Position numbers and translations under genes: made by a program
Notes under the pieces: generated by a model
The model's input: only the letters and a program-made list of their open reading frames with translations
Databases searched by the model: none
What the model was told of the DNA's origin: nothing
Origin: Chitinophaga pinensis
Lineage (GTDB): Bacteria > Bacteroidota > Bacteroidia > Chitinophagales > Chitinophagaceae
Assembly (NCBI GenBank): GCA_943333125.1
Contig: CALQSB010000007.1
Span: forward strand, 1 to 64,000
Length of the DNA stretch: 64,000 bases
Reading direction: 5' to 3'
In this document: piece after piece, positions 1 to 64,000 of the stretch
Layout: every line of letters begins with the position of its first letter
Position numbering within the stretch: position 1 is the first letter of the stretch

Positions 1-936
1 CTGTCATTGTCTTCGAGTGTTTTCTTCATCCAATCGTATTGAGTTTTTCCTAAAGTCCATCTCCACCCATGTAAAGAGTCTGGTTTAGTTGAAGTGTACC
101 AATATGGATCGAGTATAATAAATAATGCATCTCCCCAGGTCCAAGAGTAATAATTTTCTCTCTGTCCAACAAAGGCCTGATGGGATGTATCTCCAGAATA
201 GAATGCATCGGGTGCAGGATTCATAAAATATTTTTTTCTATCAATCACATCCCAAATAGCAATGTTATTGGAAGAGTCGATTCTGTTTCCCACTCTGTTC
301 CATCCCGCTTCTCCTTCATGATTACCTAAAGCGATAAATAATGGAACTGAATGTGATGAAATTTGATAAAACTTTCTGAATATGTCACATCTGTAAGTAA
401 TCGTATCGCGGGGAATAGTATTCGTAGTTCTGTTTTTTAATTTGTCAGTCATTAAAAAATCTCCCAGGTCAATCATAAAATCAGGATTGTCGGTTAATTG
501 ATTTTGTAAACATTGTGCATATAAGGTAGAATCGCTTTGCTCATCTGAATGAGGATCTGCTTCTACAACAAATGAAAACACGCTGCCCGGATTTCTTTGT
601 GTATGAAAGAAATGTTCTGTTCTTGAAGTCGGTGTATTTGTTCCTGGAACACGGTGCCTTACACGATAATAATATTTGGTGTCGGACTGTAATCCGTTGA
701 TGGTAATTTCTGCTGGAAGGTTAGCTGAGAAAGAAGCCCAGGGTGTTTGATTGGGATAAGTACCAGATACCGTTCCATATTGAACTTGCATTTCAGCAGT
801 ATCGGTAAAAAACATTTGTATAGTGGCGCTGCTGTTAGTTGGCTTGCCCACCATTTCGGTGAATCTTATATTTTGTGCATTTATATTTTTGAAAGCAAGA
901 AAAGTAAAGCTTAGCAGAATTAGAATTTTGTTCATT
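1..936 (-). CDS. Purple-acid-phosphatase-like metallophosphoesterase, secreted (3' end outside window)
   Basis: This is the first 312 codons of an exported phosphoesterase; the reading frame stays open to the window edge, so the C-terminus is missing. The protein starts with a signal peptide ending near NINAQ. It then has an Fn3-like purple acid phosphatase N-domain (text such as SDTKYYYRVRH) and a calcineurin-like metallophosphoesterase core with a DLGDF metal-ligand motif and a GNHEGE motif. It is clearly paralogous to the gene at 979-2808, sharing the order of motifs and phrases such as YSWTWGDALF. The 42-base gap to that upstream gene suggests one minus-strand transcript. The substrate is not known. 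Confidence 0.88.
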
Positions 937-978
937 TGCTATAAGTTATAAATAATTTGAAATTTCTATTGAAGATGA

Positions 979-2808
979 TTAATGTTGAATCATAATTTTT
1001 TTACTGGTTTTTCCTTGATCAGTATCTATTTTCAAGAAATAAATCCCCATTGAAAATTTACTGATATCAATGGTATTAGTGTTTCCTTTATATAATGTTT
1101 GCCCAATACTATTTATCAATTCGGTTTGAAGATTTGTTACATCGTTACTGAATTTCAAATGAATTGAGTTTTTTGCAGGGTTAGGATAAACGGTTACAAA
1201 TTCATTTGTTGCAAATTGACACATTATTCTGATACTGTCTGCTGGCGGTGTTCCAAGGCATCCTGATGGAGTGCTAATGTATGTTCTGGTTTGAAATCCA
1301 CTTGAATCACAGTCGGTCCAATTTCCATAACTAAATTGACATGGTGTTATCACACAATTTCCAATTGCATAAGAGAAAGCGACCTCACCATTTTTATGAA
1401 CACCCATCGTATCTGCGGGTAAATAAGCTCTTACAAAATCTACTTTTACGCAAGATGGAGTAACGCTTACTTTGATGTGCCCTGAACCCGGAAGTGTATC
1501 TGCTGTATATGCACCTGCGTTAGCCAGCATGCCAATTTCATAAGTAGAATCGGCGGCCATTGGGCATGCCTGATAAGTAATACCATCAAGCATTTCATGA
1601 GCAAACACATGGTCATGCCCCTGGAAGAAAATGGTAACATGATTGTCGATAAACAATTGATGAATGGGTTTTGTCCAGCCTTCACTCGCCGGTCTGTTGG
1701 CATCAAAAGTATAGCCATTTCCGATAGTTCCATTTGCTCTTTGATAGCCGCCCCATTCATTCGTAATTGCATTGGTAATTCCTCCTCTTCCTTCTCCTCT
1801 GATATGATGGGCGAAGACAAATTTAAATTTAGCATTGCTGGTTTCTAAAGTGTTTTTTAGCCATAAATATTGAGAAATACCAAGCGTCCAGTCCCAACCG
1901 GTTGGCTTTGCAGACGTATCAGAGCGACTGTCATATCTATATGGGTCTAACACAACGAAAAGTGCATCACCCCAGGTCCAGGCATAATAATTTTCAGGTT
2001 TGTCAACGCCGTACAATTCCGAAGCCGTATTCCCGGAATAGAAAGAATTAGGAAAAGGATTTGGAAAATATTTTTTTCTGGCTATGGTGCCATTTATAGG
2101 TAAGTTATTTGGTGGGGGAATGGGATAATTGAAATGATGTTTTCTTTCGCCTTCATGGTTGCCCAAAGCAATAAAGAAAGGCACAGAATGACAAATCTGG
2201 CCTAAGAAAGGTCTGTAATTATAATGTAAAGTATCCAGTTCACCAGCAGTTATAGTATAAGTATCGTCGAGATAGGAGTGATCATCACCAAAAATATCCC
2301 CTAACGACATCATAAAATCAGGCTTATCATTGGCCTGATTATTTAAAGATATGCGGTATAAACTCTTCACGCCTTTAATATCATAGAGATGTTCATCTGC
2401 TTCTATGGTAAAGCTAAACGAACTTCCCGGCGGACGTTGGGTTTGAAAAGAATATTCGGGAGAGTAATTATAATTAGTCGTACCCGTTTGACGATATTTT
2501 AATCTGTAATAATATTTGGTGTTAGGAATCAGATTGTGCAAATCAATTTCGTCGGGTATGTTTGCCTGATTGGTGTATCCTGAACTCGAGTTGCTATAAC
2601 CTCCGGATTGAACACCATATTCTATGATTAAATCAACATTTTGATTAAACATAGTACTGACTGTGATTGAAGTATCAGTAGGTCTTCCTAAAATTACAGA
2701 GTAATTCTGACCAAAAACAGTCGATACAAAAATGAATAAAATAATTACAGAGATTCCGGATTTACAAAGAGAACGGTTTTTAATTCCATATGATAAATTA
2801 TACTCCAT
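979..2808 (-). CDS. Secreted metallophosphoesterase with TSP1-like module and T9SS sorting tail
   Basis: This 609-residue exported protein has a long n-region and hydrophobic signal segment (about 15-34), an Fn3-like purple acid phosphatase N-domain (about 36-125) and a calcineurin-like phosphoesterase core (about 130-410). Metal-binding motifs are all visible: GDIFGD at 170-175, GNHE at 216-219, AHH at 333-335 and GHDH at 397-400. A Cys-rich stretch at about 485-531 (GNWTDC, FQTRTY, GCLGTPP) resembles a thrombospondin type 1 repeat. The final 72 residues (from VTVYPNP) are a typical type A T9SS sorting domain, so the enzyme is probably released or anchored at the surface. It sits just upstream of a tandem paralogue. 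Confidence 0.9.
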   Translation of the reverse strand: MEYNLSYGIKNRSLCKSGISVIILFIFVSTVFGQNYSVILGRPTDTSITVSTMFNQNVDLIIEYGVQSGGYSNSSSGYTNQANIPDEIDLHNLIPNTKYYYRLKYRQTGTTNYNYSPEYSFQTQRPPGSSFSFTIEADEHLYDIKGVKSLYRISLNNQANDKPDFMMSLGDIFGDDHSYLDDTYTITAGELDTLHYNYRPFLGQICHSVPFFIALGNHEGERKHHFNYPIPPPNNLPINGTIARKKYFPNPFPNSFYSGNTASELYGVDKPENYYAWTWGDALFVVLDPYRYDSRSDTSAKPTGWDWTLGISQYLWLKNTLETSNAKFKFVFAHHIRGEGRGGITNAITNEWGGYQRANGTIGNGYTFDANRPASEGWTKPIHQLFIDNHVTIFFQGHDHVFAHEMLDGITYQACPMAADSTYEIGMLANAGAYTADTLPGSGHIKVSVTPSCVKVDFVRAYLPADTMGVHKNGEVAFSYAIGNCVITPCQFSYGNWTDCDSSGFQTRTYISTPSGCLGTPPADSIRIMCQFATNEFVTVYPNPAKNSIHLKFSNDVTNLQTELINSIGQTLYKGNTNTIDISKFSMGIYFLKIDTDQGKTSKKIMIQH

Positions 2809-2962
2809 AATAATTAATAAAAAGGCTATAAAATTTATTTAAAATTAATAGACTTGTCGCATTTAAAATAGTTTAAGACAGGTTAAACCAATTAGGTTTT
2901 TTCAGTCAAAGTGTAAACAAAATCGAAATAACGATTTTTATTATTTTTTTACCGATAAGATT

Positions 2963-2970
2963 TACTTTTG
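2963..2970 (+). promoter_or_regulatory. Candidate Bacteroidota -7 promoter element (TACTTTTG)
   Basis: TACTTTTG fits the TAnnTTTG element of the Bacteroidota primary sigma factor and lies 41 bases before the ATG of the IPT-PEBP lipoprotein. No matching TTTG is seen 19-21 bases upstream, so support is partial. Confidence 0.35.
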
Positions 2971-3011
2971 TTTTTTACTTTTTGTCATAATATTATTTTT
3001 AATCATTCTAC

Positions 3012-3800
3012 ATGAAACTATCTGCAGTATTATTTGGAATCGCAATTTTCACTTTTTTATCTTGCAAGAAAACAACCGATCCAACTCCTTCTGGTGCAAC
3101 GATAACTTCTTTTTCGCCCAACAGTGGAACAGTAGGCTCTACTGTAACAATTAATGGTTTGCATTTAACCGGAACCACTTCTATTACTATAAATGGAATC
3201 ACCGTAACCAACTTTACTGTGGTTAATGATTCAACCATAACGTTTACGGTACCTGTAAGTGCAACAACCGGAACTATAAATATTACTACTTCTGCCGGAA
3301 CCACAGTTGGCGGTACTTTCACGGTGCTTGCAGGACCTGCACCCAAGTTAGTAGCATACAGTTCAGCTTTTGTAAACAATGGTCTTTATCCCAAATTATA
3401 TACTTGCGACAGTACAGGAATTGCACCTCCAATTGCATGGAGAGATGCACCGGCAGGAACCAATGCTTATGCGATTACCATGCATACCATAACACCAACA
3501 CCACCTAATCATGTTTATATGGTGGTATATAATTTACCAGCTTCGGTATTAAGCGTACCCGAAAATAATACTACAGTTGGAACATACGGAGCCAATACAT
3601 TCGCCAATCCACTTCGTTACGAGCCACCATGTTCTCAGGGACCAGGTTTAAAATATTATTATATCACTGTTTATGCGCTTTCACAACAACCCACATTAAC
3701 AGTACCTCAAAGCCAGGTTACTATGGATGTTTTACAAGCAGCTATGAGTGGCATTACTTTAGATACTTCCATGATAACAATTGGTTATGCAAGACCTTAA
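3012..3800 (+). CDS. Lipoprotein with IPT/TIG domain fused to a YbhB-like PEBP domain
   Basis: This 262-residue protein has a lipoprotein signal peptide with lipobox LSC (Cys18), an IPT/TIG immunoglobulin-like domain at about 28-107, and a bacterial PEBP/YbhB domain at about 112-262. PEBP-like features are TCDSTGIAPPIAW, NHVYMVVYNLP, YYYITVYAL and a C-terminal alpha/beta segment. The acidic DPDAP-type ligand loop of classical family members reads TITPTPP here, so the usual anion-binding pocket may be changed. Members of the family bind phospholipid-like or small ligands, but no biochemical role can be assigned. The YHYH protein begins 17 bases downstream, so the two are probably co-transcribed. 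Confidence 0.85.
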   Translation: MKLSAVLFGIAIFTFLSCKKTTDPTPSGATITSFSPNSGTVGSTVTINGLHLTGTTSITINGITVTNFTVVNDSTITFTVPVSATTGTINITTSAGTTVGGTFTVLAGPAPKLVAYSSAFVNNGLYPKLYTCDSTGIAPPIAWRDAPAGTNAYAITMHTITPTPPNHVYMVVYNLPASVLSVPENNTTVGTYGANTFANPLRYEPPCSQGPGLKYYYITVYALSQQPTLTVPQSQVTMDVLQAAMSGITLDTSMITIGYARP

Positions 3801-3817
3801 ATTTAAAAATAAAAAAA

Positions 3818-5215
3818 ATGAAAAAAATCAGCTTCGGCTTTTTGTTCTTTTCAATAATTGCAATGTCATCATTTGCACATCCCGGCGGACATTATAAAAA
3901 AGAAGACTTATCAATACTTCATCATTGGGAAACCAGAATAAATAATGAATCTATTGTTGGGAATTATTTGATGTCGAAAAATGATTTCATTTTAATTGAA
4001 GGCATAGAAGGAAAAATATGGAGATTGTCTGCCGGTTCAATAACCTCCAACGATAAAAAATATCTTAACACAGAAATTAGCAATATCAATTTAAAAAACG
4101 GAATTAATCTTCCTTTGATTTCTGATGGAGTTATCCGTACACCATGGGATTTTCACTATTTTTTTCAACTGGCTTTACTGGCGTTGATTGCCATTGGTTT
4201 TTATTTTTTGAGTGTATTTGCCTATAAAAATAATTATAGAAAACAATGGCAATTTGCTTTTTCTACAATGACAATTTGTTTTATAATATTGTTTTTTGTT
4301 TCGTGTAAAAAAAACACACCCGTTACTCCGAGTCCTGGACCATCAGATACCGGAATTCCTAAGTCTTCCACAAGTTTTATTGATTCAGCCTTTACTCCTT
4401 ATAAACCATCTATTTCAACAAGTTGGGATTCTACTTATTTCTACGTTTCTGGCGGAGGTTTTCCAAACCACAATATGATGATTGGTATTACTAGTTGGCA
4501 ACAGCAAGTTCCTTTACCACAAGCTTACACAGGATCAAACCACTGGAGTATTCCATTGCAGCCTGTATATGCAACAACGCCATTAAGTACTAGATATAAT
4601 TTCATGAAAGGTGCTGTAGCTATTGGTGTTGATGGAATTCCTATTTTTAATGCGCTCAATAACAGAGGAGAAGATTCTTATGCTATTGGAGAATTGGATA
4701 ACTGGGGCGGACATTGCGGAAAGGCAGACGATTACCATTATCATGCGGCGCCTTTGCATTTGTCTGCAACCTCTGGGTTAATGCCTATCGCTTTTGCTTT
4801 AGATGGATTTGCAGTGTATGGAGCAAAAGAACCCGATGGCACAAATATGCAAAGTTTAGATACTTGCCATGGTCATATTTATAACAGTGGCGTATATCAT
4901 TATCATGGCACCACAACTTATCCTTATGTTGTAGGCGCAATGAAAGGAAAAGTTACTATCGACCCTACAACTCCTGCACCAGAAAATCAAATTTTACCAC
5001 AAGCCTTTGCCACTCCAATAAGGCCACCATTGACACCATTGCGTGGAGCGGTTATTACCGACTTTACTAATCCTACTTCTACATCACACAATCTTACATA
5101 CCAAATCAACTCAAGAAATGGCCATGTAAATTACAGCTGGGATAATGCAGGAAACTATCATTTTGAATTTATTGATACAGCCGGCACAACGACTACCGCA
5201 GATTATCATCATTAA
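3818..5215 (+). CDS. YHYH-domain protein with SHD1-like N-region and internal lipobox
   Basis: The chosen ATG gives a 465-residue protein with a clean signal peptide ending at about residue 20; the frame is open further upstream but overlaps the PEBP gene. Residues about 34-82 (HHWETR to SNDKKYL) resemble the SHD1-like domain found in bacterial exported proteins. A strong membrane segment follows at about 113-136. A second hydrophobic segment (151-162) ends in FFVSC (Cys163), exactly like a lipoprotein signal. The C-terminal half is a YHYH domain (about 265-400), with the signature at 306-309 and again at 360-363, plus GELDNWGGHCG and LDGFAVYG. The function of YHYH proteins is unknown; the histidines suggest metal binding. 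An alternative ATG at 4268 would make the C-terminal part a separate lipoprotein. Confidence 0.82.
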   Translation: MKKISFGFLFFSIIAMSSFAHPGGHYKKEDLSILHHWETRINNESIVGNYLMSKNDFILIEGIEGKIWRLSAGSITSNDKKYLNTEISNINLKNGINLPLISDGVIRTPWDFHYFFQLALLALIAIGFYFLSVFAYKNNYRKQWQFAFSTMTICFIILFFVSCKKNTPVTPSPGPSDTGIPKSSTSFIDSAFTPYKPSISTSWDSTYFYVSGGGFPNHNMMIGITSWQQQVPLPQAYTGSNHWSIPLQPVYATTPLSTRYNFMKGAVAIGVDGIPIFNALNNRGEDSYAIGELDNWGGHCGKADDYHYHAAPLHLSATSGLMPIAFALDGFAVYGAKEPDGTNMQSLDTCHGHIYNSGVYHYHGTTTYPYVVGAMKGKVTIDPTTPAPENQILPQAFATPIRPPLTPLRGAVITDFTNPTSTSHNLTYQINSRNGHVNYSWDNAGNYHFEFIDTAGTTTTADYHH

Positions 5216-5247
5216 TACTATTCTTCAAAATAGTAAACGTATATTCA

Positions 5248-5278
5248 AAAAAGCTGCTTATTTTTAAGCGGCTTTTTT
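5248..5278 (+). terminator. Rho-independent terminator after the PEBP-YHYH pair
   Basis: A 10-bp stem (5251-5260 with 5265-5274, one G-U pair) is closed over a TTTT loop and followed by a run of T. It ends the PEBP-YHYH transcript. Confidence 0.8.
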
Positions 5279-5312
5279 GATGCTAAAACTTAATGCGTTT
5301 AAATTTTTTAAA

Positions 5313-6290
5313 ATGAAAAATGTTTTTTATTTCTGCTTTACTATTTTACTTTTCTCTTGTAAGAAAACAAAAGTGATTGATTCAAATAATAATAACAACA
5401 ATAACACAACTCAAATATTTGAAAGATTAATTTCACCTTCAACGGTTAATTCTGCGGTTACGGCATATAACAGTCAACATTATGTTTATATTGATACGGT
5501 GGCCTTGAGAAATAAATTATTTGTTTTTCTTCCAGGCACAACGGGCTCACCACAATTTTATAAACTGATTGTAAAAAAAGCCGCAGCGATGGGTTATCAC
5601 TCAATAGGATTGATGTACCCTAATAACAGCGATTTGTACACTGCCGCTGCTTCTAATTCAGATAATACTCAGTTTGGAAAATGTCGTCAGGAAATTATTG
5701 AAGGTATAGATCTTTCTACTGGAGTAACTGTAGACAATAACAATTGTATCAAAACAAGATTATATCAATTACTGGTTTATCTGCAACAATTAACTCCATC
5801 ACAAAACTGGCAGCAATTCATTTTAAATAATGATATTGATTGGAGTAAGGTTGTTATTGCCGGTCACTCACAGGGAGGTGGACATGCACTTTTTATTTCT
5901 AAATTATATTCAGTAGACAAGGCGATTAGTTTTTCTTCAATCGACTGGAATGGTAATTTAGGCAGAAGTGCAGATTGGGTTACGCAACCAGGAGCCACTG
6001 ATGTTGCCCGATTGTATTCATTTAATGGGATTCGTGATCAAATATTCAGTTACGCCAATGTACAAACTCAATTGGCTGAAATGGGTTTTACCGGTCCAGC
6101 AGTAAGTATTGATTCCAATCAACCACCTTATTTTAATAGCCATACACTAACGACAAGCGCTACTCCTGCTACCAGCGTGTTATTTCCTGATCACAATATA
6201 ACAAGCCTTGATTCTTATGTGCCTAAAAACAATACAGGCGGAGCTGCAGCTAATTTTGATGCAGCATGGGGTTATTTACTTGGAAATTAA
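5313..6290 (+). CDS. Alpha/beta-hydrolase lipoprotein (BPSS1187-like)
   Basis: This protein of 325 residues has a lipobox FSC (Cys16) followed by a poly-asparagine linker. The core shows FVFLPGT (oxyanion region), GYHSIGLMYPN and the nucleophile elbow GHSQGGG with Ser186. The pattern matches what I recall of the BPSS1187 family of alpha/beta hydrolases; substrates of that family are not established. The frame is open from a TTG at 5277 inside the preceding terminator, but the ATG at 5313 gives a normal lipoprotein signal and was preferred. The position after a terminator suggests its own promoter. The amidohydrolase lipoprotein follows after 80 bases. Confidence 0.75.
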   Translation: MKNVFYFCFTILLFSCKKTKVIDSNNNNNNNTTQIFERLISPSTVNSAVTAYNSQHYVYIDTVALRNKLFVFLPGTTGSPQFYKLIVKKAAAMGYHSIGLMYPNNSDLYTAAASNSDNTQFGKCRQEIIEGIDLSTGVTVDNNNCIKTRLYQLLVYLQQLTPSQNWQQFILNNDIDWSKVVIAGHSQGGGHALFISKLYSVDKAISFSSIDWNGNLGRSADWVTQPGATDVARLYSFNGIRDQIFSYANVQTQLAEMGFTGPAVSIDSNQPPYFNSHTLTTSATPATSVLFPDHNITSLDSYVPKNNTGGAAANFDAAWGYLLGN

Positions 6291-6370
6291 TTCGGACAAG
6301 CAATACTATATACAGCGCAATAATCATTCACATATAATTTTATTTTTTAAAAACGTATTCAATTTTTTTT

Positions 6371-8098
6371 ATGAGAAAAATTTTTATCGCAGCAATTTTA
6401 TTTTACAGTTCATTTTTTTGTTCCTGTAAAAATAATTCAGAAAAATCTACAGACAACAACGCTGTAGTAGTTTATTACAATGGCGATATTCTTACGATGG
6501 AAGGTGATCAGCCAGAATATGCAGAGGCTTTAGTCGTTAAGGACGGTAAAATAATTTTTGTCGGCAATAAAGAAGAAGCCATGAAACAAGCAGGTGAAGG
6601 TCATCAAATGATTGACCTGAATGGAAAAACTTTGTTGCCAGGATTCATTGATGGTCATAGTCATATTACCAAATATGCAGATGGTTTGAATCAGGCAGAT
6701 TTAAGTTCTCCTCCTTTGGGTAAAATCAACAACATTTCAGATATTATTAAATCGATGCAGGATCTTAAAGTAAAACTCAAAGCAGATGACACTTCATGGA
6801 TTATTGGTTTTAATTACGACCAAGATTTATTGATTGAAAAAAGACATCCAACTGCTGCCGATCTAGATGTGGCTTTCCCTACAAATCCTGTTATATTGAT
6901 GCATGTATCCGGTCATATGTTAGTAGCCAATTCGGTAGCATTAAAAAAAGCAGGAATCAATGCGGCTACAAAAGACCCGGCCGGAGGAACGATCATCAGA
7001 AAAAAAGGAACTACAGAACCCGAAGGTTTATTACAAGAAGTAGCACAGCAAATTTTTATTCCATTTTTATTCAAGCCCATTCCTATTGAACAGGAACTTG
7101 AAAAATTAAAGTCTGCACAGCAATATTATGCAAGTAATGGGGTAACTACTGCCGCAGAACATCTTGCCTTTCCAGAGAAAATGGTCATACTTGATAGTGC
7201 TGCAGCCAGAAAAGAATTGTTCATTGACATTGAAACTTTACCTGCTTATATCATTGCAGACAAAATCGTTGGCAATAAAAATTTCAAATGGGGCACTTTC
7301 AACAATCACTTAAAATATACCGGAATTAAAATGGCTGTTGATGGCTCACCTCAGGGAAAAACAGCTTTTCTGTCTCAAGCTTATCTCACCGAAGTTCCGG
7401 GCTGTACTCATGATTGTAAAGGTTTCCCTAATTTAAACCAAGAACAAATCAACCAGCTTTTAGTATTGTGTTATAAAAATAATGTGCAGGTTTATTCTCA
7501 TTGCAATGGAGATGCGTCTATTGACATGATGATTAAAGGACATGAAAACGCCATTGCCCTAACCGGAGACAGCACTACTGACAGAAGAACAGTTATTATT
7601 CATTCGCAAATCATGCGACCCGATCAGTTGATGGCCTACAAAAAGTATAAATTATTTCCTTCTTTTTTTACCAATCACTGTTACTATTGGGGTGATGCAC
7701 ATCTTGAAAATCTTGGAAAAGAAAGAGCAGATTTTATCAGTCCAATGAAGTCTGCTTTCGACATGGGAATTGTTTGCACCAATCATACAGATTGTGCGGT
7801 AACACCAATGGATCAGCTGTTTTTACTTTGGACTTCAGTTGCTCGTGAATCAAAATCAGGAAAAGTATTAGGTGAATCCGAAAAAATAACTCCTTATCAA
7901 GGATTGAAAGCACTTACCATTAATGGCGCTTACGAATATTTTGAAGAAAATAGCAAAGGCAGTTTGAAGGCCGGTAAACTTGCTGATTTGGTTATCCTCA
8001 GTAAGAATCCTTTGAAGGTTGATGTAAATGACATCAAAAATATTAAAGTAGTGGAGACCATAAAAGAGGGTAAAACTGTGTTTGCTGAAAAACAATAA
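6371..8098 (+). CDS. Amidohydrolase-family (YtcJ-like) metal-dependent hydrolase, lipoprotein
   Basis: This 575-residue protein carries a lipobox CSC (Cys19 probable) and the full fold of the amidohydrolase superfamily, YtcJ-like subgroup. The N-terminal beta-sandwich is followed by LPGFIDGHSH (His96 and His98), HVSGHMLVANS (about 178-188), YSHCNGD (His377), IIHSQIMRPD (His411) and NHTDC (Asp474), and it closes with the sandwich text GKLADLVILSKNP. Members hydrolyse C-N bonds in diverse compounds; the substrate cannot be read from sequence. Lipidation places it outside the cytoplasm, which is typical of Bacteroidota homologues. A 41-base gap leads to a beta-barrel gene, so an operon is likely. 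Confidence 0.87.
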   Translation: MRKIFIAAILFYSSFFCSCKNNSEKSTDNNAVVVYYNGDILTMEGDQPEYAEALVVKDGKIIFVGNKEEAMKQAGEGHQMIDLNGKTLLPGFIDGHSHITKYADGLNQADLSSPPLGKINNISDIIKSMQDLKVKLKADDTSWIIGFNYDQDLLIEKRHPTAADLDVAFPTNPVILMHVSGHMLVANSVALKKAGINAATKDPAGGTIIRKKGTTEPEGLLQEVAQQIFIPFLFKPIPIEQELEKLKSAQQYYASNGVTTAAEHLAFPEKMVILDSAAARKELFIDIETLPAYIIADKIVGNKNFKWGTFNNHLKYTGIKMAVDGSPQGKTAFLSQAYLTEVPGCTHDCKGFPNLNQEQINQLLVLCYKNNVQVYSHCNGDASIDMMIKGHENAIALTGDSTTDRRTVIIHSQIMRPDQLMAYKKYKLFPSFFTNHCYYWGDAHLENLGKERADFISPMKSAFDMGIVCTNHTDCAVTPMDQLFLLWTSVARESKSGKVLGESEKITPYQGLKALTINGAYEYFEENSKGSLKAGKLADLVILSKNPLKVDVNDIKNIKVVETIKEGKTVFAEKQ

Positions 8099-8139
8099 GC
8101 TTCCAGAATTTTTATCAATAATTCCTAATCAATAATAAA

Positions 8140-8919
8140 ATGAATCGAATTTTTATCTCTTTACTATTTATCATTTTTTCTTTTTCGACATTCGCTCAGG
8201 ACACCACCACAATTGTTGAACCTATACCTGCGGAAAAAGAAATTGATGCATCAAAGCCTACTAATCTTTATACGCAAGTAAATGTGTTGCCGGAGTACCA
8301 GCATTTCAAAGGTGGCAGCGACAAATATGGTAGCCGATTCAATATTCAGTATGCAGCTAATGCAGACAATTTGTTTATCATAGAAGTTCCTTTTTTACAC
8401 AGCATGGCTACTAAGAAAACCGGACTTTCTGATTTGCGTGTTCGCTATTTTTCTGCAGTGAAAAGAAATTTGACACCAAGATTAATTGCCTTTGCTCCAT
8501 TTTTGGACATTACTGCTCCAACAGGTTCGGTGAAAGATAGCTTAGGATCAGGAAGCTGGTCCATTTCAGCCGGAGCCGTTATTGGCTATATTGTAACAGC
8601 AAGATTCGCCGTATTTCCTGGAGTGGGTTACGTACATTTAACCAAGCCCAATTACCTTGCAGAAAACGTTTCCTTTAAATCAAATGGAATAGGATTACAA
8701 CTGAATGGTTCGTTTTCTTTCAGCAAAAGAACGTTTATGTTTATCAACCCGACGCCTTCTTTTATCAATACCAATGGAATGTGGAAATCTTATTGGTCTG
8801 GTGATTTCAGCTTAAACCGAGTGATGATCCCTAATAAATTAAAAATGAATTTGGCTTTCAATCCTGATTTTACTAATAAGTTGTATGTTTACAGATTGGG
8901 AACTACGTTCTTCCTATAA
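8140..8919 (+). CDS. Outer-membrane beta-barrel protein, transporter-like (PF13557-type)
   Basis: This 259-residue protein has a signal peptide ending near STFAQ and alternating hydrophobic/polar strands through to a terminal aromatic (TTFFL), typical of an outer-membrane barrel. The layout (a pair of phrases about strands, FAPFLDITAPTG, a GxGYVHL turn) resembles the phenol-degradation MetA-like/transporter barrels common in Bacteroidota. No ligand can be inferred. It is the first of three barrel genes in a row after the amidohydrolase. Confidence 0.6.
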   Translation: MNRIFISLLFIIFSFSTFAQDTTTIVEPIPAEKEIDASKPTNLYTQVNVLPEYQHFKGGSDKYGSRFNIQYAANADNLFIIEVPFLHSMATKKTGLSDLRVRYFSAVKRNLTPRLIAFAPFLDITAPTGSVKDSLGSGSWSISAGAVIGYIVTARFAVFPGVGYVHLTKPNYLAENVSFKSNGIGLQLNGSFSFSKRTFMFINPTPSFINTNGMWKSYWSGDFSLNRVMIPNKLKMNLAFNPDFTNKLYVYRLGTTFFL

Positions 8920-8956
8920 TTTCAATTAAAGATTACTAATAAAGCAACTATATAAA

Positions 8957-9688
8957 ATGAGAAAGATTTTACTATTATTATTTGTACTTAGTTCCAATTT
9001 GCTTCATGCACAGCAAAAAACAGAAAAAGAATACAAAAACACCATTAAATATAACATTACCAATCCGTTTCTTTTTGGAAAGAATGTACATATTTTAGGT
9101 TATGAAAGAGTCCTGAATAAGCATCGTAGCATCTCAATTAATGTAGGAACAACTTCTCTTCCTAAATTTACGGGTATCAGTTCTGATTCATTGAGTGTTA
9201 TAGGCAGCAATAAAAATGCGGGATTCCATGCAGCTGTAGAGTACAGATTTTATTTAGGAAAAGAAAATAAATACAATGCTCCAAGAGGTGTTTATTTGGC
9301 TCCTTATTATTCATTCAATTCATTTCAAAAGCAAAATACCTGGTCATTAAATACATCCAATCACGTTGGTAATGTTAACACCGATATTTCATTGAACATA
9401 CATACAATAGGAGCAGAATTAGGCTACCAGTTTGTTTTGTGGAATCGTCTTTCACTCGACTTTGTGCTTATGGGTCCGGGTGTTGCTGCTTATACCTTAA
9501 AAACCGGCTTTGATACCGAATTACCTAGTCCAGATAAATTGGCATTGTTGGAAAAAATAAACAATGCACTAGCAGACAAATTACCCGGTTACAATTTTGT
9601 TATTCCAGATGATTTCGCAAAAACGGGCAGCAGTGGAGTAACCAGTTTCAATTTTAGGTATTTGGTTCAAATAGGATACAGATTTTAA
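8957..9688 (+). CDS. Outer-membrane beta-barrel protein of unknown function
   Basis: This 243-residue exported protein has a signal peptide (cleavage near LLHAQ) and a C-terminus ending YLVQIGYRF, the aromatic last residue expected of a barrel recognised by the BAM complex. The body alternates polar and hydrophobic residues, with phrases such as HAAVEYRFYLG and IGAELGYQFVLW that fit DUF3575-like barrels of Bacteroidota. No catalytic motif is visible. It lies 37 bases after the previous barrel gene and 60 before the next, consistent with one transcript. Confidence 0.6.
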   Translation: MRKILLLLFVLSSNLLHAQQKTEKEYKNTIKYNITNPFLFGKNVHILGYERVLNKHRSISINVGTTSLPKFTGISSDSLSVIGSNKNAGFHAAVEYRFYLGKENKYNAPRGVYLAPYYSFNSFQKQNTWSLNTSNHVGNVNTDISLNIHTIGAELGYQFVLWNRLSLDFVLMGPGVAAYTLKTGFDTELPSPDKLALLEKINNALADKLPGYNFVIPDDFAKTGSSGVTSFNFRYLVQIGYRF

Positions 9689-9748
9689 TAAATTTATTTT
9701 GCAAAACAATTTTTTTAATAACAATTTCAAACTATCAAATTACTAATT

Positions 9749-10399
9749 ATGAAAAAAGGATTACTGGTTTTATTTATGGGTTTATTATCATATTGCTCAT
9801 TTTCTCAGGAAATGAGAATAAATACCTACGGATCGTATGCATTCAGAGACCGCATTGATTCCAGATATGATTATAATGATTATTATAATGGGATTATTGA
9901 GGATGGATTTTTATTTGGTGGCGGAATGGAGTTTATGGCTACTGATGATTATGGTGTTGAACTTTCTTATCTAAGAATGAATTCCAGTGCTTTTATGAAT
10001 TATTATAAGAATGGTCCACAAACTACAAATTTCACTTTGGCAACTAATTACGTTTTATTAGGAGGTAATCGTTATTTCGATTTAAAGAATAAAATGATTG
10101 AACCTTATGGTGGTCTTCAGGCGGGTGTTGTGATTTTTGGCTATAAAAATCCTGATAACAATAATACAGGTACTATTACAAAATTTGCCTGGGGATTAAA
10201 AACAGGGGTAAATGTTTGGGCAACCAAAAAAGTGGGCATTAAATTTCAAGCTCAGTTTCTATCTGCGGTACAATCTCTTGGAGGTGGATTTTATTTAGGA
10301 ACTGGAGGATCAGGTGCTGCTGTTACTACTAATTCCACCATATTTCAATTTGGATTAGGTGGCGGTATCATGATTAAATTAGCACCCAACAAAAAATAA
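9749..10399 (+). CDS. Outer-membrane beta-barrel protein, OmpA/OmpW-barrel-like
   Basis: This 216-residue protein has a signal peptide ending near YCSFSQ and a barrel-like body: MEFMATDDYGVELSY, YGGLQAGVVIFGYK, WGLKTGVNVWATKKVGIKFQAQF. This resembles the eight-stranded outer-membrane barrels grouped as PF13505. The glycine-rich stretch FYLGTGGSGAA near residue 185 may form an outer loop. A good terminator follows 25 bases after the stop, closing the run of envelope genes that begins at 5.3 kb. Confidence 0.62.
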   Translation: MKKGLLVLFMGLLSYCSFSQEMRINTYGSYAFRDRIDSRYDYNDYYNGIIEDGFLFGGGMEFMATDDYGVELSYLRMNSSAFMNYYKNGPQTTNFTLATNYVLLGGNRYFDLKNKMIEPYGGLQAGVVIFGYKNPDNNNTGTITKFAWGLKTGVNVWATKKVGIKFQAQFLSAVQSLGGGFYLGTGGSGAAVTTNSTIFQFGLGGGIMIKLAPNKK

Positions 10400-10423
10400 A
10401 CACTCAATTATAAAATTGATTTT

Positions 10424-10452
10424 TAAAAAAGCTGCCATTGGCGGCTTTTTTA
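10424..10452 (+). terminator. Rho-independent terminator after barrel gene
   Basis: The stem GCTGCC/GGCGGC (10431-10436 with 10440-10445, one G-U pair) has flanking A and T runs and a three-base loop. It closes the envelope-gene run. Confidence 0.82.
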
Positions 10453-10591
10453 TTTTACAACACATTCTTCAACGCAACGTCCCTTTCAGGAGACATTGCT
10501 GATAAAATGCCGTTAACTGATATATAAATAATAGTAGTTTTTGTTCAACTGTTTCGATTTTAAACACAAGTATTGCTGACATGTATCATGT

Positions 10592-10603
10592 ATCAATTTT
10601 GAT
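10592..10603. promoter_or_regulatory. Inverted repeat ATCAA-TT-TTGAT upstream of the histidine kinase
   Basis: A perfect 5-bp dyad lies 69 bases before the kinase ATG and is preceded by two tandem copies of ATGTATC (10581-10594). Its TTGAT/ATCAA half-sites resemble FNR/CRP-family recognition sequences in the reverse arrangement. The downstream regulator has a CRP-type DNA-binding domain, so autoregulation is possible, but this is an inference. Confidence 0.35.
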
Positions 10604-10672
10604 TGATTAATGAACTAAAGAAGCTACTTTCGACGTAGTATTACAAATATATTTTCTGATTTAAATCATAAG

Positions 10673-12343
10673 ATGGACATTATTCAGGATACTGAAAAAG
10701 GGTTATCAATTCAATACGAAGCTTTTTTTAATAAGGCTTCTATTGGAATTATTCTGGTTAATGAACAAGGAGAAATAATTTTAGCAAATCCATTTTTATT
10801 GCAGCTTTTTGGATATGAATCAGAGGAGCTTTTTGGAAAAAAAATTGAAACCCTGATTCCTCAAAGATACCATGCACAGCACCCCAAAGACCGAACGGGC
10901 TATACTCAAAATCCAAAAAGCCGGCCAATGGGTTCTGGCCTGGATTTATTTGGGATTAAAAAAAATGGAGTCGAGTTTCCAGTTGAGATAAGTTTAAGCA
11001 GTTATTACAGTGAAACCAATGAAAAATTTGTTATCGCTTTTTTGAGTGACAACACTAAAAGGTACAATGACAGAAACGAAATCGAACAACTGAACAATGA
11101 CCTTGAAAATAATGTAGTAAACCGCACAAGAGAATTATCGCGTACCCTTCAGGTTCTGGAATTGTTGAATGAGAAACTGGAAAATACTTTACTTAGTCAG
11201 AAAGCTATTTTAAATACCGCCAGCGTTATGTTGTTTGCCATGAATAATGAAGGCATTATTCAATTTTTTAATCCGGAGGCATCAAGATTAACCGGGTTTT
11301 CTGAATCAGAAGTTGTAAATAAGCTTACACCGGTAGTTTTTCATCAGCCATTGGATATCGAAAAATGCAGGCAAGAGCTTTCCAATGATTTTCATATTAC
11401 TGCAAGTACTGATTTCGATGTAATAAAACATAAATCATTACTGAATCAAATAAAAGGGCTGGAATGTAAATTCGTTCATAAGAATGGTAGTGTGTTTCCG
11501 GTTTCATTAACCATATCAACTATCAGAGATAAAAAAAATCAACTTGCCGGATTTATGGGTGTTGCCATTGATATTTCTGCTACAAAATCATACGAATCCA
11601 ATCTGATAGAAGCATTAAGCAAAGAAAAAAAACTCGGAGAATTGAAAACTCGCTTTGTTTCTATGGCTTCTCACGAATTCAGAACACCATTAAGTACTAT
11701 TTTATCTTCGGCGTATCTTATTGAAAAATATTCGGAAGAATCAGATCAGAAAAAAAGAGAAAAACATCTGAATAGAATCATTTCTTCTGTAAATAATCTT
11801 ATTAATATTTTAAATGAATTTTTAAGCCTGGGAAAAATAGAAGAAGGGAAAGTTGCATTGAATTTAACAGAATTTAATATCAGCAAATTAATATTATCTC
11901 TGATAACTGATTTGCACTCTTTACTGAAGAAAGGACAAAGAATTGAATTTAATCACTCTGGAAATGACATCATTTATTTTGATTCATCATTACTCAAAAA
12001 TATTGTTTTGAATTTGTTGTCAAATGCTATAAAATTTTCTCATGAGGACAGTAAAATTATTATTTCAACATTTGCCGATGAATCAGAAATTAAATTGGTA
12101 ATTAAAGATCATGGTATTGGAATTTCAACAGAAGATCAGGAACATTTAATGGAAAGGTTTTTCAGAGGCAGCAATGCATTAAATATCCAGGGAACAGGAC
12201 TCGGATTGCATATCGTATCAAAATATGTAGAGCGGATTGGAGGGACTCTGTCTTACAAAAGTGAAATTGAAAAAGGAACAACATTTACTATAAATTTTAA
12301 CACATTTAAACCAACTGATTATGAAAACAATATTATTGATTGA
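10673..12343 (+). CDS. Soluble PAS-PAS sensor histidine kinase
   Basis: This 556-residue kinase has two PAS domains (about 15-128 and 175-305) separated by a coiled coil (about 133-175). A HisKA dimerisation/phosphoacceptor domain (SMASHEFRTP, His334) and a HATPase_c domain (about 436-545) follow, with N-box NLLSNAIKFS, G1 DHGIGI and G2 GTGLGL. There is no membrane segment, so it senses an internal signal. The first PAS contains the HxxRTGY/PMGSGLDLFG type text found in heme- or flavin-type FixL-like PAS proteins, but no ligand can be assigned. Its stop codon overlaps the start of the response regulator by 23 bases, so the pair is a coupled two-component system. Confidence 0.9.
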   Translation: MDIIQDTEKGLSIQYEAFFNKASIGIILVNEQGEIILANPFLLQLFGYESEELFGKKIETLIPQRYHAQHPKDRTGYTQNPKSRPMGSGLDLFGIKKNGVEFPVEISLSSYYSETNEKFVIAFLSDNTKRYNDRNEIEQLNNDLENNVVNRTRELSRTLQVLELLNEKLENTLLSQKAILNTASVMLFAMNNEGIIQFFNPEASRLTGFSESEVVNKLTPVVFHQPLDIEKCRQELSNDFHITASTDFDVIKHKSLLNQIKGLECKFVHKNGSVFPVSLTISTIRDKKNQLAGFMGVAIDISATKSYESNLIEALSKEKKLGELKTRFVSMASHEFRTPLSTILSSAYLIEKYSEESDQKKREKHLNRIISSVNNLINILNEFLSLGKIEEGKVALNLTEFNISKLILSLITDLHSLLKKGQRIEFNHSGNDIIYFDSSLLKNIVLNLLSNAIKFSHEDSKIIISTFADESEIKLVIKDHGIGISTEDQEHLMERFFRGSNALNIQGTGLGLHIVSKYVERIGGTLSYKSEIEKGTTFTINFNTFKPTDYENNIID

Positions 12344-13382
12344 AGACAACGATGAAATAAGAGAAAATACTGCTGAGATCTTAGAATTAGCGATGTACAA
12401 TGTTTTTACTGCAGCTAACGGAAAAATTGGAGTTGAAAAAGCACTGGATGTTAAACCAGATTTAATTATATGTGATATCATGATGCCGGTACTTGACGGC
12501 TATGGTGTCTTGCATGCTATCCAAAAAAATGAAGTTATTAAGAATACGCCTTTTATTTTTCTGACGGCCAAAACAGAAAGAAATGATTTCAGAAAAGGGA
12601 TGGAACTTGGAGCTGATGATTATATTACAAAACCATTTGATGGCACTGAATTATTAAGTGCCGTAGACAGCCGTCTTAAAAAAGTAGACTTGCTTAAAAA
12701 AGAATTTACTAAGGATATGGACGGCGTTCAACAGCTTATCCTGGAAAGTTCTAATGGCGATATGATGAAGTCCTTGGTAGAAAACAGAAGTACAAATTCA
12801 TACAAGAAAAAACAAGTTATTTACAAAGAAGGCAATCATCCCACACAGTTGTATTATGTGCTGAGTGGAAAAATAAAAACATTTAAGTCTAATGATGACG
12901 GTAAAGAACTGGTTACCGATCTTTATTCAACAGGAGATTTCTTGGGACATATTGCCCTGCTACAAGGGGGTGTTTACAAAGAAACAGCAGAAGCTATAGA
13001 TGATTGTGAAATAGCCATTATTCCAAAAAAAGAATTTGAAGATCTTTTAAGTAACAGCAAAGAAGTGGCTCAGAAATTCATCAACTTACTGGCTAAAAAC
13101 ATTGCCGATAAAGAACATCATTTATTGAATCTTGCTTACAACTCTTTAAGAAAGAAAGTTGCTGATGCTTTGGTTGTGCTTAAAAATAAATATCAAGTTG
13201 ATGGCGCTGAAGGAAATTTCAAAATTGATATCAGCAGAGAAAACCTAGCAAACATTGCAGGCACGGCTACAGAATCTTTGATCAGAACCTTAAGTGATTT
13301 CAAGAATGAGAAACTTATTGAAATTAAAGATGGTCATATTACGATTATGAATGACAAAAAGCTTGAAGGAATGATTAATTAA
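12321..13382 (+). CDS. Response regulator with receiver, cyclic-nucleotide-type sensor and CRP HTH domains
   Basis: This 353-residue regulator has a receiver domain (1-120) with acidic pocket Glu8/Asp9, phosphoacceptor Asp52 in CDIMMP, Thr82 and Lys104. A CRP/FNR effector beta-barrel follows (about 150-240, including YYVLSGKIK and GDFLGHIALL), and then a CRP-type winged HTH (about 270-345, including ISRENLANIAGTATESLIRTL). Receiver-CRP fusions are recurrent in Bacteroidota and commonly sit by stress or low-oxygen genes; here Hsp20 is nearby. It overlaps the kinase gene, so the kinase is its likely partner. Whether a nucleotide binds the barrel cannot be told. Confidence 0.9.
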   Translation: MKTILLIEDNDEIRENTAEILELAMYNVFTAANGKIGVEKALDVKPDLIICDIMMPVLDGYGVLHAIQKNEVIKNTPFIFLTAKTERNDFRKGMELGADDYITKPFDGTELLSAVDSRLKKVDLLKKEFTKDMDGVQQLILESSNGDMMKSLVENRSTNSYKKKQVIYKEGNHPTQLYYVLSGKIKTFKSNDDGKELVTDLYSTGDFLGHIALLQGGVYKETAEAIDDCEIAIIPKKEFEDLLSNSKEVAQKFINLLAKNIADKEHHLLNLAYNSLRKKVADALVVLKNKYQVDGAEGNFKIDISRENLANIAGTATESLIRTLSDFKNEKLIEIKDGHITIMNDKKLEGMIN

Positions 13383-13383
13383 T

Positions 13384-13767
13384 TTAAGCGCACTTTACAA
13401 GCTGAGTGGAAAAAGAAGTATTGAATTCACCTTTTATTTTATTGAATAGGTTTTCTAACAAGACCATATCTTTTCTCAGAATTTCTTGTATATCAATATT
13501 TTCGGAAATTTTTGAATCAATAAAATTTGTTTTTATTAACTCCATTTGTTTTAAAATATCTTTTCTGAAAATAAACAAAGGCTCATCCAGTTCAAGTAAA
13601 ACACTCTGATAATGTTCTATGGTTTCCAGCATAGACTTAGAAGGCAATTCTTTTATAATTTCAACTAGCCTGTTTCTCATAAGCGTTAATTCCATCTGTA
13701 TAAAATCCAAATAACGTTTGGAAGTTTCGGCTTCAAAAAGAATCTGATTGTTAATAATGTTTCTCAT
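13384..13767 (-). CDS. Small helical protein of unknown function
   Basis: This 127-residue protein is almost entirely predicted helix with heptad-like spacing (EAETSKRYLDFIQMELTLM, LLELDEPLFIFRKDIL), suggesting a soluble antiparallel bundle. No signal peptide, membrane segment or catalytic motif is visible. It is convergent with the response regulator, with a single base between stops, and its upstream region carries a CRP-like dyad (13884-13899). That context suggests a stress-regulon member, but the function is unknown. Confidence 0.7.
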   Translation of the reverse strand: MRNIINNQILFEAETSKRYLDFIQMELTLMRNRLVEIIKELPSKSMLETIEHYQSVLLELDEPLFIFRKDILKQMELIKTNFIDSKISENIDIQEILRKDMVLLENLFNKIKGEFNTSFSTQLVKCA

Positions 13768-13883
13768 TTTATTTATTAATTCGACTAAGTATAATTACGT
13801 AGTAATTTATTCTTTTATTACTTAATTGCAATGCTAAGTTATAGAATCAAAAACCACTTTAGCTGACTATAAATAAGAAAATG

Positions 13884-13899
13884 TATGACATTGGTCACA
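13884..13899. promoter_or_regulatory. CRP-like dyad TATGA-N6-TCACA
   Basis: TATGA-CATTGG-TCACA matches the CRP consensus TGTGA-N6-TCACA at nine of ten positions. It is about 117 bases upstream of the small helical-protein gene, and its right half runs into the hsp20 terminator. The neighbouring regulator has a CRP-type HTH, so this is a plausible operator. The match is computed by eye only. Confidence 0.4.
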
Positions 13900-13932
13900 A
13901 AAAACAGCCCGCCTGTTGGGGCGAGCTGTTTA
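13899..13932 (-). terminator. Rho-independent terminator of hsp20
   Basis: Read on the minus strand, a roughly 12-bp stem (AAACAGCTCGCC with GGCGGGCTGTTT, one mismatch or wobble) has an AT-poor loop and ends in a T run. It lies just beyond the hsp20 stop. Confidence 0.83.
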
Positions 13933-13948
13933 ATCAGAGTCATAATTA

Positions 13949-14395
13949 TTATTTAACCATTATGCTTTTAGCAGCTAATTTCTTAGCTTCTTCTTTTTTA
14001 GGGAGCATTAACGTCAACACACCATCTGTGTAACTAGCCTGAATTTTATCCTTACTCACTTCTTCTGGCAATGAAAAATTCCGGCTAAAGGAAGAATAAT
14101 TATACTCTTTACGCGTGAATCTGTGTTCTTTTTCTTCTTTTGATTCTTCTTTCTCGCAACTTACGGTAAGCATGTTTCCATCAACACCAATTTCGAAATC
14201 GTCTTTTCTCATTCCTGGAATAGCAAAAGATAATTTATATTCTTCTTTTGTTTCGGTAATGTTTACGGCAGGAACCGTAAGCGTACGATTCATTAATGTG
14301 CTGCTTGTGTCAAACCACTCATTCCATGGCTTAAAGAAATCATCAAATACGTTTGGTAATGATCCTCCATTTCTGGTTAATAATTTTGTCGACAT
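13949..14395 (-). CDS. Small heat-shock protein, Hsp20/alpha-crystallin family
   Basis: This 148-residue chaperone has an N-terminal arm (about 1-40) and an alpha-crystallin domain (about 42-135) with NITETKEEYKLSFAIPGM, the charged loop KEESKEEKEHRF, and GVLTLMLPKKEE. It is the usual length of bacterial IbpA-type sHSPs, which hold unfolding proteins in soluble complexes. Unusually for this window, the gene has a full Shine-Dalgarno sequence (14401-14407, five bases before ATG). A terminator follows. Its position beside a two-component CRP-type regulator suggests stress control. Confidence 0.95.
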   Translation of the reverse strand: MSTKLLTRNGGSLPNVFDDFFKPWNEWFDTSSTLMNRTLTVPAVNITETKEEYKLSFAIPGMRKDDFEIGVDGNMLTVSCEKEESKEEKEHRFTRKEYNYSSFSRNFSLPEEVSKDKIQASYTDGVLTLMLPKKEEAKKLAAKSIMVK

Positions 14396-14400
14396 AAAAT

Positions 14401-14407
14401 CCTCCTT
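14401..14407 (-). promoter_or_regulatory. Strong Shine-Dalgarno sequence AAGGAGG for hsp20
   Basis: On the minus strand AAGGAGG stands five bases before the hsp20 ATG. Most other genes in the window lack any such sequence, as is usual in Bacteroidota, so this site stands out and fixes the start. Confidence 0.75.
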
Positions 14408-14526
14408 GTTTTTTAATTGATTAAAAATAATTACAAGTCAAATTTATAATATGTACCAAACGATTAAAATAATGGCAGTCAATTTAAAATATGAGAATAG
14501 TCAGCGGAGTATTTTTGCTTCAGCAT

Positions 14527-16425
14527 TTATGTTGTTCTTTCACTGAGTTCAAGCCATCGCAACTCTTTATCATCAAGCATTTTAATAATGTTGCTGACGC
14601 GGTCGGCGGCTTTTTGTAAATCTTCATAAGAAAGATTTGTGCTCATTTTTTCTTCGAGCATTTCTTTTTCTTTCTGCAATTCCGGCATTTCTTTTTCCAG
14701 TGATTCCAGTTCGTATTTTTCTTTGAAGGAAAGTTTTTTTACCGTTGAAGTTTCTGTATTTATAACAGGCTTTTCTATTTTTTCTTCGCTATGCTTCATG
14801 ATTTGCTGCGGATTTTTATCGAGCAATCCTTTGGCCATGGCTTCTCTGTATTGAGTGTAATTTCCCGGAAAGTCTCTGATTACGCCATCTCCTTCAAAGG
14901 CAAACAGATGATCTACCATCCGATCCATAAAATAGCGGTCATGACTAACAATCAAGATACATCCAGGGTATTCAAGCAAAAATTCTTCAAGCGTTCTCAG
15001 GGTTTGCAAATCAAGATCATTCGTAGGCTCATCCAGCACTAAAAAATTGGGATTAAGAAATAATACACTCATGAGATGCAATCTTCTTTTTTCTCCTCCG
15101 CTTAATTTGCTGAGCATTGTATATTGCTGCTCTCCGGTAAATCCAAATTTCTCCATAAACTGACTGGCAGATATTTTAGAACCATCGGCCAAAGGAAAAA
15201 ATTCGGCAAAAGATTTTACATATTCAATAGCACGTTTATCTTCTTTATAAACCAGGCCATCCTGACTAAAATTTCCGAATACAACGGTATCTCCATGATT
15301 TATTTTACCACTATCGGGAAGCTCTAACTGAAGTGCGATTTTTAAAAAAGTTGATTTTCCCACACCATTTTTTCCTACCACGCCAATTCTTTCTCCTCTT
15401 TTGAAAGTATATTCAAAGCCTTTCATAATAACGAGATCGCCATAGCTTTTATTTACTTTTTTCATTTCAAGAATTTTGCCTCCGAGCCGGGTCATTTTAA
15501 CCTGCAGACTTACTTCGGCAATATCTTTTTGTTGTTTTACACGGTCTTCAATTTCTGTAAAAGCATCCTGACGGCTTTTACTTTTTGTAGTACGCGCTTT
15601 AGGTTGCTTGCGCATCCATTCCAGTTCTTTGCGAAAAATATTTTTATCTTTTTGTAATTCACTTTGATGAATTTCAAAACGCAGGCTTTTTTGTTCCAGG
15701 AAGTAATCGTAATTGCCGGTGTAGATAAAAACTTTTTCATCGTCAATTTCTACAATTTCATTGCATACCGCATCTAAAAAATATCTGTCGTGGGTAACCA
15801 GTAATAATGTTATTTTTTGTGCGCCCAGAAATTCTTCCAGCCATTCTATCATCGATACATCAAGGTGATTGGTAGGTTCATCAAGAATGAGCAGGCATCG
15901 GCCTTCATGTAACTGAGATTCAATCAATGCCTGAGCGAGCGCAACTCGTTTTTTCTGACCGCCACTCAGATTGCCAACCTTTTCATTCAGTTGATGCAAA
16001 TTAAGTTTACCTAAAATTTGTTTCAGATCGCTTTCAAAAGTCCAGGCATTAAGATCATCAAGTTTGCTCATCAGCTCGGCGAGCTGTTCGTGATTATCAG
16101 CGCCTTTTTCAAGGAATTCCTCATATTCTTTCACCACTTTCACCACAGGATTATCCAAACGAAGTACATTATCCCAGATTGTTTTTTCGGTATCAAAGTT
16201 GTGATCCTGCTGCAGCATTACTGTTTTAATATCTTTGTGTACCCATACTACTCCCGAATCAGCGGTGTCTATACCGGCGATAATCTTCATCAATGTACTT
16301 TTTCCGGATCCGTTTCTGGCCACCAAAGCAATTTTATCTCCTTCCTCGATATTGATGGTAATATTTTTGAACAGGGTTCTAATTCCAAATGATTTTGAAA
16401 TATTTTCAACTGAAGCATAATGCAT
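14527..16425 (-). CDS. ABC-F family ATPase (Uup-like)
   Basis: This 632-residue soluble protein has two ABC ATPase domains joined by a helical linker (about 240-310) and ends in a Uup-like charged coiled coil (about 560-632). Domain 1 shows the P-loop RNGSGKST (37-44), signature LSGGQ (153-157) and LDEPTNHLD (181-189). Domain 2 shows GKNGVGKST and LSGGEKRR. The first P-loop has Ala36 where Gly is usual. ABC-F proteins act at the ribosome in relieving stalling or translation defects. A -7-like element lies five bases from the ATG, implying a very short leader. Confidence 0.93.
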   Translation of the reverse strand: MHYASVENISKSFGIRTLFKNITINIEEGDKIALVARNGSGKSTLMKIIAGIDTADSGVVWVHKDIKTVMLQQDHNFDTEKTIWDNVLRLDNPVVKVVKEYEEFLEKGADNHEQLAELMSKLDDLNAWTFESDLKQILGKLNLHQLNEKVGNLSGGQKKRVALAQALIESQLHEGRCLLILDEPTNHLDVSMIEWLEEFLGAQKITLLLVTHDRYFLDAVCNEIVEIDDEKVFIYTGNYDYFLEQKSLRFEIHQSELQKDKNIFRKELEWMRKQPKARTTKSKSRQDAFTEIEDRVKQQKDIAEVSLQVKMTRLGGKILEMKKVNKSYGDLVIMKGFEYTFKRGERIGVVGKNGVGKSTFLKIALQLELPDSGKINHGDTVVFGNFSQDGLVYKEDKRAIEYVKSFAEFFPLADGSKISASQFMEKFGFTGEQQYTMLSKLSGGEKRRLHLMSVLFLNPNFLVLDEPTNDLDLQTLRTLEEFLLEYPGCILIVSHDRYFMDRMVDHLFAFEGDGVIRDFPGNYTQYREAMAKGLLDKNPQQIMKHSEEKIEKPVINTETSTVKKLSFKEKYELESLEKEMPELQKEKEMLEEKMSTNLSYEDLQKAADRVSNIIKMLDDKELRWLELSERTT

Positions 16426-16430
16426 AGCTG

Positions 16431-16438
16431 CAAAGATA
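16431..16438 (-). promoter_or_regulatory. Candidate -7 element TATCTTTG of the ABC-F gene
   Basis: On the minus strand TATCTTTG matches TAnnTTTG and sits only five bases before the ABC-F ATG. The mRNA would have almost no leader. No -33 TTTG is visible. Confidence 0.4.
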
Positions 16439-16576
16439 ACCTTCGATTGTGAGTTAACCTTTGTTTTAAACCATGTTATTCATAAAAATCCATCCACTAT
16501 ATTCACGAATTACCTTTTAATATTGCTAACTTGTATTTTATTTTAAATTTTACTACAACAAAACGCTGTTTTTGAA

Positions 16577-18340
16577 TTGAAGAAAAACATTTCGATATTC
16601 TTAAGTATATTGATATTGATTGTATTTCTGAATCAGTTGCCTGCAAGCGCACAAAAGGTTCGTCATATAAAAATCACGGAAGCCAATGCCAGACTTTATC
16701 GCGATTCGTTAACATTAAAAATATTTGGCACCCACGGCTTACCGTACAATATTTTCCCGGATTCAATGATTACCAATGTCAACAGCATCGATTATTTTAG
16801 CGGGTTTCCATATACCAACATTATTTTTCCAAATGGCAATTTAGATTCTATTGACAAATGGCAGGTTTCTGTAGATTCCAGCGTAGCAAATTTTCCAAGT
16901 AAAGCAAAGGTTTATTTATTTCATCCTCATAACAGCAATGGTAAATTGTTTATTTATCACTCAGGTCATTGTGCCGGAGTCGCTACTTCAGAAGATGTTT
17001 TTGCTAATTCAAATGGCACCGACAGCGGGGTGGTTATTCCTAAATTGATAGCGGCAGGATATACCGTATTGGCTGTTCCAATGATTCATTACAGAAATAC
17101 ACCTGCTACGGGTTATATATGTGGTTATAATAAGCACGATCAATTATTTTCAGACAGCTTGTATGCTTATCCATTAGGATTATTTTTCAAACCATTGATT
17201 GCCTCTTTGAATCAAATCGGTAGGAGTAATTTTTCGGCAATTTATATGTGTGGATTATCTGGTGGAGGCTGGACAACTTCTGTTTATCCCGCACTCGATT
17301 CTTCAATCAGCATGTCTTTTCCTGTTGCAGGTTCATTACCCCTGCCAATTAATTTTTCTATTGGGGATATGGAGCAGTATTACCCACCTGTTTTTAACAA
17401 CTTGCTTGATTTTCATGAAATTTATACATTAGGATGCCTAGCTCCACCAAGAAAAATGCTTCAGATTAACAATCGTTACGATCCCTGTTGTTTTAGTGGT
17501 GCATTTGAGCATGTGTTTTATGTGGATTCTGTAGTTAAAGCGCTTGAGGGTTCGGGCGGCGAGTATAAATATTATCTGGATGAAACACAGAGCCGTCATG
17601 CTATAAGTGCCCGTGCAATGAAAGTTATTTTTAAATTTATCGAAAATGATCGGGCCGCAATACTATCCTTGCCATTAGATACTTTGTATGGAGGGATGAA
17701 TTATAACTACAGTATTAGCAACAACTTTACTGTTCAACAATTACCCATAACAGCCACCCTTACCTATTCTTTACTGAAAGCCCCGCAGTGGCTAACCTTA
17801 AATTCAACTACAGGTTTGTTATCGGGGATAGTACCATCAGTTAATATTGTACCTCTTAGAGACACCATAAGTTTTAAGGTTGAAGATAGCCTCGGAAGAT
17901 TCCTTATTTATAACGACATTTTAATTAAGAAAAGAACATTGCCTTATTTCTTTACCATGTTCAGTGATAGTCAAACGGTTTATTTTCTTCCATTCTTTTC
18001 TAATTCCATACAAAGCATAAATCAACTCAGTAAAAATTATTTTTATTTTAATAACCCATCACTATCGATTGATGAATTAAGTATTTTAAATAATTCTATC
18101 ATCAAATTAAAATTAAATATTCCATTAACAACAACAGATTCTATTGGCTATAATGGAATGAATGAATTGTATCCTATAAAGTATACTAACGAAGCAAAAA
18201 TCGAAAACTTTGGATTAACATACATTAATCTAAGTGGTGTAAAAACAGGTTTTGCCATAGCGGGAATGATCAGATTTAATTCGGAGACTAGAAAGTTTGA
18301 ATATTTTAATGGTCTTACTTGGGTGAATATGAACCAGTAA
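16577..18340 (+). CDS. Secreted alpha/beta-hydrolase with He_PIG Ig domain and C-terminal tail module
   Basis: The protein (587 residues) starts at TTG; the very next residues form a signal peptide (cleavage near ASAQ), and no ATG lies near. The N-terminal half is a divergent alpha/beta hydrolase with elbow GLSGGG (Ser228), acidic candidate Asp302 (YDPC) and catalytic His341 (SRHAIS). A putative Ig domain of the He_PIG type follows (about 373-450, including QWLTLNSTTGLLSG). The last 25 residues (GMIRFN...FNGLTWVN) match the tail of the next gene's product. The enzyme probably cleaves an ester outside the cell, but the substrate is unknown. Confidence 0.78.
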   Translation: MKKNISIFLSILILIVFLNQLPASAQKVRHIKITEANARLYRDSLTLKIFGTHGLPYNIFPDSMITNVNSIDYFSGFPYTNIIFPNGNLDSIDKWQVSVDSSVANFPSKAKVYLFHPHNSNGKLFIYHSGHCAGVATSEDVFANSNGTDSGVVIPKLIAAGYTVLAVPMIHYRNTPATGYICGYNKHDQLFSDSLYAYPLGLFFKPLIASLNQIGRSNFSAIYMCGLSGGGWTTSVYPALDSSISMSFPVAGSLPLPINFSIGDMEQYYPPVFNNLLDFHEIYTLGCLAPPRKMLQINNRYDPCCFSGAFEHVFYVDSVVKALEGSGGEYKYYLDETQSRHAISARAMKVIFKFIENDRAAILSLPLDTLYGGMNYNYSISNNFTVQQLPITATLTYSLLKAPQWLTLNSTTGLLSGIVPSVNIVPLRDTISFKVEDSLGRFLIYNDILIKKRTLPYFFTMFSDSQTVYFLPFFSNSIQSINQLSKNYFYFNNPSLSIDELSILNNSIIKLKLNIPLTTTDSIGYNGMNELYPIKYTNEAKIENFGLTYINLSGVKTGFAIAGMIRFNSETRKFEYFNGLTWVNMNQ

Positions 18341-18431
18341 AAAATAAGCGAAGAAAACTTTTCGGCTACAAGAGTTAAATATAATAATTAACGAGGTGGT
18401 CATTTAAAAAAAATAAATAATTACGCATGAA

Positions 18432-18504
18432 ATGCCCATAAGAGAAAATCTCTTACCAACCGAGGATAGCCTGCCCCGAAATTTCGGGGAGTATTCAAGG
18501 GCAT
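18432..18504 (+). promoter_or_regulatory. Structured leader RNA candidate before the YadA-like gene
   Basis: A closing stem (ATGCCC 18432-18437 with GGGCAT 18499-18504) encloses a 7-bp hairpin (18439-18445 with 18449-18455) and a 16-base self-complementary block (18474-18489, CCCCGAAA then TTTCGGGG). It ends 35 bases before the ATG of the repeat protein. It does not fit any riboswitch class I can recognise. It could be a cis-regulatory RNA, or a palindromic intergenic repeat nested in a stem. Confidence 0.45.
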
Positions 18505-18539
18505 AACATGTGGCAATAATGTAAAATAAAAATATACAC

Positions 18540-20144
18540 ATGAAAAAACAATGGTTTATTTTGATTGTATTCATTGGATTGAGTTTTTCTACTCTGGCTC
18601 AGGTAAAAATTGGCGACAATCTGTCAACAGTTTCACCGGGTTCAATTTTAGAATTGGAAAGCACCAATAAAGCGTTGACGCTGCCAAGACTGACAACGGT
18701 TCAAATGCAGGCCATTCCATCACCTTTGAGTGGAATGATTGTATTTAATACAGACAGTAATTGCATTTATTTATACAAGAACAATAATTTATGGTCGAGT
18801 ATTTCTACCAGTACAACTGTTGTTTCAAATAACAATTTAGCCTGGCCTTATCAATCGAACAATCTAACGGTTGGGACTGCCGGAAATGGTCAGGGTATTA
18901 TTTCCACAAGCGGATCAGGGCTTACGGCAAGTGGAGTATACAGTCATGCTGAAGGAAAATACAATGTTGCTTCCGGCAATTACTCATGGAGTTCGGGATA
19001 TTCGGATACGGCTACAGGTTTGGGGTCGGCGGTAATGGGATATCAGAATAAAAATACAGGCGCGTATAGTTTTAGCACAGGGTTTAAAAATATCGCAGGT
19101 GCTCAGTCGTCAGTTGTATTTGGACAGGAAAACAATGATACGGGTTGGGCATCAATGACTATGGGTTTAAAAAATAAGATATACAGCAGCGTATCTTACA
19201 GTAATGTGTTAGGTTATGCTAATGAAATCAGATCAGGAAATTCTAATAACACCATAGGTGAGTCGAACATAATAAATTCTGGAACATCAAACATTGCTTT
19301 GGGTTATGGAAATATAGTTTCTGGCAGTTATAATCAGCTCTTTGGTAAGAATAATAAAATTCTTGCAGGGAGTGGAAATATTGAAGGTGGTGATAATAAT
19401 ACTATAAAATCAGGACTATCAAATTCGTTATTCGGTTATAATAATACTGCAGATGGAAATTACCTAACTGCATTAGGAAAAGAAAATTCAGTTTATTTTC
19501 AATCGGCGGTTGCGTTAGGGCAGTTAAATAAAGACAGTGGATATTGTTCTGTGGCTGGCGGGCTTTCAAACGTTATTGAAAAATCGGTACAGTACAGTTC
19601 ATCTTTCGGTTATAATAATGTAAGTACAAGAAATTTGAGCATTACAGGAGCGGCTCCCGGATCAGCAACTTTTAGTGCGGGCTCAAGCAATTTGAATTCC
19701 GGATATGGCTCTATTGCGTTAGGTGGATTTAATCGTTCTACAAATATTTATAGTATAGCCGGAAATTTCAACACCCTTTCAAATGGGTTTTCAATGAGCG
19801 CCTTTGGACATTATAATGATACTATAGTATCTGCACAAACAACAAATTTCAATCCTCAGGAGATATTATTTGCTATAGGTAACGGAACAGGAAACACGAA
19901 CAGAAGAAACAGTTTTACAATGATGAGAAATGGCTTTACAACAATAAATACCAGTGCTCAGAACGGCAGCAACGTTCCCCGTGCAGAGCTGGATATTAAA
20001 GGCACCGGGGCTATGATAGTTCCTGTGGGTACAACAGCACAACGCCCGGTTAGTCCTGTGGAAGGAATGATAAGATTTTGTACAGACTGTACCGGAGGCC
20101 CCGTTTTACAAGGATTTGACGGAGTTAATTGGGTTAACTTGTAG
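18540..20144 (+). CDS. Secreted protein with YadA-head-like repeats
   Basis: This 534-residue protein has a signal peptide (cleavage near TLAQ) and a short N-domain. Residues about 133-428 hold some 20 imperfect 14-16-residue repeats of the YadA-head type (SAVMGYQN, NIALGYGN, SVAGGLSN), which fold as a left-handed beta-roll in trimeric adhesins. A region with AIGNGTGNTNRRNSF (445-459) and a tail ending FDGVNWVNL follow. There is no trimeric autotransporter anchor and no T9SS tail, so display must be by another route. Two copies of the GMI.FN tail-like motif occur (about 65-85 and 509-531). Confidence 0.78.
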   Translation: MKKQWFILIVFIGLSFSTLAQVKIGDNLSTVSPGSILELESTNKALTLPRLTTVQMQAIPSPLSGMIVFNTDSNCIYLYKNNNLWSSISTSTTVVSNNNLAWPYQSNNLTVGTAGNGQGIISTSGSGLTASGVYSHAEGKYNVASGNYSWSSGYSDTATGLGSAVMGYQNKNTGAYSFSTGFKNIAGAQSSVVFGQENNDTGWASMTMGLKNKIYSSVSYSNVLGYANEIRSGNSNNTIGESNIINSGTSNIALGYGNIVSGSYNQLFGKNNKILAGSGNIEGGDNNTIKSGLSNSLFGYNNTADGNYLTALGKENSVYFQSAVALGQLNKDSGYCSVAGGLSNVIEKSVQYSSSFGYNNVSTRNLSITGAAPGSATFSAGSSNLNSGYGSIALGGFNRSTNIYSIAGNFNTLSNGFSMSAFGHYNDTIVSAQTTNFNPQEILFAIGNGTGNTNRRNSFTMMRNGFTTINTSAQNGSNVPRAELDIKGTGAMIVPVGTTAQRPVSPVEGMIRFCTDCTGGPVLQGFDGVNWVNL

Positions 20145-20262
20145 AAGTTCGATAAAATTAATTTGATTATTTTTATCATCATTATTTAATTAACAGAAAG
20201 ATTTTTTATTGGGCAAAAATTTGCACGGTTTAAAATTCATGCTTTCCAAAGTTTGTATATAA

Positions 20263-21525
20263 ATGGCTGAACACAAAAAACGCATCGTAAAAAACTTTAT
20301 TTCTTTATCCATTGTTCAGGGTCTTTCTATTTTATTTCCACTGATTATTTTTCCATATTTATTGCGTGTGTTGGGCGTGGAAGGTTTTGGTGTATTTACG
20401 CTCATTCAGGCAGTGATTATGTATGTTGACTTGCTGGTTACTTTTGGATTTGGTTTGACCGCCACTAAAGCTATTGCAAAAAATATTTCCAATGAAACCA
20501 ATACTCATCATATTATCAGTTCTGTTTTTTTTATAAAAATAATTCTATTCGCTATTCCGGCTGTTTTGTTTTTGACCGGCGCTATTTTTATACCTTTTCT
20601 TAGAGATAATTTTTCTTTTATTCTCATATCTGCGTTGTATGTTATTGGGAATATGCTTTTTCCCGATTGGTATTTTCAAGGCATACAAAAAATGCGTACC
20701 ATTACTGTGGTAACTTTTATTTCTAAATGCATTTCTTTTGTATTAATTATTTCATTTGTAAAAAACAAAACCGATATTGGCTATGCCATCAGTGCTATGG
20801 CTATTGGTAATTTTATTGCCGGCCTGTTTGGTTTTATTATGCTGATGAGAACTATTTCTCTCAAAACAAAACTGGCTCCAAAGAGATTTATTATGGCCTT
20901 TTTTAAGGAAAGTGGCTATGTTTTCTCAAGCCTTATTTTAGTGCCTTTATATTCTACTGTAAATTTATTTATTTTACAATTTTTTACTAATCCGCTCATG
21001 GTAGGCTATTATGCTATTTCAGAAAAAATATTCAATGCAATAAGCATGATTACTTCTGTTGCCAACAGAACATTTTATCCGTATTTAAGTCAGTTGTACA
21101 GAACTTCGTTGATGAATTTTAAAAATAATGTCAACAAAATTACGATGTTGTTTTTGATTGCCTTTTCAATTTTTGCTGTTTTACAGTTTGGATTTGCCGG
21201 ATTAATCGTGAGTTTTCTGAGCGGAAATCATGATATCAAAGACATCAGTTACGCAGTAGATATTTTGAAAATAATGAGTATTGCAGTTTTGTTTTCTCCT
21301 TTTGGATCTTACTTTTTTCAATTATTAATTATTCAAGGAAGAAAAAAAATAGCAGTTAAAAATATTTTCTCTGTGGTTATTATCAATTTATTCTCAGCCA
21401 GCACCCTTGCCTATTTATATGGAGGAAAAGGAATGGCCATTAATTTATGCATGATTGTTTTCTTCATTGCTTTGTTTAATTTCATTTCTTATCACAAAAA
21501 ACTACCCGGCAATAAAATTCTGTAA
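20263..21525 (+). CDS. Oligosaccharide flippase (Wzx-like, MATE/MVF superfamily)
   Basis: This 420-residue integral membrane protein has about twelve helices spread over its length, beginning LSIVQGLSILFPLIIFPYLLRVLGVEGFG, split here only for reading. The opening LxxPYLxRVLG pattern and conserved Gly/Pro positions are typical of Wzx flippases, which move lipid-linked repeat units across the inner membrane. It is the first gene of the polysaccharide locus, and the methyltransferase follows after 85 bases with a -7-like element between. The transported sugar cannot be read. Confidence 0.88.
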   Translation: MAEHKKRIVKNFISLSIVQGLSILFPLIIFPYLLRVLGVEGFGVFTLIQAVIMYVDLLVTFGFGLTATKAIAKNISNETNTHHIISSVFFIKIILFAIPAVLFLTGAIFIPFLRDNFSFILISALYVIGNMLFPDWYFQGIQKMRTITVVTFISKCISFVLIISFVKNKTDIGYAISAMAIGNFIAGLFGFIMLMRTISLKTKLAPKRFIMAFFKESGYVFSSLILVPLYSTVNLFILQFFTNPLMVGYYAISEKIFNAISMITSVANRTFYPYLSQLYRTSLMNFKNNVNKITMLFLIAFSIFAVLQFGFAGLIVSFLSGNHDIKDISYAVDILKIMSIAVLFSPFGSYFFQLLIIQGRKKIAVKNIFSVVIINLFSASTLAYLYGGKGMAINLCMIVFFIALFNFISYHKKLPGNKIL

Positions 21526-21546
21526 CAGAGCTAAACAGAATAACAT

Positions 21547-21554
21547 TATTTTTG
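21547..21554 (+). promoter_or_regulatory. Candidate -7 element TATTTTTG
   Basis: TATTTTTG matches TAnnTTTG and lies 56 bases before the methyltransferase ATG. No clear -33 element is seen, so internal transcription of the locus from here is only possible. Confidence 0.33.
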
Positions 21555-21610
21555 CGTACAAATTTATTTAAAAACAGCTTAGATAAGAAAAAGTTAAACT
21601 GATAGTTAAG

Positions 21611-22351
21611 ATGAGTAATGAATATAAGCCACATAACTTAGACTGGACAGATGAAAAAGTAGAACGATTCTGGAATTTCAGAAACAATTATAAGCCCTAT
21701 GATAATACCTGGTTTACACATCAGGCCGGTCCGGCAGTTTTGAAATTAGCTGACTCCAAATCAAAAATAAAAGGAAAAATACTGGATTATGGTACCGGAA
21801 AAGGATATTTAGTTGAACATCTTTTATCCAACTATTCATCTGCTCAGATATACGCTTGTGATTTTACAGAAAACCTGGCCTTGGAAACCAATACAAAAAA
21901 TAAGGATAATCATGCTTTTAAAGGTTGCAGGCATTTAACAAATCTTCCCTCCGAATATGAAGATAATTTTTTCGACACTGTTTTTTTAATTGAAACGATT
22001 GAACATCTTACCGATAATTACCTTCATTCCACACTTAAAGAAATCCATCGTATTCTAAAGCCGGGAGGAACCATAGTAGTGACTACTCCTAATGATGAAG
22101 ATCTTGAAAAAACATATGTGCATTGTGCCGATTGCGGCGCCACTTTTCACCACATGCAGCATATCAGAAGCTGGAATGAAAAAAAGATCTGCTCTTTAAT
22201 GGATGAGTTTTCTTTCCGCATAAAATTTTGTAAAGGCATAAATATGCCGTGGTATGGAAAAAATGGTATGTTGCATAAAATAATAGACAACTTGAAAAAT
22301 GCATTTCGTGCTTCAAAAAATGCGAACCTTGTATATATTGGAACAAAATAA
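21611..22351 (+). CDS. SAM-dependent methyltransferase, class I
   Basis: This 246-residue cytoplasmic protein has a Rossmann methyltransferase core: motif I ILDYGTGKGYL (57-67), an acidic CDFTE strand end, FLIETIEHL and LKPGGTIVVTTPN (motif post-II). Residues about 178-196 (CADCGATFHHMQH) contain paired Cys and several His, which may bind zinc or shape the substrate site. Its position in a glycan locus suggests methylation of a sugar or glycolipid, but the acceptor is inference. It starts 85 bases after the flippase. Confidence 0.85.
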   Translation: MSNEYKPHNLDWTDEKVERFWNFRNNYKPYDNTWFTHQAGPAVLKLADSKSKIKGKILDYGTGKGYLVEHLLSNYSSAQIYACDFTENLALETNTKNKDNHAFKGCRHLTNLPSEYEDNFFDTVFLIETIEHLTDNYLHSTLKEIHRILKPGGTIVVTTPNDEDLEKTYVHCADCGATFHHMQHIRSWNEKKICSLMDEFSFRIKFCKGINMPWYGKNGMLHKIIDNLKNAFRASKNANLVYIGTK

Positions 22352-22377
22352 TTCGACCATTTATTATAAAATCCCTG

Positions 22378-23469
22378 ATGAATCAAACAAAAAAAATAAA
22401 AATTTTAATTGCTGTTCCTACACTTGAATGTGGTGGTCTGGAAAGGAATGTAGTAAGCATCTGCAATTATGTCAACAACGGTAAGTTTGAAACTACGCTG
22501 GTTGTCGTAAACAATGATAACCCTTTTTATACGGTCACCAATTTATCTGTTGATGTCATAAATCTTAAAAAGAAAAGAGTCAGTTCTTCAATCCCTGAGT
22601 TCCTTAAAATTATTAAAACAAAAAAGCCAGATATCATTCTTACTGCTGCCAATCATTTGAATTTGTTGTTTGCTATTTCAAAATGGTTGTTCCCGCAAAA
22701 AATAAAATTTATTGCAAGGGAGTCAAGTATTGTAAGTATAAATACCAAAAGAAATAAATTTCCAAAATTGTTCGATTTATTGTTGAAGATTTTCTATCGG
22801 AAATTTGATCAAATAGTTTGTCAGTCGGAATTTATGAGAAACGATTTATTGAAACATTATCATATTCCTGAAGCAAATATTAAAGTCATTAACAATGCCG
22901 TTCTTTTGCCTGATCATAAATTAACCGCAGAAAATACGACTGATCACATTCGTCAATATATAACGGTTGCCAGATTATCCGAAGAGAAAGGTATAGACAG
23001 GATTATTCGTTCATTAATACTGACGAAAAAAAAATTCCACTATACAATTATTGGTGACGGGCCTTTAAAGAATACGTTGAAGGAGCTGGTTAAAAAATTA
23101 AATATGCAGGATCAGGTTACATTTTTAGGTCCTTTAGATCTCCCTTATAAAGCCATTTATAATCCTGATTTATTTTTATTTGGATCCCATTATGAAGGAT
23201 TTCCTAATGTTTTATTAGAAGCAAATGCTTTAGGAATACCTGTTGTTTCATTTAATGCGCCAGGAGGAATAGGCGAAGTGATTGCTGATTTTAAAAACGG
23301 AATATTGGTAGAAAACGGCAATGAGCCTGCATTTGCAGCAGCTGTTGATAAAGCCGTTGATTTTCCATTTGATCGAAAGAAAATACAGTTAGATACCATT
23401 GAATATTATAGCCCCAATAAAATTAAAATGCAATGGGAATCGCTATTCATTTCTGTTTTTTCAAACTAA
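22378..23469 (+). CDS. GT4-family glycosyltransferase (1)
   Basis: This 363-residue GT-B glycosyltransferase has an N-domain opening ILIAVPTLECGGLERNV and a C-domain with VARLSEEKGIDRII (retaining GT4 signature) and EGFPNVLLEA (the ExxxxxxxE donor-binding motif). Such enzymes transfer a nucleotide-activated sugar to a lipid-linked acceptor in the cytoplasm. The sugar is not readable. It starts 26 bases after the methyltransferase stop. Confidence 0.9.
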   Translation: MNQTKKIKILIAVPTLECGGLERNVVSICNYVNNGKFETTLVVVNNDNPFYTVTNLSVDVINLKKKRVSSSIPEFLKIIKTKKPDIILTAANHLNLLFAISKWLFPQKIKFIARESSIVSINTKRNKFPKLFDLLLKIFYRKFDQIVCQSEFMRNDLLKHYHIPEANIKVINNAVLLPDHKLTAENTTDHIRQYITVARLSEEKGIDRIIRSLILTKKKFHYTIIGDGPLKNTLKELVKKLNMQDQVTFLGPLDLPYKAIYNPDLFLFGSHYEGFPNVLLEANALGIPVVSFNAPGGIGEVIADFKNGILVENGNEPAFAAAVDKAVDFPFDRKKIQLDTIEYYSPNKIKMQWESLFISVFSN

Positions 23470-23534
23470 GAAAACTTATAACTTATTTTTACTGATATTT
23501 GCACTCGCCTTATCATTAGGACGTTATACCATAA

Positions 23535-24698
23535 ATGAAGCCAAAACTATTAATATTTATTAACTCGCTTAATTTGGGAGGGGCCGAACGGGTTGTTTCT
23601 CATTTATTACGTCATTTAAATGATGATTTTGAAATCCATCTGGCTATGTACAGCAATCAGATTGATTATGATGTTCCTAAAACTATTCCTGTTTTTGATC
23701 TGGGACAACCACTTGAAGAAAATCCACTTTCCATTTTTTTAAAACTTCCTTATTTATCTTACAAGGTATATAAATATTGCAAACAGCATAAAATAACTAC
23801 TTCGGTTGCTTTTTTAAATCGTCCTTGTTATATTAATGCATTGATGAGAACTTTATGGAGATATAAGGGCACCGTAATAATGTGTGAACGAACCCATCAA
23901 ACAACTGTTCTTGCATCCAACTCATGGTTTTTCAGAAAAGTGACGACCAAAATGGTTTCTTTTTCTTACAAAAGAGCCGATCTGGTTCTGGTAAATTCTT
24001 ATGCTTCCAAGCAAGATCTTCAGGAAAACTTTCATGTAAAAAAACCGATGCAGGTAATTTACAATCCGGTTGATATAGCTACAATAAAAAAACAATCACT
24101 TGAACCTTGCGGTTTTGATTTCGAAAAAAATTGTTTTTATTTTATTTCTGTTGGTGGTTTCAGAAGAGAGAAAAACATCAACTTTTTACTGGATGCATTT
24201 TTTATTATCAAGCATCTGCCGGTAAAATTAATTCTTGTAGGATCTGGAGCACAAAAAGAAGAACTCGAAAAAAAGGTATTTGATTTGGGAATGAAAAATC
24301 AGGTCATATTTACTGGATACGATAATAATCCATTTAAGTATGTGAGTCGCAGTAACTGTTATGTACTTGCTTCTTATGTGGAAGGATTTCCGAATGTGCT
24401 ACTGGAAGCACTGGCCTGTGAAAAGCCTATCATCTCTACAGATTGCAAGTCGGGTCCCAGAGAATTATTAGCTCCCGGTACAGATTTGCATTACGCTGCA
24501 AAAAGCAGTTATGAGATTGCCGAATATGGAATCCTAACTCCTGTGAATGATGTAGCTAGTCTTTCTGCATCTATGAGAAAAATGTATGATGATGAAAAGT
24601 TGCGGAAGCAATTTCAATCCAAAGCTTTAGAAAGAGCCTCACATTTTGATGTTAGCGAAATTATTCAGTTTTTTCATGTGGCGTTTTCTGGCTTATAA
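23535..24698 (+). CDS. GT4-family glycosyltransferase (2)
   Basis: This 387-residue GT-B enzyme opens FINSLNLGGAERVVSHLL and shows VGGFRREKNINFLLDAF and EGFPNVLLEALACEKPII with the family's two donor-site glutamates. Text CKSGPRELL follows, as in other GT4 enzymes of polysaccharide loci. The last 38 bases of its coding sequence overlap, on the opposite strand, the end of the Wzy-like gene, so the two genes converge. The donor and acceptor are unknown. Confidence 0.9.
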   Translation: MKPKLLIFINSLNLGGAERVVSHLLRHLNDDFEIHLAMYSNQIDYDVPKTIPVFDLGQPLEENPLSIFLKLPYLSYKVYKYCKQHKITTSVAFLNRPCYINALMRTLWRYKGTVIMCERTHQTTVLASNSWFFRKVTTKMVSFSYKRADLVLVNSYASKQDLQENFHVKKPMQVIYNPVDIATIKKQSLEPCGFDFEKNCFYFISVGGFRREKNINFLLDAFFIIKHLPVKLILVGSGAQKEELEKKVFDLGMKNQVIFTGYDNNPFKYVSRSNCYVLASYVEGFPNVLLEALACEKPIISTDCKSGPRELLAPGTDLHYAAKSSYEIAEYGILTPVNDVASLSASMRKMYDDEKLRKQFQSKALERASHFDVSEIIQFFHVAFSGL

Positions 24699-25998
24699 AT
24701 TTTTTTTTATACAGAATAAATAAAATCCCCGCAAGATAGAAAGGCACAATAGGAATGCGATATCTCCCTAGTGTTCCAAAATTAGAAGTAGAAAGCCCGA
24801 TTATAGCTGCAAAAATCAGAGAAAAAGTTACAAACAGAAATACAAAAGGATCATTAAATATCGTTTTGAAAAATCTAAAAAAACCTGTCTTTAATAAAAT
24901 CCATACAGTTATCAGCAACAAAATCAAACTCTCCATCGCTGAAAAAATCATAAGAAAATTTTTAGATTCCCAGAGGTATGGCCGAAATAAAGTAGCGTTT
25001 ATTCCTGTTGGCATTTTTTTGATGAAGCCACTCATTGTAGGTTCAATAGTGCCGATGTTAAATGATGATCCACCACCGGATTCTTCTGATGCAAAATAGG
25101 ATTGCTGCTGTTCTTTAATGTTATCAAATAGTTTTTCAATAGCAAATCTCCCAAGAAGATTATCAATCGATGCAGCATTAAAATTATACAACAGCGTTAA
25201 CATTAAAATCAATAACGGGAAAAACAATCTTCTGAAAAAAATATTTTTTATTTTATTTACCAGCATCATAATAAGAAAAATAATATAGGGCACAAAAAAA
25301 GCCAAAATAATATATGCCTTTATCTGAAAAACAAGAAATGCGCATATCGTCATCATGATGATATAACGGACTTTGATTTTATGATTGATAAATAGTTGAT
25401 TGTTGCAATAAATTAACCACCCCATAGCAGCAATACAAACGGTATCCTTTAAAATTCCTGATCCATAAATAGCCACTGTGGGAAAAAAAAGAACCGCAAA
25501 TGAAAGTGGCTTATCCCATTTAGGCATCAGCATTGTAAAAGCTTCAAACATTTTAAACATACCCGAATAGGCAATGGTTGCAAAAAGCATACTTGTGGTA
25601 ACAAACCTGAAAAAAGATAAATAGCCTAAAAGAAAAGTCATCCTTTCCAGCAACCATCCTTGTGAGGTACTTGTACCATCCAAACTGTATTTGTCGGCCA
25701 GATACATTTCATTTTGGAAAAGAATATGAAAATCTTCTTTCCGGATATTTATTAAATGGTGTACGTAAAGCGTATTTTTAAAATAATGTATACTGTCTCC
25801 CATACCCCAGTAATAATAAACAAGTAAACAGTAAAGTATGGTACAGGCAATTTTAAATACAAATCCTTTGATGAGATATTTTTGATAAAGTGCATTTTCT
25901 TTGTTTCTTTTCTTAATCATCAACATAAAAAAATACAACACTAAAAAGTACAGGGGTACTAATATTAAATCTTGCCAGCTTACGTAGTTTTTATACAT
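24661..25998 (-). CDS. Polytopic membrane protein, Wzy-like polymerase candidate
   Basis: This 445-residue protein has roughly ten to eleven membrane helices and a large soluble loop at about 270-345 (FAIEKLFDNI to FIKKMPTG). In fold and setting it resembles O-antigen/capsule polymerases, which are too divergent for a confident call by eye. It lies within the polysaccharide locus but on the opposite strand and overlaps the preceding glycosyltransferase by 38 bases. It could also be an unrelated membrane protein. Confidence 0.62.
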   Translation of the reverse strand: MYKNYVSWQDLILVPLYFLVLYFFMLMIKKRNKENALYQKYLIKGFVFKIACTILYCLLVYYYWGMGDSIHYFKNTLYVHHLINIRKEDFHILFQNEMYLADKYSLDGTSTSQGWLLERMTFLLGYLSFFRFVTTSMLFATIAYSGMFKMFEAFTMLMPKWDKPLSFAVLFFPTVAIYGSGILKDTVCIAAMGWLIYCNNQLFINHKIKVRYIIMMTICAFLVFQIKAYIILAFFVPYIIFLIMMLVNKIKNIFFRRLFFPLLILMLTLLYNFNAASIDNLLGRFAIEKLFDNIKEQQQSYFASEESGGGSSFNIGTIEPTMSGFIKKMPTGINATLFRPYLWESKNFLMIFSAMESLILLLITVWILLKTGFFRFFKTIFNDPFVFLFVTFSLIFAAIIGLSTSNFGTLGRYRIPIVPFYLAGILFILYKKKFISQKTPHEKTE

Positions 25999-26167
25999 TA
26001 AAAAAATAAAATTAACGACAAGATACTTTAAAAAACAAAGCTATTCGCTACAAACATCAGAAGAAGGATAATGATTTAATCCCGGCAACAGCCAATTTCT
26101 TTCCAAATTATTGCCATGTTTTTCTTTTCTTTGCAGTTCGGCATTCTGTTCTAAAATATTTAATAAC

Positions 26168-27223
26168 ATGAGCATCACACATTCTATTTTAATTACCGGC
26201 GGTGCAGGGTTTATTGGGTCTCATCTCACCAGATTATTTGTAACCAAATATCCCGAATATACCATTGTAAATTTAGATGAACTCACCTATGCTGGTAATC
26301 TCGAAAATCTAAGCGATATAGAAAATCAATCTAATTACACTTTTGTAAAAGGAGATATAAATGATGCCAGTTTATTAAAGTCTTTGTTTGATAAATTTCA
26401 GTTTACTGCAATCATACATTGTGCCGCAGAAAGTCATGTGGATCGTTCGATAACAGATCCTCTGGCTTTTGTAAAAACGAATGTGCTGGGAACGGTAAAT
26501 TTATTGCACGTGGCTAAAGAGTATTGGAAAAACGATATGGAGCATAAAATCTTTTATCACATTTCAACAGACGAGGTTTATGGTTCTCTTGGAAGCGAAG
26601 GGTTTTTTACCGAAGAAACTGCTTATGATCCGCGCAGCCCATACTCTGCTTCTAAAGCCTCTTCGGATCATTTTGTAAGAGCCTTTCACCATACTTACAA
26701 ATTACCGGTAAAAATTTCCAACTGCTCTAATAATTATGGGCCTTTTCATTTTCCCGAAAAATTGATTCCTCTTTGTATTCATAATATCATCAACAACAAG
26801 CCTCTTCCCATTTATGGAAAAGGAGAAAATGTAAGAGACTGGCTTTTTGTTGAAGACCATGTTCGTGCTATCGATACTATATTTCATCATGGAAAAATTG
26901 GCGAAACATATAATATTGGCGGACACAACGAGTGGACAAATATTGCTTTGGTACTGGAGCTCTGCAAACAAATAGATATTAAATTAGGCAGATCTGCTGG
27001 TACGAGCGAACAGCTGATTACTTATGTAAAAGACAGAGCCGGACACGACTTGCGTTATGCAATTGATGCTACTAAATTAAAGAATGAGTTGGGTTGGATG
27101 CCTTCCTTACAATTTGAAGAGGGGCTTTCCAAAACCATAGACTGGTATCTTTCTAATAGCGAGTGGCTGAATAATGTTACCAGCGGCGAATATCAGCAGT
27201 ATTATAAGGGGATGTACGGTTAA
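26168..27223 (+). CDS. rmlB: dTDP-glucose 4,6-dehydratase
   Basis: This 351-residue SDR enzyme converts dTDP-glucose to dTDP-4-keto-6-deoxyglucose. It has the NAD-binding GGAGFIGSH (11-19), STDEVYG (133-139) with catalytic Asp and Glu, and YSASK with Tyr159 and Lys163. The frame is open from 26111 but the added residues are Cys-rich and non-homologous, so the ATG at 26168 giving SITHSILITGG is preferred. RmlA lies downstream, but rmlC and rmlD are absent from the window. Confidence 0.93.
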   Translation: MSITHSILITGGAGFIGSHLTRLFVTKYPEYTIVNLDELTYAGNLENLSDIENQSNYTFVKGDINDASLLKSLFDKFQFTAIIHCAAESHVDRSITDPLAFVKTNVLGTVNLLHVAKEYWKNDMEHKIFYHISTDEVYGSLGSEGFFTEETAYDPRSPYSASKASSDHFVRAFHHTYKLPVKISNCSNNYGPFHFPEKLIPLCIHNIINNKPLPIYGKGENVRDWLFVEDHVRAIDTIFHHGKIGETYNIGGHNEWTNIALVLELCKQIDIKLGRSAGTSEQLITYVKDRAGHDLRYAIDATKLKNELGWMPSLQFEEGLSKTIDWYLSNSEWLNNVTSGEYQQYYKGMYG

Positions 27224-27294
27224 ATTAAAAGTCAAAATTAAAAAGTAATAAAATTGGCATTAGAAGTTTATTGTTTAAATCGCTTCTCTGCCTG

Positions 27295-27306
27295 CCTGCC
27301 GGTAGG
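27295..27306. repeat. GC-rich palindrome CCTGCC-GGTAGG
   Basis: This short palindrome with one G-T wobble is extended upstream by CTGCCTG. It resembles the CCTGCCTGCCGGCAGGCAGG-type palindromic repeats scattered in Bacteroidota intergenic DNA. It lies between rmlB and rmlA. Number of copies in the genome is not visible here. Confidence 0.5.
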
Positions 27307-27328
27307 GTTTAAGGTTAAATTTCTATCA

Positions 27329-27413
27329 CCAAACCCCAAACGCCAAACAACAAACCCCAAACGCCAAACAACAAACAACAAACCCCAAACAATAAACCCC
27401 AAACCCCAAACAT
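27329..27413. repeat. Imperfect AAACCCC/AAACGCC/AAACAAC tandem repeat before rmlA
   Basis: About 85 bases are built almost only from A and C in units of six to eight (AAACCCC, AAACGCC, AAACAAC, AAACAAT). On the minus strand this gives G-runs of GGGG separated by TTT, which could form a G-quadruplex. It ends four bases before the rmlA ATG, so it forms most of its leader. Confidence 0.7.
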
Positions 27414-27417
27414 CTTT

Positions 27418-28278
27418 ATGAAAGGAATAATACTCGCAGGTGGTTCCGGAACAAGGTTGTATCCAATCACAATGGGAATCAGTAAACAGCTAATGCCTAT
27501 TTATGATAAGCCCATGATTTATTATCCTTTAAGCACATTAATGCTGGCGGGAATCAACGAAATACTAATTATCACCACTCCCGAAGATCAGTCGCAATTT
27601 ATGAGATTATTAGGCGACGGCTCGCAATGGGGTTGTAAAATTTCTTATGAGAAACAGGAAAAGCCTAATGGGTTGGCTCAGGCTTTTGTGATTGGTGAAA
27701 AATTTATTGGAAACGATAGCGTAGCATTGGTACTGGGTGATAATATTTTTTATGGCAGTGGGTTTAGTAAAATGTTACAGGACGCAGCCAATCCTAATGG
27801 AGCGGTGATTTTTGCCTATCCGGTTAGTGATCCCGAAAGATATGGTGTTGTGGAGTTTGATAAAGAACATCATGCAATAAGCATTGAAGAAAAACCAACA
27901 GTTCCTAAAAGTAATTTCGCCGTTCCCGGATTATATTTTTACAATAATGATGTGGTTCGTATAGCCAAGGAAATAAAACCCAGTCCAAGAGGAGAATATG
28001 AAATTACAGACGTAAACAGAGTTTATATGGAAGGCAGATCACTTAAAGTAGTTACGCTTAACAGAGGATTTGCCTGGCTGGATACAGGAACATTTGATTC
28101 GTTGCACGATGCCAGTGAGTATGTAAGGGTTATTGAAAAAAGACAGGGATTAAAAGTGGGCTGCCCCGAGGAAATAGCCTGGAGAATGGGGTTTATAAGT
28201 AAAAATCAGTTGGAAATTTTAGCCGAACAGCTTAAAAAAAGTGGCTATGGTGAATATTTATATAAAATTTCCAAATAA
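27418..28278 (+). CDS. rmlA: Glucose-1-phosphate thymidylyltransferase
   Basis: This 286-residue enzyme makes dTDP-glucose from dTTP and glucose-1-phosphate. It has the nucleotidyl-binding [13 protein letters not shown] (6-18), [19 protein letters not shown] and the VLGDNIFYG loop with the metal aspartate. Length and motifs match RmlA of the classical type. It lies 194 bases after rmlB behind a repeat-rich spacer and is followed after five bases by the acetyltransferase. Confidence 0.94.
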
Positions 28279-28283
28279 TAATC

Positions 28284-28856
28284 ATGCAATATTTTGCACA
28301 CCATACTGCTGTAATTGATGAAAATTGTTCTATCGGTGATGGAACAAAGATCTGGCACTTCTCACATATCATGACAGGTGCAGTTGTTGGAAGATTTTGC
28401 AATCTTGGACAAAATGTTGTCATCGAAAGAAAAGTAGTTTTAGGAGAAAATGTGCGAATCCAAAATAATGTAAGTGTATATGAAGGTGTGATCTGTGAAG
28501 ATGATGTTTTTATAGGACCCAGCGTAGTATTAACTAATGTTGTTAATCCAAGAAGTGCGGTTAGCAGGAAGCATGAATTTAAAACAACCCTTATTAAAAG
28601 AGGAGCTACAATTGGCGCCAACGCTACAATAATTTGCGGAAATGAAATCGGTGAATTTGCATTTATCGGTGCAGGAGCAGTAGTAACAAAATCGGTGGCC
28701 CCTTATGCTTTAATTATAGGTAATCCCGGAATTCAAAAAGGATGGATGAGCGAGTATGGACATAAACTTGAATTCGATATCACTAATACAGCTGTATGTT
28801 ATGAAAGCGGACAGATTTATTTACTGGAAAATAATTTCGTAAAACGCATCAGCTGA
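28284..28856 (+). CDS. Left-handed beta-helix sugar N-acyltransferase (WlbB/QdtC-like)
   Basis: This 190-residue protein is built from hexapeptide repeats (IGDGTKIW, VVLGENV, IGPSVVLTNV, IGANATIICG) forming a left-handed beta-helix, with SRKHEFKTTLIKRGATIGANATI-type text of the amino-sugar acetyltransferases WlbB/QdtC/FdtC. These acetylate an amino group on a nucleotide sugar. It starts five bases after rmlA, so a dTDP-amino-sugar is the inferred substrate, but the aminotransferase is not in the window. Confidence 0.82.
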   Translation: MQYFAHHTAVIDENCSIGDGTKIWHFSHIMTGAVVGRFCNLGQNVVIERKVVLGENVRIQNNVSVYEGVICEDDVFIGPSVVLTNVVNPRSAVSRKHEFKTTLIKRGATIGANATIICGNEIGEFAFIGAGAVVTKSVAPYALIIGNPGIQKGWMSEYGHKLEFDITNTAVCYESGQIYLLENNFVKRIS

Positions 28857-28934
28857 TTTCAAAAAAATCTGATTTATTATCATTTACCGTTTAGGTTTTT
28901 TATTTGTTAATTTAGCAACGCAAATCAATAAAGT

Positions 28935-30848
28935 ATGTGCGGTATCGCAGGATTCATAGATTTTAATCAAACTTCTTCCGAAAAAATATTACAGGCAGCT
29001 ACCGATATCTTATCGCACAGGGGTCCCGATGGCAGCGGTTATCACTTTGTTCAGCATAATAATTATCAAATAGGACTTGGTCATCGTAGATTATCCATTA
29101 TAGATTTAAGTACAGCGGCTGCTCAGCCAATGAAACACAATCAGTTTACCATTGTATTTAATGGAGAAATTTATAATTACGAAGAAATAAAAAAACTACT
29201 GCTGACTAAAGGCCATCTATTTGAAACACATTCAGACACAGAAGTCATTTTACATGCCTGGGAAGAATGGGGTATTGATATGGTTCATCATTTTATTGGA
29301 ATGTTTGCTTTTGTTATCCACGACTCCATTAAGCATGAATTAATTTGTTTCAGAGATCGCGCTGGTGTAAAACCATTTTATTATTATTGGGAAGAAGGGC
29401 TGTTTTTATTTGCCTCAGAATTAAAGAGTTTTCATCAACATCCCCAATTCAATAAGCGTATAAATTTACAGGCCATTCATCAATTTTTTCAGTATGGATA
29501 TATCATGGCGCCATTAGCCATATTTGAAAATACTTTTAAATTAGTACCTGGCCACTTATTAAAATTTTCAGTTTCCAAACAAGAATTTTCAATTGAAAAA
29601 TACTGGGATGTTTATGATGCGTATAACAAACCAAAAATAGATATCTCCGAAACAGAGGCTACAACTAAGCTTCATGATTTATTGTTATCTGCCTGTAATT
29701 ACAGAATGGTGGCAGATGTTCCGGTGGGCGTTTTTCTGAGTGGAGGATACGACAGTACTGCAGTAACCGCTTTGATACAATCTCAGCAAAAAGAAAAATT
29801 AAAAACATTCACCATCGGGTTTCATGAAGAAGATCACAATGAAGCCAAATTTGCTTACCAGGTTGCTAAACATTTAAATACAGATCATACAGAACATTAC
29901 TGTACAAAAAACGAAGCACAGGAAATTATACCTAAAATTCCCTTTTATTGCGATGAACCATTTGGAGATTCCTCTATAATTCCAACAACACTGGTAAGTA
30001 TTCTTGCCAAAAAGCAGGTAACCGTTGCCTTGAGTGCAGACGCGGGCGATGAAGTATTTGGCGGCTATAGCAAATATCCTCATGCATTAAAATTTCTGAG
30101 AAATATAAATTTATTTCCGGCAGCCATCAGAAAGCCGGCCTCACATTTATTAAATTATATTCCCGATAACTTCTTGATTGCATTAACAGGAAATAAAGCT
30201 GTTTCTATAAAAAAAGAAAGATTTGCCGAACTGCTTCAATTAAAAAAACCCAGTAGTGTAGATTTAATGGATGTGTTGTTTTCGCAGTTATATACCAATA
30301 AACAAATCGATACTTTAATCAGTAAAAAAGTTAGTCAACCCGGATCTTTTTTTAATTCCGAAAATTTATTAAACGAAAACATTGGCTCACTCGACAGGAT
30401 GCTCGCCGTTGATTATAAAACGTATATGCCAGACGATATCCTTGCAAAGGTAGACCGTGCAGGGATGAGTACTTCGCTTGAAGGAAGAGAACCTTTGCTT
30501 GATCATCGTATTATTGAATTTGTAGCTGGCTTACCAGAATCTTATAAAATAAAATCAGGCGATAAAAAATATTTATTGAAAAAAATTGTACATCAATATG
30601 TTCCAAAAGAAATGATGGATCGCCCTAAAATGGGTTTTGGTGTTCCTGTTTTTGATTGGTTAAGAAATGATTTAAAATATTATGCAGAAGAATATATGAG
30701 TAAAGAGGCCTTTTCGAGGCATGGACTTTTCAATCCTTCCGGAGTAGATCAAATTATGAAACAGTTTTATAAAGGAGATCGAAATTATAATAGTTTGTTC
30801 TGGTACTTATTAATGTTTCAAATGTGGTATAAAGAATGGATGGAGTAA
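28935..30848 (+). CDS. Glutamine-hydrolysing asparagine-synthase-type amidotransferase (1)
   Basis: This 637-residue protein has an N-terminal class II glutaminase domain with Cys2 (MCGIAGF), GHRRLSIID and FNGEIYN, and a C-terminal synthetase domain with the P-loop SGGYDST and SADAGDEVFGGY. All residues expected for ATP-dependent amide transfer are present. AsnB paralogues in polysaccharide loci are thought to amidate sugar acids rather than aspartate. A hairpin with a T-run lies 150 bases past the stop. It is paired with a second copy at 32207. Confidence 0.92.
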   Translation: MCGIAGFIDFNQTSSEKILQAATDILSHRGPDGSGYHFVQHNNYQIGLGHRRLSIIDLSTAAAQPMKHNQFTIVFNGEIYNYEEIKKLLLTKGHLFETHSDTEVILHAWEEWGIDMVHHFIGMFAFVIHDSIKHELICFRDRAGVKPFYYYWEEGLFLFASELKSFHQHPQFNKRINLQAIHQFFQYGYIMAPLAIFENTFKLVPGHLLKFSVSKQEFSIEKYWDVYDAYNKPKIDISETEATTKLHDLLLSACNYRMVADVPVGVFLSGGYDSTAVTALIQSQQKEKLKTFTIGFHEEDHNEAKFAYQVAKHLNTDHTEHYCTKNEAQEIIPKIPFYCDEPFGDSSIIPTTLVSILAKKQVTVALSADAGDEVFGGYSKYPHALKFLRNINLFPAAIRKPASHLLNYIPDNFLIALTGNKAVSIKKERFAELLQLKKPSSVDLMDVLFSQLYTNKQIDTLISKKVSQPGSFFNSENLLNENIGSLDRMLAVDYKTYMPDDILAKVDRAGMSTSLEGREPLLDHRIIEFVAGLPESYKIKSGDKKYLLKKIVHQYVPKEMMDRPKMGFGVPVFDWLRNDLKYYAEEYMSKEAFSRHGLFNPSGVDQIMKQFYKGDRNYNSLFWYLLMFQMWYKEWME

Positions 30849-30999
30849 ATAAATTCAACGCTAATAAAACTAAACAATTGATTTTCAATTAAAATAGAAT
30901 TTTTTCAAGCCAGCATAGGAAATTTACGGTCTATTTCATAAAATCTACTCTTTTTCCCTTCCCAAGGGCTAATAGGCTGCACTTAAAGCAATATCAGGC

Positions 31000-31018
31000 A
31001 ACGGTTTCCGTTTTTTTT
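31000..31018 (+). terminator. Rho-independent terminator candidate
   Basis: The hairpin AACGG-TTT-CCGTT (31000-31004 with 31008-31012) runs directly into eight T residues, 150 bases after the first amidotransferase gene. The stem is short, so it may be moderate. Confidence 0.5.
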
Positions 31019-31055
31019 ATACCATTAATCCAATAATAATTACTAAACCTAACCT

Positions 31056-32057
31056 ATGCAGAAAATAATTGCAGTCATTGTATCACACAACCGCCAGGCG
31101 TTGCTGGTCGAATGTATCGAGGCGTTAAGAAATCAAACTCAAAAACCAGATGCCATTTTAGTAGTTAATAATGGAAGTTCAGATTATACCACCGTTTGGC
31201 TCGATAAACAATCAGATATCATACAACTTTACCAGGATAATTTGGGTTCGGCAGGCGGTTACAATACCGGCATCAGCTGGGCTTATCAAAATGGATATAC
31301 CTGGATATGGTGTATGGATGATGACGGACATCCTAAAAATGATGCACTGGAAATTCTGATGAATAACAGAGGCTTTGGAATTGAATTATTAAACTGTTCC
31401 GTTATAAATAAAACAGATAGAAAAACATTTGTTTCTAAAACAAAAAAATACAAATGTATAGATGAGGTTAAAGAAAAAGTGATTGAAGGAGTTGGTCATC
31501 CTTTTAATGGCACAATGATACATCGTTCTATTATCGAAAAAGTAGGACTGCCACAATCCAATCTATTTTACTGGGGCGAAGAGCGTGAATATTTTTATAG
31601 AATAGTCAATCAATATAAAATTCCGGCGAAAACAATCACGCACAGCATACAATATCATCCTGAACTTTCTCATGCACATAAAAAAGAGTGGGATTATAAA
31701 ACTTCATGGAAAATGTATTTCTATGTGAGAAACAGATATAAAGTGATGCAATCAAAGTATTCGAATAAATTTCTGGCAACCATACATTACGCATATTTCA
31801 CACTTGCTTTTATTAAATCCATATTTATATTTCAGCAAAAAGACAAAATCAGAAAAGTATTTTTTACTTTCTGGCCTGTTATTGATTCTTTAAAAAATAA
31901 TTTCAGCGATACGCCTGAAACGATTCAGGATCGAATGAATAAACAATACAAAATGCCAATAAGTTCTTTTGTCTTCTATCCCTTCAAAAAAGCCATAGTT
32001 TCGATGTTTGTTCCTCGCTACACAGAAGGATCCGGAGCTACTGCAGTGGAATTATAA
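31056..32057 (+). CDS. GT2-family glycosyltransferase
   Basis: This 333-residue GT-A enzyme opens IAVIVSHNRQALLVECIEAL and shows the nucleotide-binding VNNGSSDYT, DNLGSAGGYNTG and the metal-binding DDDG (about 91-94). The text resembles GlfT2/rhamnosyl-type enzymes. The C-terminal third (from WKMYFYVRNRY) is amphipathic and may contact the membrane. It is followed by a strong terminator, which divides the locus into two transcripts. Confidence 0.88.
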   Translation: MQKIIAVIVSHNRQALLVECIEALRNQTQKPDAILVVNNGSSDYTTVWLDKQSDIIQLYQDNLGSAGGYNTGISWAYQNGYTWIWCMDDDGHPKNDALEILMNNRGFGIELLNCSVINKTDRKTFVSKTKKYKCIDEVKEKVIEGVGHPFNGTMIHRSIIEKVGLPQSNLFYWGEEREYFYRIVNQYKIPAKTITHSIQYHPELSHAHKKEWDYKTSWKMYFYVRNRYKVMQSKYSNKFLATIHYAYFTLAFIKSIFIFQQKDKIRKVFFTFWPVIDSLKNNFSDTPETIQDRMNKQYKMPISSFVFYPFKKAIVSMFVPRYTEGSGATAVEL

Positions 32058-32078
32058 AATAGAGAAAAAAAATTGACG

Positions 32079-32105
32079 AGTCCGGGTTTTATCCGGACTT
32101 TTTTT
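32079..32105 (+). terminator. Rho-independent terminator after the GT2 gene
   Basis: A perfect 7-bp stem (AGTCCGG with CCGGACT, 32079-32085 and 32093-32099) sits on a GTTTTAT loop and is followed by a T run. Confidence 0.85.
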
Positions 32106-32154
32106 ATTTCAGCCAATTTTTTATTTTTAAAAAATTTATCAGCAACAAGTGAAT

Positions 32155-32162
32155 TATATTTG
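32155..32162 (+). promoter_or_regulatory. Candidate -7 element TATATTTG
   Basis: TATATTTG fits TAnnTTTG and lies 44 bases before the second amidotransferase ATG, just after a terminator. The -33 side is not clear. Confidence 0.38.
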
Positions 32163-32206
32163 CAGTCAGTATAAAACAATTTTAGTTTTTATTTAACCAG
32201 TTATTC

Positions 32207-34048
32207 ATGTGTGGAATTGCGGGATCAGTAAATTTCAAATTATCATATGATATTATAAAAGGTACAATGCTGCATCGAGGTCCCGATGAGCAGAACGCTA
32301 TCATAGCAGACAATGTTGATTTTTTTCATTTAAGATTGTCTATTCTCGATATTTCAGGCGGAAAACAACCCATGACGCTCGAAGGCAGATATTTCATTAT
32401 TTTCAATGGCGAGATTTATAATCATAATGAGCTGAGAAAAAAATTTGATTTAAAATGTTCTACTAATTCTGATACTGAGACATTGTTATTGTTGTTTCAA
32501 AAATTTGGCGAAAAATGTCTTGATCATCTTGATGGCATGTTTGCTTTTGCGATTTATGATAATGTTGAAAAGAAAATATTTCTGGCTAGAGACAGAGCGG
32601 GAAAGAAACCATTATATATTTATAGTAAAGACGAAACGATAGTTTTTGCCAGTGAGCTTAATTGTTTAAAGGGATTACTTCCCCTGGAAATAGAACAAAA
32701 AAATATTTATCAGTACATGCGTCTTGGCGTTTTTTATAAAAATCTTACGCCGTATAAAAATGTAAATGAACTTGAACCTGGAACGTTTGCGTTTATCAAT
32801 TGCCAAACACTGGAAATAAAAAAAACAAAGTGGTGGGACATACATAATTTTTATCTTCAAAACAGCAGTGATAATTTATCTCAGGCAATTGAAAAAACAG
32901 ATCAGCTTTTAATTGAATCAGTTAAACGAAGAATTTCCTCAAGTGATCTGGAAGTTGGATGTTTTTTGAGTGGAGGAATTGACAGCGGTCTGGTAACGTC
33001 TATCGCCAGTAGTTTTACCAGTCGTTTGAAAACAATGACCGTTTCTTTTGATGGCGAATATGATGAAGCCCCATTGGCAAAATTAGTAGCCGAAAAATAC
33101 AACACAGATCATACCGAAATAAAGATTTCATTTGATCAGTTAAAAAATGATATTGAACAAATCATCAGCAATTATGGAGAACCTTTTTACGACAGTTCGG
33201 CTATTCCTTCTTTTTATGTAAGTCAGGCAGCAAAAAAAAGAGTAACTGTAATTCTGAATGGTGATGGTGCTGATGAATTGTTTGCCGGTTACCGCAGATA
33301 TGTTCCTTTTAATAAGTATGATTTCTTTAAAAAGAATTTCCTTGTAAATAATGCTGGATCTTTTTTAAAAAATATTTTACCAGCTTCTAATGACAAAAAA
33401 TCAAAGTATAATTATCTATATCGGTTATTAACTTTTGCTTCAAAAAAAGATCTGGATATTTATTTATCTGCAGGGGTAGATATTATCGAAGATTACGAAA
33501 AAAATTTGCTTGCTGACGGAGTAAATTATTTAAAAGAAATGAAAGAAGGTTTTGATCGTATTAATAATGCTCCATTATCAGGATTAAAAAAAATCATGAA
33601 TCTGGATTTCGAAAATAACTTCTCCAGTCAAATGCTCGCCAAAATAGATATAGCCACAATGAGCCATTCATTGGAAGGCAGAAGTCCTTTTTTATCAAAG
33701 GAATTATTAGCCTATGCACCAACTCTTTCGGATTCCTTAAAGATAAATGGAGTAACTACTAAATATTTATTACGCCAATTGGCTACAAAATATCTTCCTG
33801 AATCACTGATCAATCAACCTAAAAGAGGTTTTGAAATTCCTTTAAAATCATGGGTTAATGGCCAATTGAGCGATATGATTCATGATTATGTTGGCGCTCC
33901 AAATGCATTTAACAGGAATATCATTAATCCTAAATTCACAATTCAGTTATTAAATCAAAAAATAAAAATCCCTGCCGAAAAGCGGGCAAAATTATTATGG
34001 ACACTTTTTTGTCTTGAGGTATGGTACAAAAAAGTTTATCTTTCATAA
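32207..34048 (+). CDS. Glutamine-hydrolysing asparagine-synthase-type amidotransferase (2)
   Basis: This 613-residue protein has Cys2 (MCGIAGS), FNGEIYN and SDTETLL in the glutaminase domain, and the P-loop SGGIDSG and NGDGADELFAGY in the synthetase domain. It is clearly a paralogue of the gene at 28935 but only distantly alike, and it lacks the extra residues of that one. It opens a transcript with the GT4 gene 11 bases downstream. The acceptor may be a sugar acid, by analogy with other glycan loci. Confidence 0.91.
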   Translation: MCGIAGSVNFKLSYDIIKGTMLHRGPDEQNAIIADNVDFFHLRLSILDISGGKQPMTLEGRYFIIFNGEIYNHNELRKKFDLKCSTNSDTETLLLLFQKFGEKCLDHLDGMFAFAIYDNVEKKIFLARDRAGKKPLYIYSKDETIVFASELNCLKGLLPLEIEQKNIYQYMRLGVFYKNLTPYKNVNELEPGTFAFINCQTLEIKKTKWWDIHNFYLQNSSDNLSQAIEKTDQLLIESVKRRISSSDLEVGCFLSGGIDSGLVTSIASSFTSRLKTMTVSFDGEYDEAPLAKLVAEKYNTDHTEIKISFDQLKNDIEQIISNYGEPFYDSSAIPSFYVSQAAKKRVTVILNGDGADELFAGYRRYVPFNKYDFFKKNFLVNNAGSFLKNILPASNDKKSKYNYLYRLLTFASKKDLDIYLSAGVDIIEDYEKNLLADGVNYLKEMKEGFDRINNAPLSGLKKIMNLDFENNFSSQMLAKIDIATMSHSLEGRSPFLSKELLAYAPTLSDSLKINGVTTKYLLRQLATKYLPESLINQPKRGFEIPLKSWVNGQLSDMIHDYVGAPNAFNRNIINPKFTIQLLNQKIKIPAEKRAKLLWTLFCLEVWYKKVYLS

Positions 34049-34059
34049 TAGATTAATGC

Positions 34060-35187
34060 ATGAAAAAGAATATTGCCATAATTGAAAATAATATAGTTTC
34101 TACAAACACCATGCGACAAAAGCTCACTTTGGAATTAATGAGCAGGGGCTACAATGTGGTTGTATTAACAACAGGTAACAATAAAGACCTTCAAATTGCA
34201 AAAGATAACGGCATTAAAGTAATTGACATAAAAAGTAGCAATATAAATCCTGTTCATATTTTTCTTTATCTGAAAAATATCAAAAAGGCATTAAAGGAAA
34301 ACAATGCAGAAGTTTGTCTGACCTTTACCATGCGTCCTGCCATTTGGGGAAATTTCATCACATCAAAATTAGAAATACCAACAATAACAAACATCACCGG
34401 AGTGGGTCCATTGTTTTCAAGTAAAAATCCTGCTTATATAGTAGCAAGGCTGATGTATAAATTTGTTCTTAAAAATACGGAAAGAATATTTTTTCAGAAC
34501 AATGATGATATGAATCTTTTTCTTACCAATAACTTTATTGCAAAAGAAAAGGCTGCCCTCATTCCAGGTTCAGGAGTAGATCATCAATATTTCAAGCCAC
34601 TTATAAAGTCGGAGAAAAACTCATCATTCATATTTCTTTTTATTGGAAGATTATTAAAAGACAAAGGAGTAATAGAATTTGTAGAAGCGGCAAGAGCATT
34701 CAAAAAAATGAATCTTGATGCAGAATTCAGAATTGTTGGTCCTTTATGGAATCAAAATCTTAAAAAAAATACGATAACCAAGGATGAACTTAATTCATGG
34801 ATAACTGAAAAAATCATCACATATCTTGGATCTGCTGATGATGTTAGACCACATATTGCAAATGCCGATTGCCTTGTACTGCCCTCTTATCGAGAAGGTA
34901 CAAGTAATGTGCTGCTGGAAGCCTCAAGTATGGAACGGCCTTCAATAACTTGTAACACTACAGGGTGTAGAGAAATTATTGAAGATGGTATCACAGGCTT
35001 ATTGTGCAATGTAGCTGACACTAATCATCTGATTGAAAAAATGAAAGAAATGATTTCGTTTTCCCCTGAAAAAAGAATGGAGATGGGAAAAAATGCCAGA
35101 AAAAAAGTGGTAAAAGAATTTGATAAACAATTTGTTATTGATACATATATGGATACCATAAAGTCAATCACGAGTTCAAAAAATTAA
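34060..35187 (+). CDS. GT4-family glycosyltransferase (3)
   Basis: This 375-residue GT-B enzyme shows NITGVGPLF, a GSGVD turn, FIGRLLKDKGVIEFVEAA and EGTSNVLLEASSMERPS. It resembles capsule/O-antigen glycosyltransferases that open with an N-acetylhexosamine or fucosamine step, but I cannot assign a sugar. It follows the second amidotransferase after 11 bases and is the last recognisable polysaccharide gene. Confidence 0.88.
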   Translation: MKKNIAIIENNIVSTNTMRQKLTLELMSRGYNVVVLTTGNNKDLQIAKDNGIKVIDIKSSNINPVHIFLYLKNIKKALKENNAEVCLTFTMRPAIWGNFITSKLEIPTITNITGVGPLFSSKNPAYIVARLMYKFVLKNTERIFFQNNDDMNLFLTNNFIAKEKAALIPGSGVDHQYFKPLIKSEKNSSFIFLFIGRLLKDKGVIEFVEAARAFKKMNLDAEFRIVGPLWNQNLKKNTITKDELNSWITEKIITYLGSADDVRPHIANADCLVLPSYREGTSNVLLEASSMERPSITCNTTGCREIIEDGITGLLCNVADTNHLIEKMKEMISFSPEKRMEMGKNARKKVVKEFDKQFVIDTYMDTIKSITSSKN

Positions 35188-35348
35188 TTCCCAATCTAAA
35201 GTTATTTACAAAAATCAACGCTATACTTTTATTTAAGAATTATAGTATTATCTTGGTTTTTAAAATAAATAAATCATTAAATCTAATTTCTTAGCTTCAT
35301 ATTCTTTCAATACACTTTCTTCTTTGATCTATTTTATAAATTAAAAAA

Positions 35349-36164
35349 ATGAACGAATTATTCTCACTCAAAAATAAAGTTATTGTTGTAACAGGTGGAT
35401 CGGGTGTTTTGGGAAAGTCTTTTGTAAATGGAATTGCAGCAGCCGGCGGATCTGTTGTTATTATCGGAAGAGATATAAATAAAGCAAATGCAATTGCAGA
35501 TGAAATAAATAAAAATGGCGGAAAGGCTTTACCTATTTCCGCTGATGTGCTTAGTGAAGAAAAAATGATTAATGCAAGAGAAAAAATACTCTCATCATTT
35601 GGTAAAATAAACGGACTTGTAAATGCGGCAGGTGGCAATGTGCCAGAAGGCGTGTTGTCAAATGACGCTGATATTTTTTCGTTGAACATTGAAGGAATGA
35701 AAAACGCAATGGAGCTTAATGTTTGGGGAACGATTATACCTACTCAGATCTTCGGTTCTGTTATGGCAAAGAAAGATGGAGGAAGTATCGTTAATATTTC
35801 TTCTGTAAGTTCAAAACGTGCACTTACCAAAGTATTAGGGTACAGTATGGGAAAAGCCTCGATTGATACGTATAATCAATGGTTTGCTGTTGAATTGGCA
35901 AATAGATTCGGCGACAATATCAGAATGAATGCGATAACACCTGGATTTTTTCTTACCGAACAAAATAGAAATCTCCTAACCAATCCCGATGGCTCACTTA
36001 CCGAAAGAGGTAATTTAATAATAAAAAATACACCATTCAAACGCTTTGGAAATCCTGATGAATTGATCGGAGCTTTAATTTATCTGTTAAGCGATGCTTC
36101 GAAATTTGTAACAGGAACACAGTTAGGCGTAGACGGCGGATTTAATGCTTTTAGTGGCGTATAA
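35349..36164 (+). CDS. SDR-family D-mannonate oxidoreductase (fructuronate reductase)
   Basis: This 271-residue SDR protein has [10 protein letters not shown] (15-24), NAAGGN (92-97), catalytic Ser152/153 and Tyr165-x-x-x-Lys169 (YSMGK), and PGF after the active site. The role follows from context: it is 19 bases before UxuA and the same transcript carries UxaC. SDR-type fructuronate reductases replace UxuB in some bacteria. The specific substrate is therefore inferred from neighbours. Confidence 0.8.
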
Positions 36165-36183
36165 AAAAAGAACGAATCTTATT

Positions 36184-37362
36184 ATGATACAAATGCAGCA
36201 AACGATGCGCTGGTTTGGGCCTAGTGACCCGGTGAGTTTATGGGATATCAGACAGGCAGGATGTACAGGCGTGGTAAGTGCCCTACACCATATTCCTAAT
36301 GGAGAAGTATGGACGGTTAATGAAATCAGCAAACACAAATTGTTAATCGAAAAAGCCGATATGGTATGGGCAGTAGCAGAAAGTCTTCCTGTACATGAAG
36401 GGATAAAAACACAATCAGGAGATTTTAAAAAGCATATCGAAAATTACAAACAATCTTTAAAAAATCTTAGTGCTTGCGGAATAAATATTGTTGCTTATAA
36501 TTTCATGCCGGTTATGGACTGGACAAGAACCAATCTTGCTTATATGTTGGCCGACAAGTCTCTGGCCTTATTATTTGTAAGAGATGAAGTTATTGTTTTC
36601 GATTTATTTATCCTGAAAAGAAAAAATGCGAAAGCTGATTATTCAAAAGAAGAAATAGAAAGAGCCACCAAACGATATGGTGAAATGAATGAAAAGGAAT
36701 TAACAACGCTCAAGCAAAATATAATAAAAGGTTTGCCGGGAAGCGAAGAAAGTTTTACTATCGAAGCGTTTCAAAAAGCGCTTGATTCTTATGAAGAAAT
36801 CAATGCCGAAAAACTTCGAAGCCATTTGATTTATTTTTTAAATGAAATCATTCCTGTTGCTGATGAATACAAGGTGAAGATGGTTATTCATCCCGACGAT
36901 CCTCCTTTTTCATTGCTGGGACTTCCGCGTGTAGTGTCTACTGCAAATGATATTCAAAAATTAATTGAGGCAGTTCCTTCTTTAAACAATGGACTTTGTT
37001 TTTGTACAGGATCGTTTGGGGTAAGATCAGACAATGATTTGCCTGCAATGATAAAGCAGTTTGGAAGTCGCATAAATTTTATTCATCTTAGAAATACAAC
37101 CAGAAATAAATTCGGTGATTTCTTTGAAGATAACCATCTTGATGGTGATACGGATATGTATGCCATAGTGAAAGAAATAATAAAGTTAATGAGTATAAGA
37201 AAAACTTCAATTCCTATGCGCCCCGATCACGGTCATCAGATGCTGGATGATTTGAAAAAAATAACCAATCCAGGTTATTCAGCAATTGGCAGATTAAAAG
37301 GACTTGCAGAACTGAGAGGATTAGAATTAGGCATAATCAGAAATCTATCTGAAGAAAAATAA
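36184..37362 (+). CDS. uxuA: Mannonate dehydratase
   Basis: This 392-residue TIM-barrel enzyme converts D-mannonate to 2-keto-3-deoxygluconate. It has [12 protein letters not shown] at the start, [24 protein letters not shown] and MRPDHGH, the metal and substrate motifs of UxuA. The frame is open from 36145, but that would overlap the preceding gene; the ATG at 36184 matches the family start. It lies between the SDR enzyme and UxaC in a hexuronate operon. Confidence 0.94.
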
Positions 37363-37393
37363 TTTTAAAAAAATTAGTTTAATAAAAGAGATC

Positions 37394-38809
37394 ATGCAAA
37401 ATAAACAAGGAACCATTATTAATGACGACTTTTTGCTTCAAAATAAAACCTCAATTATTTTATATAATGACTATGTAAAAAAAATGCCCATAGTTGATTA
37501 TCATAATCATCTTCCTCCTGATCAGATAGCTTCTAACAAAAAATTTAATTCTCTCACAGAAATTTGGCTGAAAGGCGATCACTATAAATGGAGAGCAATG
37601 CGCGCCTTGGGTGTTAATGAAAAATACATTACAGGAAAAGACAGCAGTGATTTAGAAAAATTTATGGCATGGGCTACATGTTTTCCTGAAACCATTCGAA
37701 ATCCTTTATTTCACTGGTCGCAACTGGAATTGAAAAATTCATTCGGTATCAATGAATATTTAAATGAATCATCAGCAAAAAAAATATTTGAACATTGCAA
37801 TGAATTATTACAAAATGATTTGCTATCAACAAAGGGAATCTTAAAAAGTTATCATGTAGAAATGCTTGGAACTACAGATGATCCCTGTGATAATCTTGAT
37901 TATCATAAAAAATTAAAAGAGGATGAATTTGAAATAAAAGTTTTGCCTTCATTCAGGCCTGATAAAATATTTAACATAGCCAATCGCAATGTGTTTATTG
38001 ATTATCTCAATCAAATAGAAAATGCCAGCGGTATAAGCATTAAAACATTTCCTCAGTTGATTGCTGCCTTGGAAATGAGAATGGATTACTTTCATTTGCA
38101 CGGCTGTCGTATCGCAGATCACGGACTTCATAAAATGCCAGATCATTTTGAATTCAACAATGCGCTGGAAAAAGAATTCGAGAAATTTATTCAGGATTCA
38201 AATGCAATTTTCTCGGATCCCGAAAGATTTATTGGTGCTGTATTAATTGAATTATGCAAGATGTATCATAAAAGAGATTGGGTACAGCAATTTCATTTAG
38301 GCGCAATAAGAAATAATAATTCAAGATTATTAAATACAATTGGCCCTGATGCCGGTGTTGATTCTATTGGAGATTTTAAACAGACTTTTGCTTTGTCTAA
38401 TTTCTTAAATGCTTTGGATAAAGAAAATAAACTAACCAAAACAATACTTTATAATATCAATCCGGCCGACAACGAAACCTTTGCTTCGATGTGCTTAAAT
38501 TTTAATGATGGTCTTATAAAAGGAAAAATTCAATATGGCTCTGGATGGTGGTTTTTAGATCAGAAAGACGGAATCGAAAAGCAATTAAATGCCTTATCCA
38601 ATATGGGTATAATTAGCAATTTTGTTGGCATGCTTACAGACAGCAGAAGTTTTCTTTCTTTTTCCCGTCATGAATATTTCAGAAGAATATTGTGTAATTT
38701 ATTTGGAGATGAAATGGAAAAAGGGTTATTGCCCAATGATATAAAATGGATAGGAGGTATTTTACAGAATATTTGCTATAATAATGCGAAAACTTATTTT
38801 AATCTTTAA
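37394..38809 (+). CDS. uxaC: Glucuronate/galacturonate isomerase
   Basis: This 471-residue enzyme isomerises D-glucuronate to D-fructuronate (and galacturonate to tagaturonate). It carries the amidohydrolase-fold metal motif DYHNHLPP (His37, His39), plus TTDDPCDNL, FHLGAIRNNNSR and SFLSFSRHEYFRR. Length is typical. It sits 31 bases after uxuA. No UxaA/UxaB or KdgK/KdgA genes are in the window, so later steps must be elsewhere. Confidence 0.94.
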   Translation: MQNKQGTIINDDFLLQNKTSIILYNDYVKKMPIVDYHNHLPPDQIASNKKFNSLTEIWLKGDHYKWRAMRALGVNEKYITGKDSSDLEKFMAWATCFPETIRNPLFHWSQLELKNSFGINEYLNESSAKKIFEHCNELLQNDLLSTKGILKSYHVEMLGTTDDPCDNLDYHKKLKEDEFEIKVLPSFRPDKIFNIANRNVFIDYLNQIENASGISIKTFPQLIAALEMRMDYFHLHGCRIADHGLHKMPDHFEFNNALEKEFEKFIQDSNAIFSDPERFIGAVLIELCKMYHKRDWVQQFHLGAIRNNNSRLLNTIGPDAGVDSIGDFKQTFALSNFLNALDKENKLTKTILYNINPADNETFASMCLNFNDGLIKGKIQYGSGWWFLDQKDGIEKQLNALSNMGIISNFVGMLTDSRSFLSFSRHEYFRRILCNLFGDEMEKGLLPNDIKWIGGILQNICYNNAKTYFNL

Positions 38810-38855
38810 AAATAAATTTTAATTAATCAAACCAATACTTTAAATAATCTGAGAC

Positions 38856-40424
38856 ATGATGAAAGTTCTAAAAGTTATATTTCTTTTTTTGATTTGCTTT
38901 TATGTAAATCAAGCTGCTGCTCAGAAAAGATTTAAAGATGAAATATTCACTGAAATAGATTCTGTAGTTAACGTTCAGTATGGGGAAGCAACGAATATTA
39001 ATGGCGATAAAGAAAAACTACTGCTGGATGTTATTTATCCGCCCAAAACGGATACTTTAAAAAACAGGCCCTTGCTTATATTTATCCATGGTGGCGGGTT
39101 TCAAAGTAATTCTAAAAATGGATTGTACAATTCAACGGTTTGTAATTCATTCTCCAAAAGAGGTTATGTAACAGCAACTATTGATTATCGCTTGGGTGTT
39201 GAAAAATCAGTAACTGAAGATGGAAAAGAAGTTAGAACAAACAAAGATTTTGCAGAGGCTTTGTATCGTGCGCAACAGGATGGAAAAGCAGCCATTCGTT
39301 TTTTCAGAAAACACGCTGATGAATATGGAATTGATACTTCATTAATTTTCATAACCGGAAGTTCAGCTGGCTCAATGACCTGCCTGGCAATTGCGTACAT
39401 GAATGAAAATGAAATTCCTGTTGAAGTCAATCAGAAAAAATGGGGAACTATCGAGGGCAACAGCGGTAATGAAGGGTACTCTTCAAAAGTAAAAGGGGTA
39501 ATAAATGCCTGGGGAGCAATCATTGATTACAAATGGATTCAAAATGGAGATGTGCCTTTGTTTAATACCGCTGGAACAGATGATAAAAAAGTTCCCACGG
39601 ACAGCTCTTTTGATTACCATGGATTTAAATACGGATCTTATTTTTTATTTCAACATTGTTTATCACTCGGAATTGCTACAGGATGGCGGCCTTTTTATGG
39701 TAGCGGTCATACGCTAAATAGTAATCGTTTAAAACAAGACAGTTGCGTGCAGTCTATGTCCGACTGGTTATATACTCAATTAAAAATCAACAAAGGCAAA
39801 AAAGATGAAGGTGTATTTAAGTGGGTAAAAGATATCAACCGTTTTGACAGTTTGAATGCTATTGAAAAATATTCAGACAGCGCCATCATGTTTATCGGCA
39901 GTTCTTATATCAGAATGTGGAAGAATATCAGAGAAGATTTAAATTACAAGGAAATCATTCATCGTGGTTTTGGTGGTTCCAATTTAAGAGATGTAGCTTA
40001 TTATATAAAGCGCATTGTATACCCACATCATCCCAAAGCCATTTTTATTTATGTAGGAAATGACATTGGTGCAACAGAAAGGGATAAAGCGCCAGATCAG
40101 GTGCTGGAGTTGTATAAATATGTTGTAAAAATTATTCGTGATAAATACCCTGCAACACCAATAACCTGGCTGGCGATTTCGCCAAGTGAAAAAAGATGGA
40201 CTGTTTGGGATAAAATTCAAGAAACCAATAATCTGGTAAAAGCATTTACAGCATCACAACCGAATTTATTTTACATTGATGCAGGACAAAAATATTTAGG
40301 TACTGACGGAAAACCTGTTGCCACATTTTATCGCGATGATAAGATGCATTACAACGAAGAAGGATATAAGTTGTGGGGCAGGTCAATCGATGCAGAAGTA
40401 AAAACAATTTTAAACAAAAAATAA
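38856..40424 (+). CDS. Secreted bifunctional protein: alpha/beta-hydrolase esterase plus SGNH hydrolase
   Basis: This 522-residue exported protein starts with a signal peptide (cleavage near AAAQ). Residues about 40-305 are an alpha/beta hydrolase with HGGG (78-81), nucleophile elbow GSSAG (Ser170), Asp242/243 and His285 (YGSGHT). Residues about 325-522 are an SGNH/GDSL hydrolase with FIGSSYIR (Ser349/350), GFGGSN, GND (401-403) and DKMH (Asp495, His498). It lies 46 bases after uxaC, so removal of ester groups from uronate-containing polysaccharide is inferred. Two adjacent ATGs can start it. Confidence 0.82.
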   Translation: MMKVLKVIFLFLICFYVNQAAAQKRFKDEIFTEIDSVVNVQYGEATNINGDKEKLLLDVIYPPKTDTLKNRPLLIFIHGGGFQSNSKNGLYNSTVCNSFSKRGYVTATIDYRLGVEKSVTEDGKEVRTNKDFAEALYRAQQDGKAAIRFFRKHADEYGIDTSLIFITGSSAGSMTCLAIAYMNENEIPVEVNQKKWGTIEGNSGNEGYSSKVKGVINAWGAIIDYKWIQNGDVPLFNTAGTDDKKVPTDSSFDYHGFKYGSYFLFQHCLSLGIATGWRPFYGSGHTLNSNRLKQDSCVQSMSDWLYTQLKINKGKKDEGVFKWVKDINRFDSLNAIEKYSDSAIMFIGSSYIRMWKNIREDLNYKEIIHRGFGGSNLRDVAYYIKRIVYPHHPKAIFIYVGNDIGATERDKAPDQVLELYKYVVKIIRDKYPATPITWLAISPSEKRWTVWDKIQETNNLVKAFTASQPNLFYIDAGQKYLGTDGKPVATFYRDDKMHYNEEGYKLWGRSIDAEVKTILNKK

Positions 40425-40495
40425 AAACACGCTTTCGATATTTATTGATTTTACTTTTTGTATTTCTTTTCTCAATAGAAAAAATTCCTTTGTAT

Positions 40496-40723
40496 TTATT
40501 TTTTTTCCTGACTATATTCTCCTTTTAATGCGTAATACCCAAATACTAATAGTCCACCTACAATAATTGGTGTTAGTAGAAAAATGTTGATAATGCCAAA
40601 AACTAAATCTTCCTGTTTACCTGATTGAAACTTGGGAATACCCATCACCATAATATTGAAATAGCCAATCAGCAATGCGATGAGGATCCACAAAATTCCT
40701 GAGTATTTTTTTATTGATTCCAT
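40496..40723 (-). CDS. Small two-helix membrane protein
   Basis: This 75-residue protein has two membrane helices (about 8-27 and 42-66) with a short loop and a charged C-terminus ending SQEKK. No motif is recognised. It follows the MFS transporter after four bases on the same strand, so it may be a small companion subunit of that transporter; this is inference only. Confidence 0.62.
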   Translation of the reverse strand: MESIKKYSGILWILIALLIGYFNIMVMGIPKFQSGKQEDLVFGIINIFLLTPIIVGGLLVFGYYALKGEYSQEKK

Positions 40724-40727
40724 AATT

Positions 40728-42251
40728 TTATTCTTTTATTTTATTATCATTTTTATCTAAAAAAATCATACCGATAAGAAAACAAATTGATCCTACTATT
40801 ATCGGGTACCACAATCCATTTAAATACCAGTCAGGATTATTATTTGATTTTGCTGTGGTAACCAGATATGTAGCAACGGTTGGAAGTAAGCCTCCAAAAA
40901 TTCCATTTCCAATATGATAAGGAAGCGACATAGACGTATATCTGATTTTTGCGGGAAACATTTCAACCAGAAATGCTGCAATAGGTCCATAAACCATAGT
41001 AACGAATAGCACCTGTATAAATATCAGAAAAACTAAAGTCCAGTAATTTTTATTGTTTAATGTAATTGATTTCTTTACGTCATTACAGGGTTTGATAATA
41101 TTATTTTTGAATACCGTATCTTTTTTGATCAGTTCCATTTTAGTTCCATCATCAAAAAATATTTTAGTTGTAGTTGTTGAAATAGAATCAAAAGGACGTT
41201 TATTAATTGCACTCATTTTAATGACAACGTTTTTTTGTTTTGTTATTTCTGTTTTATGGGCACAATCAATTGTTGTAAACATTTCAGTGTAAATAGGCCG
41301 ATAGGCGACCACTGCCAATAAAATACCAAGCATCATTATTTTCTTTCTTCCAATTTTATCTGATAAGCCACCAAACACAATAAAAAAAGGTGTAGCCAGT
41401 AATAAACCTATTGCCATTATGGTATCTGTTTGCTGGCTAACCACTCCACAGACTTTTCCAATAAAACTCATAGCATAAAACTGACTTGTGTACCAAATAA
41501 CCCCTTGACCCATTGTAGCGCCGAACAAAGCAAGTAACACGAACTTAAAATTATACTTGTTTCCAAAGCTTTCTTTCAATGGATTTTTAGATATCGTTCC
41601 TTCAGATTTTATTTTTGTATAAACAGGAGATTCTTCCATGTTCTTCCGGATAAAGAAAGAAATAATTACCATAATTATAGAAATCCAGAATGGGATACGC
41701 CATCCCCAGTCTTCAAATCTTTCAACGCCTAAAGTATTTCGTATAATTAATATTACTGAAAGCGATAAAAAAAGGCCAACCGTTGCCGTTGTTTGAATCC
41801 AAGAAGTCCAGTATCCTCTTTCTTTTGTGGGAGAATGTTCGGCAACATAAGTTGCGGCTCCTCCATATTCGCCACCTAAAGCAAGCCCTTGTAAAAGCCG
41901 AAGTATTAATACAAGCAATGGAGCCATAAAGCCAATGGTACTATAATCGGGAATACAACCAATTAAAAAAGTAGATCCGCCCATTAATAATAGCGTAACC
42001 ATAAAAGTATATCTCCTGCCAATCAAGTCTCCTAATCTGCCAAAAAACAAAGCACCAAAAGGACGCACCACAAATCCTGCAGCAAAAGTCGCTAAAGTAG
42101 AAAGAAAGGCTGCGGTTGGATTAGATTGAGGAAAAAACTTAGTCGAAATTACAACAGCGAGACTACCGAAAATATAAAAATCATACCATTCGATTAATGT
42201 TCCTAAAGACGAGGCAATAATAATCGATCGAATACCTTTATTTCTTTTCAT
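40728..42251 (-). CDS. MFS transporter, metabolite:H+ symporter (ProP/ShiA-like) with large loop
   Basis: This 507-residue protein has twelve probable membrane helices and the family motif GRLGDLIGRRYTF between helices 2 and 3, repeated as GGLSDKIGRKKIM between 8 and 9. Text FVVRPFGALFFGR and YGGAATYVAEHSP match the metabolite:H+ symporter family. Residues about 310-385 (FTTIDCAHKTEI to SITLNNKNYW) form an unusually long hydrophilic loop after helix 8. It is convergent with the uronate genes; whether it carries uronates or a related acid is not known. Confidence 0.85.
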   Translation of the reverse strand: MKRNKGIRSIIIASSLGTLIEWYDFYIFGSLAVVISTKFFPQSNPTAAFLSTLATFAAGFVVRPFGALFFGRLGDLIGRRYTFMVTLLLMGGSTFLIGCIPDYSTIGFMAPLLVLILRLLQGLALGGEYGGAATYVAEHSPTKERGYWTSWIQTTATVGLFLSLSVILIIRNTLGVERFEDWGWRIPFWISIIMVIISFFIRKNMEESPVYTKIKSEGTISKNPLKESFGNKYNFKFVLLALFGATMGQGVIWYTSQFYAMSFIGKVCGVVSQQTDTIMAIGLLLATPFFIVFGGLSDKIGRKKIMMLGILLAVVAYRPIYTEMFTTIDCAHKTEITKQKNVVIKMSAINKRPFDSISTTTTKIFFDDGTKMELIKKDTVFKNNIIKPCNDVKKSITLNNKNYWTLVFLIFIQVLFVTMVYGPIAAFLVEMFPAKIRYTSMSLPYHIGNGIFGGLLPTVATYLVTTAKSNNNPDWYLNGLWYPIIVGSICFLIGMIFLDKNDNKIKE

Positions 42252-42460
42252 AATTTATTATTAAGGAATAAGTTTTAAACCAAATGGATTCGAATTTTAC
42301 TCATCTCGTTCTAACCATATTAATTAAATATCGTGAATAATAATCAGTAATGATAAATCAATATCAACTTAGTATAGAATTTATAATGACAGTAAAATAA
42401 ATGTAATGCCTATGTACACTTTTCTTTGTGATAATTTTATCGACACAACCAGAGTTATCA

Positions 42461-44752
42461 TCAAAATGGCAAACCAATAGCAATATTAAATATCAAATTT
42501 TCTTTTCTCCATGCAGTATTACCAAAATTTAAGTTATTAATAACCCATTTGTTGCCATCAGGTAGAAATGGCTTTCTTAACGGAACACCAAAATCAAATC
42601 TTATTAAAAGAATGGTCGCGTCAAATCTTAATCCCATTCCGGAAGAAACGGCAATTTCTTTATAAAAATTACGGGAAATTTTAGCTGTTGGACCAAATAA
42701 TAAAGTATCTTTTGTCCATGTGTTTCCTGCATCTACAAAAAATGCATAACTGAGATATTTTGAAAATGGTATTCTTAATTCTGTGTTGAACAATAATTTC
42801 ATATCTCCACCAATAATCTGATAAAGTCCTTGATTTAATGCAGAAGGTTTTAATGAGCCTGGACCAATGCCGCCTGCATTAAAACCTCTTAAAGAGCTGG
42901 CGCCGCCTATGGTGTATAATTTAGAAAAAGGAAGGGCTTTGGAATTATGATAAGGAATACCTAATCCAATCAGAAATCTATTGGCGAAGCTGATTTTATT
43001 ATTTAATTTAATGGTGTAATGAATATCTAAATCAAGTTTCACGAACTGAGCAAACGGAACTTTGATAAAAACTTTCTCTCTGTAGTTTTTTGCACCAGTA
43101 ATAAAGCCTGCTAGATTACCTGAAAGATCCAGACCAGTATTAAAATACCATTTATGTTTTTTGTTTTCAGTAAACCAGCTATAAGAAAAATAAGTACCCA
43201 AAATTGTTTCAGGATATATTGTTGTCAGAAGTGAAGGATTAAGCGCCGCCTGTCTGTAAAATGAATCAGTAACATTTGAAGAGTTCACATAACTTAATGA
43301 AACAGGTGCAAAATTAAACTGGGAATTAGCTGTTGGTTTTTTTATGAACTCATATTGAAACCTAAAGAAATTTTTAGTGTAATATAATTTCTTAGTGTAC
43401 CACTCATAACCAAAACCAATTGTGGTATTTGCAGGATAAAAACTGTTTTCTTTCAATTTAAGAAAGGGGATAGCATAACGTGGAAATTTTAATGATATTT
43501 CGGTTCCCGCCCTGAAATTATTATTTACTTTTAATGAATCTGCGAGTGCTACTTCAAACCCGCCATATGCTTTTACGACAAGCTGCTCGGCACCACCAAA
43601 AACATTTTTATTTTTCCAGTTCACACCTACTTTACTTCCAACATAACTATTGTCTTTACTGAATCCATCTATAGATGCCTGGAATGATTTCTTTTTTGAA
43701 GGCGTTAAAAAATAAGAGACTGCTAATTCATTTTGATGATTAGTTCCAGCTACGGTATCAAATTTATTTTTTACAAATTTAAATGCACCTAAATTTATAA
43801 ACCTGTTCAACGTTGCATTAATAAATCGACTATTGTAAATGGTGTCAGGTCTGTAAGTAATTGCACTTGCAAATAATTTCGAATTGAATTTAGGCTCATT
43901 TTGCTTTATAATTAATTTCTCGAAATATTTTATTTTTATAGAATCCGGGTTAAATAAATTATTACTCAATGAATAATCCGGATACACAGATACAGAGGTT
44001 ATTTTATAAACTCTTCTTGATTCGGGAGGTGCTGATTTTTTTATATTAAATAACAGGTTTACTTTTCTGTTACCAATGGTACTGTCGGCATAAGCCATAA
44101 GAAAATCAGGATGAAAATAATAATACCCTTTTGTTTTAAGATAAAGATCAAGTCTTTCCCTTTCTGCTGTGATGTCGCTTAATCTGTATGGTTTTCCTGC
44201 TGCAAGCAAACCATTTTTATTTGATTTATTTTCCAGTAAATTTATTAATGGATTTGCTGAGTCTGAAACCCATTTTATTTCATTAAGAAGATATTGCGGC
44301 TCCACATGAACGGTATAAACAGCAGTACAATATTGTTTATCGCTGATGGTGTCGCCTTTTGCAGTGGAGTGAAAGTATCCAAGATTTTCAAGTAATGATT
44401 GTATGTTTTCGGAAGCCGACGCCACATTAATTCTATCATTCAAAACAGGAGGCTCCGCAAATTTCTTTCTTAGATACACTTTGAAGCCATTTTCTTTTTT
44501 AGGCGTTCCGATTTTGTACCAAAACCATACTTTATAAGGAAATCCTAAAATAAATTTATTTCTGCTGGGTCTGGTCGCTAACGCGATAGTGGTTTTTAGT
44601 GATCGATTGCTTTCTTTAACATCGGCATTTTTAGTGATTTTTATTAATGCCCCTTTATATAATTTTGAACCTACAGGAAGCTGTTTCTCTATGTTACACG
44701 ATGAGGTGAGCAGAACAAGTAAAAAAAATGGTATTGTAATATTTAATCTCAA
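42461..44752 (-). CDS. tamL: Lipidated TamA-family outer-membrane assembly protein (TamL)
   Basis: This 763-residue protein has a lipobox SSC (Cys19), POTRA-like N-terminal domains (about 30-330) and a C-terminal 16-strand barrel of the Omp85 superfamily, with the conserved GGASSLRGFNAGGIGPG turn and a terminal IAIGLPF. Bacteroidota use a lipidated TamA called TamL. It lies three bases after tamB, as expected of the two-component module that helps envelope biogenesis. Confidence 0.9.
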   Translation of the reverse strand: MRLNITIPFFLLVLLTSSCNIEKQLPVGSKLYKGALIKITKNADVKESNRSLKTTIALATRPSRNKFILGFPYKVWFWYKIGTPKKENGFKVYLRKKFAEPPVLNDRINVASASENIQSLLENLGYFHSTAKGDTISDKQYCTAVYTVHVEPQYLLNEIKWVSDSANPLINLLENKSNKNGLLAAGKPYRLSDITAERERLDLYLKTKGYYYFHPDFLMAYADSTIGNRKVNLLFNIKKSAPPESRRVYKITSVSVYPDYSLSNNLFNPDSIKIKYFEKLIIKQNEPKFNSKLFASAITYRPDTIYNSRFINATLNRFINLGAFKFVKNKFDTVAGTNHQNELAVSYFLTPSKKKSFQASIDGFSKDNSYVGSKVGVNWKNKNVFGGAEQLVVKAYGGFEVALADSLKVNNNFRAGTEISLKFPRYAIPFLKLKENSFYPANTTIGFGYEWYTKKLYYTKNFFRFQYEFIKKPTANSQFNFAPVSLSYVNSSNVTDSFYRQAALNPSLLTTIYPETILGTYFSYSWFTENKKHKWYFNTGLDLSGNLAGFITGAKNYREKVFIKVPFAQFVKLDLDIHYTIKLNNKISFANRFLIGLGIPYHNSKALPFSKLYTIGGASSLRGFNAGGIGPGSLKPSALNQGLYQIIGGDMKLLFNTELRIPFSKYLSYAFFVDAGNTWTKDTLLFGPTAKISRNFYKEIAVSSGMGLRFDATILLIRFDFGVPLRKPFLPDGNKWVINNLNFGNTAWRKENLIFNIAIGLPF

Positions 44753-44755
44753 TAG

Positions 44756-47700
44756 TTATTTTTTATTTCCAAAAAACTCCTTGAAAGTATCATAATCAAG
44801 TGTTACTAAAAATGAAACACCGGTTTCAACTACAAATCCATCCAAAACAATTTCAAATTGATTTTTGGAATAAGCACTAATCATATACTTTCCATCTTTA
44901 CTCAACTTGTAGGCCATATTTAAATCAGGTCTGAAAGTATTTGAATTGCTTCCTGCTTGTTGTCCAGACAATCCAAAATTATTGCCAACACTTATAGAAA
45001 GCCGATTATTAAAAAAACTTTTTGTTATGGCAATATTCAAATCAGTTCTCTGTTCTGAACTTCCATTTGTATAATCATTATAAGAATTCAAATTAAGATC
45101 TACGTCCATGCCTTTTAATAAATCACCTGCAATATCATTTACCGCAGAGGAAAGAAAACTGCTGACACTTTTTTTAGCCATGTCAGAAAAATCACTGTTT
45201 GAGTATTTCATAAAGTCGCTACTTTGCTCGCTTACAAATCGGTTCATCAGTAAAAGTGAAAATACTTGTTTGTTCATTGTTGCTTGATCCATCCTGAGTT
45301 GCGCCAGTTTGTTATCAATAAGCGATTTCATTTCGTTTGTAATTTTTGCACTTTCTTCAGAAAGCTGAATATCAAATCCTATTGCAGGTTTTAATAAACT
45401 GCCGGTGATATGCAGTATAACTTTAAATGGAGTTTTTTGTTTGTAAATATTGTCTTCATCCCCGCTTATGCTGTTGGTTTCATTACTTAAAAGGTCATAA
45501 GGAACAGCATTGGAAATATATTCAGCGGAAATATCTACAGCGGCATCTTGTATTGCACCAGCAAAACTTACGTTACTCCCTTTTAATAAATTAAACTGTC
45601 TTTTTAAAAGTTGATAATTCAGAATGTAATAACCTTTATTTAATTCATAATTCCCGGTTAATAAAATATTGCCTCCTGGATCTACACCTGCATTTAAATG
45701 AGCATCACCCTGAACGCTTATTTCGTCTCCTGTTGAAGGGTCAATAATAATTTTAAAGCTCGCTTTTTTTGTTACAGAAAGATTGACATTGTATCTTAAA
45801 AAAGTTGATAAATCTGCAGTGGGCTTATTCTTTTCAATGAATCCATCAGAAATGGTATTGAATAAAAATGTATCTCTGTCAACAAATCTTACTACGGTAT
45901 TCCCATCGTCTTTTACATATCCACTTTCTGGAAGCTCAACGGTAAGGTCTGTATGGTCATCAATAACGATATCGCCTTCAATATTTGGTTTATTCAAGGT
46001 TCCGTCTATTATTATTTTTATATCAGCCGAAGCAAAACCATAAAACATATTTGTTGAATTATTTTTTGCATTTACCAGAACAAAATCTTTAGCGTTAATA
46101 TTTAATCCAAGAGCCAGTTCATTATTTTTATCATTGGTAATATCCCCATTAACTTTTAATACATGCCCTAAACTGTCTTTTATCTCAATGTCATTCATTA
46201 TTATTTTAGGATAATTCAATGTTATTTTATGATCAGTAATTTTATATGTTGTTCCCAGCATTGGAATTTTAAAAGAAGTGGTATCAAAAAAGAGTTCTCC
46301 ATTCCAGATAGGATTAGCGAAGGATCCGCTTATTGAAACACCGCCACGCAGATTGCCTTTGCAATTACTAAGTTGACCTTCTGTAAAGGCTTCTATTGTT
46401 TTGATGTTAAACGTTTTGATGTCGATTTTTGCTTCAATTTCTTTAGCAGGATCATCAGTAAAGTAATTGGCTTTTACAAGCAGATCATTGCCATTTTCAT
46501 TCAATGCAACACTCGCTGACATTTCATTGTCGGAAATACTTTCGGCATTTGCAAAAAGATTTCCAATTGGAATGCCCATAACATTTAACTTAATAATATT
46601 GGCTTTTCCCGAAAATGAAGGACTGGCCTGATCAAAGTCATCTACAAGCATTTTTACATTTACTTCACCGGAAATGTATTGAGGATCTTCACTTAATAAC
46701 GAACTGATACTTTTTAAATCAAAATTATCTATATCAAAATCGATTGCACTTTTAGGTTCATTGGTTTTACTGTTAACATAAAGAAGCGAAGAGTCTTTGG
46801 TCAATATAAAATTATGTATATTAAATCCTCGGGGAGATAAGTTGATTTTATTATCAGAAGCAGCACTCCAATATTCATAATTCAATAGTACACCGTTAGT
46901 AAGCTGAAGTGTATAATTATCTCCATCAACCACAGCCAGTGCACTCAACCCAAACCAGTCTTTTCCTTTATCATCTACCATTGAGGCATCTAACGATAAT
47001 TTATTATCAGATAATTTTGAGGATAATATAGTTTTATGAAAAACGTATTTATTCATCTGTAAATTATCAAAAGAAATATTTCCTGTTATTTCTTTTTCTG
47101 AAGCGCCATCTAAGTTTACATGTATATTATTTACTTTATTATCATGATACTTTATGTAAGGGCTGGTTAAAATAAATTTAAAATCAGGCGCTTGTTTGTT
47201 ATTATCAAAAATTCCTTCAAAATCTATTTTACCAAAAGACATATCATCGGGTAAAAAACTCGAAATAATAGAATCCTGAATGATGCTACCTGTAATGCTT
47301 ACCGTTTGCTGACTAATAATTTCGCTCGAATCTGCAGCACCTATTTTATAATATCCATTAAAATAATTTAAAAAATCATGTCCGATTTTAGTGTAATCAA
47401 ATTTACCGCCAGCATTTATTTTAGCAAATGGAGCATTAATTTGAATTGAATCTACACCTTCAAATGAATTAGCAACAATGGAAGCTTTGTAAACAGGATA
47501 ATACATACCGGGCACAGAAACGTGAATATTATTTAATAATAAAGCGGCATCGAGTTTTCCGGGCTCAAAACTTTTACTGTTTAAATTGATGATTCCTGAA
47601 AAGTCTAAAGTGTCGTTTATCAGGTGCAATTCATTTAGTTGAGCAGTATCAACATCCATCATAGCGTTGATTATAGGAAAATCTTTACTCACATCAGCAT

Positions 47701-49960
47701 TGATATCATAATTGAATTTCAAATGAAGATCATCCACATGCCCTTTGCTATTAATATGGCCATCATTAAGATTTATATTAACAGCTACATTTTGATAATT
47801 GTATTTATTGTATTCAAATGCACTGATATCTGCATTGATAACTGCAATCATTTTTTTGTAGTCAAATCCAGTGCCGTTAATCTTAAAATTTCCATTTAAT
47901 TTTCCTATGCTGCTGTCTTTTATAAGATTTCCAATTTGAAAATTATTTGCAGACAGAAAAAGATCATAATTAGATAAATCGGGTTTGTTTAAATTAAAAA
48001 CAAATCCTTTAATATTTAATGCGCCTAAACTACTTTTTACTTTTAAATCTGTAGTCATGTTTTCACTATTGCCTTTTAATAAACCGGAAGCGGATATTTT
48101 TTCAGGAATAGCAAGATTTTGTTTTATGTCATTTGGTAATAATCCAAGAATGGTTTTAGTATCGAGTGAAAAGGATTTCGTGTTCACATTGTATTTAATC
48201 TTAGACGGATTGTCAATATTATTTGCGATAATAATACCGTTGTATTCAAATCCAGGAGCCTGCGTGCTAATGTTTGCATTAACATTTCTCAAATCACCTT
48301 TAAAATGTCCTTTTAAATCAAGATTGTTCGGGATGTCTGTTAGCGAAGCCAGATGATTTTTAGGAACGAACATGATAATATCATTTTTTAAAAAGCGGCT
48401 ATTCAGGACGGTAAGATCGTAGTTTAATTTTTTAGAATCGAGCAAATGATTTAAAGTTGCTTTTGCTTTAATGCCAGAGCCATTCATTCCACTGAACTCA
48501 AAGGCTGTTAAATTTAATTTTTCCAAATTCCCATTAGCTTCTGCAGAGATATTTAAATGCTTAGAATTAAAGAAGGAACTTGGAAGTGTTTTTTTCAAGT
48601 CGGGAGCAAACAACGCAATATCGATTGGCGATATGTATGATTTATATAATGATAAATTAAATTGACTGTTTTTTGGATTATTGATAATGTCATCCATTTC
48701 ATTGTAGCTATAATTAATCGAACGCTGTATTAAACTATTGGATGTTTTTACATAAAGCTGACTTGCATTAATGTTATTTTTGCTCATACAAAAATCAACC
48801 CGGGTACTATCTAATTGAAATCCTGATTTTTCATTTAAAGACAACTGATTAAGTTTTAATGAAAGAGAATCCTGATTAAAAACTAATGAGCTGATTTGAC
48901 CTTGAATATTTTTCATGTCAAGATGAGCATAATCAATAGCTGATGAAGCAGGCGCAGTAACATCATTATATTTTACAGCACTTCTGTGTATAATAATTTT
49001 TTCTGCATTTATTTTCCAGGGATTTAAATCAGAATCTGGGGTTATTTTATTTACTTCAGATAAAGGCTGGTGATTAAACACAAAAATGGTGCTGTCTATT
49101 ACTATTTCTTTACTATGAATTTTATTGTCATTTAAATTTACAGTTAAGTCTGTAGCCATAAGTAGATACAAGTCATCACTTAAAAATAATTTAGCAGCAA
49201 CATCATCAAAAATTACAGATGAATGAGAAAGAGAAATCTGATTTAAATGAATAAACGGCATATCTGTTTTAACAGTTGTGTTTAATTGGACTGCTGTTGG
49301 TTGAGCTAATTGGCTATTGTGCATTGCAAATGATATGCTGTCGCCTGAGATATTTTTAATATCAAAAATTAATGCATCAAGATCTATTTTATTAAATTGA
49401 ATATTTGTTCTTGAAATAGCAGCAACCATTTCGTTTTTATTATAAACATCTTTATAGCTTAATCTAATTTTATTTAATTGTATATCACCAACATTTATTT
49501 TCAGATTTGATTTGCCGGAAGTATTGTGTTCACTATCACCAGAAGAAAATGCATTCAGAATAAACTGATAGTTGAAATCAGCGTTCTTATTACTGGAATA
49601 AGCATTTGCGTAAACATCATCCAGAAAAATGTTTTTGATATTTACTTCGCTTTTTAAAAGATCATACATTTTAATCTTTACATTAATAGTTCCTGCATAC
49701 AATAAAGTATCTTTTTTCTGATCTTGTATGTAAATGTTTTTTATTTCAACCCAGTCCCCAATATCATAATTTAATTTTCCGATAATTACTTTGGTGTGAA
49801 TTTTATTCTGGAGATAATTTTGAGCTTGTAGTCTAATAAAATCTTTTCCGGTTTCGGTGTTGATGTATACCCATAATGTGATAAACAATCCTGTAAATAC
49901 AAGGAAGATATATAATAGAACTTGAAAAGTTCTTTTAAATATTGTTTTCGCTTTTATCAT
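44756..49960 (-). CDS. tamB: TamB-like translocation and assembly protein
   Basis: This 1734-residue protein has one N-terminal membrane anchor (about 12-32) and then a long beta-rich, AsmA-like body, ending in the TamB C-terminal domain (about 1290-1725). The periodic beta segments likely form a hydrophobic groove between the two membranes. It is large compared with E. coli TamB (about 1260). It sits directly before tamL. Homologous proteins help move lipids or insert outer-membrane proteins, with the exact role in this phylum unclear. Confidence 0.9.
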   Translation of the reverse strand: MIKAKTIFKRTFQVLLYIFLVFTGLFITLWVYINTETGKDFIRLQAQNYLQNKIHTKVIIGKLNYDIGDWVEIKNIYIQDQKKDTLLYAGTINVKIKMYDLLKSEVNIKNIFLDDVYANAYSSNKNADFNYQFILNAFSSGDSEHNTSGKSNLKINVGDIQLNKIRLSYKDVYNKNEMVAAISRTNIQFNKIDLDALIFDIKNISGDSISFAMHNSQLAQPTAVQLNTTVKTDMPFIHLNQISLSHSSVIFDDVAAKLFLSDDLYLLMATDLTVNLNDNKIHSKEIVIDSTIFVFNHQPLSEVNKITPDSDLNPWKINAEKIIIHRSAVKYNDVTAPASSAIDYAHLDMKNIQGQISSLVFNQDSLSLKLNQLSLNEKSGFQLDSTRVDFCMSKNNINASQLYVKTSNSLIQRSINYSYNEMDDIINNPKNSQFNLSLYKSYISPIDIALFAPDLKKTLPSSFFNSKHLNISAEANGNLEKLNLTAFEFSGMNGSGIKAKATLNHLLDSKKLNYDLTVLNSRFLKNDIIMFVPKNHLASLTDIPNNLDLKGHFKGDLRNVNANISTQAPGFEYNGIIIANNIDNPSKIKYNVNTKSFSLDTKTILGLLPNDIKQNLAIPEKISASGLLKGNSENMTTDLKVKSSLGALNIKGFVFNLNKPDLSNYDLFLSANNFQIGNLIKDSSIGKLNGNFKINGTGFDYKKMIAVINADISAFEYNKYNYQNVAVNINLNDGHINSKGHVDDLHLKFNYDINADVSKDFPIINAMMDVDTAQLNELHLINDTLDFSGIINLNSKSFEPGKLDAALLLNNIHVSVPGMYYPVYKASIVANSFEGVDSIQINAPFAKINAGGKFDYTKIGHDFLNYFNGYYKIGAADSSEIISQQTVSITGSIIQDSIISSFLPDDMSFGKIDFEGIFDNNKQAPDFKFILTSPYIKYHDNKVNNIHVNLDGASEKEITGNISFDNLQMNKYVFHKTILSSKLSDNKLSLDASMVDDKGKDWFGLSALAVVDGDNYTLQLTNGVLLNYEYWSAASDNKINLSPRGFNIHNFILTKDSSLLYVNSKTNEPKSAIDFDIDNFDLKSISSLLSEDPQYISGEVNVKMLVDDFDQASPSFSGKANIIKLNVMGIPIGNLFANAESISDNEMSASVALNENGNDLLVKANYFTDDPAKEIEAKIDIKTFNIKTIEAFTEGQLSNCKGNLRGGVSISGSFANPIWNGELFFDTTSFKIPMLGTTYKITDHKITLNYPKIIMNDIEIKDSLGHVLKVNGDITNDKNNELALGLNINAKDFVLVNAKNNSTNMFYGFASADIKIIIDGTLNKPNIEGDIVIDDHTDLTVELPESGYVKDDGNTVVRFVDRDTFLFNTISDGFIEKNKPTADLSTFLRYNVNLSVTKKASFKIIIDPSTGDEISVQGDAHLNAGVDPGGNILLTGNYELNKGYYILNYQLLKRQFNLLKGSNVSFAGAIQDAAVDISAEYISNAVPYDLLSNETNSISGDEDNIYKQKTPFKVILHITGSLLKPAIGFDIQLSEESAKITNEMKSLIDNKLAQLRMDQATMNKQVFSLLLMNRFVSEQSSDFMKYSNSDFSDMAKKSVSSFLSSAVNDIAGDLLKGMDVDLNLNSYNDYTNGSSEQRTDLNIAITKSFFNNRLSISVGNNFGLSGQQAGSNSNTFRPDLNMAYKLSKDGKYMISAYSKNQFEIVLDGFVVETGVSFLVTLDYDTFKEFFGNKK

Positions 49961-49999
49961 TTGTACAAAACGTCTGGGTAAACGGATTTACTTACTAAA

Positions 50000-50770
50000 T
50001 TATTTTGTTTTGAATTTCCCAATTGCTTTTTTTGTAAAATCACTAAGAACAAGCCTTCCGCTAATTGCAGCCCGCTCATTTAATAACGTGTCCCAGTGTT
50101 CAGTTCCTTTCCAGAAAGCTTTTTTAAGTTCACTCATTGCTTCTGGATTGGATTGAGAAAGTACAAGAGCAAGTTTATTAACGGCTTCATCCACTTTCTC
50201 AAGGGTATCAAATACTTCCGAAAACAAACCATTTGATTGTGCCCAGGAACTATTCCTCCATGAGGTTGCATCAATAGACAATGCAGAAAATGCACTCGTG
50301 CCTATTTTTCTTTCTACAGCCGGGCCCACAACAAAAGGACCAATACCAACAGCAAGCTCACTGAGTTTTACATCAGCAGTATTTAAAGCAATTGAATAAT
50401 CAGCTGCTGCGGCAATTCCTACACCACCGCCTACACATCTTCCCTGAATACGGGCAATAACAAATTTATTATTTACTCTTATTGCGTTAATCACATTTGC
50501 AAAACCACTAAAAAATTTCAAACCTGCTTCTTCATTGTTAATTTGTAACAATTCATCAAAAGAAGCACCTGCACAAAATGCTTTTTCCCCCTCGCTTTTT
50601 ATAACAATAACAGAGCATTCATTATTCTTTCCTGCCGCATGAATTTCTAAAGCAAGTTGTTCTAATATTTTTCCGGGAAGCGAATTGCTCTGTGGATGAA
50701 AAAATACTATTGTGGTAATTCCATTATCCGTTGTGGACAACACATGTCCTTCTGTTGTTTGTGCTATCAT
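50000..50770 (-). CDS. Enoyl-CoA hydratase/isomerase family protein
   Basis: This 256-residue crotonase-fold protein has the CoA-binding and oxyanion text KAFCAGASFDELL and IQGRCVGGGVGIAAAADY, then LSELAVGIGPFVVGP. It follows paaZ after 64 bases, so a role in phenylacetate or other aromatic CoA-ester degradation is likely (PaaF/PaaG-type). Only one of the catalytic glutamates is obvious, so it may be an isomerase rather than a hydratase. Confidence 0.82.
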   Translation of the reverse strand: MIAQTTEGHVLSTTDNGITTIVFFHPQSNSLPGKILEQLALEIHAAGKNNECSVIVIKSEGEKAFCAGASFDELLQINNEEAGLKFFSGFANVINAIRVNNKFVIARIQGRCVGGGVGIAAAADYSIALNTADVKLSELAVGIGPFVVGPAVERKIGTSAFSALSIDATSWRNSSWAQSNGLFSEVFDTLEKVDEAVNKLALVLSQSNPEAMSELKKAFWKGTEHWDTLLNERAAISGRLVLSDFTKKAIGKFKTK

Positions 50771-50834
50771 AATTATGGTACTTTAATTCTCAGGTGAAAA
50801 ATAGTATAGAAAATTTCACTTGATATATTATTTA

Positions 50835-52910
50835 TTACAAATTTTTCATTTGAACCATTGTTAAAATAGTAGCGACTCCTACTATTTCATCGGTATTATC
50901 AAACATTTCCACGAGCCATTTTACAATACCTTTCGGAATATCAGCACCTCTGAGCATTGGAACTTCAGGATTTATTTCTTTCATTTCCTGAGCTATTTTT
51001 TCTTTACAAGTAAAACGAATGTAAAGTGAAGCTCCTGCATATACTGGTTTTGTAAATCTTAATTCATCAATTCCATAATTCAGTAAAACCGGATTTTTTT
51101 CATAACTATCTACAAATAAACCTGCAGCAGCACTCATGATAAAGTAACCATGTGCTACCTGTTCTTCAAACATCGTTCCGTTAAACTCTGTTTCAATCAT
51201 GTGCGCATAAAAATGATCACCACTTAAATCTGCAAATCGTGTAATGTCTTCGGAAGTGATTAATCTTTTTTCAGTTACAATCTGATCTCCAATTTTCAGC
51301 TCTTCAAAATATTTTTTAAATGGATGTATATCGCTAATATTTCCTTTCGCATTAGGCTGAAAAACATTACTAATTGCCGTTATCATTGTTGGAGACCCTT
51401 GAATTGCTGTACGTTGCAGATAGTGCTTTACCCCTCTCAATCCGCCCATTTCTTCGCCACCACCAGCTCTTCCGGGTCCGCCGTGAACAAGCAAGGGCAA
51501 TGGAGAACCATGACCTGTACTCTCTTTAGCACATTCATTGTTGAGCACCAGAATTCTTCCATGGTAACTGGCTGCCCCTAATACATATTGCTTTGCCAAT
51601 GCACTGCTGTTCGTAACTATTGAGGAACATAAACTTCCTTTGCCTTTTTTGCTCAGCTGTATCGCTTCATCCATGTTTTTATAAGGCATAATAGTGCTCA
51701 CTGGTCCAAAAGCTTCAATGTTATGAGGCTCATCGGACGCAAAAGGTGTTTTATTCAGCAGCAAAATCGGACTTAAAAATGCACCTTGTTGAGCATCTGC
51801 ATCAACAACCGTTACACTGTCCATTGAACCGTATATTATTTCTGAAGAGGCGAGCAGTTTTTGTACTTGAGTTTTAACTTCATCACGTTGTTCATTACCC
51901 GCAAGTGAACCCATTCTGACTTTTTCATTCAATGGATTACCAATCACTGTTTTTTCCAGCTCGGGTTTTAAAGATTTCCAAACATCTTCCATTTTATTTT
52001 CAGGAACAAAAATTCTGCGTACAGCTGTACATTTTTGTCCGGCTTTAACGGTCATTTCTTTTTTTACTTCTTTGATAAACAAATCCCATTCAATCTGACC
52101 GGGAGCTACATCTTCGCCTAGCACTATACAATTGAGAGAATCGGCTTCCATATTAAAAGGAACACTTTCTGCAAGAATGCTTGGATGTGATTTTAATAAC
52201 AGCCCAGTATGTGCAGAACCTGTAAAAGTCACCACATCTTGTGACATCACATGTTTCAACAGATCACCGGCACTTCCGCAGATTAATTGTAAGGCTCCAT
52301 GTGGAAGAATTCCTGAAGCTACAATTTCTCTTACAACGGCTTCAGTAAGAAAAGAAGTTACTGTTGCAGGTTTAACAATTGCGGGTACACCTGCAAGTAA
52401 GTTAACTGCAATTTTTTCAAGCATACCCCATACCGGAAAGTTATAAGCATTGATATGAATGGCAACGCCTTCTTTTGGAACGAGAATATGATGCCCCATA
52501 AAAGTATTTTGCTTACCAAGTACAATTGGGTCACCATCAAGGGTAAAGGTTTCATCAGGCAGCTTGCGGCGAAGTGAAGCATTTGAAAATAAATTTCCAA
52601 TGCCCCCTTCAATATCAATCCAACTGTCTATTCGGGTAGCGCCTGTCTGATAACTTATCGAGTAAAATTTTTCTTTTCTTTCAAGAAGATATAACGCCAG
52701 CGAACGGAGCATTCTTCCCCTTTCCTGGAAAGTCATTTTTCGTAAAGCCGGATTTCCTGTTTCTCTGGCATATTTTAATGCCGCTGAAAAATTGATCCCT
52801 TCAGAACTTGCGGAGTAAATCGGACTTCCATTAACAGCATTAAAAAGTAATTTTCCATCACCATCACCTTCTATCCACTTTCCCTGAATGAAATTTCCGA
52901 GTTTAATCAT
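50835..52910 (-). CDS. paaZ: Bifunctional oxepin-CoA hydrolase/3-oxo-5,6-dehydrosuberyl-CoA semialdehyde dehydrogenase
   Basis: This 691-residue enzyme cleaves the oxepin-CoA ring and oxidises the resulting aldehyde in phenylacetate degradation. The aldehyde dehydrogenase domain (about 1-510) has the catalytic Cys294 in AGQKCTAVRR and Glu255 in NMEADS. The C-terminal MaoC hydratase domain (about 530-691) has DLSGDHFYAH. The frame extends upstream to a TTG, but the ATG at 52910 matches the family. No paaABCDE monooxygenase genes are in the window, so the upstream pathway must be elsewhere. Confidence 0.93.
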   Translation of the reverse strand: MIKLGNFIQGKWIEGDGDGKLLFNAVNGSPIYSASSEGINFSAALKYARETGNPALRKMTFQERGRMLRSLALYLLERKEKFYSISYQTGATRIDSWIDIEGGIGNLFSNASLRRKLPDETFTLDGDPIVLGKQNTFMGHHILVPKEGVAIHINAYNFPVWGMLEKIAVNLLAGVPAIVKPATVTSFLTEAVVREIVASGILPHGALQLICGSAGDLLKHVMSQDVVTFTGSAHTGLLLKSHPSILAESVPFNMEADSLNCIVLGEDVAPGQIEWDLFIKEVKKEMTVKAGQKCTAVRRIFVPENKMEDVWKSLKPELEKTVIGNPLNEKVRMGSLAGNEQRDEVKTQVQKLLASSEIIYGSMDSVTVVDADAQQGAFLSPILLLNKTPFASDEPHNIEAFGPVSTIMPYKNMDEAIQLSKKGKGSLCSSIVTNSSALAKQYVLGAASYHGRILVLNNECAKESTGHGSPLPLLVHGGPGRAGGGEEMGGLRGVKHYLQRTAIQGSPTMITAISNVFQPNAKGNISDIHPFKKYFEELKIGDQIVTEKRLITSEDITRFADLSGDHFYAHMIETEFNGTMFEEQVAHGYFIMSAAAGLFVDSYEKNPVLLNYGIDELRFTKPVYAGASLYIRFTCKEKIAQEMKEINPEVPMLRGADIPKGIVKWLVEMFDNTDEIVGVATILTMVQMKNL

Positions 52911-52925
52911 AAAATTATTTTGATA

Positions 52926-52933
52926 CAAAGGTA
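52926..52933 (-). promoter_or_regulatory. Candidate -7 element TACCTTTG of paaZ
   Basis: On the minus strand TACCTTTG matches TAnnTTTG, 15 bases before the paaZ ATG. This supports the shorter start. No -33 TTTG is visible. Confidence 0.38.
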
Positions 52934-53027
52934 TTTCCGGAGTGCATTAGAATAGAATTATGCCTGCTAATGCAATGCAATAAATTATACACACAAGATA
53001 AAAATTAATTATCCAAATCGCTAACAA

Positions 53028-53492
53028 TTAAGCGATTAATTCAAACTGTCGAAGATGATGCGTAGCGTGTTTATAGTGAAGTAGCAGCCATTCATCAAAA
53101 TTCAAGTGACCAAATGCAGGATGAATAGGATTTTTTTCGGGGTGATCTTTAAAAAAGCTAAAGAATTGATTAACAGAATTTTGTAAAACTGAAATCGAGG
53201 TTTGAAGGTCTGGATATAAAATTGGCACCGTCTCTTCCCCTAATACGTTTGATGGAGCCTTGGTATTTTCTCTGAATTGCTTTTCACTCATAAGAAATGC
53301 CTTATACTTAGGTAAATCTGATTCTGGAACAGAAAGGGGGAAAATGGTCTTTTCGGTAGAAATATCGATAAAAAAAGCAAGATGTTCAACCATTTGACGG
53401 GCATTCATTTTGCCCCAAACAGGCTTTTTTTGCTCAGAAAGCCTTTGTAAATGGTTGAAAAGGTCAATTTTTAAAAACTGGGACTTGTTCAT
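53028..53492 (-). CDS. DinB/DUF1569-like four-helix protein
   Basis: This 154-residue cytoplasmic protein has the DinB-superfamily features WGKMNARQMVEHL near residue 26, HPAFGHL and a C-terminal HYKHATHHLRQF with clustered histidines that form a metal site in the superfamily. The length and the C-terminal motif fit DUF1569. It lies between adk and paaZ on the same strand. Members may be thiol- or metal-dependent transferases, but no role is established here. Confidence 0.78.
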   Translation of the reverse strand: MNKSQFLKIDLFNHLQRLSEQKKPVWGKMNARQMVEHLAFFIDISTEKTIFPLSVPESDLPKYKAFLMSEKQFRENTKAPSNVLGEETVPILYPDLQTSISVLQNSVNQFFSFFKDHPEKNPIHPAFGHLNFDEWLLLHYKHATHHLRQFELIA

Positions 53493-53524
53493 TGCAAAAA
53501 TTTGGCTGAGCGGTGCTATGAGGA

Positions 53525-54100
53525 TTAAATTCTGCTGTCTATAACTTCACAGAGGCTTGAGAAAATCTCATCGATGCTTCCTTCTCCTTCAACCATCGTT
53601 ACTTTATCAAATTTTCTATAATAGTCGGCAACAACGGCTGTTTTTTTGTGATATTCTGCAATTCTAGCTCTGATTACACTTTCGTTGGTATCATCGCTTC
53701 TTCCACTTGTTTCCCCTCTTTTCATGAGTCTTTTTACCAGTTCTTCCTCACTGACTTCTAGCGCAAGCATGACGGCAATGGGCGCTTTTTTTAAAGCCAG
53801 TAATTTATCCAAAGCCTCCGCCTGAGTAGCTGTACGGGGAAAACCATCAAATAAAAAGCCTTTTACATTTTCGTTATGGTCAATTGCAGAACTTATCATT
53901 CCAATGACCACTTCGTCTGGCACCAACTCTCCTTTATCCATTACTTTTTTGGCCTCAACCCCGAGAGCAGTTTGTTTTGCAATTTCTGAACGCAGTAAAT
54001 CACCTGTGCTCAGATGCTTTAGGCCAAATCTGGCAATTAGTTTTTCGCTTTGCGTACCTTTTCCACTGCCTGGAGGACCAAAAAGTATTAAATTAAACAT
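53525..54100 (-). CDS. adk: Adenylate kinase (short-LID form)
   Basis: This 191-residue enzyme interconverts ATP, AMP and ADP. It has the P-loop FGPPGSGKGTQ (7-17), the AMP-binding HLSTGDLLRSE and GFPRTATQAE, and the LKRGETSGRSDD segment where the LID is short, without the four-Cys zinc site of longer forms. The length fits Bacteroidota adenylate kinases. It is the first gene of a minus-strand run. Confidence 0.95.
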   Translation of the reverse strand: MFNLILFGPPGSGKGTQSEKLIARFGLKHLSTGDLLRSEIAKQTALGVEAKKVMDKGELVPDEVVIGMISSAIDHNENVKGFLFDGFPRTATQAEALDKLLALKKAPIAVMLALEVSEEELVKRLMKRGETSGRSDDTNESVIRARIAEYHKKTAVVADYYRKFDKVTMVEGEGSIDEIFSSLCEVIDSRI

Positions 54101-54442
54101 AACGATAAAAAATATTCAGTATGAAATTATGCAAATAGGAAATTCAAACATGATCAGGCGATTAATAGAAATAAAAAAATCGCTTTTTTAAAACAAAAAA
54201 TCATGCTTGCAAATATAAGCCTCAAACCCGAATTTTGTTCTTATCGGGTGTTTTTTATCAAAAACCTTATAATTCTCATCTATTTCATGCGATTTTTAGA
54301 TATGGTTTAAAATCAACACGAATTAGTAAATTCTCATAAATCTCTGGCGACAAGACTAAATTTTATTTCTAAACCCTTCTAATTTTTGTTTTGAGCATCC
54401 TAAACTTTACTTTTGTTGTTTTTAAGCAGATAATTATAAAAA
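54101..54442. other. 342-base gap between divergent adk and aminotransferase
   Basis: No coding frame of note is seen. Two terminator-like hairpins point to the plus strand: GCGATT/AATCGC with a T run (54158-54189) and ACCCGA/TCGGGT with a T run (54226-54256). A canonical promoter for the aminotransferase is at its right end. No known plus-strand gene ends here, so these could belong to a small RNA or be chance. Confidence 0.5.
54385..54415 (+). promoter_or_regulatory. Bacteroidota sigma-ABfr-type promoter of the aminotransferase gene
   Basis: TTTG (54385-54388) is followed after exactly 19 bases by TACTTTTG (54408-54415), matching TTTG-N19-21-TAnnTTTG. The start of transcription would fall about 54420, about 23 bases before the ATG. 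This is the best promoter in the window. Confidence 0.65.
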
Positions 54443-55708
54443 ATGGCCAATCATAAATTCAGTCAGCTGGCTGAAACCTTAATCGGATCAGAAATTGTTC
54501 GCCTGGGTGCAATTATTAAGGAAAGAATTAAAGAAGGCAACCATATTTATAATTATACAATTGGCGATTTTGATTCCTCACAGTTTCCTATTCCAGAACT
54601 GCTTAAAGAAGAAATTATTAAAGCTTATAATGAGGGATATACCACATATCCTGCTTCAGAAGGAGAGATGGATTTGCGAAATGCAGTTTCGGAATTTATT
54701 GAAAGAAAGGAAGGGTTAAAATATTCATCCAGTGAAATACTGATTTCCAATGGAGGCAGACCGCTAATTTATTCAATTTTCAGAAGTATTGTAGATAGAG
54801 GAGACAAAGTCATTTATCCTGTTCCCAGCTGGAATAATAATCATTATGCTCATTTTACCGAAGCACAGCATATTCGTATTGAAACAAAAAGTGAACATAA
54901 CTTCATGCCTTTTGCTTCGCAAATTGAGCCGCATATTAAAGGAGCAACTTTATTGGCACTTTGTTCACCATTGAATCCAACAGGAACTGTTTTTACAAAG
55001 AAAGACCTAGAAGAAATATGCGACATGGTTATTAAAGAAAATGAAAGCAGAGGTGAAGGTGAGAAGAAGTTATATGTAATGTATGATCAAATATACTGGA
55101 CTTTGACATTTGGAGATAATGTGCATTATAATCCTGTTTCTCTTCGTCCCCAAATGAGAGACTATACTATTTTTGTAGATGGCATCAGCAAGTCTTTTGC
55201 GGCCACAGGCGTAAGGGTAGGCTGGTCAATGGGACCGGAACAACTCATTACAAAAATGAAAGCGATTAATAGTCATGTGGGCTCCTGGGCTCCAATGGCC
55301 GAACAAAAAGCAACCGCACGTTTTTTAATGAATAAAAATGCAGTGGATGATTTTCTTGCTCAGATTAAAAATGAAGTCATCTACAGACTGATCAATCTTT
55401 ACAAAGGGTTTATACAATTGAAATCGGAAGGATTTTCGGTTGATGCTATTGAGCCGGAAGCGGCAATTTATCTTACTGTACAAATTAATCTCAAAGGAAA
55501 AACAACTGCAGAGGGAGAAATAATTGCCAATCAGGAAGCAGTAACAAACTATATTTTAAACAAAGCAAAACTTGCGTTGGTTCCGTTTGGATTTTTTGGT
55601 GCTGACAAAGAAAGTAACTGGTATAGACTTAGTATCGGCTGCTGTAAAAAAGAAGATATAAAAGAGGTGATTAATAATTTAAGAGATGCGTTGATCGCAT
55701 TGAAATAA
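54443..55708 (+). CDS. PLP-dependent aminotransferase, class I/II
   Basis: This 421-residue enzyme has the class I aminotransferase fold: NPTGT at 178-182, Asp215 in MYDQIYW, Lys250 in DGISKSF for the PLP aldimine, and the C-terminal arginine region WYRLSIG. It opens HKFSQLAETLIGSEI. Members transfer amino groups between an amino acid and 2-oxoglutarate; aspartate/aromatic use is likely but not fixed. A good promoter and a separate, single-gene transcript are visible; the gene converges with the next one. Confidence 0.9.
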   Translation: MANHKFSQLAETLIGSEIVRLGAIIKERIKEGNHIYNYTIGDFDSSQFPIPELLKEEIIKAYNEGYTTYPASEGEMDLRNAVSEFIERKEGLKYSSSEILISNGGRPLIYSIFRSIVDRGDKVIYPVPSWNNNHYAHFTEAQHIRIETKSEHNFMPFASQIEPHIKGATLLALCSPLNPTGTVFTKKDLEEICDMVIKENESRGEGEKKLYVMYDQIYWTLTFGDNVHYNPVSLRPQMRDYTIFVDGISKSFAATGVRVGWSMGPEQLITKMKAINSHVGSWAPMAEQKATARFLMNKNAVDDFLAQIKNEVIYRLINLYKGFIQLKSEGFSVDAIEPEAAIYLTVQINLKGKTTAEGEIIANQEAVTNYILNKAKLALVPFGFFGADKESNWYRLSIGCCKKEDIKEVINNLRDALIALK

Positions 55709-55710
55709 TG

Positions 55711-55959
55711 TTAATTTACATTATTCAAAAATACAAATGGTTTTTCTTTCTTGCTTCTGATAATTCTTTTAATTTCAAAACTGTCGTTGAGGATCTTGTA
55801 TTTGTTTAGATCAATCAACTCATGAGCTGAAACGAAATTATCCAGTCTTTCTACGTTAAACAATAATTCATGCAGCCAACCGATTTCATGTTCGATCGCT
55901 TGTGGCGTCATTAATTCTTGTTTAAATAAAACCAGCAAGTCGCGGTTTGATTTATTCAT
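55711..55959 (-). CDS. Small cytoplasmic protein of unknown function
   Basis: This 82-residue protein has no signal peptide or membrane helix and a helical N-terminal part (LVLFKQELMTPQAIEHEI) followed by a basic KIIRSKKEK stretch. I do not recognise it. It is downstream of the 41-residue lipoprotein with 12 bases between, so both may share a transcript. It converges with the aminotransferase with two bases between stops. Confidence 0.55.
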   Translation of the reverse strand: MNKSNRDLLVLFKQELMTPQAIEHEIGWLHELLFNVERLDNFVSAHELIDLNKYKILNDSFEIKRIIRSKKEKPFVFLNNVN

Positions 55960-55971
55960 TTTTTGGGGTTA

Positions 55972-56097
55972 CTACTTGTAGCCAACCATTCCATGCTCAT
56001 TTGGACAACCACAAAATACTCTTTTAGAAGCGCATCCTGCAGTAGCTATGCAAATGATCAGCAACAAAATTGTTATTAATTTAAAAGTAGTTTTCAT
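55972..56097 (-). CDS. Tiny Cys-rich lipoprotein (41 residues)
   Basis: The 42-codon frame encodes a lipoprotein signal (KTTFKLITILLLIICIATA) with lipobox TAGC (Cys22), then CASKRVFCGCPNEHGMVGYK, a short mature part with three Cys. It is too short for the usual length cut-off. The signal and the complete start-to-stop frame support it, together with the 12-base spacing to the next small gene. The function is unknown. Confidence 0.68.
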   Translation of the reverse strand: MKTTFKLITILLLIICIATAGCASKRVFCGCPNEHGMVGYK

Positions 56098-56148
56098 ATT
56101 AATATAGGTACAAATTAAACTAATTTCACTTAAAAATATTGTTTTATT

Positions 56149-57252
56149 TTGGAAATTCTTTTAAATAGTAACAAAAATCTGGCCAAAATTAGGATCTTAC
56201 TCGGTCCGCTCGATTGGGGCCTCGGTCATGCAACCCGCTGCATACCTCTGATTCGTGAATTTCAAAAACAAAATATCGAGGTGATTATTTGCGGTGAAGG
56301 TCCGGTTTCAATATTAATTAAGCAGGAATTTCCCGAAATAAAAATATTGCCACTACAAGGATATCATATAAAATATAATGCGAATAAAAAAGGATTTATA
56401 TTAAAAATGATATTACAGCTACCAAAAATTTATCTGGCGGCGAGAAGGGAACATCAGTTTTTAAAGAAAATAGTTCCCCAATATCAAATAAATGGAATTA
56501 TTAGTGATAACCGACTGGGATTTTATCATAAAAATTGCAGTTCAGTTTTTATCACACATCAGCTGCGGATACAATCAGGCTGGAAATGGATAGATGCGTT
56601 GATTCAAAAAATCAATTATTATTTTATCAATCAGTTTAATGAATGCTGGATTCCTGATGTGGCTAAAGAAAACAATTTTGCTGGTAAACTTTCTCATCCT
56701 CAGCGATTGCCAAAAATCCCATTGAAGTATCTGGGTTTACTTTCGCGATTTAAAAAAAATACAGCACAAAAAAGAACGCCACTAACTATTCTTTTATCTG
56801 GTCCCGAACCTCAGCGCACCATTTTTGAAAATATCATTGTTGAACAATTGAAGGAAATAAATTTTCCGGTTACATTGGTTCGTGGGTTACCACAGCAAAA
56901 AACTCCGTTATTATTACCCTTTAAAAATGTAACTCAGCATAATCATTTAACTGGAAAAGAATTGAACAGGTTATTAGAGGAATCGGAAATGGTATTAGCA
57001 AGATCAGGTTATTCAACAGTTATGGACTTGCTTACTATTCAGCAAAAAGCAATCCTGGTTCCAACACCCGGCCAGACAGAACAAGAATATCTCGCTACAT
57101 ATTTATTTCAACATCATTATTTTTATACGGCTTCGCAGAACCATTTCAATTTAAAAAATGAAATTAAAAAAGCCAATGAATTTGAATTCAAATTGCCTTC
57201 AATAACAGAAATGGATAGGAGAGATATAATTGACTGGGTTAGTAATTTATAA
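56149..57252 (+). CDS. GT28/MurG-like glycosyltransferase
   Basis: The 367-residue protein uses a TTG start: the glycosyltransferase core begins KIRILLGPLDWGLGHATR soon after and no ATG lies before it. It has the GT28-type GHATR (about 24-28), RIQSGWKWID, LSGPEPQRTIFE and ARSGYSTVMDLL with QTEQEYLA at the C-terminal donor site. It therefore resembles MurG but is not the canonical peptidoglycan enzyme. The acceptor is unknown. Confidence 0.82.
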   Translation: MEILLNSNKNLAKIRILLGPLDWGLGHATRCIPLIREFQKQNIEVIICGEGPVSILIKQEFPEIKILPLQGYHIKYNANKKGFILKMILQLPKIYLAARREHQFLKKIVPQYQINGIISDNRLGFYHKNCSSVFITHQLRIQSGWKWIDALIQKINYYFINQFNECWIPDVAKENNFAGKLSHPQRLPKIPLKYLGLLSRFKKNTAQKRTPLTILLSGPEPQRTIFENIIVEQLKEINFPVTLVRGLPQQKTPLLLPFKNVTQHNHLTGKELNRLLEESEMVLARSGYSTVMDLLTIQQKAILVPTPGQTEQEYLATYLFQHHYFYTASQNHFNLKNEIKKANEFEFKLPSITEMDRRDIIDWVSNL

Positions 57253-58476
57253 TTATTCTTCTGCAATAACTATTCCTGTTTCGTCTTTTTTATTACTTCC
57301 AATAATAGATCCACAATTCAGGGTATGAATCAAAAATCCAGATTGGTTTCTGTATTTCATAAATAGATCAATAATCATAAAATAACTCATTTCTTGTTGG
57401 CAGAACAAAACATAATTTATTTTTTCTTTTTTGATTACCGCTGCAAGATTTTTCAAATTTCCATTTGCTAATTCATTATCACTATGAGTAGCGGTAATTC
57501 TTCCACTGATCACAAAAGGTTTTTTTGAAAACTTGATCAACTGAATCATTTCGTTGAAACGCTGATGCCCGGCTACAATGAGTAAGGAAGAGGCTTTCCG
57601 GGAAATAGGATTACTTTTAAAAGCGTTTAAAAACATACGTTTTATTCCTGAAAAAAACCGGCTGACAGAAACAGCGCAATACATAAGCAATTGCGTGGCT
57701 TTTTTTTCTGAGTAGTGTTTTTTCACAAACATTTTCATAGCGCCATAAAAATGTTTCAAATAATCCGGAGTGTTTTTTTGAGTACTTTCTCCCTTAAAGT
57801 GAATGATATCTGTTTCAGCAAAATAATAATTTTTAAAACCTGTTTTTTTTATTCTATAGCTGAGGTCGATATCCTCACCGTACATAAAATAATCTTCATC
57901 AAAACCTACAACTCTGTTCAATACTTTTCTGGACAACATCATGAATGCACCGGAAAGTACTTCAACAGATGCTGTTTTGTATTCATCCAAATGGCCGGCA
58001 TAATATTTTGCGAATTGTTTTGACTCGGGAAAAATTTTGCAAAGTCCGGTCATTTTATAAAAAGAAGCCATTGGTGTTGGGAAAGAACGTTTACTTTCTT
58101 TAAGAAAATTTCCGGCACCATCAATCATGTGTACACCAATGGCACCACAATCTGCATGAGTAGAAAAAAAATTCAGACATTTTTCAAAACAATCTTCCGC
58201 AACAATGGTATCGGGATTTAAAAACAACACACAATCTCCTTTGGTTTCTTTGAGCGCCAGGTTATTGGCTTTTGCAAAACCAAGATTGGCTTCATTCCAA
58301 AAATATTTTACTTCTGCAAACCTTCCTTCCAGATAAGCTTTACTTCCATCTGTTGAAGCGTTATCAACAACAAAGATTTCAGCATCAATATTTTTACATG
58401 CTTTTCTCACAGAACAAAGACAATGCTCCAGAAAATATTTGACATTATAATTAACAATGATGATTGAGAGTTTCAA
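57253..58476 (-). CDS. GT2-family glycosyltransferase with C-terminal domain
   Basis: This 407-residue protein has a GT-A core with SIIIVNYNVKYFLEHCL, VDNASTDGS, the metal site FLNPDT and YGEDIDLSYRIKKTG. It resembles rhamnosyltransferases such as WbbL. A C-terminal part (about 290-407) is extra and Rossmann-like (LLIVAGHQRF, AVIKKEKINYVLFCQQ), with no assigned role. It converges with the MurG-like gene with zero bases between. Confidence 0.84.
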   Translation of the reverse strand: MKLSIIIVNYNVKYFLEHCLCSVRKACKNIDAEIFVVDNASTDGSKAYLEGRFAEVKYFWNEANLGFAKANNLALKETKGDCVLFLNPDTIVAEDCFEKCLNFFSTHADCGAIGVHMIDGAGNFLKESKRSFPTPMASFYKMTGLCKIFPESKQFAKYYAGHLDEYKTASVEVLSGAFMMLSRKVLNRVVGFDEDYFMYGEDIDLSYRIKKTGFKNYYFAETDIIHFKGESTQKNTPDYLKHFYGAMKMFVKKHYSEKKATQLLMYCAVSVSRFFSGIKRMFLNAFKSNPISRKASSLLIVAGHQRFNEMIQLIKFSKKPFVISGRITATHSDNELANGNLKNLAAVIKKEKINYVLFCQQEMSYFMIIDLFMKYRNQSGFLIHTLNCGSIIGSNKKDETGIVIAEE

Positions 58477-58589
58477 ATTGTTTATTTGAACACGAATTAC
58501 GCAGTTTTAAACCAATCATCAAAAAAAAGATTCAAAGGTGATCCGTTTATTTTGGGATAAGTGTCCGAAATCATAAATCGTTAAATCAT

Positions 58590-58597
58590 TATCTTTG
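58590..58597 (+). promoter_or_regulatory. Candidate -7 element TATCTTTG of the phosphatase gene
   Basis: TATCTTTG matches TAnnTTTG and stands four bases before the ATG. A transcript from it would have a near-absent leader. No -33 TTTG is visible. Confidence 0.4.
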
Positions 58598-58601
58598 CGG
58601 C

Positions 58602-59375
58602 ATGTATAAAAATACGTTGCTGAATGCCGTTCAGGCCGGAGCTGTTCAATTACAACATTATTTCAATGGCAATTTCAAAATCACGAATAAAGAAGGGATT
58701 AACAATCTCGTTACTGAAGCGGATCATGCTGCAGAAAAAGCCATAATAACAGTAATACAGAACGATTTTCCGGATCATTTTATTTTAAGTGAAGAAACGG
58801 GTGAAATTAAATCAGATAGTGAACTTAAATGGATAATAGACCCTATTGATGGCACCGTAAATTTCTCTACGGGAATTCCAATTTGTTGTGTGAGTATTGG
58901 GTTGGAAAAAGACGGAAAAATGATTTTAGGTGCTGTGTATAATCCTTTTATGAATGAATTGTTTTTTGCACAAAAAGGCTTAGGTGCTTATTTAAACGAC
59001 AAACAAATTCATGTGAGTCAGAAAGACACAGTTATTAGAAGTTGTTTGGTGACAGGATTTCCATATACTTACCTCGATAGTCCTAACGGTCCTTTACAGG
59101 TGTTTTCAAAATTGGTTCGGCAAGGTATTCCGGTAAGAAGATTAGGCAGTGCTGCAATAGATCTTTGCTGGGTTGCAGCAGGACGTTTTGATGGATTTTA
59201 TGAACATAAACTACAGGCTTGGGATAGCGCAGCAGGATTTTTGATGGTTGAAGAAGCCGGTGGAAAAGTAACCGATTTCGAAGGGAATTATTATTCACCT
59301 TATCAACCTCATTTACTTGCCACCAACGGAAAAATTCATGAAGAGCTTCTGGCTTATGTAAGAGGAGAAAAATAA
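58602..59375 (+). CDS. Inositol-monophosphatase-family phosphatase
   Basis: This 257-residue enzyme has the IMPase metal site: EETGE (Glu64-Thr-Gly-Glu), WIIDPIDGTVNF with both metal Asp, and WDSAAGFLMVEEAGG. It is likely a Mg2+-dependent phosphatase on inositol phosphate or a sugar phosphate; the family also includes SuhB. The thiamine kinase gene follows after 25 bases, so the two are probably one transcript. Confidence 0.92.
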   Translation: MYKNTLLNAVQAGAVQLQHYFNGNFKITNKEGINNLVTEADHAAEKAIITVIQNDFPDHFILSEETGEIKSDSELKWIIDPIDGTVNFSTGIPICCVSIGLEKDGKMILGAVYNPFMNELFFAQKGLGAYLNDKQIHVSQKDTVIRSCLVTGFPYTYLDSPNGPLQVFSKLVRQGIPVRRLGSAAIDLCWVAAGRFDGFYEHKLQAWDSAAGFLMVEEAGGKVTDFEGNYYSPYQPHLLATNGKIHEELLAYVRGEK

Positions 59376-59400
59376 TAAACTACATTTTAAAAATAGTATA

Positions 59401-60429
59401 ATGGATCAAAGAACGGAAATAGGTGCTCTCGGAGAATTCGGATTAATTGAACATCTTACCAAAAATATCGAATTCAAAAATGCCTCTACATTACTCGGTG
59501 TAGGAGATGACGGCGCAGTGATTGATCATTTCGGAAGACAAACGGTATTATCTACAGACTTGTTGATTGAAGGCATTCATTTTGACTTGTCGTATACGCC
59601 TTTAAAACATTTAGGATATAAATCAGTGATAGTGAACCTGAGTGATATTTATGCTATGAATGCCACGCCAACTCAGATACTATTAAGTATTGGTTTCAGC
59701 AACAGATTCAGTCTGGAAGCGCTCGATGAATTTTATGCAGGTGTTAATGCAGCTTGCGAAGCCTATCATGTTGATTTGATTGGCGGAGATACCAGCACTT
59801 CTCAAAAGGGATTTATTATTAGTATAACTGCTGTTGGAGAAGTAATTCCAGATAGTTTTGTGAAGAGAAGTGGCGCAAATGTGAATGATTTAATTTGTGT
59901 CAGTGGGGAATTAGGATCAGCATTTCTTGGATTGACGTTATTGGAAAGAGAGAAAAAAATATTTGAAGAAACTGGCGCACAACCTGACTTGGAAGGCCAG
60001 GCGCTAATTGTTGGCAGATTATTGAAACCAGAAGCCAGGAAAGACATTATTGAATATTTTGCAGAATCGGAAATCGTTCCGACGAGTATGATTGATATAA
60101 GTGATGGACTAAGCAGTGATATCTTGCATATCTGTAAGCAAAGTAATGTGGGTTGTATTTTGTATGAAGACAAATTCCCTTTCAATGAAGAAGCTAAAGC
60201 ATTTGCTTATAAACTTGAACTTGATCCTACAGCCTGTGCATTAAGCGGAGGAGAAGATTATGAATTGCTTTTTACTGTTTCACAGGCTGATTATGAAAAA
60301 ATAAAAATCAATCCTTCCATTTCTGTTATAGGATATATTGCAGAAGCTACCGAAGGCAAACATCTGATAACAAGAGCTGGAAACAAACATGAGCTAATTG
60401 CGCAGGGATGGAACCATATCAAAGCATAA
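59401..60429 (+). CDS. thiL: Thiamine-monophosphate kinase
   Basis: This 342-residue PurM-like ATP-dependent enzyme phosphorylates thiamine monophosphate to thiamine diphosphate. It has GVGDDGAVI (33-41), STDLLIEGIHF, LIGGDTSTS and DISDGLSSD, all typical of ThiL, and SGGEDYELLFT near the C-terminus. The length is typical. It is 25 bases after the phosphatase gene. No other thi gene is in the window. Confidence 0.94.
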   Translation: MDQRTEIGALGEFGLIEHLTKNIEFKNASTLLGVGDDGAVIDHFGRQTVLSTDLLIEGIHFDLSYTPLKHLGYKSVIVNLSDIYAMNATPTQILLSIGFSNRFSLEALDEFYAGVNAACEAYHVDLIGGDTSTSQKGFIISITAVGEVIPDSFVKRSGANVNDLICVSGELGSAFLGLTLLEREKKIFEETGAQPDLEGQALIVGRLLKPEARKDIIEYFAESEIVPTSMIDISDGLSSDILHICKQSNVGCILYEDKFPFNEEAKAFAYKLELDPTACALSGGEDYELLFTVSQADYEKIKINPSISVIGYIAEATEGKHLITRAGNKHELIAQGWNHIKA

Positions 60430-60436
60430 ACTGATT

Positions 60437-60868
60437 TTATTCTTTACAAAGATTCAGCTGATTTAAAATACAATCTATCATTCCTTCTGATTTTTCCGAG
60501 TCGAAAATATGGGCATCTATTTTTTTTATACAACTACAAAATCTCAGCAACCCTGTATTGTCGCAATTAAACCGTTCATTAATATTATTGCTTAAAGCAA
60601 CAAAACTGATATTGCCTGAAAAATCGGTTTGATATAAAATGTGAGAAACCTTCTCTTGCTCATCTATCAGTAATTGTAAATTGGTGTAAGGATTATTAAT
60701 GTCGAATTTTTGAGCACCCAAATCATTACAGAATTTTATGGCAGTGTAGTTACTCATAATTAATTGAGCAGGTTCGGCTAACCTTAATTGTTGTTTGAAT
60801 ATTTTTTGTGCATTTAGATTTGATAATAAAATGGTGTTGATTATTAACAGGGTAAGGTATTTTCTCAC
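60437..60868 (-). CDS. Exported protein of unknown function
   Basis: This 143-residue protein has a signal peptide with cleavage near NLNAQ and a mature part with four Cys near the C-terminus (FNCDNT, FCSC, MIDCIL) that may form disulfides. No domain is recognised. It is five bases after the next gene on the same strand, so the two form a transcript. Confidence 0.62.
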   Translation of the reverse strand: MRKYLTLLIINTILLSNLNAQKIFKQQLRLAEPAQLIMSNYTAIKFCNDLGAQKFDINNPYTNLQLLIDEQEKVSHILYQTDFSGNISFVALSNNINERFNCDNTGLLRFCSCIKKIDAHIFDSEKSEGMIDCILNQLNLCKE

Positions 60869-60873
60869 GGGGA

Positions 60874-61476
60874 TTAATTTAATGTATGTAAAGGGTCAAT
60901 GCAGATAATAAAGACCTCGGCATTGGAATTATTTGATTTATTAATTGCTAAAATATCTTTATACAGACTGTCATAATAGGTTCCTGTAGCGTAAGTATAA
61001 ACAAGGAATATTTTTATTTTCTTTTGAAATGCGCTGATATTAAAAACGGCATCATTTTTCAGATATCTCAAAGTGTAAGAAGAAATATTTTTCACTTTTA
61101 CTAAAATGCTGTCGGGATAAGTTGATAGTGAAAGATTTAATGCTACTTCATTTTGAATTCTTCCCATGCAGGAAGTGTTTTCAGAAAGAAACCGGCTTCT
61201 GTTGATGCAGATACTGTCGTTTAGATAACATCCCTGATAAATAACAGAGCTGTCTTGCTGAAGTTTTTCTAAATAGAAATTCAGATAACTTGCCGAATCA
61301 AGATAGAGCAATTGATTTTCATCAAATATTTTTTTTCTGTTTAGGTAATTTAAAAAAGATTGCTTGTCTTTGAAATTAAAATCTCTTTCGAGATGATATT
61401 TTTTTACGGCGTACATTTTACAGGCCACAAATCCAAGACAGAAAAACAACAAAAAAATCAGTTTAATTTTTTTCAT
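60874..61476 (-). CDS. Lipoprotein of unknown function
   Basis: This 200-residue lipoprotein has a lipobox VAC (Cys19) after a strongly hydrophobic stretch. The mature part has a paired-Cys segment (GCYLNDSICINRS, ENTSCM) and a C-terminal ICIDP. No known domain is seen. It is followed after five bases by the 143-residue exported protein; they may be linked functionally. Confidence 0.64.
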   Translation of the reverse strand: MKKIKLIFLLFFCLGFVACKMYAVKKYHLERDFNFKDKQSFLNYLNRKKIFDENQLLYLDSASYLNFYLEKLQQDSSVIYQGCYLNDSICINRSRFLSENTSCMGRIQNEVALNLSLSTYPDSILVKVKNISSYTLRYLKNDAVFNISAFQKKIKIFLVYTYATGTYYDSLYKDILAINKSNNSNAEVFIICIDPLHTLN

Positions 61477-61497
61477 TTTATTTTTTTAACGTGATAT

Positions 61498-61531
61498 AAA
61501 AAAAGGCAACGCCAACCCGACGTTGCCTTGT
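61498..61531 (-). terminator. Rho-independent terminator of the Cys-rich exported gene
   Basis: On the minus strand a 9-bp perfect stem (AAGGCAACG with CGTTGCCTT, 61503-61511 and 61521-61529) is followed by a T run; the loop is GC-rich. It lies just past the stop at 61538. Confidence 0.82.
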
Positions 61532-61537
61532 TGGTGT

Positions 61538-62023
61538 TTAATACAGGCTTAGCATAACCACAAATTCATCTCCGATTACAGTCACGGGATAAATGCCTCC
61601 TTTTACAAATTTCTCCAAGCCATTGGAAAACTTAAATGACAACATCTTGTCATCTAGTTCAAAAGTAGAAAGATCTGTCTTATCAAATCCTTTTTCAAGT
61701 TTGATAGCTGTTGGAAAATGCAATTCTGCAGTTTGATTGGTTAATTTTGTCCAAACCATTATTTTATCGGCTTTAATGAAACCTTTGCCAGTACAACTGT
61801 TACAAGTCACACTTGCCGTAAATCTCAAACACAGCCCAAGTCCGCTCAAACATCCTGTTCTGGGTTTGTGAAAGTTCAATAAATCCAGTGAAATATTTAA
61901 AGAAGGACAAGTTCCTGCCGGACAATAAGGAAAACCATCAGTAATATCCGGGCTTGTTTTTGTTGACTGGGCAAACCCTGATATGGAAGCCAGCATCATG
62001 ATAATAAAAAAGAATTTTTTCAT
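61538..62023 (-). CDS. Cys-rich secreted protein of unknown function
   Basis: From the ATG at 62023 the 161-residue protein has a clear signal peptide (KKFFFIIMMLASISGFAQ); the frame is open to 62056 but the longer start spoils the signal. The mature part has CPAGTCP, TGCLSGLGLCL and TCNSCTGKG (six Cys), then a beta-rich tail ending FVVMLSLY. It is divergent from the XRE regulator across a palindrome-containing gap and has its own terminator. Confidence 0.68.
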   Translation of the reverse strand: MKKFFFIIMMLASISGFAQSTKTSPDITDGFPYCPAGTCPSLNISLDLLNFHKPRTGCLSGLGLCLRFTASVTCNSCTGKGFIKADKIMVWTKLTNQTAELHFPTAIKLEKGFDKTDLSTFELDDKMLSFKFSNGLEKFVKGGIYPVTVIGDEFVVMLSLY

Positions 62024-62338
62024 GTCGGTAAAATTTTGTTTTAATAATTGCCACATGTTAAATCACCCTGTGACATTGAATTTGGTTATTGCTTACTCTT
62101 GTTTTCGGTTTTCGGCATTCCCCGATCAATGGCCATTGATGATGTAAAATTGCAATTCTTAAAACTATTTATTTAAAAAAACCACTGAAGTATCTTCAAT
62201 GGAAAGCTAATTTTATTCAGCATGATTTGGAGAAGAAAATCAACGAGAAAAAAAAGTTATTTTCTCTTTTACTAGAGAAGATATTCCTATGGTAAAAATG
62301 TAATTACAAAAGATATTTGCATTTAAAATTCTAAAACA
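62024..62338. other. 315-base divergent promoter region with a 16-bp palindrome
   Basis: The region separates the Cys-rich secreted gene (minus) from the XRE regulator (plus). It contains a perfect 16-base palindrome (62125-62140), a TGAAG-TAT-CTTCA dyad (62186-62198) and AT-rich stretches. No coding frame is supported. Confidence 0.6.
62125..62140. promoter_or_regulatory. 16-bp perfect palindrome ATCAATGGCCATTGAT (operator candidate)
   Basis: The sequence is identical to its reverse complement over 16 bases. Its site between divergent genes, one of them an XRE-type regulator, makes it a plausible operator. Binding is not shown. Confidence 0.5.
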
Positions 62339-62764
62339 ATGAAAAAGAAAACAAATGTTGGTGGATACGATAGAATAAAAATCGGATCCAATATCCGCAA
62401 GTGGAGAAGCATTAAAGATATCAAACAGAAAGACTTGGCTTCAGCAATAAAGTTGTCGGAAGCGGCTATCAGTAATATGGAAAATAATTTAACGGATATT
62501 ACGATGAGCCAGCTGGAAGATATTGCCATAACACTGGAAATAGAACTCGATCAGCTTTTTAAAGATCCACAGGAAACTATTAATGAAAAAAAATACACCA
62601 CTTCGGAAAATGAAGGATCTCAGACCCGTGTTATGGATAAAGAACTCGTTTATGCTTTGATTGGAAGCATTCAGAAAAAAGACGAACAATTAAAATCTGT
62701 AATCGACAATGTGATGCACAATATGAACAAAATCTCCAATTCGAATCATGCTGTTTCTATCTGA
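62339..62764 (+). CDS. XRE-family transcriptional regulator
   Basis: This 141-residue protein has an XRE/Cro-type helix-turn-helix (about 15-75: IGSNIRKWRSIKDIKQKDLA, LSEAAISNMENN, MSQLEDIAITLEIELDQLF) and a helical C-terminal part with a possible dimerisation coil (VIDNVMHNMNKIS). It faces a 16-bp palindrome and a divergent secreted gene. The S41 peptidase starts 57 bases downstream. What it senses is unknown. Confidence 0.85.
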   Translation: MKKKTNVGGYDRIKIGSNIRKWRSIKDIKQKDLASAIKLSEAAISNMENNLTDITMSQLEDIAITLEIELDQLFKDPQETINEKKYTTSENEGSQTRVMDKELVYALIGSIQKKDEQLKSVIDNVMHNMNKISNSNHAVSI

Positions 62765-62821
62765 TTAAAATTATCTTTTACGCTAAATAGTTTAATTTTA
62801 TGTTTTGATTCTATTACTCGC

Positions 62822-64000
62822 ATGCGACATTTGAATATACTGTTTGTTATTATTGGTTTGTTTTTATTTCAATCCTGTAGGGTAAATAAAAATAATTTTA
62901 CCAGTAGCAAACTATATCCTAAGGAATCTCTTCAGTCGGATTATACAGTAATGAAAAATATTCTGGAGTCAAAACATCCTTCTCTTTACTGGTACACTTC
63001 AAAAGACAGCATAGATTATTATTTTGATTATTATTATCAACGCATACAAGACAGTATGACTGAGCAGGATTATGCCTGGCATGTACTGGCGCCGATGATT
63101 AATAAAATTCATTGTGGTCACACTTCTATATCTATGAGTAAAGCCAATAAAAAATGGTCGAAAAATAGAAAGTTTCCATCTTTTCCACTAGAGTTTAAAA
63201 TATGGAATGATACAATGGCCGTTACTGCCAGTTTATTAAAAAACGATAATATTTTCAAAAGAGGAACGATTGTAAAAAGTATAAATGGAGTAGATGTAAA
63301 AACCTTAATCTCTAAAATGCTCGATTATTTACCCGAAGACGGTTATGCGCATAATGTAAATTATATCAGGCTAAGTGCCGGTTTTCCAGTCCTGCATAAA
63401 TATATTTTCGGACTCAGTAAAGAATACACCATTACTTATATTGATTCTCTTGACCATTTATCGACAGTTAAAATCCCTTTGTATATACCGGCTCAAGACA
63501 GTTCATTAATAAGCAAAAAAGATCAAAAAAATGTTGGACCAAAAATCAAATTTAAAAAAATCGAGTCTTTACGTTCTTTCAAAATAGACAGTACGGGTTT
63601 ATTTGCTGTGATGAAACTGAATACATTTTCCAACGCCCGACTGAGGTCTTTTTTCAGAAGATCTTTTAAAACGATGAAAGAGAAAAATATTCCTAACCTG
63701 ATAATTGATATCAGATTAAATGGAGGAGGGAATGTAAATTCTTCTACTTTATTGACAAGATACATTTCCAAAGCACCTTTTAAAGTAGCTGACTCTGTTT
63801 TTACTCATACCCAAACGCTTTCTCCTTATTCGAAATATTTTAAATGGAAATTTTTAAACAATATTGAATTGTTTTTAATTACTAAAAAGAAAGCAGATCA
63901 TAACTATCATCTCACTCCGTATGAAAATATATTTTATCAGCCCAAAACAAAAAATCATTTTGAGGGCAACACTTATGTATTAATCAATGGTCCCAGTTTT
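62822..64000 (+). CDS. S41-family peptidase, lipoprotein (3' end outside window)
   Basis: The 393 codons visible start with a lipoprotein signal (lipobox QSC, Cys19), then a region with GHTSISM and a PDZ-like segment (about 125-190, including RGTIVKSINGVDV). The C-terminal S41 (tail-specific protease) core follows, with DIRLNGGGNVNSS. The window ends at VLINGPSF, just where the serine nucleophile motif of this family would lie, so the catalytic serine is outside. The lipid anchor places it outside the cytoplasm. Confidence 0.86.
   Translation, partial: MRHLNILFVIIGLFLFQSCRVNKNNFTSSKLYPKESLQSDYTVMKNILESKHPSLYWYTSKDSIDYYFDYYYQRIQDSMTEQDYAWHVLAPMINKIHCGHTSISMSKANKKWSKNRKFPSFPLEFKIWNDTMAVTASLLKNDNIFKRGTIVKSINGVDVKTLISKMLDYLPEDGYAHNVNYIRLSAGFPVLHKYIFGLSKEYTITYIDSLDHLSTVKIPLYIPAQDSSLISKKDQKNVGPKIKFKKIESLRSFKIDSTGLFAVMKLNTFSNARLRSFFRRSFKTMKEKNIPNLIIDIRLNGGGNVNSSTLLTRYISKAPFKVADSVFTHTQTLSPYSKYFKWKFLNNIELFLITKKKADHNYHLTPYENIFYQPKTKNHFEGNTYVLINGPSF

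Follow-up and report, generated by a model that had tools for sequence, protein, structure and literature searches.

The hexuronate operon in the window, a 64,000-nucleotide stretch of Chitinophaga pinensis DNA, ends in a gene for a two-domain esterase. With moderate confidence, and from sequence comparison, we propose that this protein is a carbohydrate esterase removing malonyl groups, as half-esters of malonic acid, from a glucuronate-containing glycan or glycoside. The proposal draws on the loci of its relatives, where a MatB-like malonyl-CoA synthetase (the ligase) is clustered with the esterase in 31 of 52 sources.

An earlier, sequence-only reading had described an SDR reductase, UxuA and UxaC followed by one protein with two domains, and curated profiles identified all four. 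The open reading frames span positions 35349-40424 on the forward strand, in agreement with the positions given in that reading (Table 1). UxuA probably starts at 36184 rather than at 36145, judging by its sequence, because the TIGR00695 match opens at residue 17 and the orthologue in L073, a closely related locus, aligns from 36184; with this start, the intergenic gaps are 19, 31 and 46 bases. A Bacteroidota promoter consensus has five matches in the window against 6.3 expected by chance, none of them ahead of the operon. The convergent symporter gene, homologues of which occur in 4 of the 52 sources, possibly encodes a dicarboxylate carrier.

Table 1. Features of the operon, its terminal esterase and the neighbouring symporter gene (positions in the window)
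Feature	Position	Strand	Basis
SDR, D-mannonate (fructuronate) oxidoreductase, 271 aa	35349..36164	+	NCBIfam NF006132, 332.9 bits vs cut-off 281
UxuA mannonate dehydratase	36184..37362 (listed ORF from 36145)	+	TIGR00695, 527.8 bits vs cut-off 199.55
UxaC glucuronate isomerase, 471 aa	37394..38809	+	NF002794, 572.8 bits vs cut-off 387
Two-domain esterase, 522 aa, candidate malonyl esterase	38856..40424	+	Pfam BD-FAE and Lipase_GDSL_2; structure model
Signal-peptide-like segment, residues 1-22, AAA then Q23	38856..38921	+	by eye
BD-FAE-like alpha/beta-hydrolase domain, residues ~31-312; Ser170, Asp243, His285	38946..39791	+	VIA-align Z 26.6-27.3 to 6tkx, 6xyc, Est2 (5ao9/7bfr)
SGNH hydrolase domain, residues ~317-519; Ser350, Gly374, Asn402, Asp495, His498	39804..40412	+	VIA-align Z 22-24 to 2hsj, 6njc, 7pzg, PAF-AH
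MHS-type MFS symporter (metabolite/H+ symporter-like), convergent to operon	40728..42251	-	best NCBIfam TIGR00883, 360.7 bits, under cut-off 443.45

The esterase passes the gathering cut-offs of two Pfam families, BD-FAE (PF20434; 82.2 versus 26.8 bits, profile positions 3-141 of 215) and Lipase_GDSL_2 (PF13472; 40.8 versus 32.9 bits), and its predicted model has a mean pLDDT of 90.2 and a pTM of 0.89. By eye the N-terminus looks exported, in keeping with the earlier description of the protein as secreted; Q23 is invariant and A22 is conserved in at least 90% of the aligned sequences (alignment A2, n=27). Both catalytic sets are complete, as had been claimed, with the alpha/beta oxyanion motif HGGG at residues 78-81, and the SGNH nucleophile, earlier given as Ser349/350, is Ser350. 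Block I of the SGNH domain reads GSS and not the literal GDS in 34 of 34 rows, the window's included, which at the sequence level is a variant of the motif with the nucleophile retained. Loss of a catalytic set in homologues had been named as an outcome that would count against the reading; every checked catalytic residue is retained in 31 of 34 two-domain homologues.

In 28 sources the ligase gene lies directly upstream of the esterase gene on the same strand, and in 20 of those 28 the two overlap by 4 bases, the overlaps being spread over several named taxa. MadM, part of the malonate transporter MadLM, is present in 16 sources and the MFS carrier MFS386 in 12, never both, and all 28 have the ligase; a malonyl-CoA decarboxylase-like (MCD-like) protein is found in six. 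The alpha/beta domain accompanies the ligase without an SGNH domain in six loci. One MadL passes TIGR00807 (137.7 bits, cut-off 113.45) and two MadM pass TIGR00808 (331.3 and 326.4 bits, cut-off 236.3), the remaining MadL and MadM having been assigned by clustering, and three representatives of the short (190-196 aa) MCD-like proteins scored 74.7-83.8 bits against a cut-off of 23.2. UxuA is present in 17 of the 52 sources. Some relatives' loci also hold genes for GH50-like, GH3 and GH2 proteins, a SASA-type esterase or SusC/SusD (the last in L095 and L105, for example); no GH10 or GH43 was found among the selected neighbour proteins scanned.

The best solved relatives of one such ligase (from L058) are the malonyl-CoA synthetases 3nyq and 4fuq. 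Residues given as group-specific for malonyl-CoA synthetases in PMC6122825 are conserved throughout the ligase group: the equivalents of Arg299 and Ser277 in 31 of 31 rows each, and of His209 in all 30 rows with letters. Speaking against the proposal, four ligases scored 361.9-473.5 bits on the NCBIfam malonyl-CoA synthase model PRK07514, under its cut-off of 558. Feruloyl/hydroxycinnamate release was rejected as the explanation of the ligase, as the feruloyl-CoA synthetase 8wev scored 207.7 bits versus 256.7 for malonyl-CoA synthetases, and MadLM and MCD are also present.

Two observations concern residues of the alpha/beta domain in these loci. At L100 its triad is lost even though the locus keeps ligase and MadLM, which counts against the proposal; a contig-cut second esterase copy lies on L118, a further contig from this isolate. 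Lys244, beside the catalytic Asp, is found in 29 of 29 ligase-linked alpha/beta rows versus 21 of 69 others, a comparison that sets L100 aside from the ligase group and places the window-type loci L001, L072, L081, L095, L110 and L111, together with duplicate loci, in neither group. This lysine could bind the malonyl carboxylate. As a mark of the ligase link it was discarded, for it also occurs in relatives lacking the ligase, and we place no weight on it.

Also against the proposal, the ligase is absent in 21 of the 52 sources, some of them contig-cut. Loci without it include close relatives (L072, L081, L095, L110, L111), two-domain loci of the Emticicia/Runella/Spirosoma/Saprospiraceae type (L090, L092, L093, L096-L098, L112) and the Ignavibacteria loci L115-L117. 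L119, a contig-cut relative at 57%, lacks it too. In a control set of 32 loci whose matches are weaker or fragmentary (L119-L150, 485 kb in all), a ligase was found only in L121, where a fragment of this esterase, cut by the contig edge, comes first. Among 195 surveyed genomes of the family, the ligase (threshold E <= 1e-60) is present in 6 of the 7 that have the two-domain esterase and in 8 of the 188 that do not (Fisher 2.9e-7, indicative since the genomes are related). MCD scored above cut-off in 3 of the 7 and in 1 of the 188.

L073 is the nearest relative with the full set of ligase, MadM and decarboxylase, and its esterase is 80% identical to that of the window. Because the flanking genes at L073 are those of the window and the set stands next to them, the window's arrangement is probably a stripped-down one. 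Within the window's own genome (99.95% complete), MadM and MCD went unmatched at E <= 0.001 and the ligase at E <= 1e-60, and the ERYGMTE motif is absent from all three AMP-binding proteins; tblastn with the L073 proteins (E <= 0.01) found no remnants of ligase, MadL, MadM or MCD in the window. The GH50-like profile A3 had no match in this genome, a search in which an empty result proves little. No lyase or glycosidase was detected in the ten flanking ORFs scanned (26.1-52.9 kb) or in the two adjoining the operon, as had been noted before, and the flanking ORFs scanned contain no adjacent SusC/SusD pair of the kind that marks a polysaccharide utilization locus (PUL). On another contig, C5, the genome carries a SusC/SusD cluster that includes KDG kinase, Eda, a sulfatase, a transporter and a protein of the chondroitinase-B family (PF14592).

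In the pathway that we envisage, the esterase would act in the periplasm or outside the cell. One domain would hydrolyse the malonyl ester, more likely the alpha/beta domain, because in six loci the ligase is found with that domain and no SGNH domain, and the SGNH domain would remove a second ester. Malonate would be imported and then activated to malonyl-CoA; glycosidases (GH50-like, GH3 and GH2 in some relatives) would then release glucuronate, which UxaC, the SDR and UxuA would convert to KDG. In the window lineage, where malonate-using genes were not found, the enzyme may only unmask the sugar, with the malonate unused or passed on. The sequence-only reading had proposed removal of acetyl or methyl/glucuronoyl esters from uronate-rich polysaccharide. 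Its link to de-esterification holds up, given the GH50-like, GH3, GH2, SASA and SusC/SusD neighbours in some relatives, and its favoured acyl groups are not supported, the recurring neighbours in relatives being malonate genes, which were invisible to that reader because the window does not contain them. Either domain may still act on acetyl or feruloyl esters.

An unlikely alternative is that the protein joins a BD-FAE-type xylan esterase, specific for acetyl and feruloyl groups, to an SGNH acetyl esterase, acting on acetylated glucuronoxylan, and that the relatives' malonate genes are incidental. The Pfam match and the fold (Z 26.7-26.9 to 6tkx/6xyc) point this way, BD-FAE cleaves feruloyl and acetyl esters according to PMC8165983, and sialate O-acetylesterase and PAF acetylhydrolase are similar to the SGNH domain. 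Over the 238 residues aligned with BD-FAE, however, identity is only ~24%, the selected neighbours are GH50-like, GH3, GH2 and SASA proteins rather than GH10 or GH43, and the pairing with a malonyl-CoA synthetase and malonate carriers is left unexplained.

That pairing would be accounted for if the esterase cut another ester and the malonate genes were merely co-regulated, malonate sharing the same algal or plant exudate, which we judge improbable. Malonate modules do exist apart from the esterase, as LIG-MadL-MadM in G025, as MFS-LIG-MCD in G073 and as an unlinked MFS-LIG-MCD module in G078, but a ligase/esterase overlap of 4 bases, shared by 20 of the 28 adjoining pairs and by several named taxa, exceeds what co-regulation requires. 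Less probable still is that the enzyme hydrolyses methyl or glucuronoyl esters and so releases uronic acid from its methyl esters or from lignin: although hexuronate genes adjoin the esterase in the window and UxuA recurs among the sources, no glucuronoyl esterase (CE15) is named among the sequence and fold matches listed, and malonate genes are not needed for the released alcohol.

If malonyl removal is indeed the role, studies of carbohydrate esterases would do well to include malonyl among the acyl groups tested, and the gene signature ligase-esterase-MadLM or MFS could be used to locate such enzymes. A malonylated uronic glycan would be predicted in nature, and the two esterase domains, a candidate malonate carrier (the MFS replacing MadLM) and the GH50-like family would share one pathway. 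We put forward more tentatively, as a possibility that may well not hold, that Bacteroidota have dedicated loci demalonylating glucuronate-containing polysaccharide, in which glycan malonyl esterases work together with the uptake and activation of malonate; this would imply that malonyl half-esters commonly decorate (probably freshwater) algal or plant polysaccharides and have been overlooked there. Among the matches listed, neither a malonyl esterase, a malonylated polysaccharide nor such a demalonylating system appeared in the open-licence PMC literature, nor malonyl-esterase activity in the titles of solved homologues; BpGH50 is not named in PMC5849685.

Among known systems, the bifunctional feruloyl/acetyl xylan esterase BD-FAE (PF20434; 6TKX, 6XYC) shares with the window esterase the alpha/beta fold, the Ser-Asp-His triad, a signal sequence (the window's by eye) and, in some relatives of the latter, PUL-type surroundings. 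Unlike BD-FAE, to which it is ~24% identical, the window esterase has a fused SGNH domain, and its relatives neighbour malonate and hexuronate genes. The SGNH esterases (Phocaeicola vulgatus sialate O-acetylesterase 6NJC, 7PZG, and PAF acetylhydrolase) match its second domain in fold (Z 22-24) and in the Ser, Gly, Asn and Asp-His blocks, but identity is ~20%, GSS stands in place of GDS, and the window domain is fused behind an alpha/beta hydrolase. Malonate utilisation by MatB/MatA and MadLM is echoed in the relatives by a ligase with the malonyl-CoA synthetase group residues, by MadL and MadM representatives over equivalog cut-offs and, in some, by an MCD-like protein, although that protein is short, the malonate genes are joined to esterase and sugar-acid genes, and no component was found in the window genome. 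Of the hexuronate pathway UxaC-UxuA-KdgK-Eda, the window encodes UxaC and UxuA along with an oxidoreductase, and contig C5 encodes homologues of KDG kinase and Eda; the oxidoreductase of the classical pathway is UxuB, whereas that of the window is an SDR belonging to the D-mannonate oxidoreductase family.

The sequence-only reading had proposed a four-gene hexuronate operon ending in a secreted two-domain esterase, and the four genes are borne out. An SDR of the D-mannonate oxidoreductase family, UxuA and UxaC, all of which exceed the curated cut-offs of their family profiles, are followed by a protein of 522 residues. This esterase is a real, conserved two-domain protein, with an N-terminus that resembles a signal peptide when judged by eye, a BD-FAE-like alpha/beta-hydrolase domain and then an SGNH domain. 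In its AlphaFold model (mean pLDDT 90.2, pTM 0.89), VIA-align matches the first domain (residues of about 30-312) to BD-FAE and to Est2 of Thermogutta, with Z 26.6-27.3 and rmsd 2.4-2.7 over 230-238 residues; the second (about 310-520) is matched to PAF acetylhydrolase, sialate O-acetylesterase and 2hsj at Z 22-24. The same groups are among the top Foldseek matches. The protein belongs to the BD-FAE and SGNH families by sequence and modeled fold, and it would work like a carbohydrate esterase. Eleven residues were checked (78-80, 170, 243, 285, 350, 374, 402, 495 and 498), and all are kept in 31 of 34 two-domain proteins, the window's included. The exceptions are found at three loci of relatives: His78 is changed in L081, the reading frame stops ahead of the last SGNH block in L095, and the alpha/beta triad is lost in L100. 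Loss of one catalytic set in homologues, which had been named as evidence against the esterase reading, therefore does occur, but is rare.

Coordinates of features in the window and at related loci
Source	Position	Strand	Feature
Window	26111-35187	+	Locus of surface-glycan type adjoining the operon on its upstream side, with sugar nucleotide, asparagine-synthase-like and glycosyltransferase genes
Window	35349-40424	+	SDR, UxuA (start probably 36184), UxaC, esterase
Window	40728-42251	-	MHS-type symporter; near esterase also in L073, L081 and L114, absent from 95% identical L072
Window	50000-52928	-	Enoyl-CoA hydratase adjoining aldehyde dehydrogenase-MaoC fusion (domain scan), an arrangement known from phenylacetate (paa) pathways
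L077	12904-13791	+	LigB-type extradiol dioxygenase-family protein after MadM
L100	1763-3172		Esterase with shortened alpha/beta domain lacking the triad, SGNH residues intact; ligase and MadLM still adjoin; second, contig-cut copy from the same isolate in L118
L184 (window genome, G000:C5)	6001-26000		SusC, SusD, BD-FAE-type esterase, chondroitinase-B-family protein, sulfatase, KDG kinase, Eda, MFS

Full-length matches to the esterase occur in 7 of 195 sampled genomes of the window's family; among the matches listed for another sample, of 296 genomes from the phylum, the only full-length ones were the window itself and G087. A contig scan keeping the best 80 matches gave at least 79 loci, many of them presumably from freshwater MAGs, going by isolate names alone. 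ORF clustering took in 52 sources (the window, L058, L060-L062 and L072-L118), with L059 and L063 omitted because their contigs recur as L099 and L095, respectively. The esterase cluster is present in 51, the ORF caller having returned no esterase in L087. A MatB-like ligase is found in 31 sources, MadM in 16, MadL in 14, the alternative carrier cluster MFS386 in 12 and a malonyl-CoA decarboxylase (MCD)-like protein in 6, alongside UxuA in 17, SDR in 12, UxaC in 11, GH50-like in 18, GH3 in 13, SusD in 11 and SusC in 9; these counts are not independent, as some loci are near-relatives (for example, L104-L107, or L096-L098 with L112).

The ligase gene is co-directional with and immediately upstream of the esterase in 28 of the 31 ligase loci, overlapping it by 4 bases in 20 and by 8 bases in one; the remaining three (L062, L088 and L089) have the order esterase-MFS-ligase. 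No locus has both MadM and MFS386, and each of the 28 that have one or the other also has the ligase. Those ligase loci with neither (L094, L109 and L061, which has a GntP permease upstream) are all contig-cut at the esterase. The weaker or fragmentary matches among the best 80 comprise 32 loci (L119-L150, 485 kb). The ligase occurs in just one of them, L121, which starts with a piece of the same esterase truncated by the contig end; L119 (57% identical, contig-cut) lacks it, and the other 30 show identities of 37% or less. In L115-L117, from Ignavibacteria, an alpha/beta-only homologue precedes GH50-like and GH3 genes, with no malonate genes present; this is possibly an older form of the cluster.

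Of the 195 genomes sampled from the family, 14 have the ligase (E <= 1e-60): 6 of 7 with the esterase versus 8 of 188 without (Fisher 2.9e-7, indicative only, as the genomes are related). The latter count is if anything too high, since the G090 match shows no ligase motif and that of G121 lacks the serine. MCD above cut-off is found in 3 of 7 versus 1 of 188; for MadM the counts are 1 of 7 versus 1 of 188. Among representatives tested, one MadL and two MadM pass equivalog cut-offs, and three neighbours of 190-196 residues score 74.7-83.8 bits against the malonyl-CoA decarboxylase domain (cut-off 23.2). Malonate modules also occur apart from the esterase, as LIG-MadL-MadM in G025 and MFS-LIG-MCD in G073, both esterase-less, and as MFS-LIG-MCD in G078, unlinked to that genome's esterase, which supports linking the carriers to malonate. 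At all 12 loci with MFS386 (L060, L062, L074-L076, L078, L082, L084, L088, L089, L091 and L099), this MFS protein of about 390 residues takes the place of MadLM and is a candidate malonate transporter; the two tested matched no NCBIfam carrier above cut-off. The partners of the esterase in relatives predict malonyl as the acyl group.

The window, with SDR, UxuA, UxaC, esterase, MHS, Omp85 and TamB, appears as a stripped-down version of L073, whose esterase is 80% identical. There, a GH50-like piece truncated where the locus ends, SDR, GH2 with malectin, a SASA-type esterase, UxuA and UxaC are followed by ligase, esterase, MadL, MadM, MCD-like, the MHS carrier, a protein of 1013 residues and Omp85, the gene that also borders the operon in the window. 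L072 (94-95%) resembles the window arrangement without MHS. The tree pairs the window with L072 and places L073 as the next branch out (100/96), in a clade where most members have the ligase (19 of 23 rows); it is therefore more probable that the window lineage lost the malonate genes than that L073 gained them. Explaining the ligase label across the full tree takes five changes, of which well-supported branches force three. At the limits used (E <= 1e-60 for the ligase), the window genome gave no match to MadM, MCD or the ligase, and the ERYGMTE motif is absent from all three of its AMP-binding proteins. Its contig C5 carries KDG kinase (93% to that of L110) and Eda, and glucuronate catabolism through KDPG is therefore completable. 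The C5 BD-FAE protein scores strongly (236.5 bits), and the MFS there resembles the one adjoining Eda in relatives.

A glucuronate-containing glycan is suggested as substrate by the neighbouring genes of some relatives: GH50-like proteins (profile 347 bits to 5t3b; Foldseek 8.2e-37), GH3, GH2, SASA and SusC/SusD, with a GH29-like protein and a sulfatase in L105/L106. An alpha/beta-only protein in six ligase loci (L102 and L104-L108) favours the alpha/beta domain for cutting the malonyl ester. Contrary to this assignment, L100 keeps ligase and MadLM without the alpha/beta triad, and a further protein of the same six loci, c17 (652 residues in L106), matches SGNH weakly (32.0 bits, cut-off 32.9).

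The best solved relatives of the L058 ligase are the malonyl-CoA synthetases 3nyq and 4fuq. As NCBIfam scores lie below cut-off in the four ligases tested, we do not claim full malonyl-CoA synthase membership. According to PMC6122825, MatB of R. palustris has Arg299, His209 and Ser277 as group-specific residues, and their equivalents in the S. coelicolor structure contact or line the site of the methylmalonyl group. In the ligases of the relatives, the equivalents of these MatB residues are conserved in 31 of 31, 30 of 30 and 31 of 31 rows, respectively.
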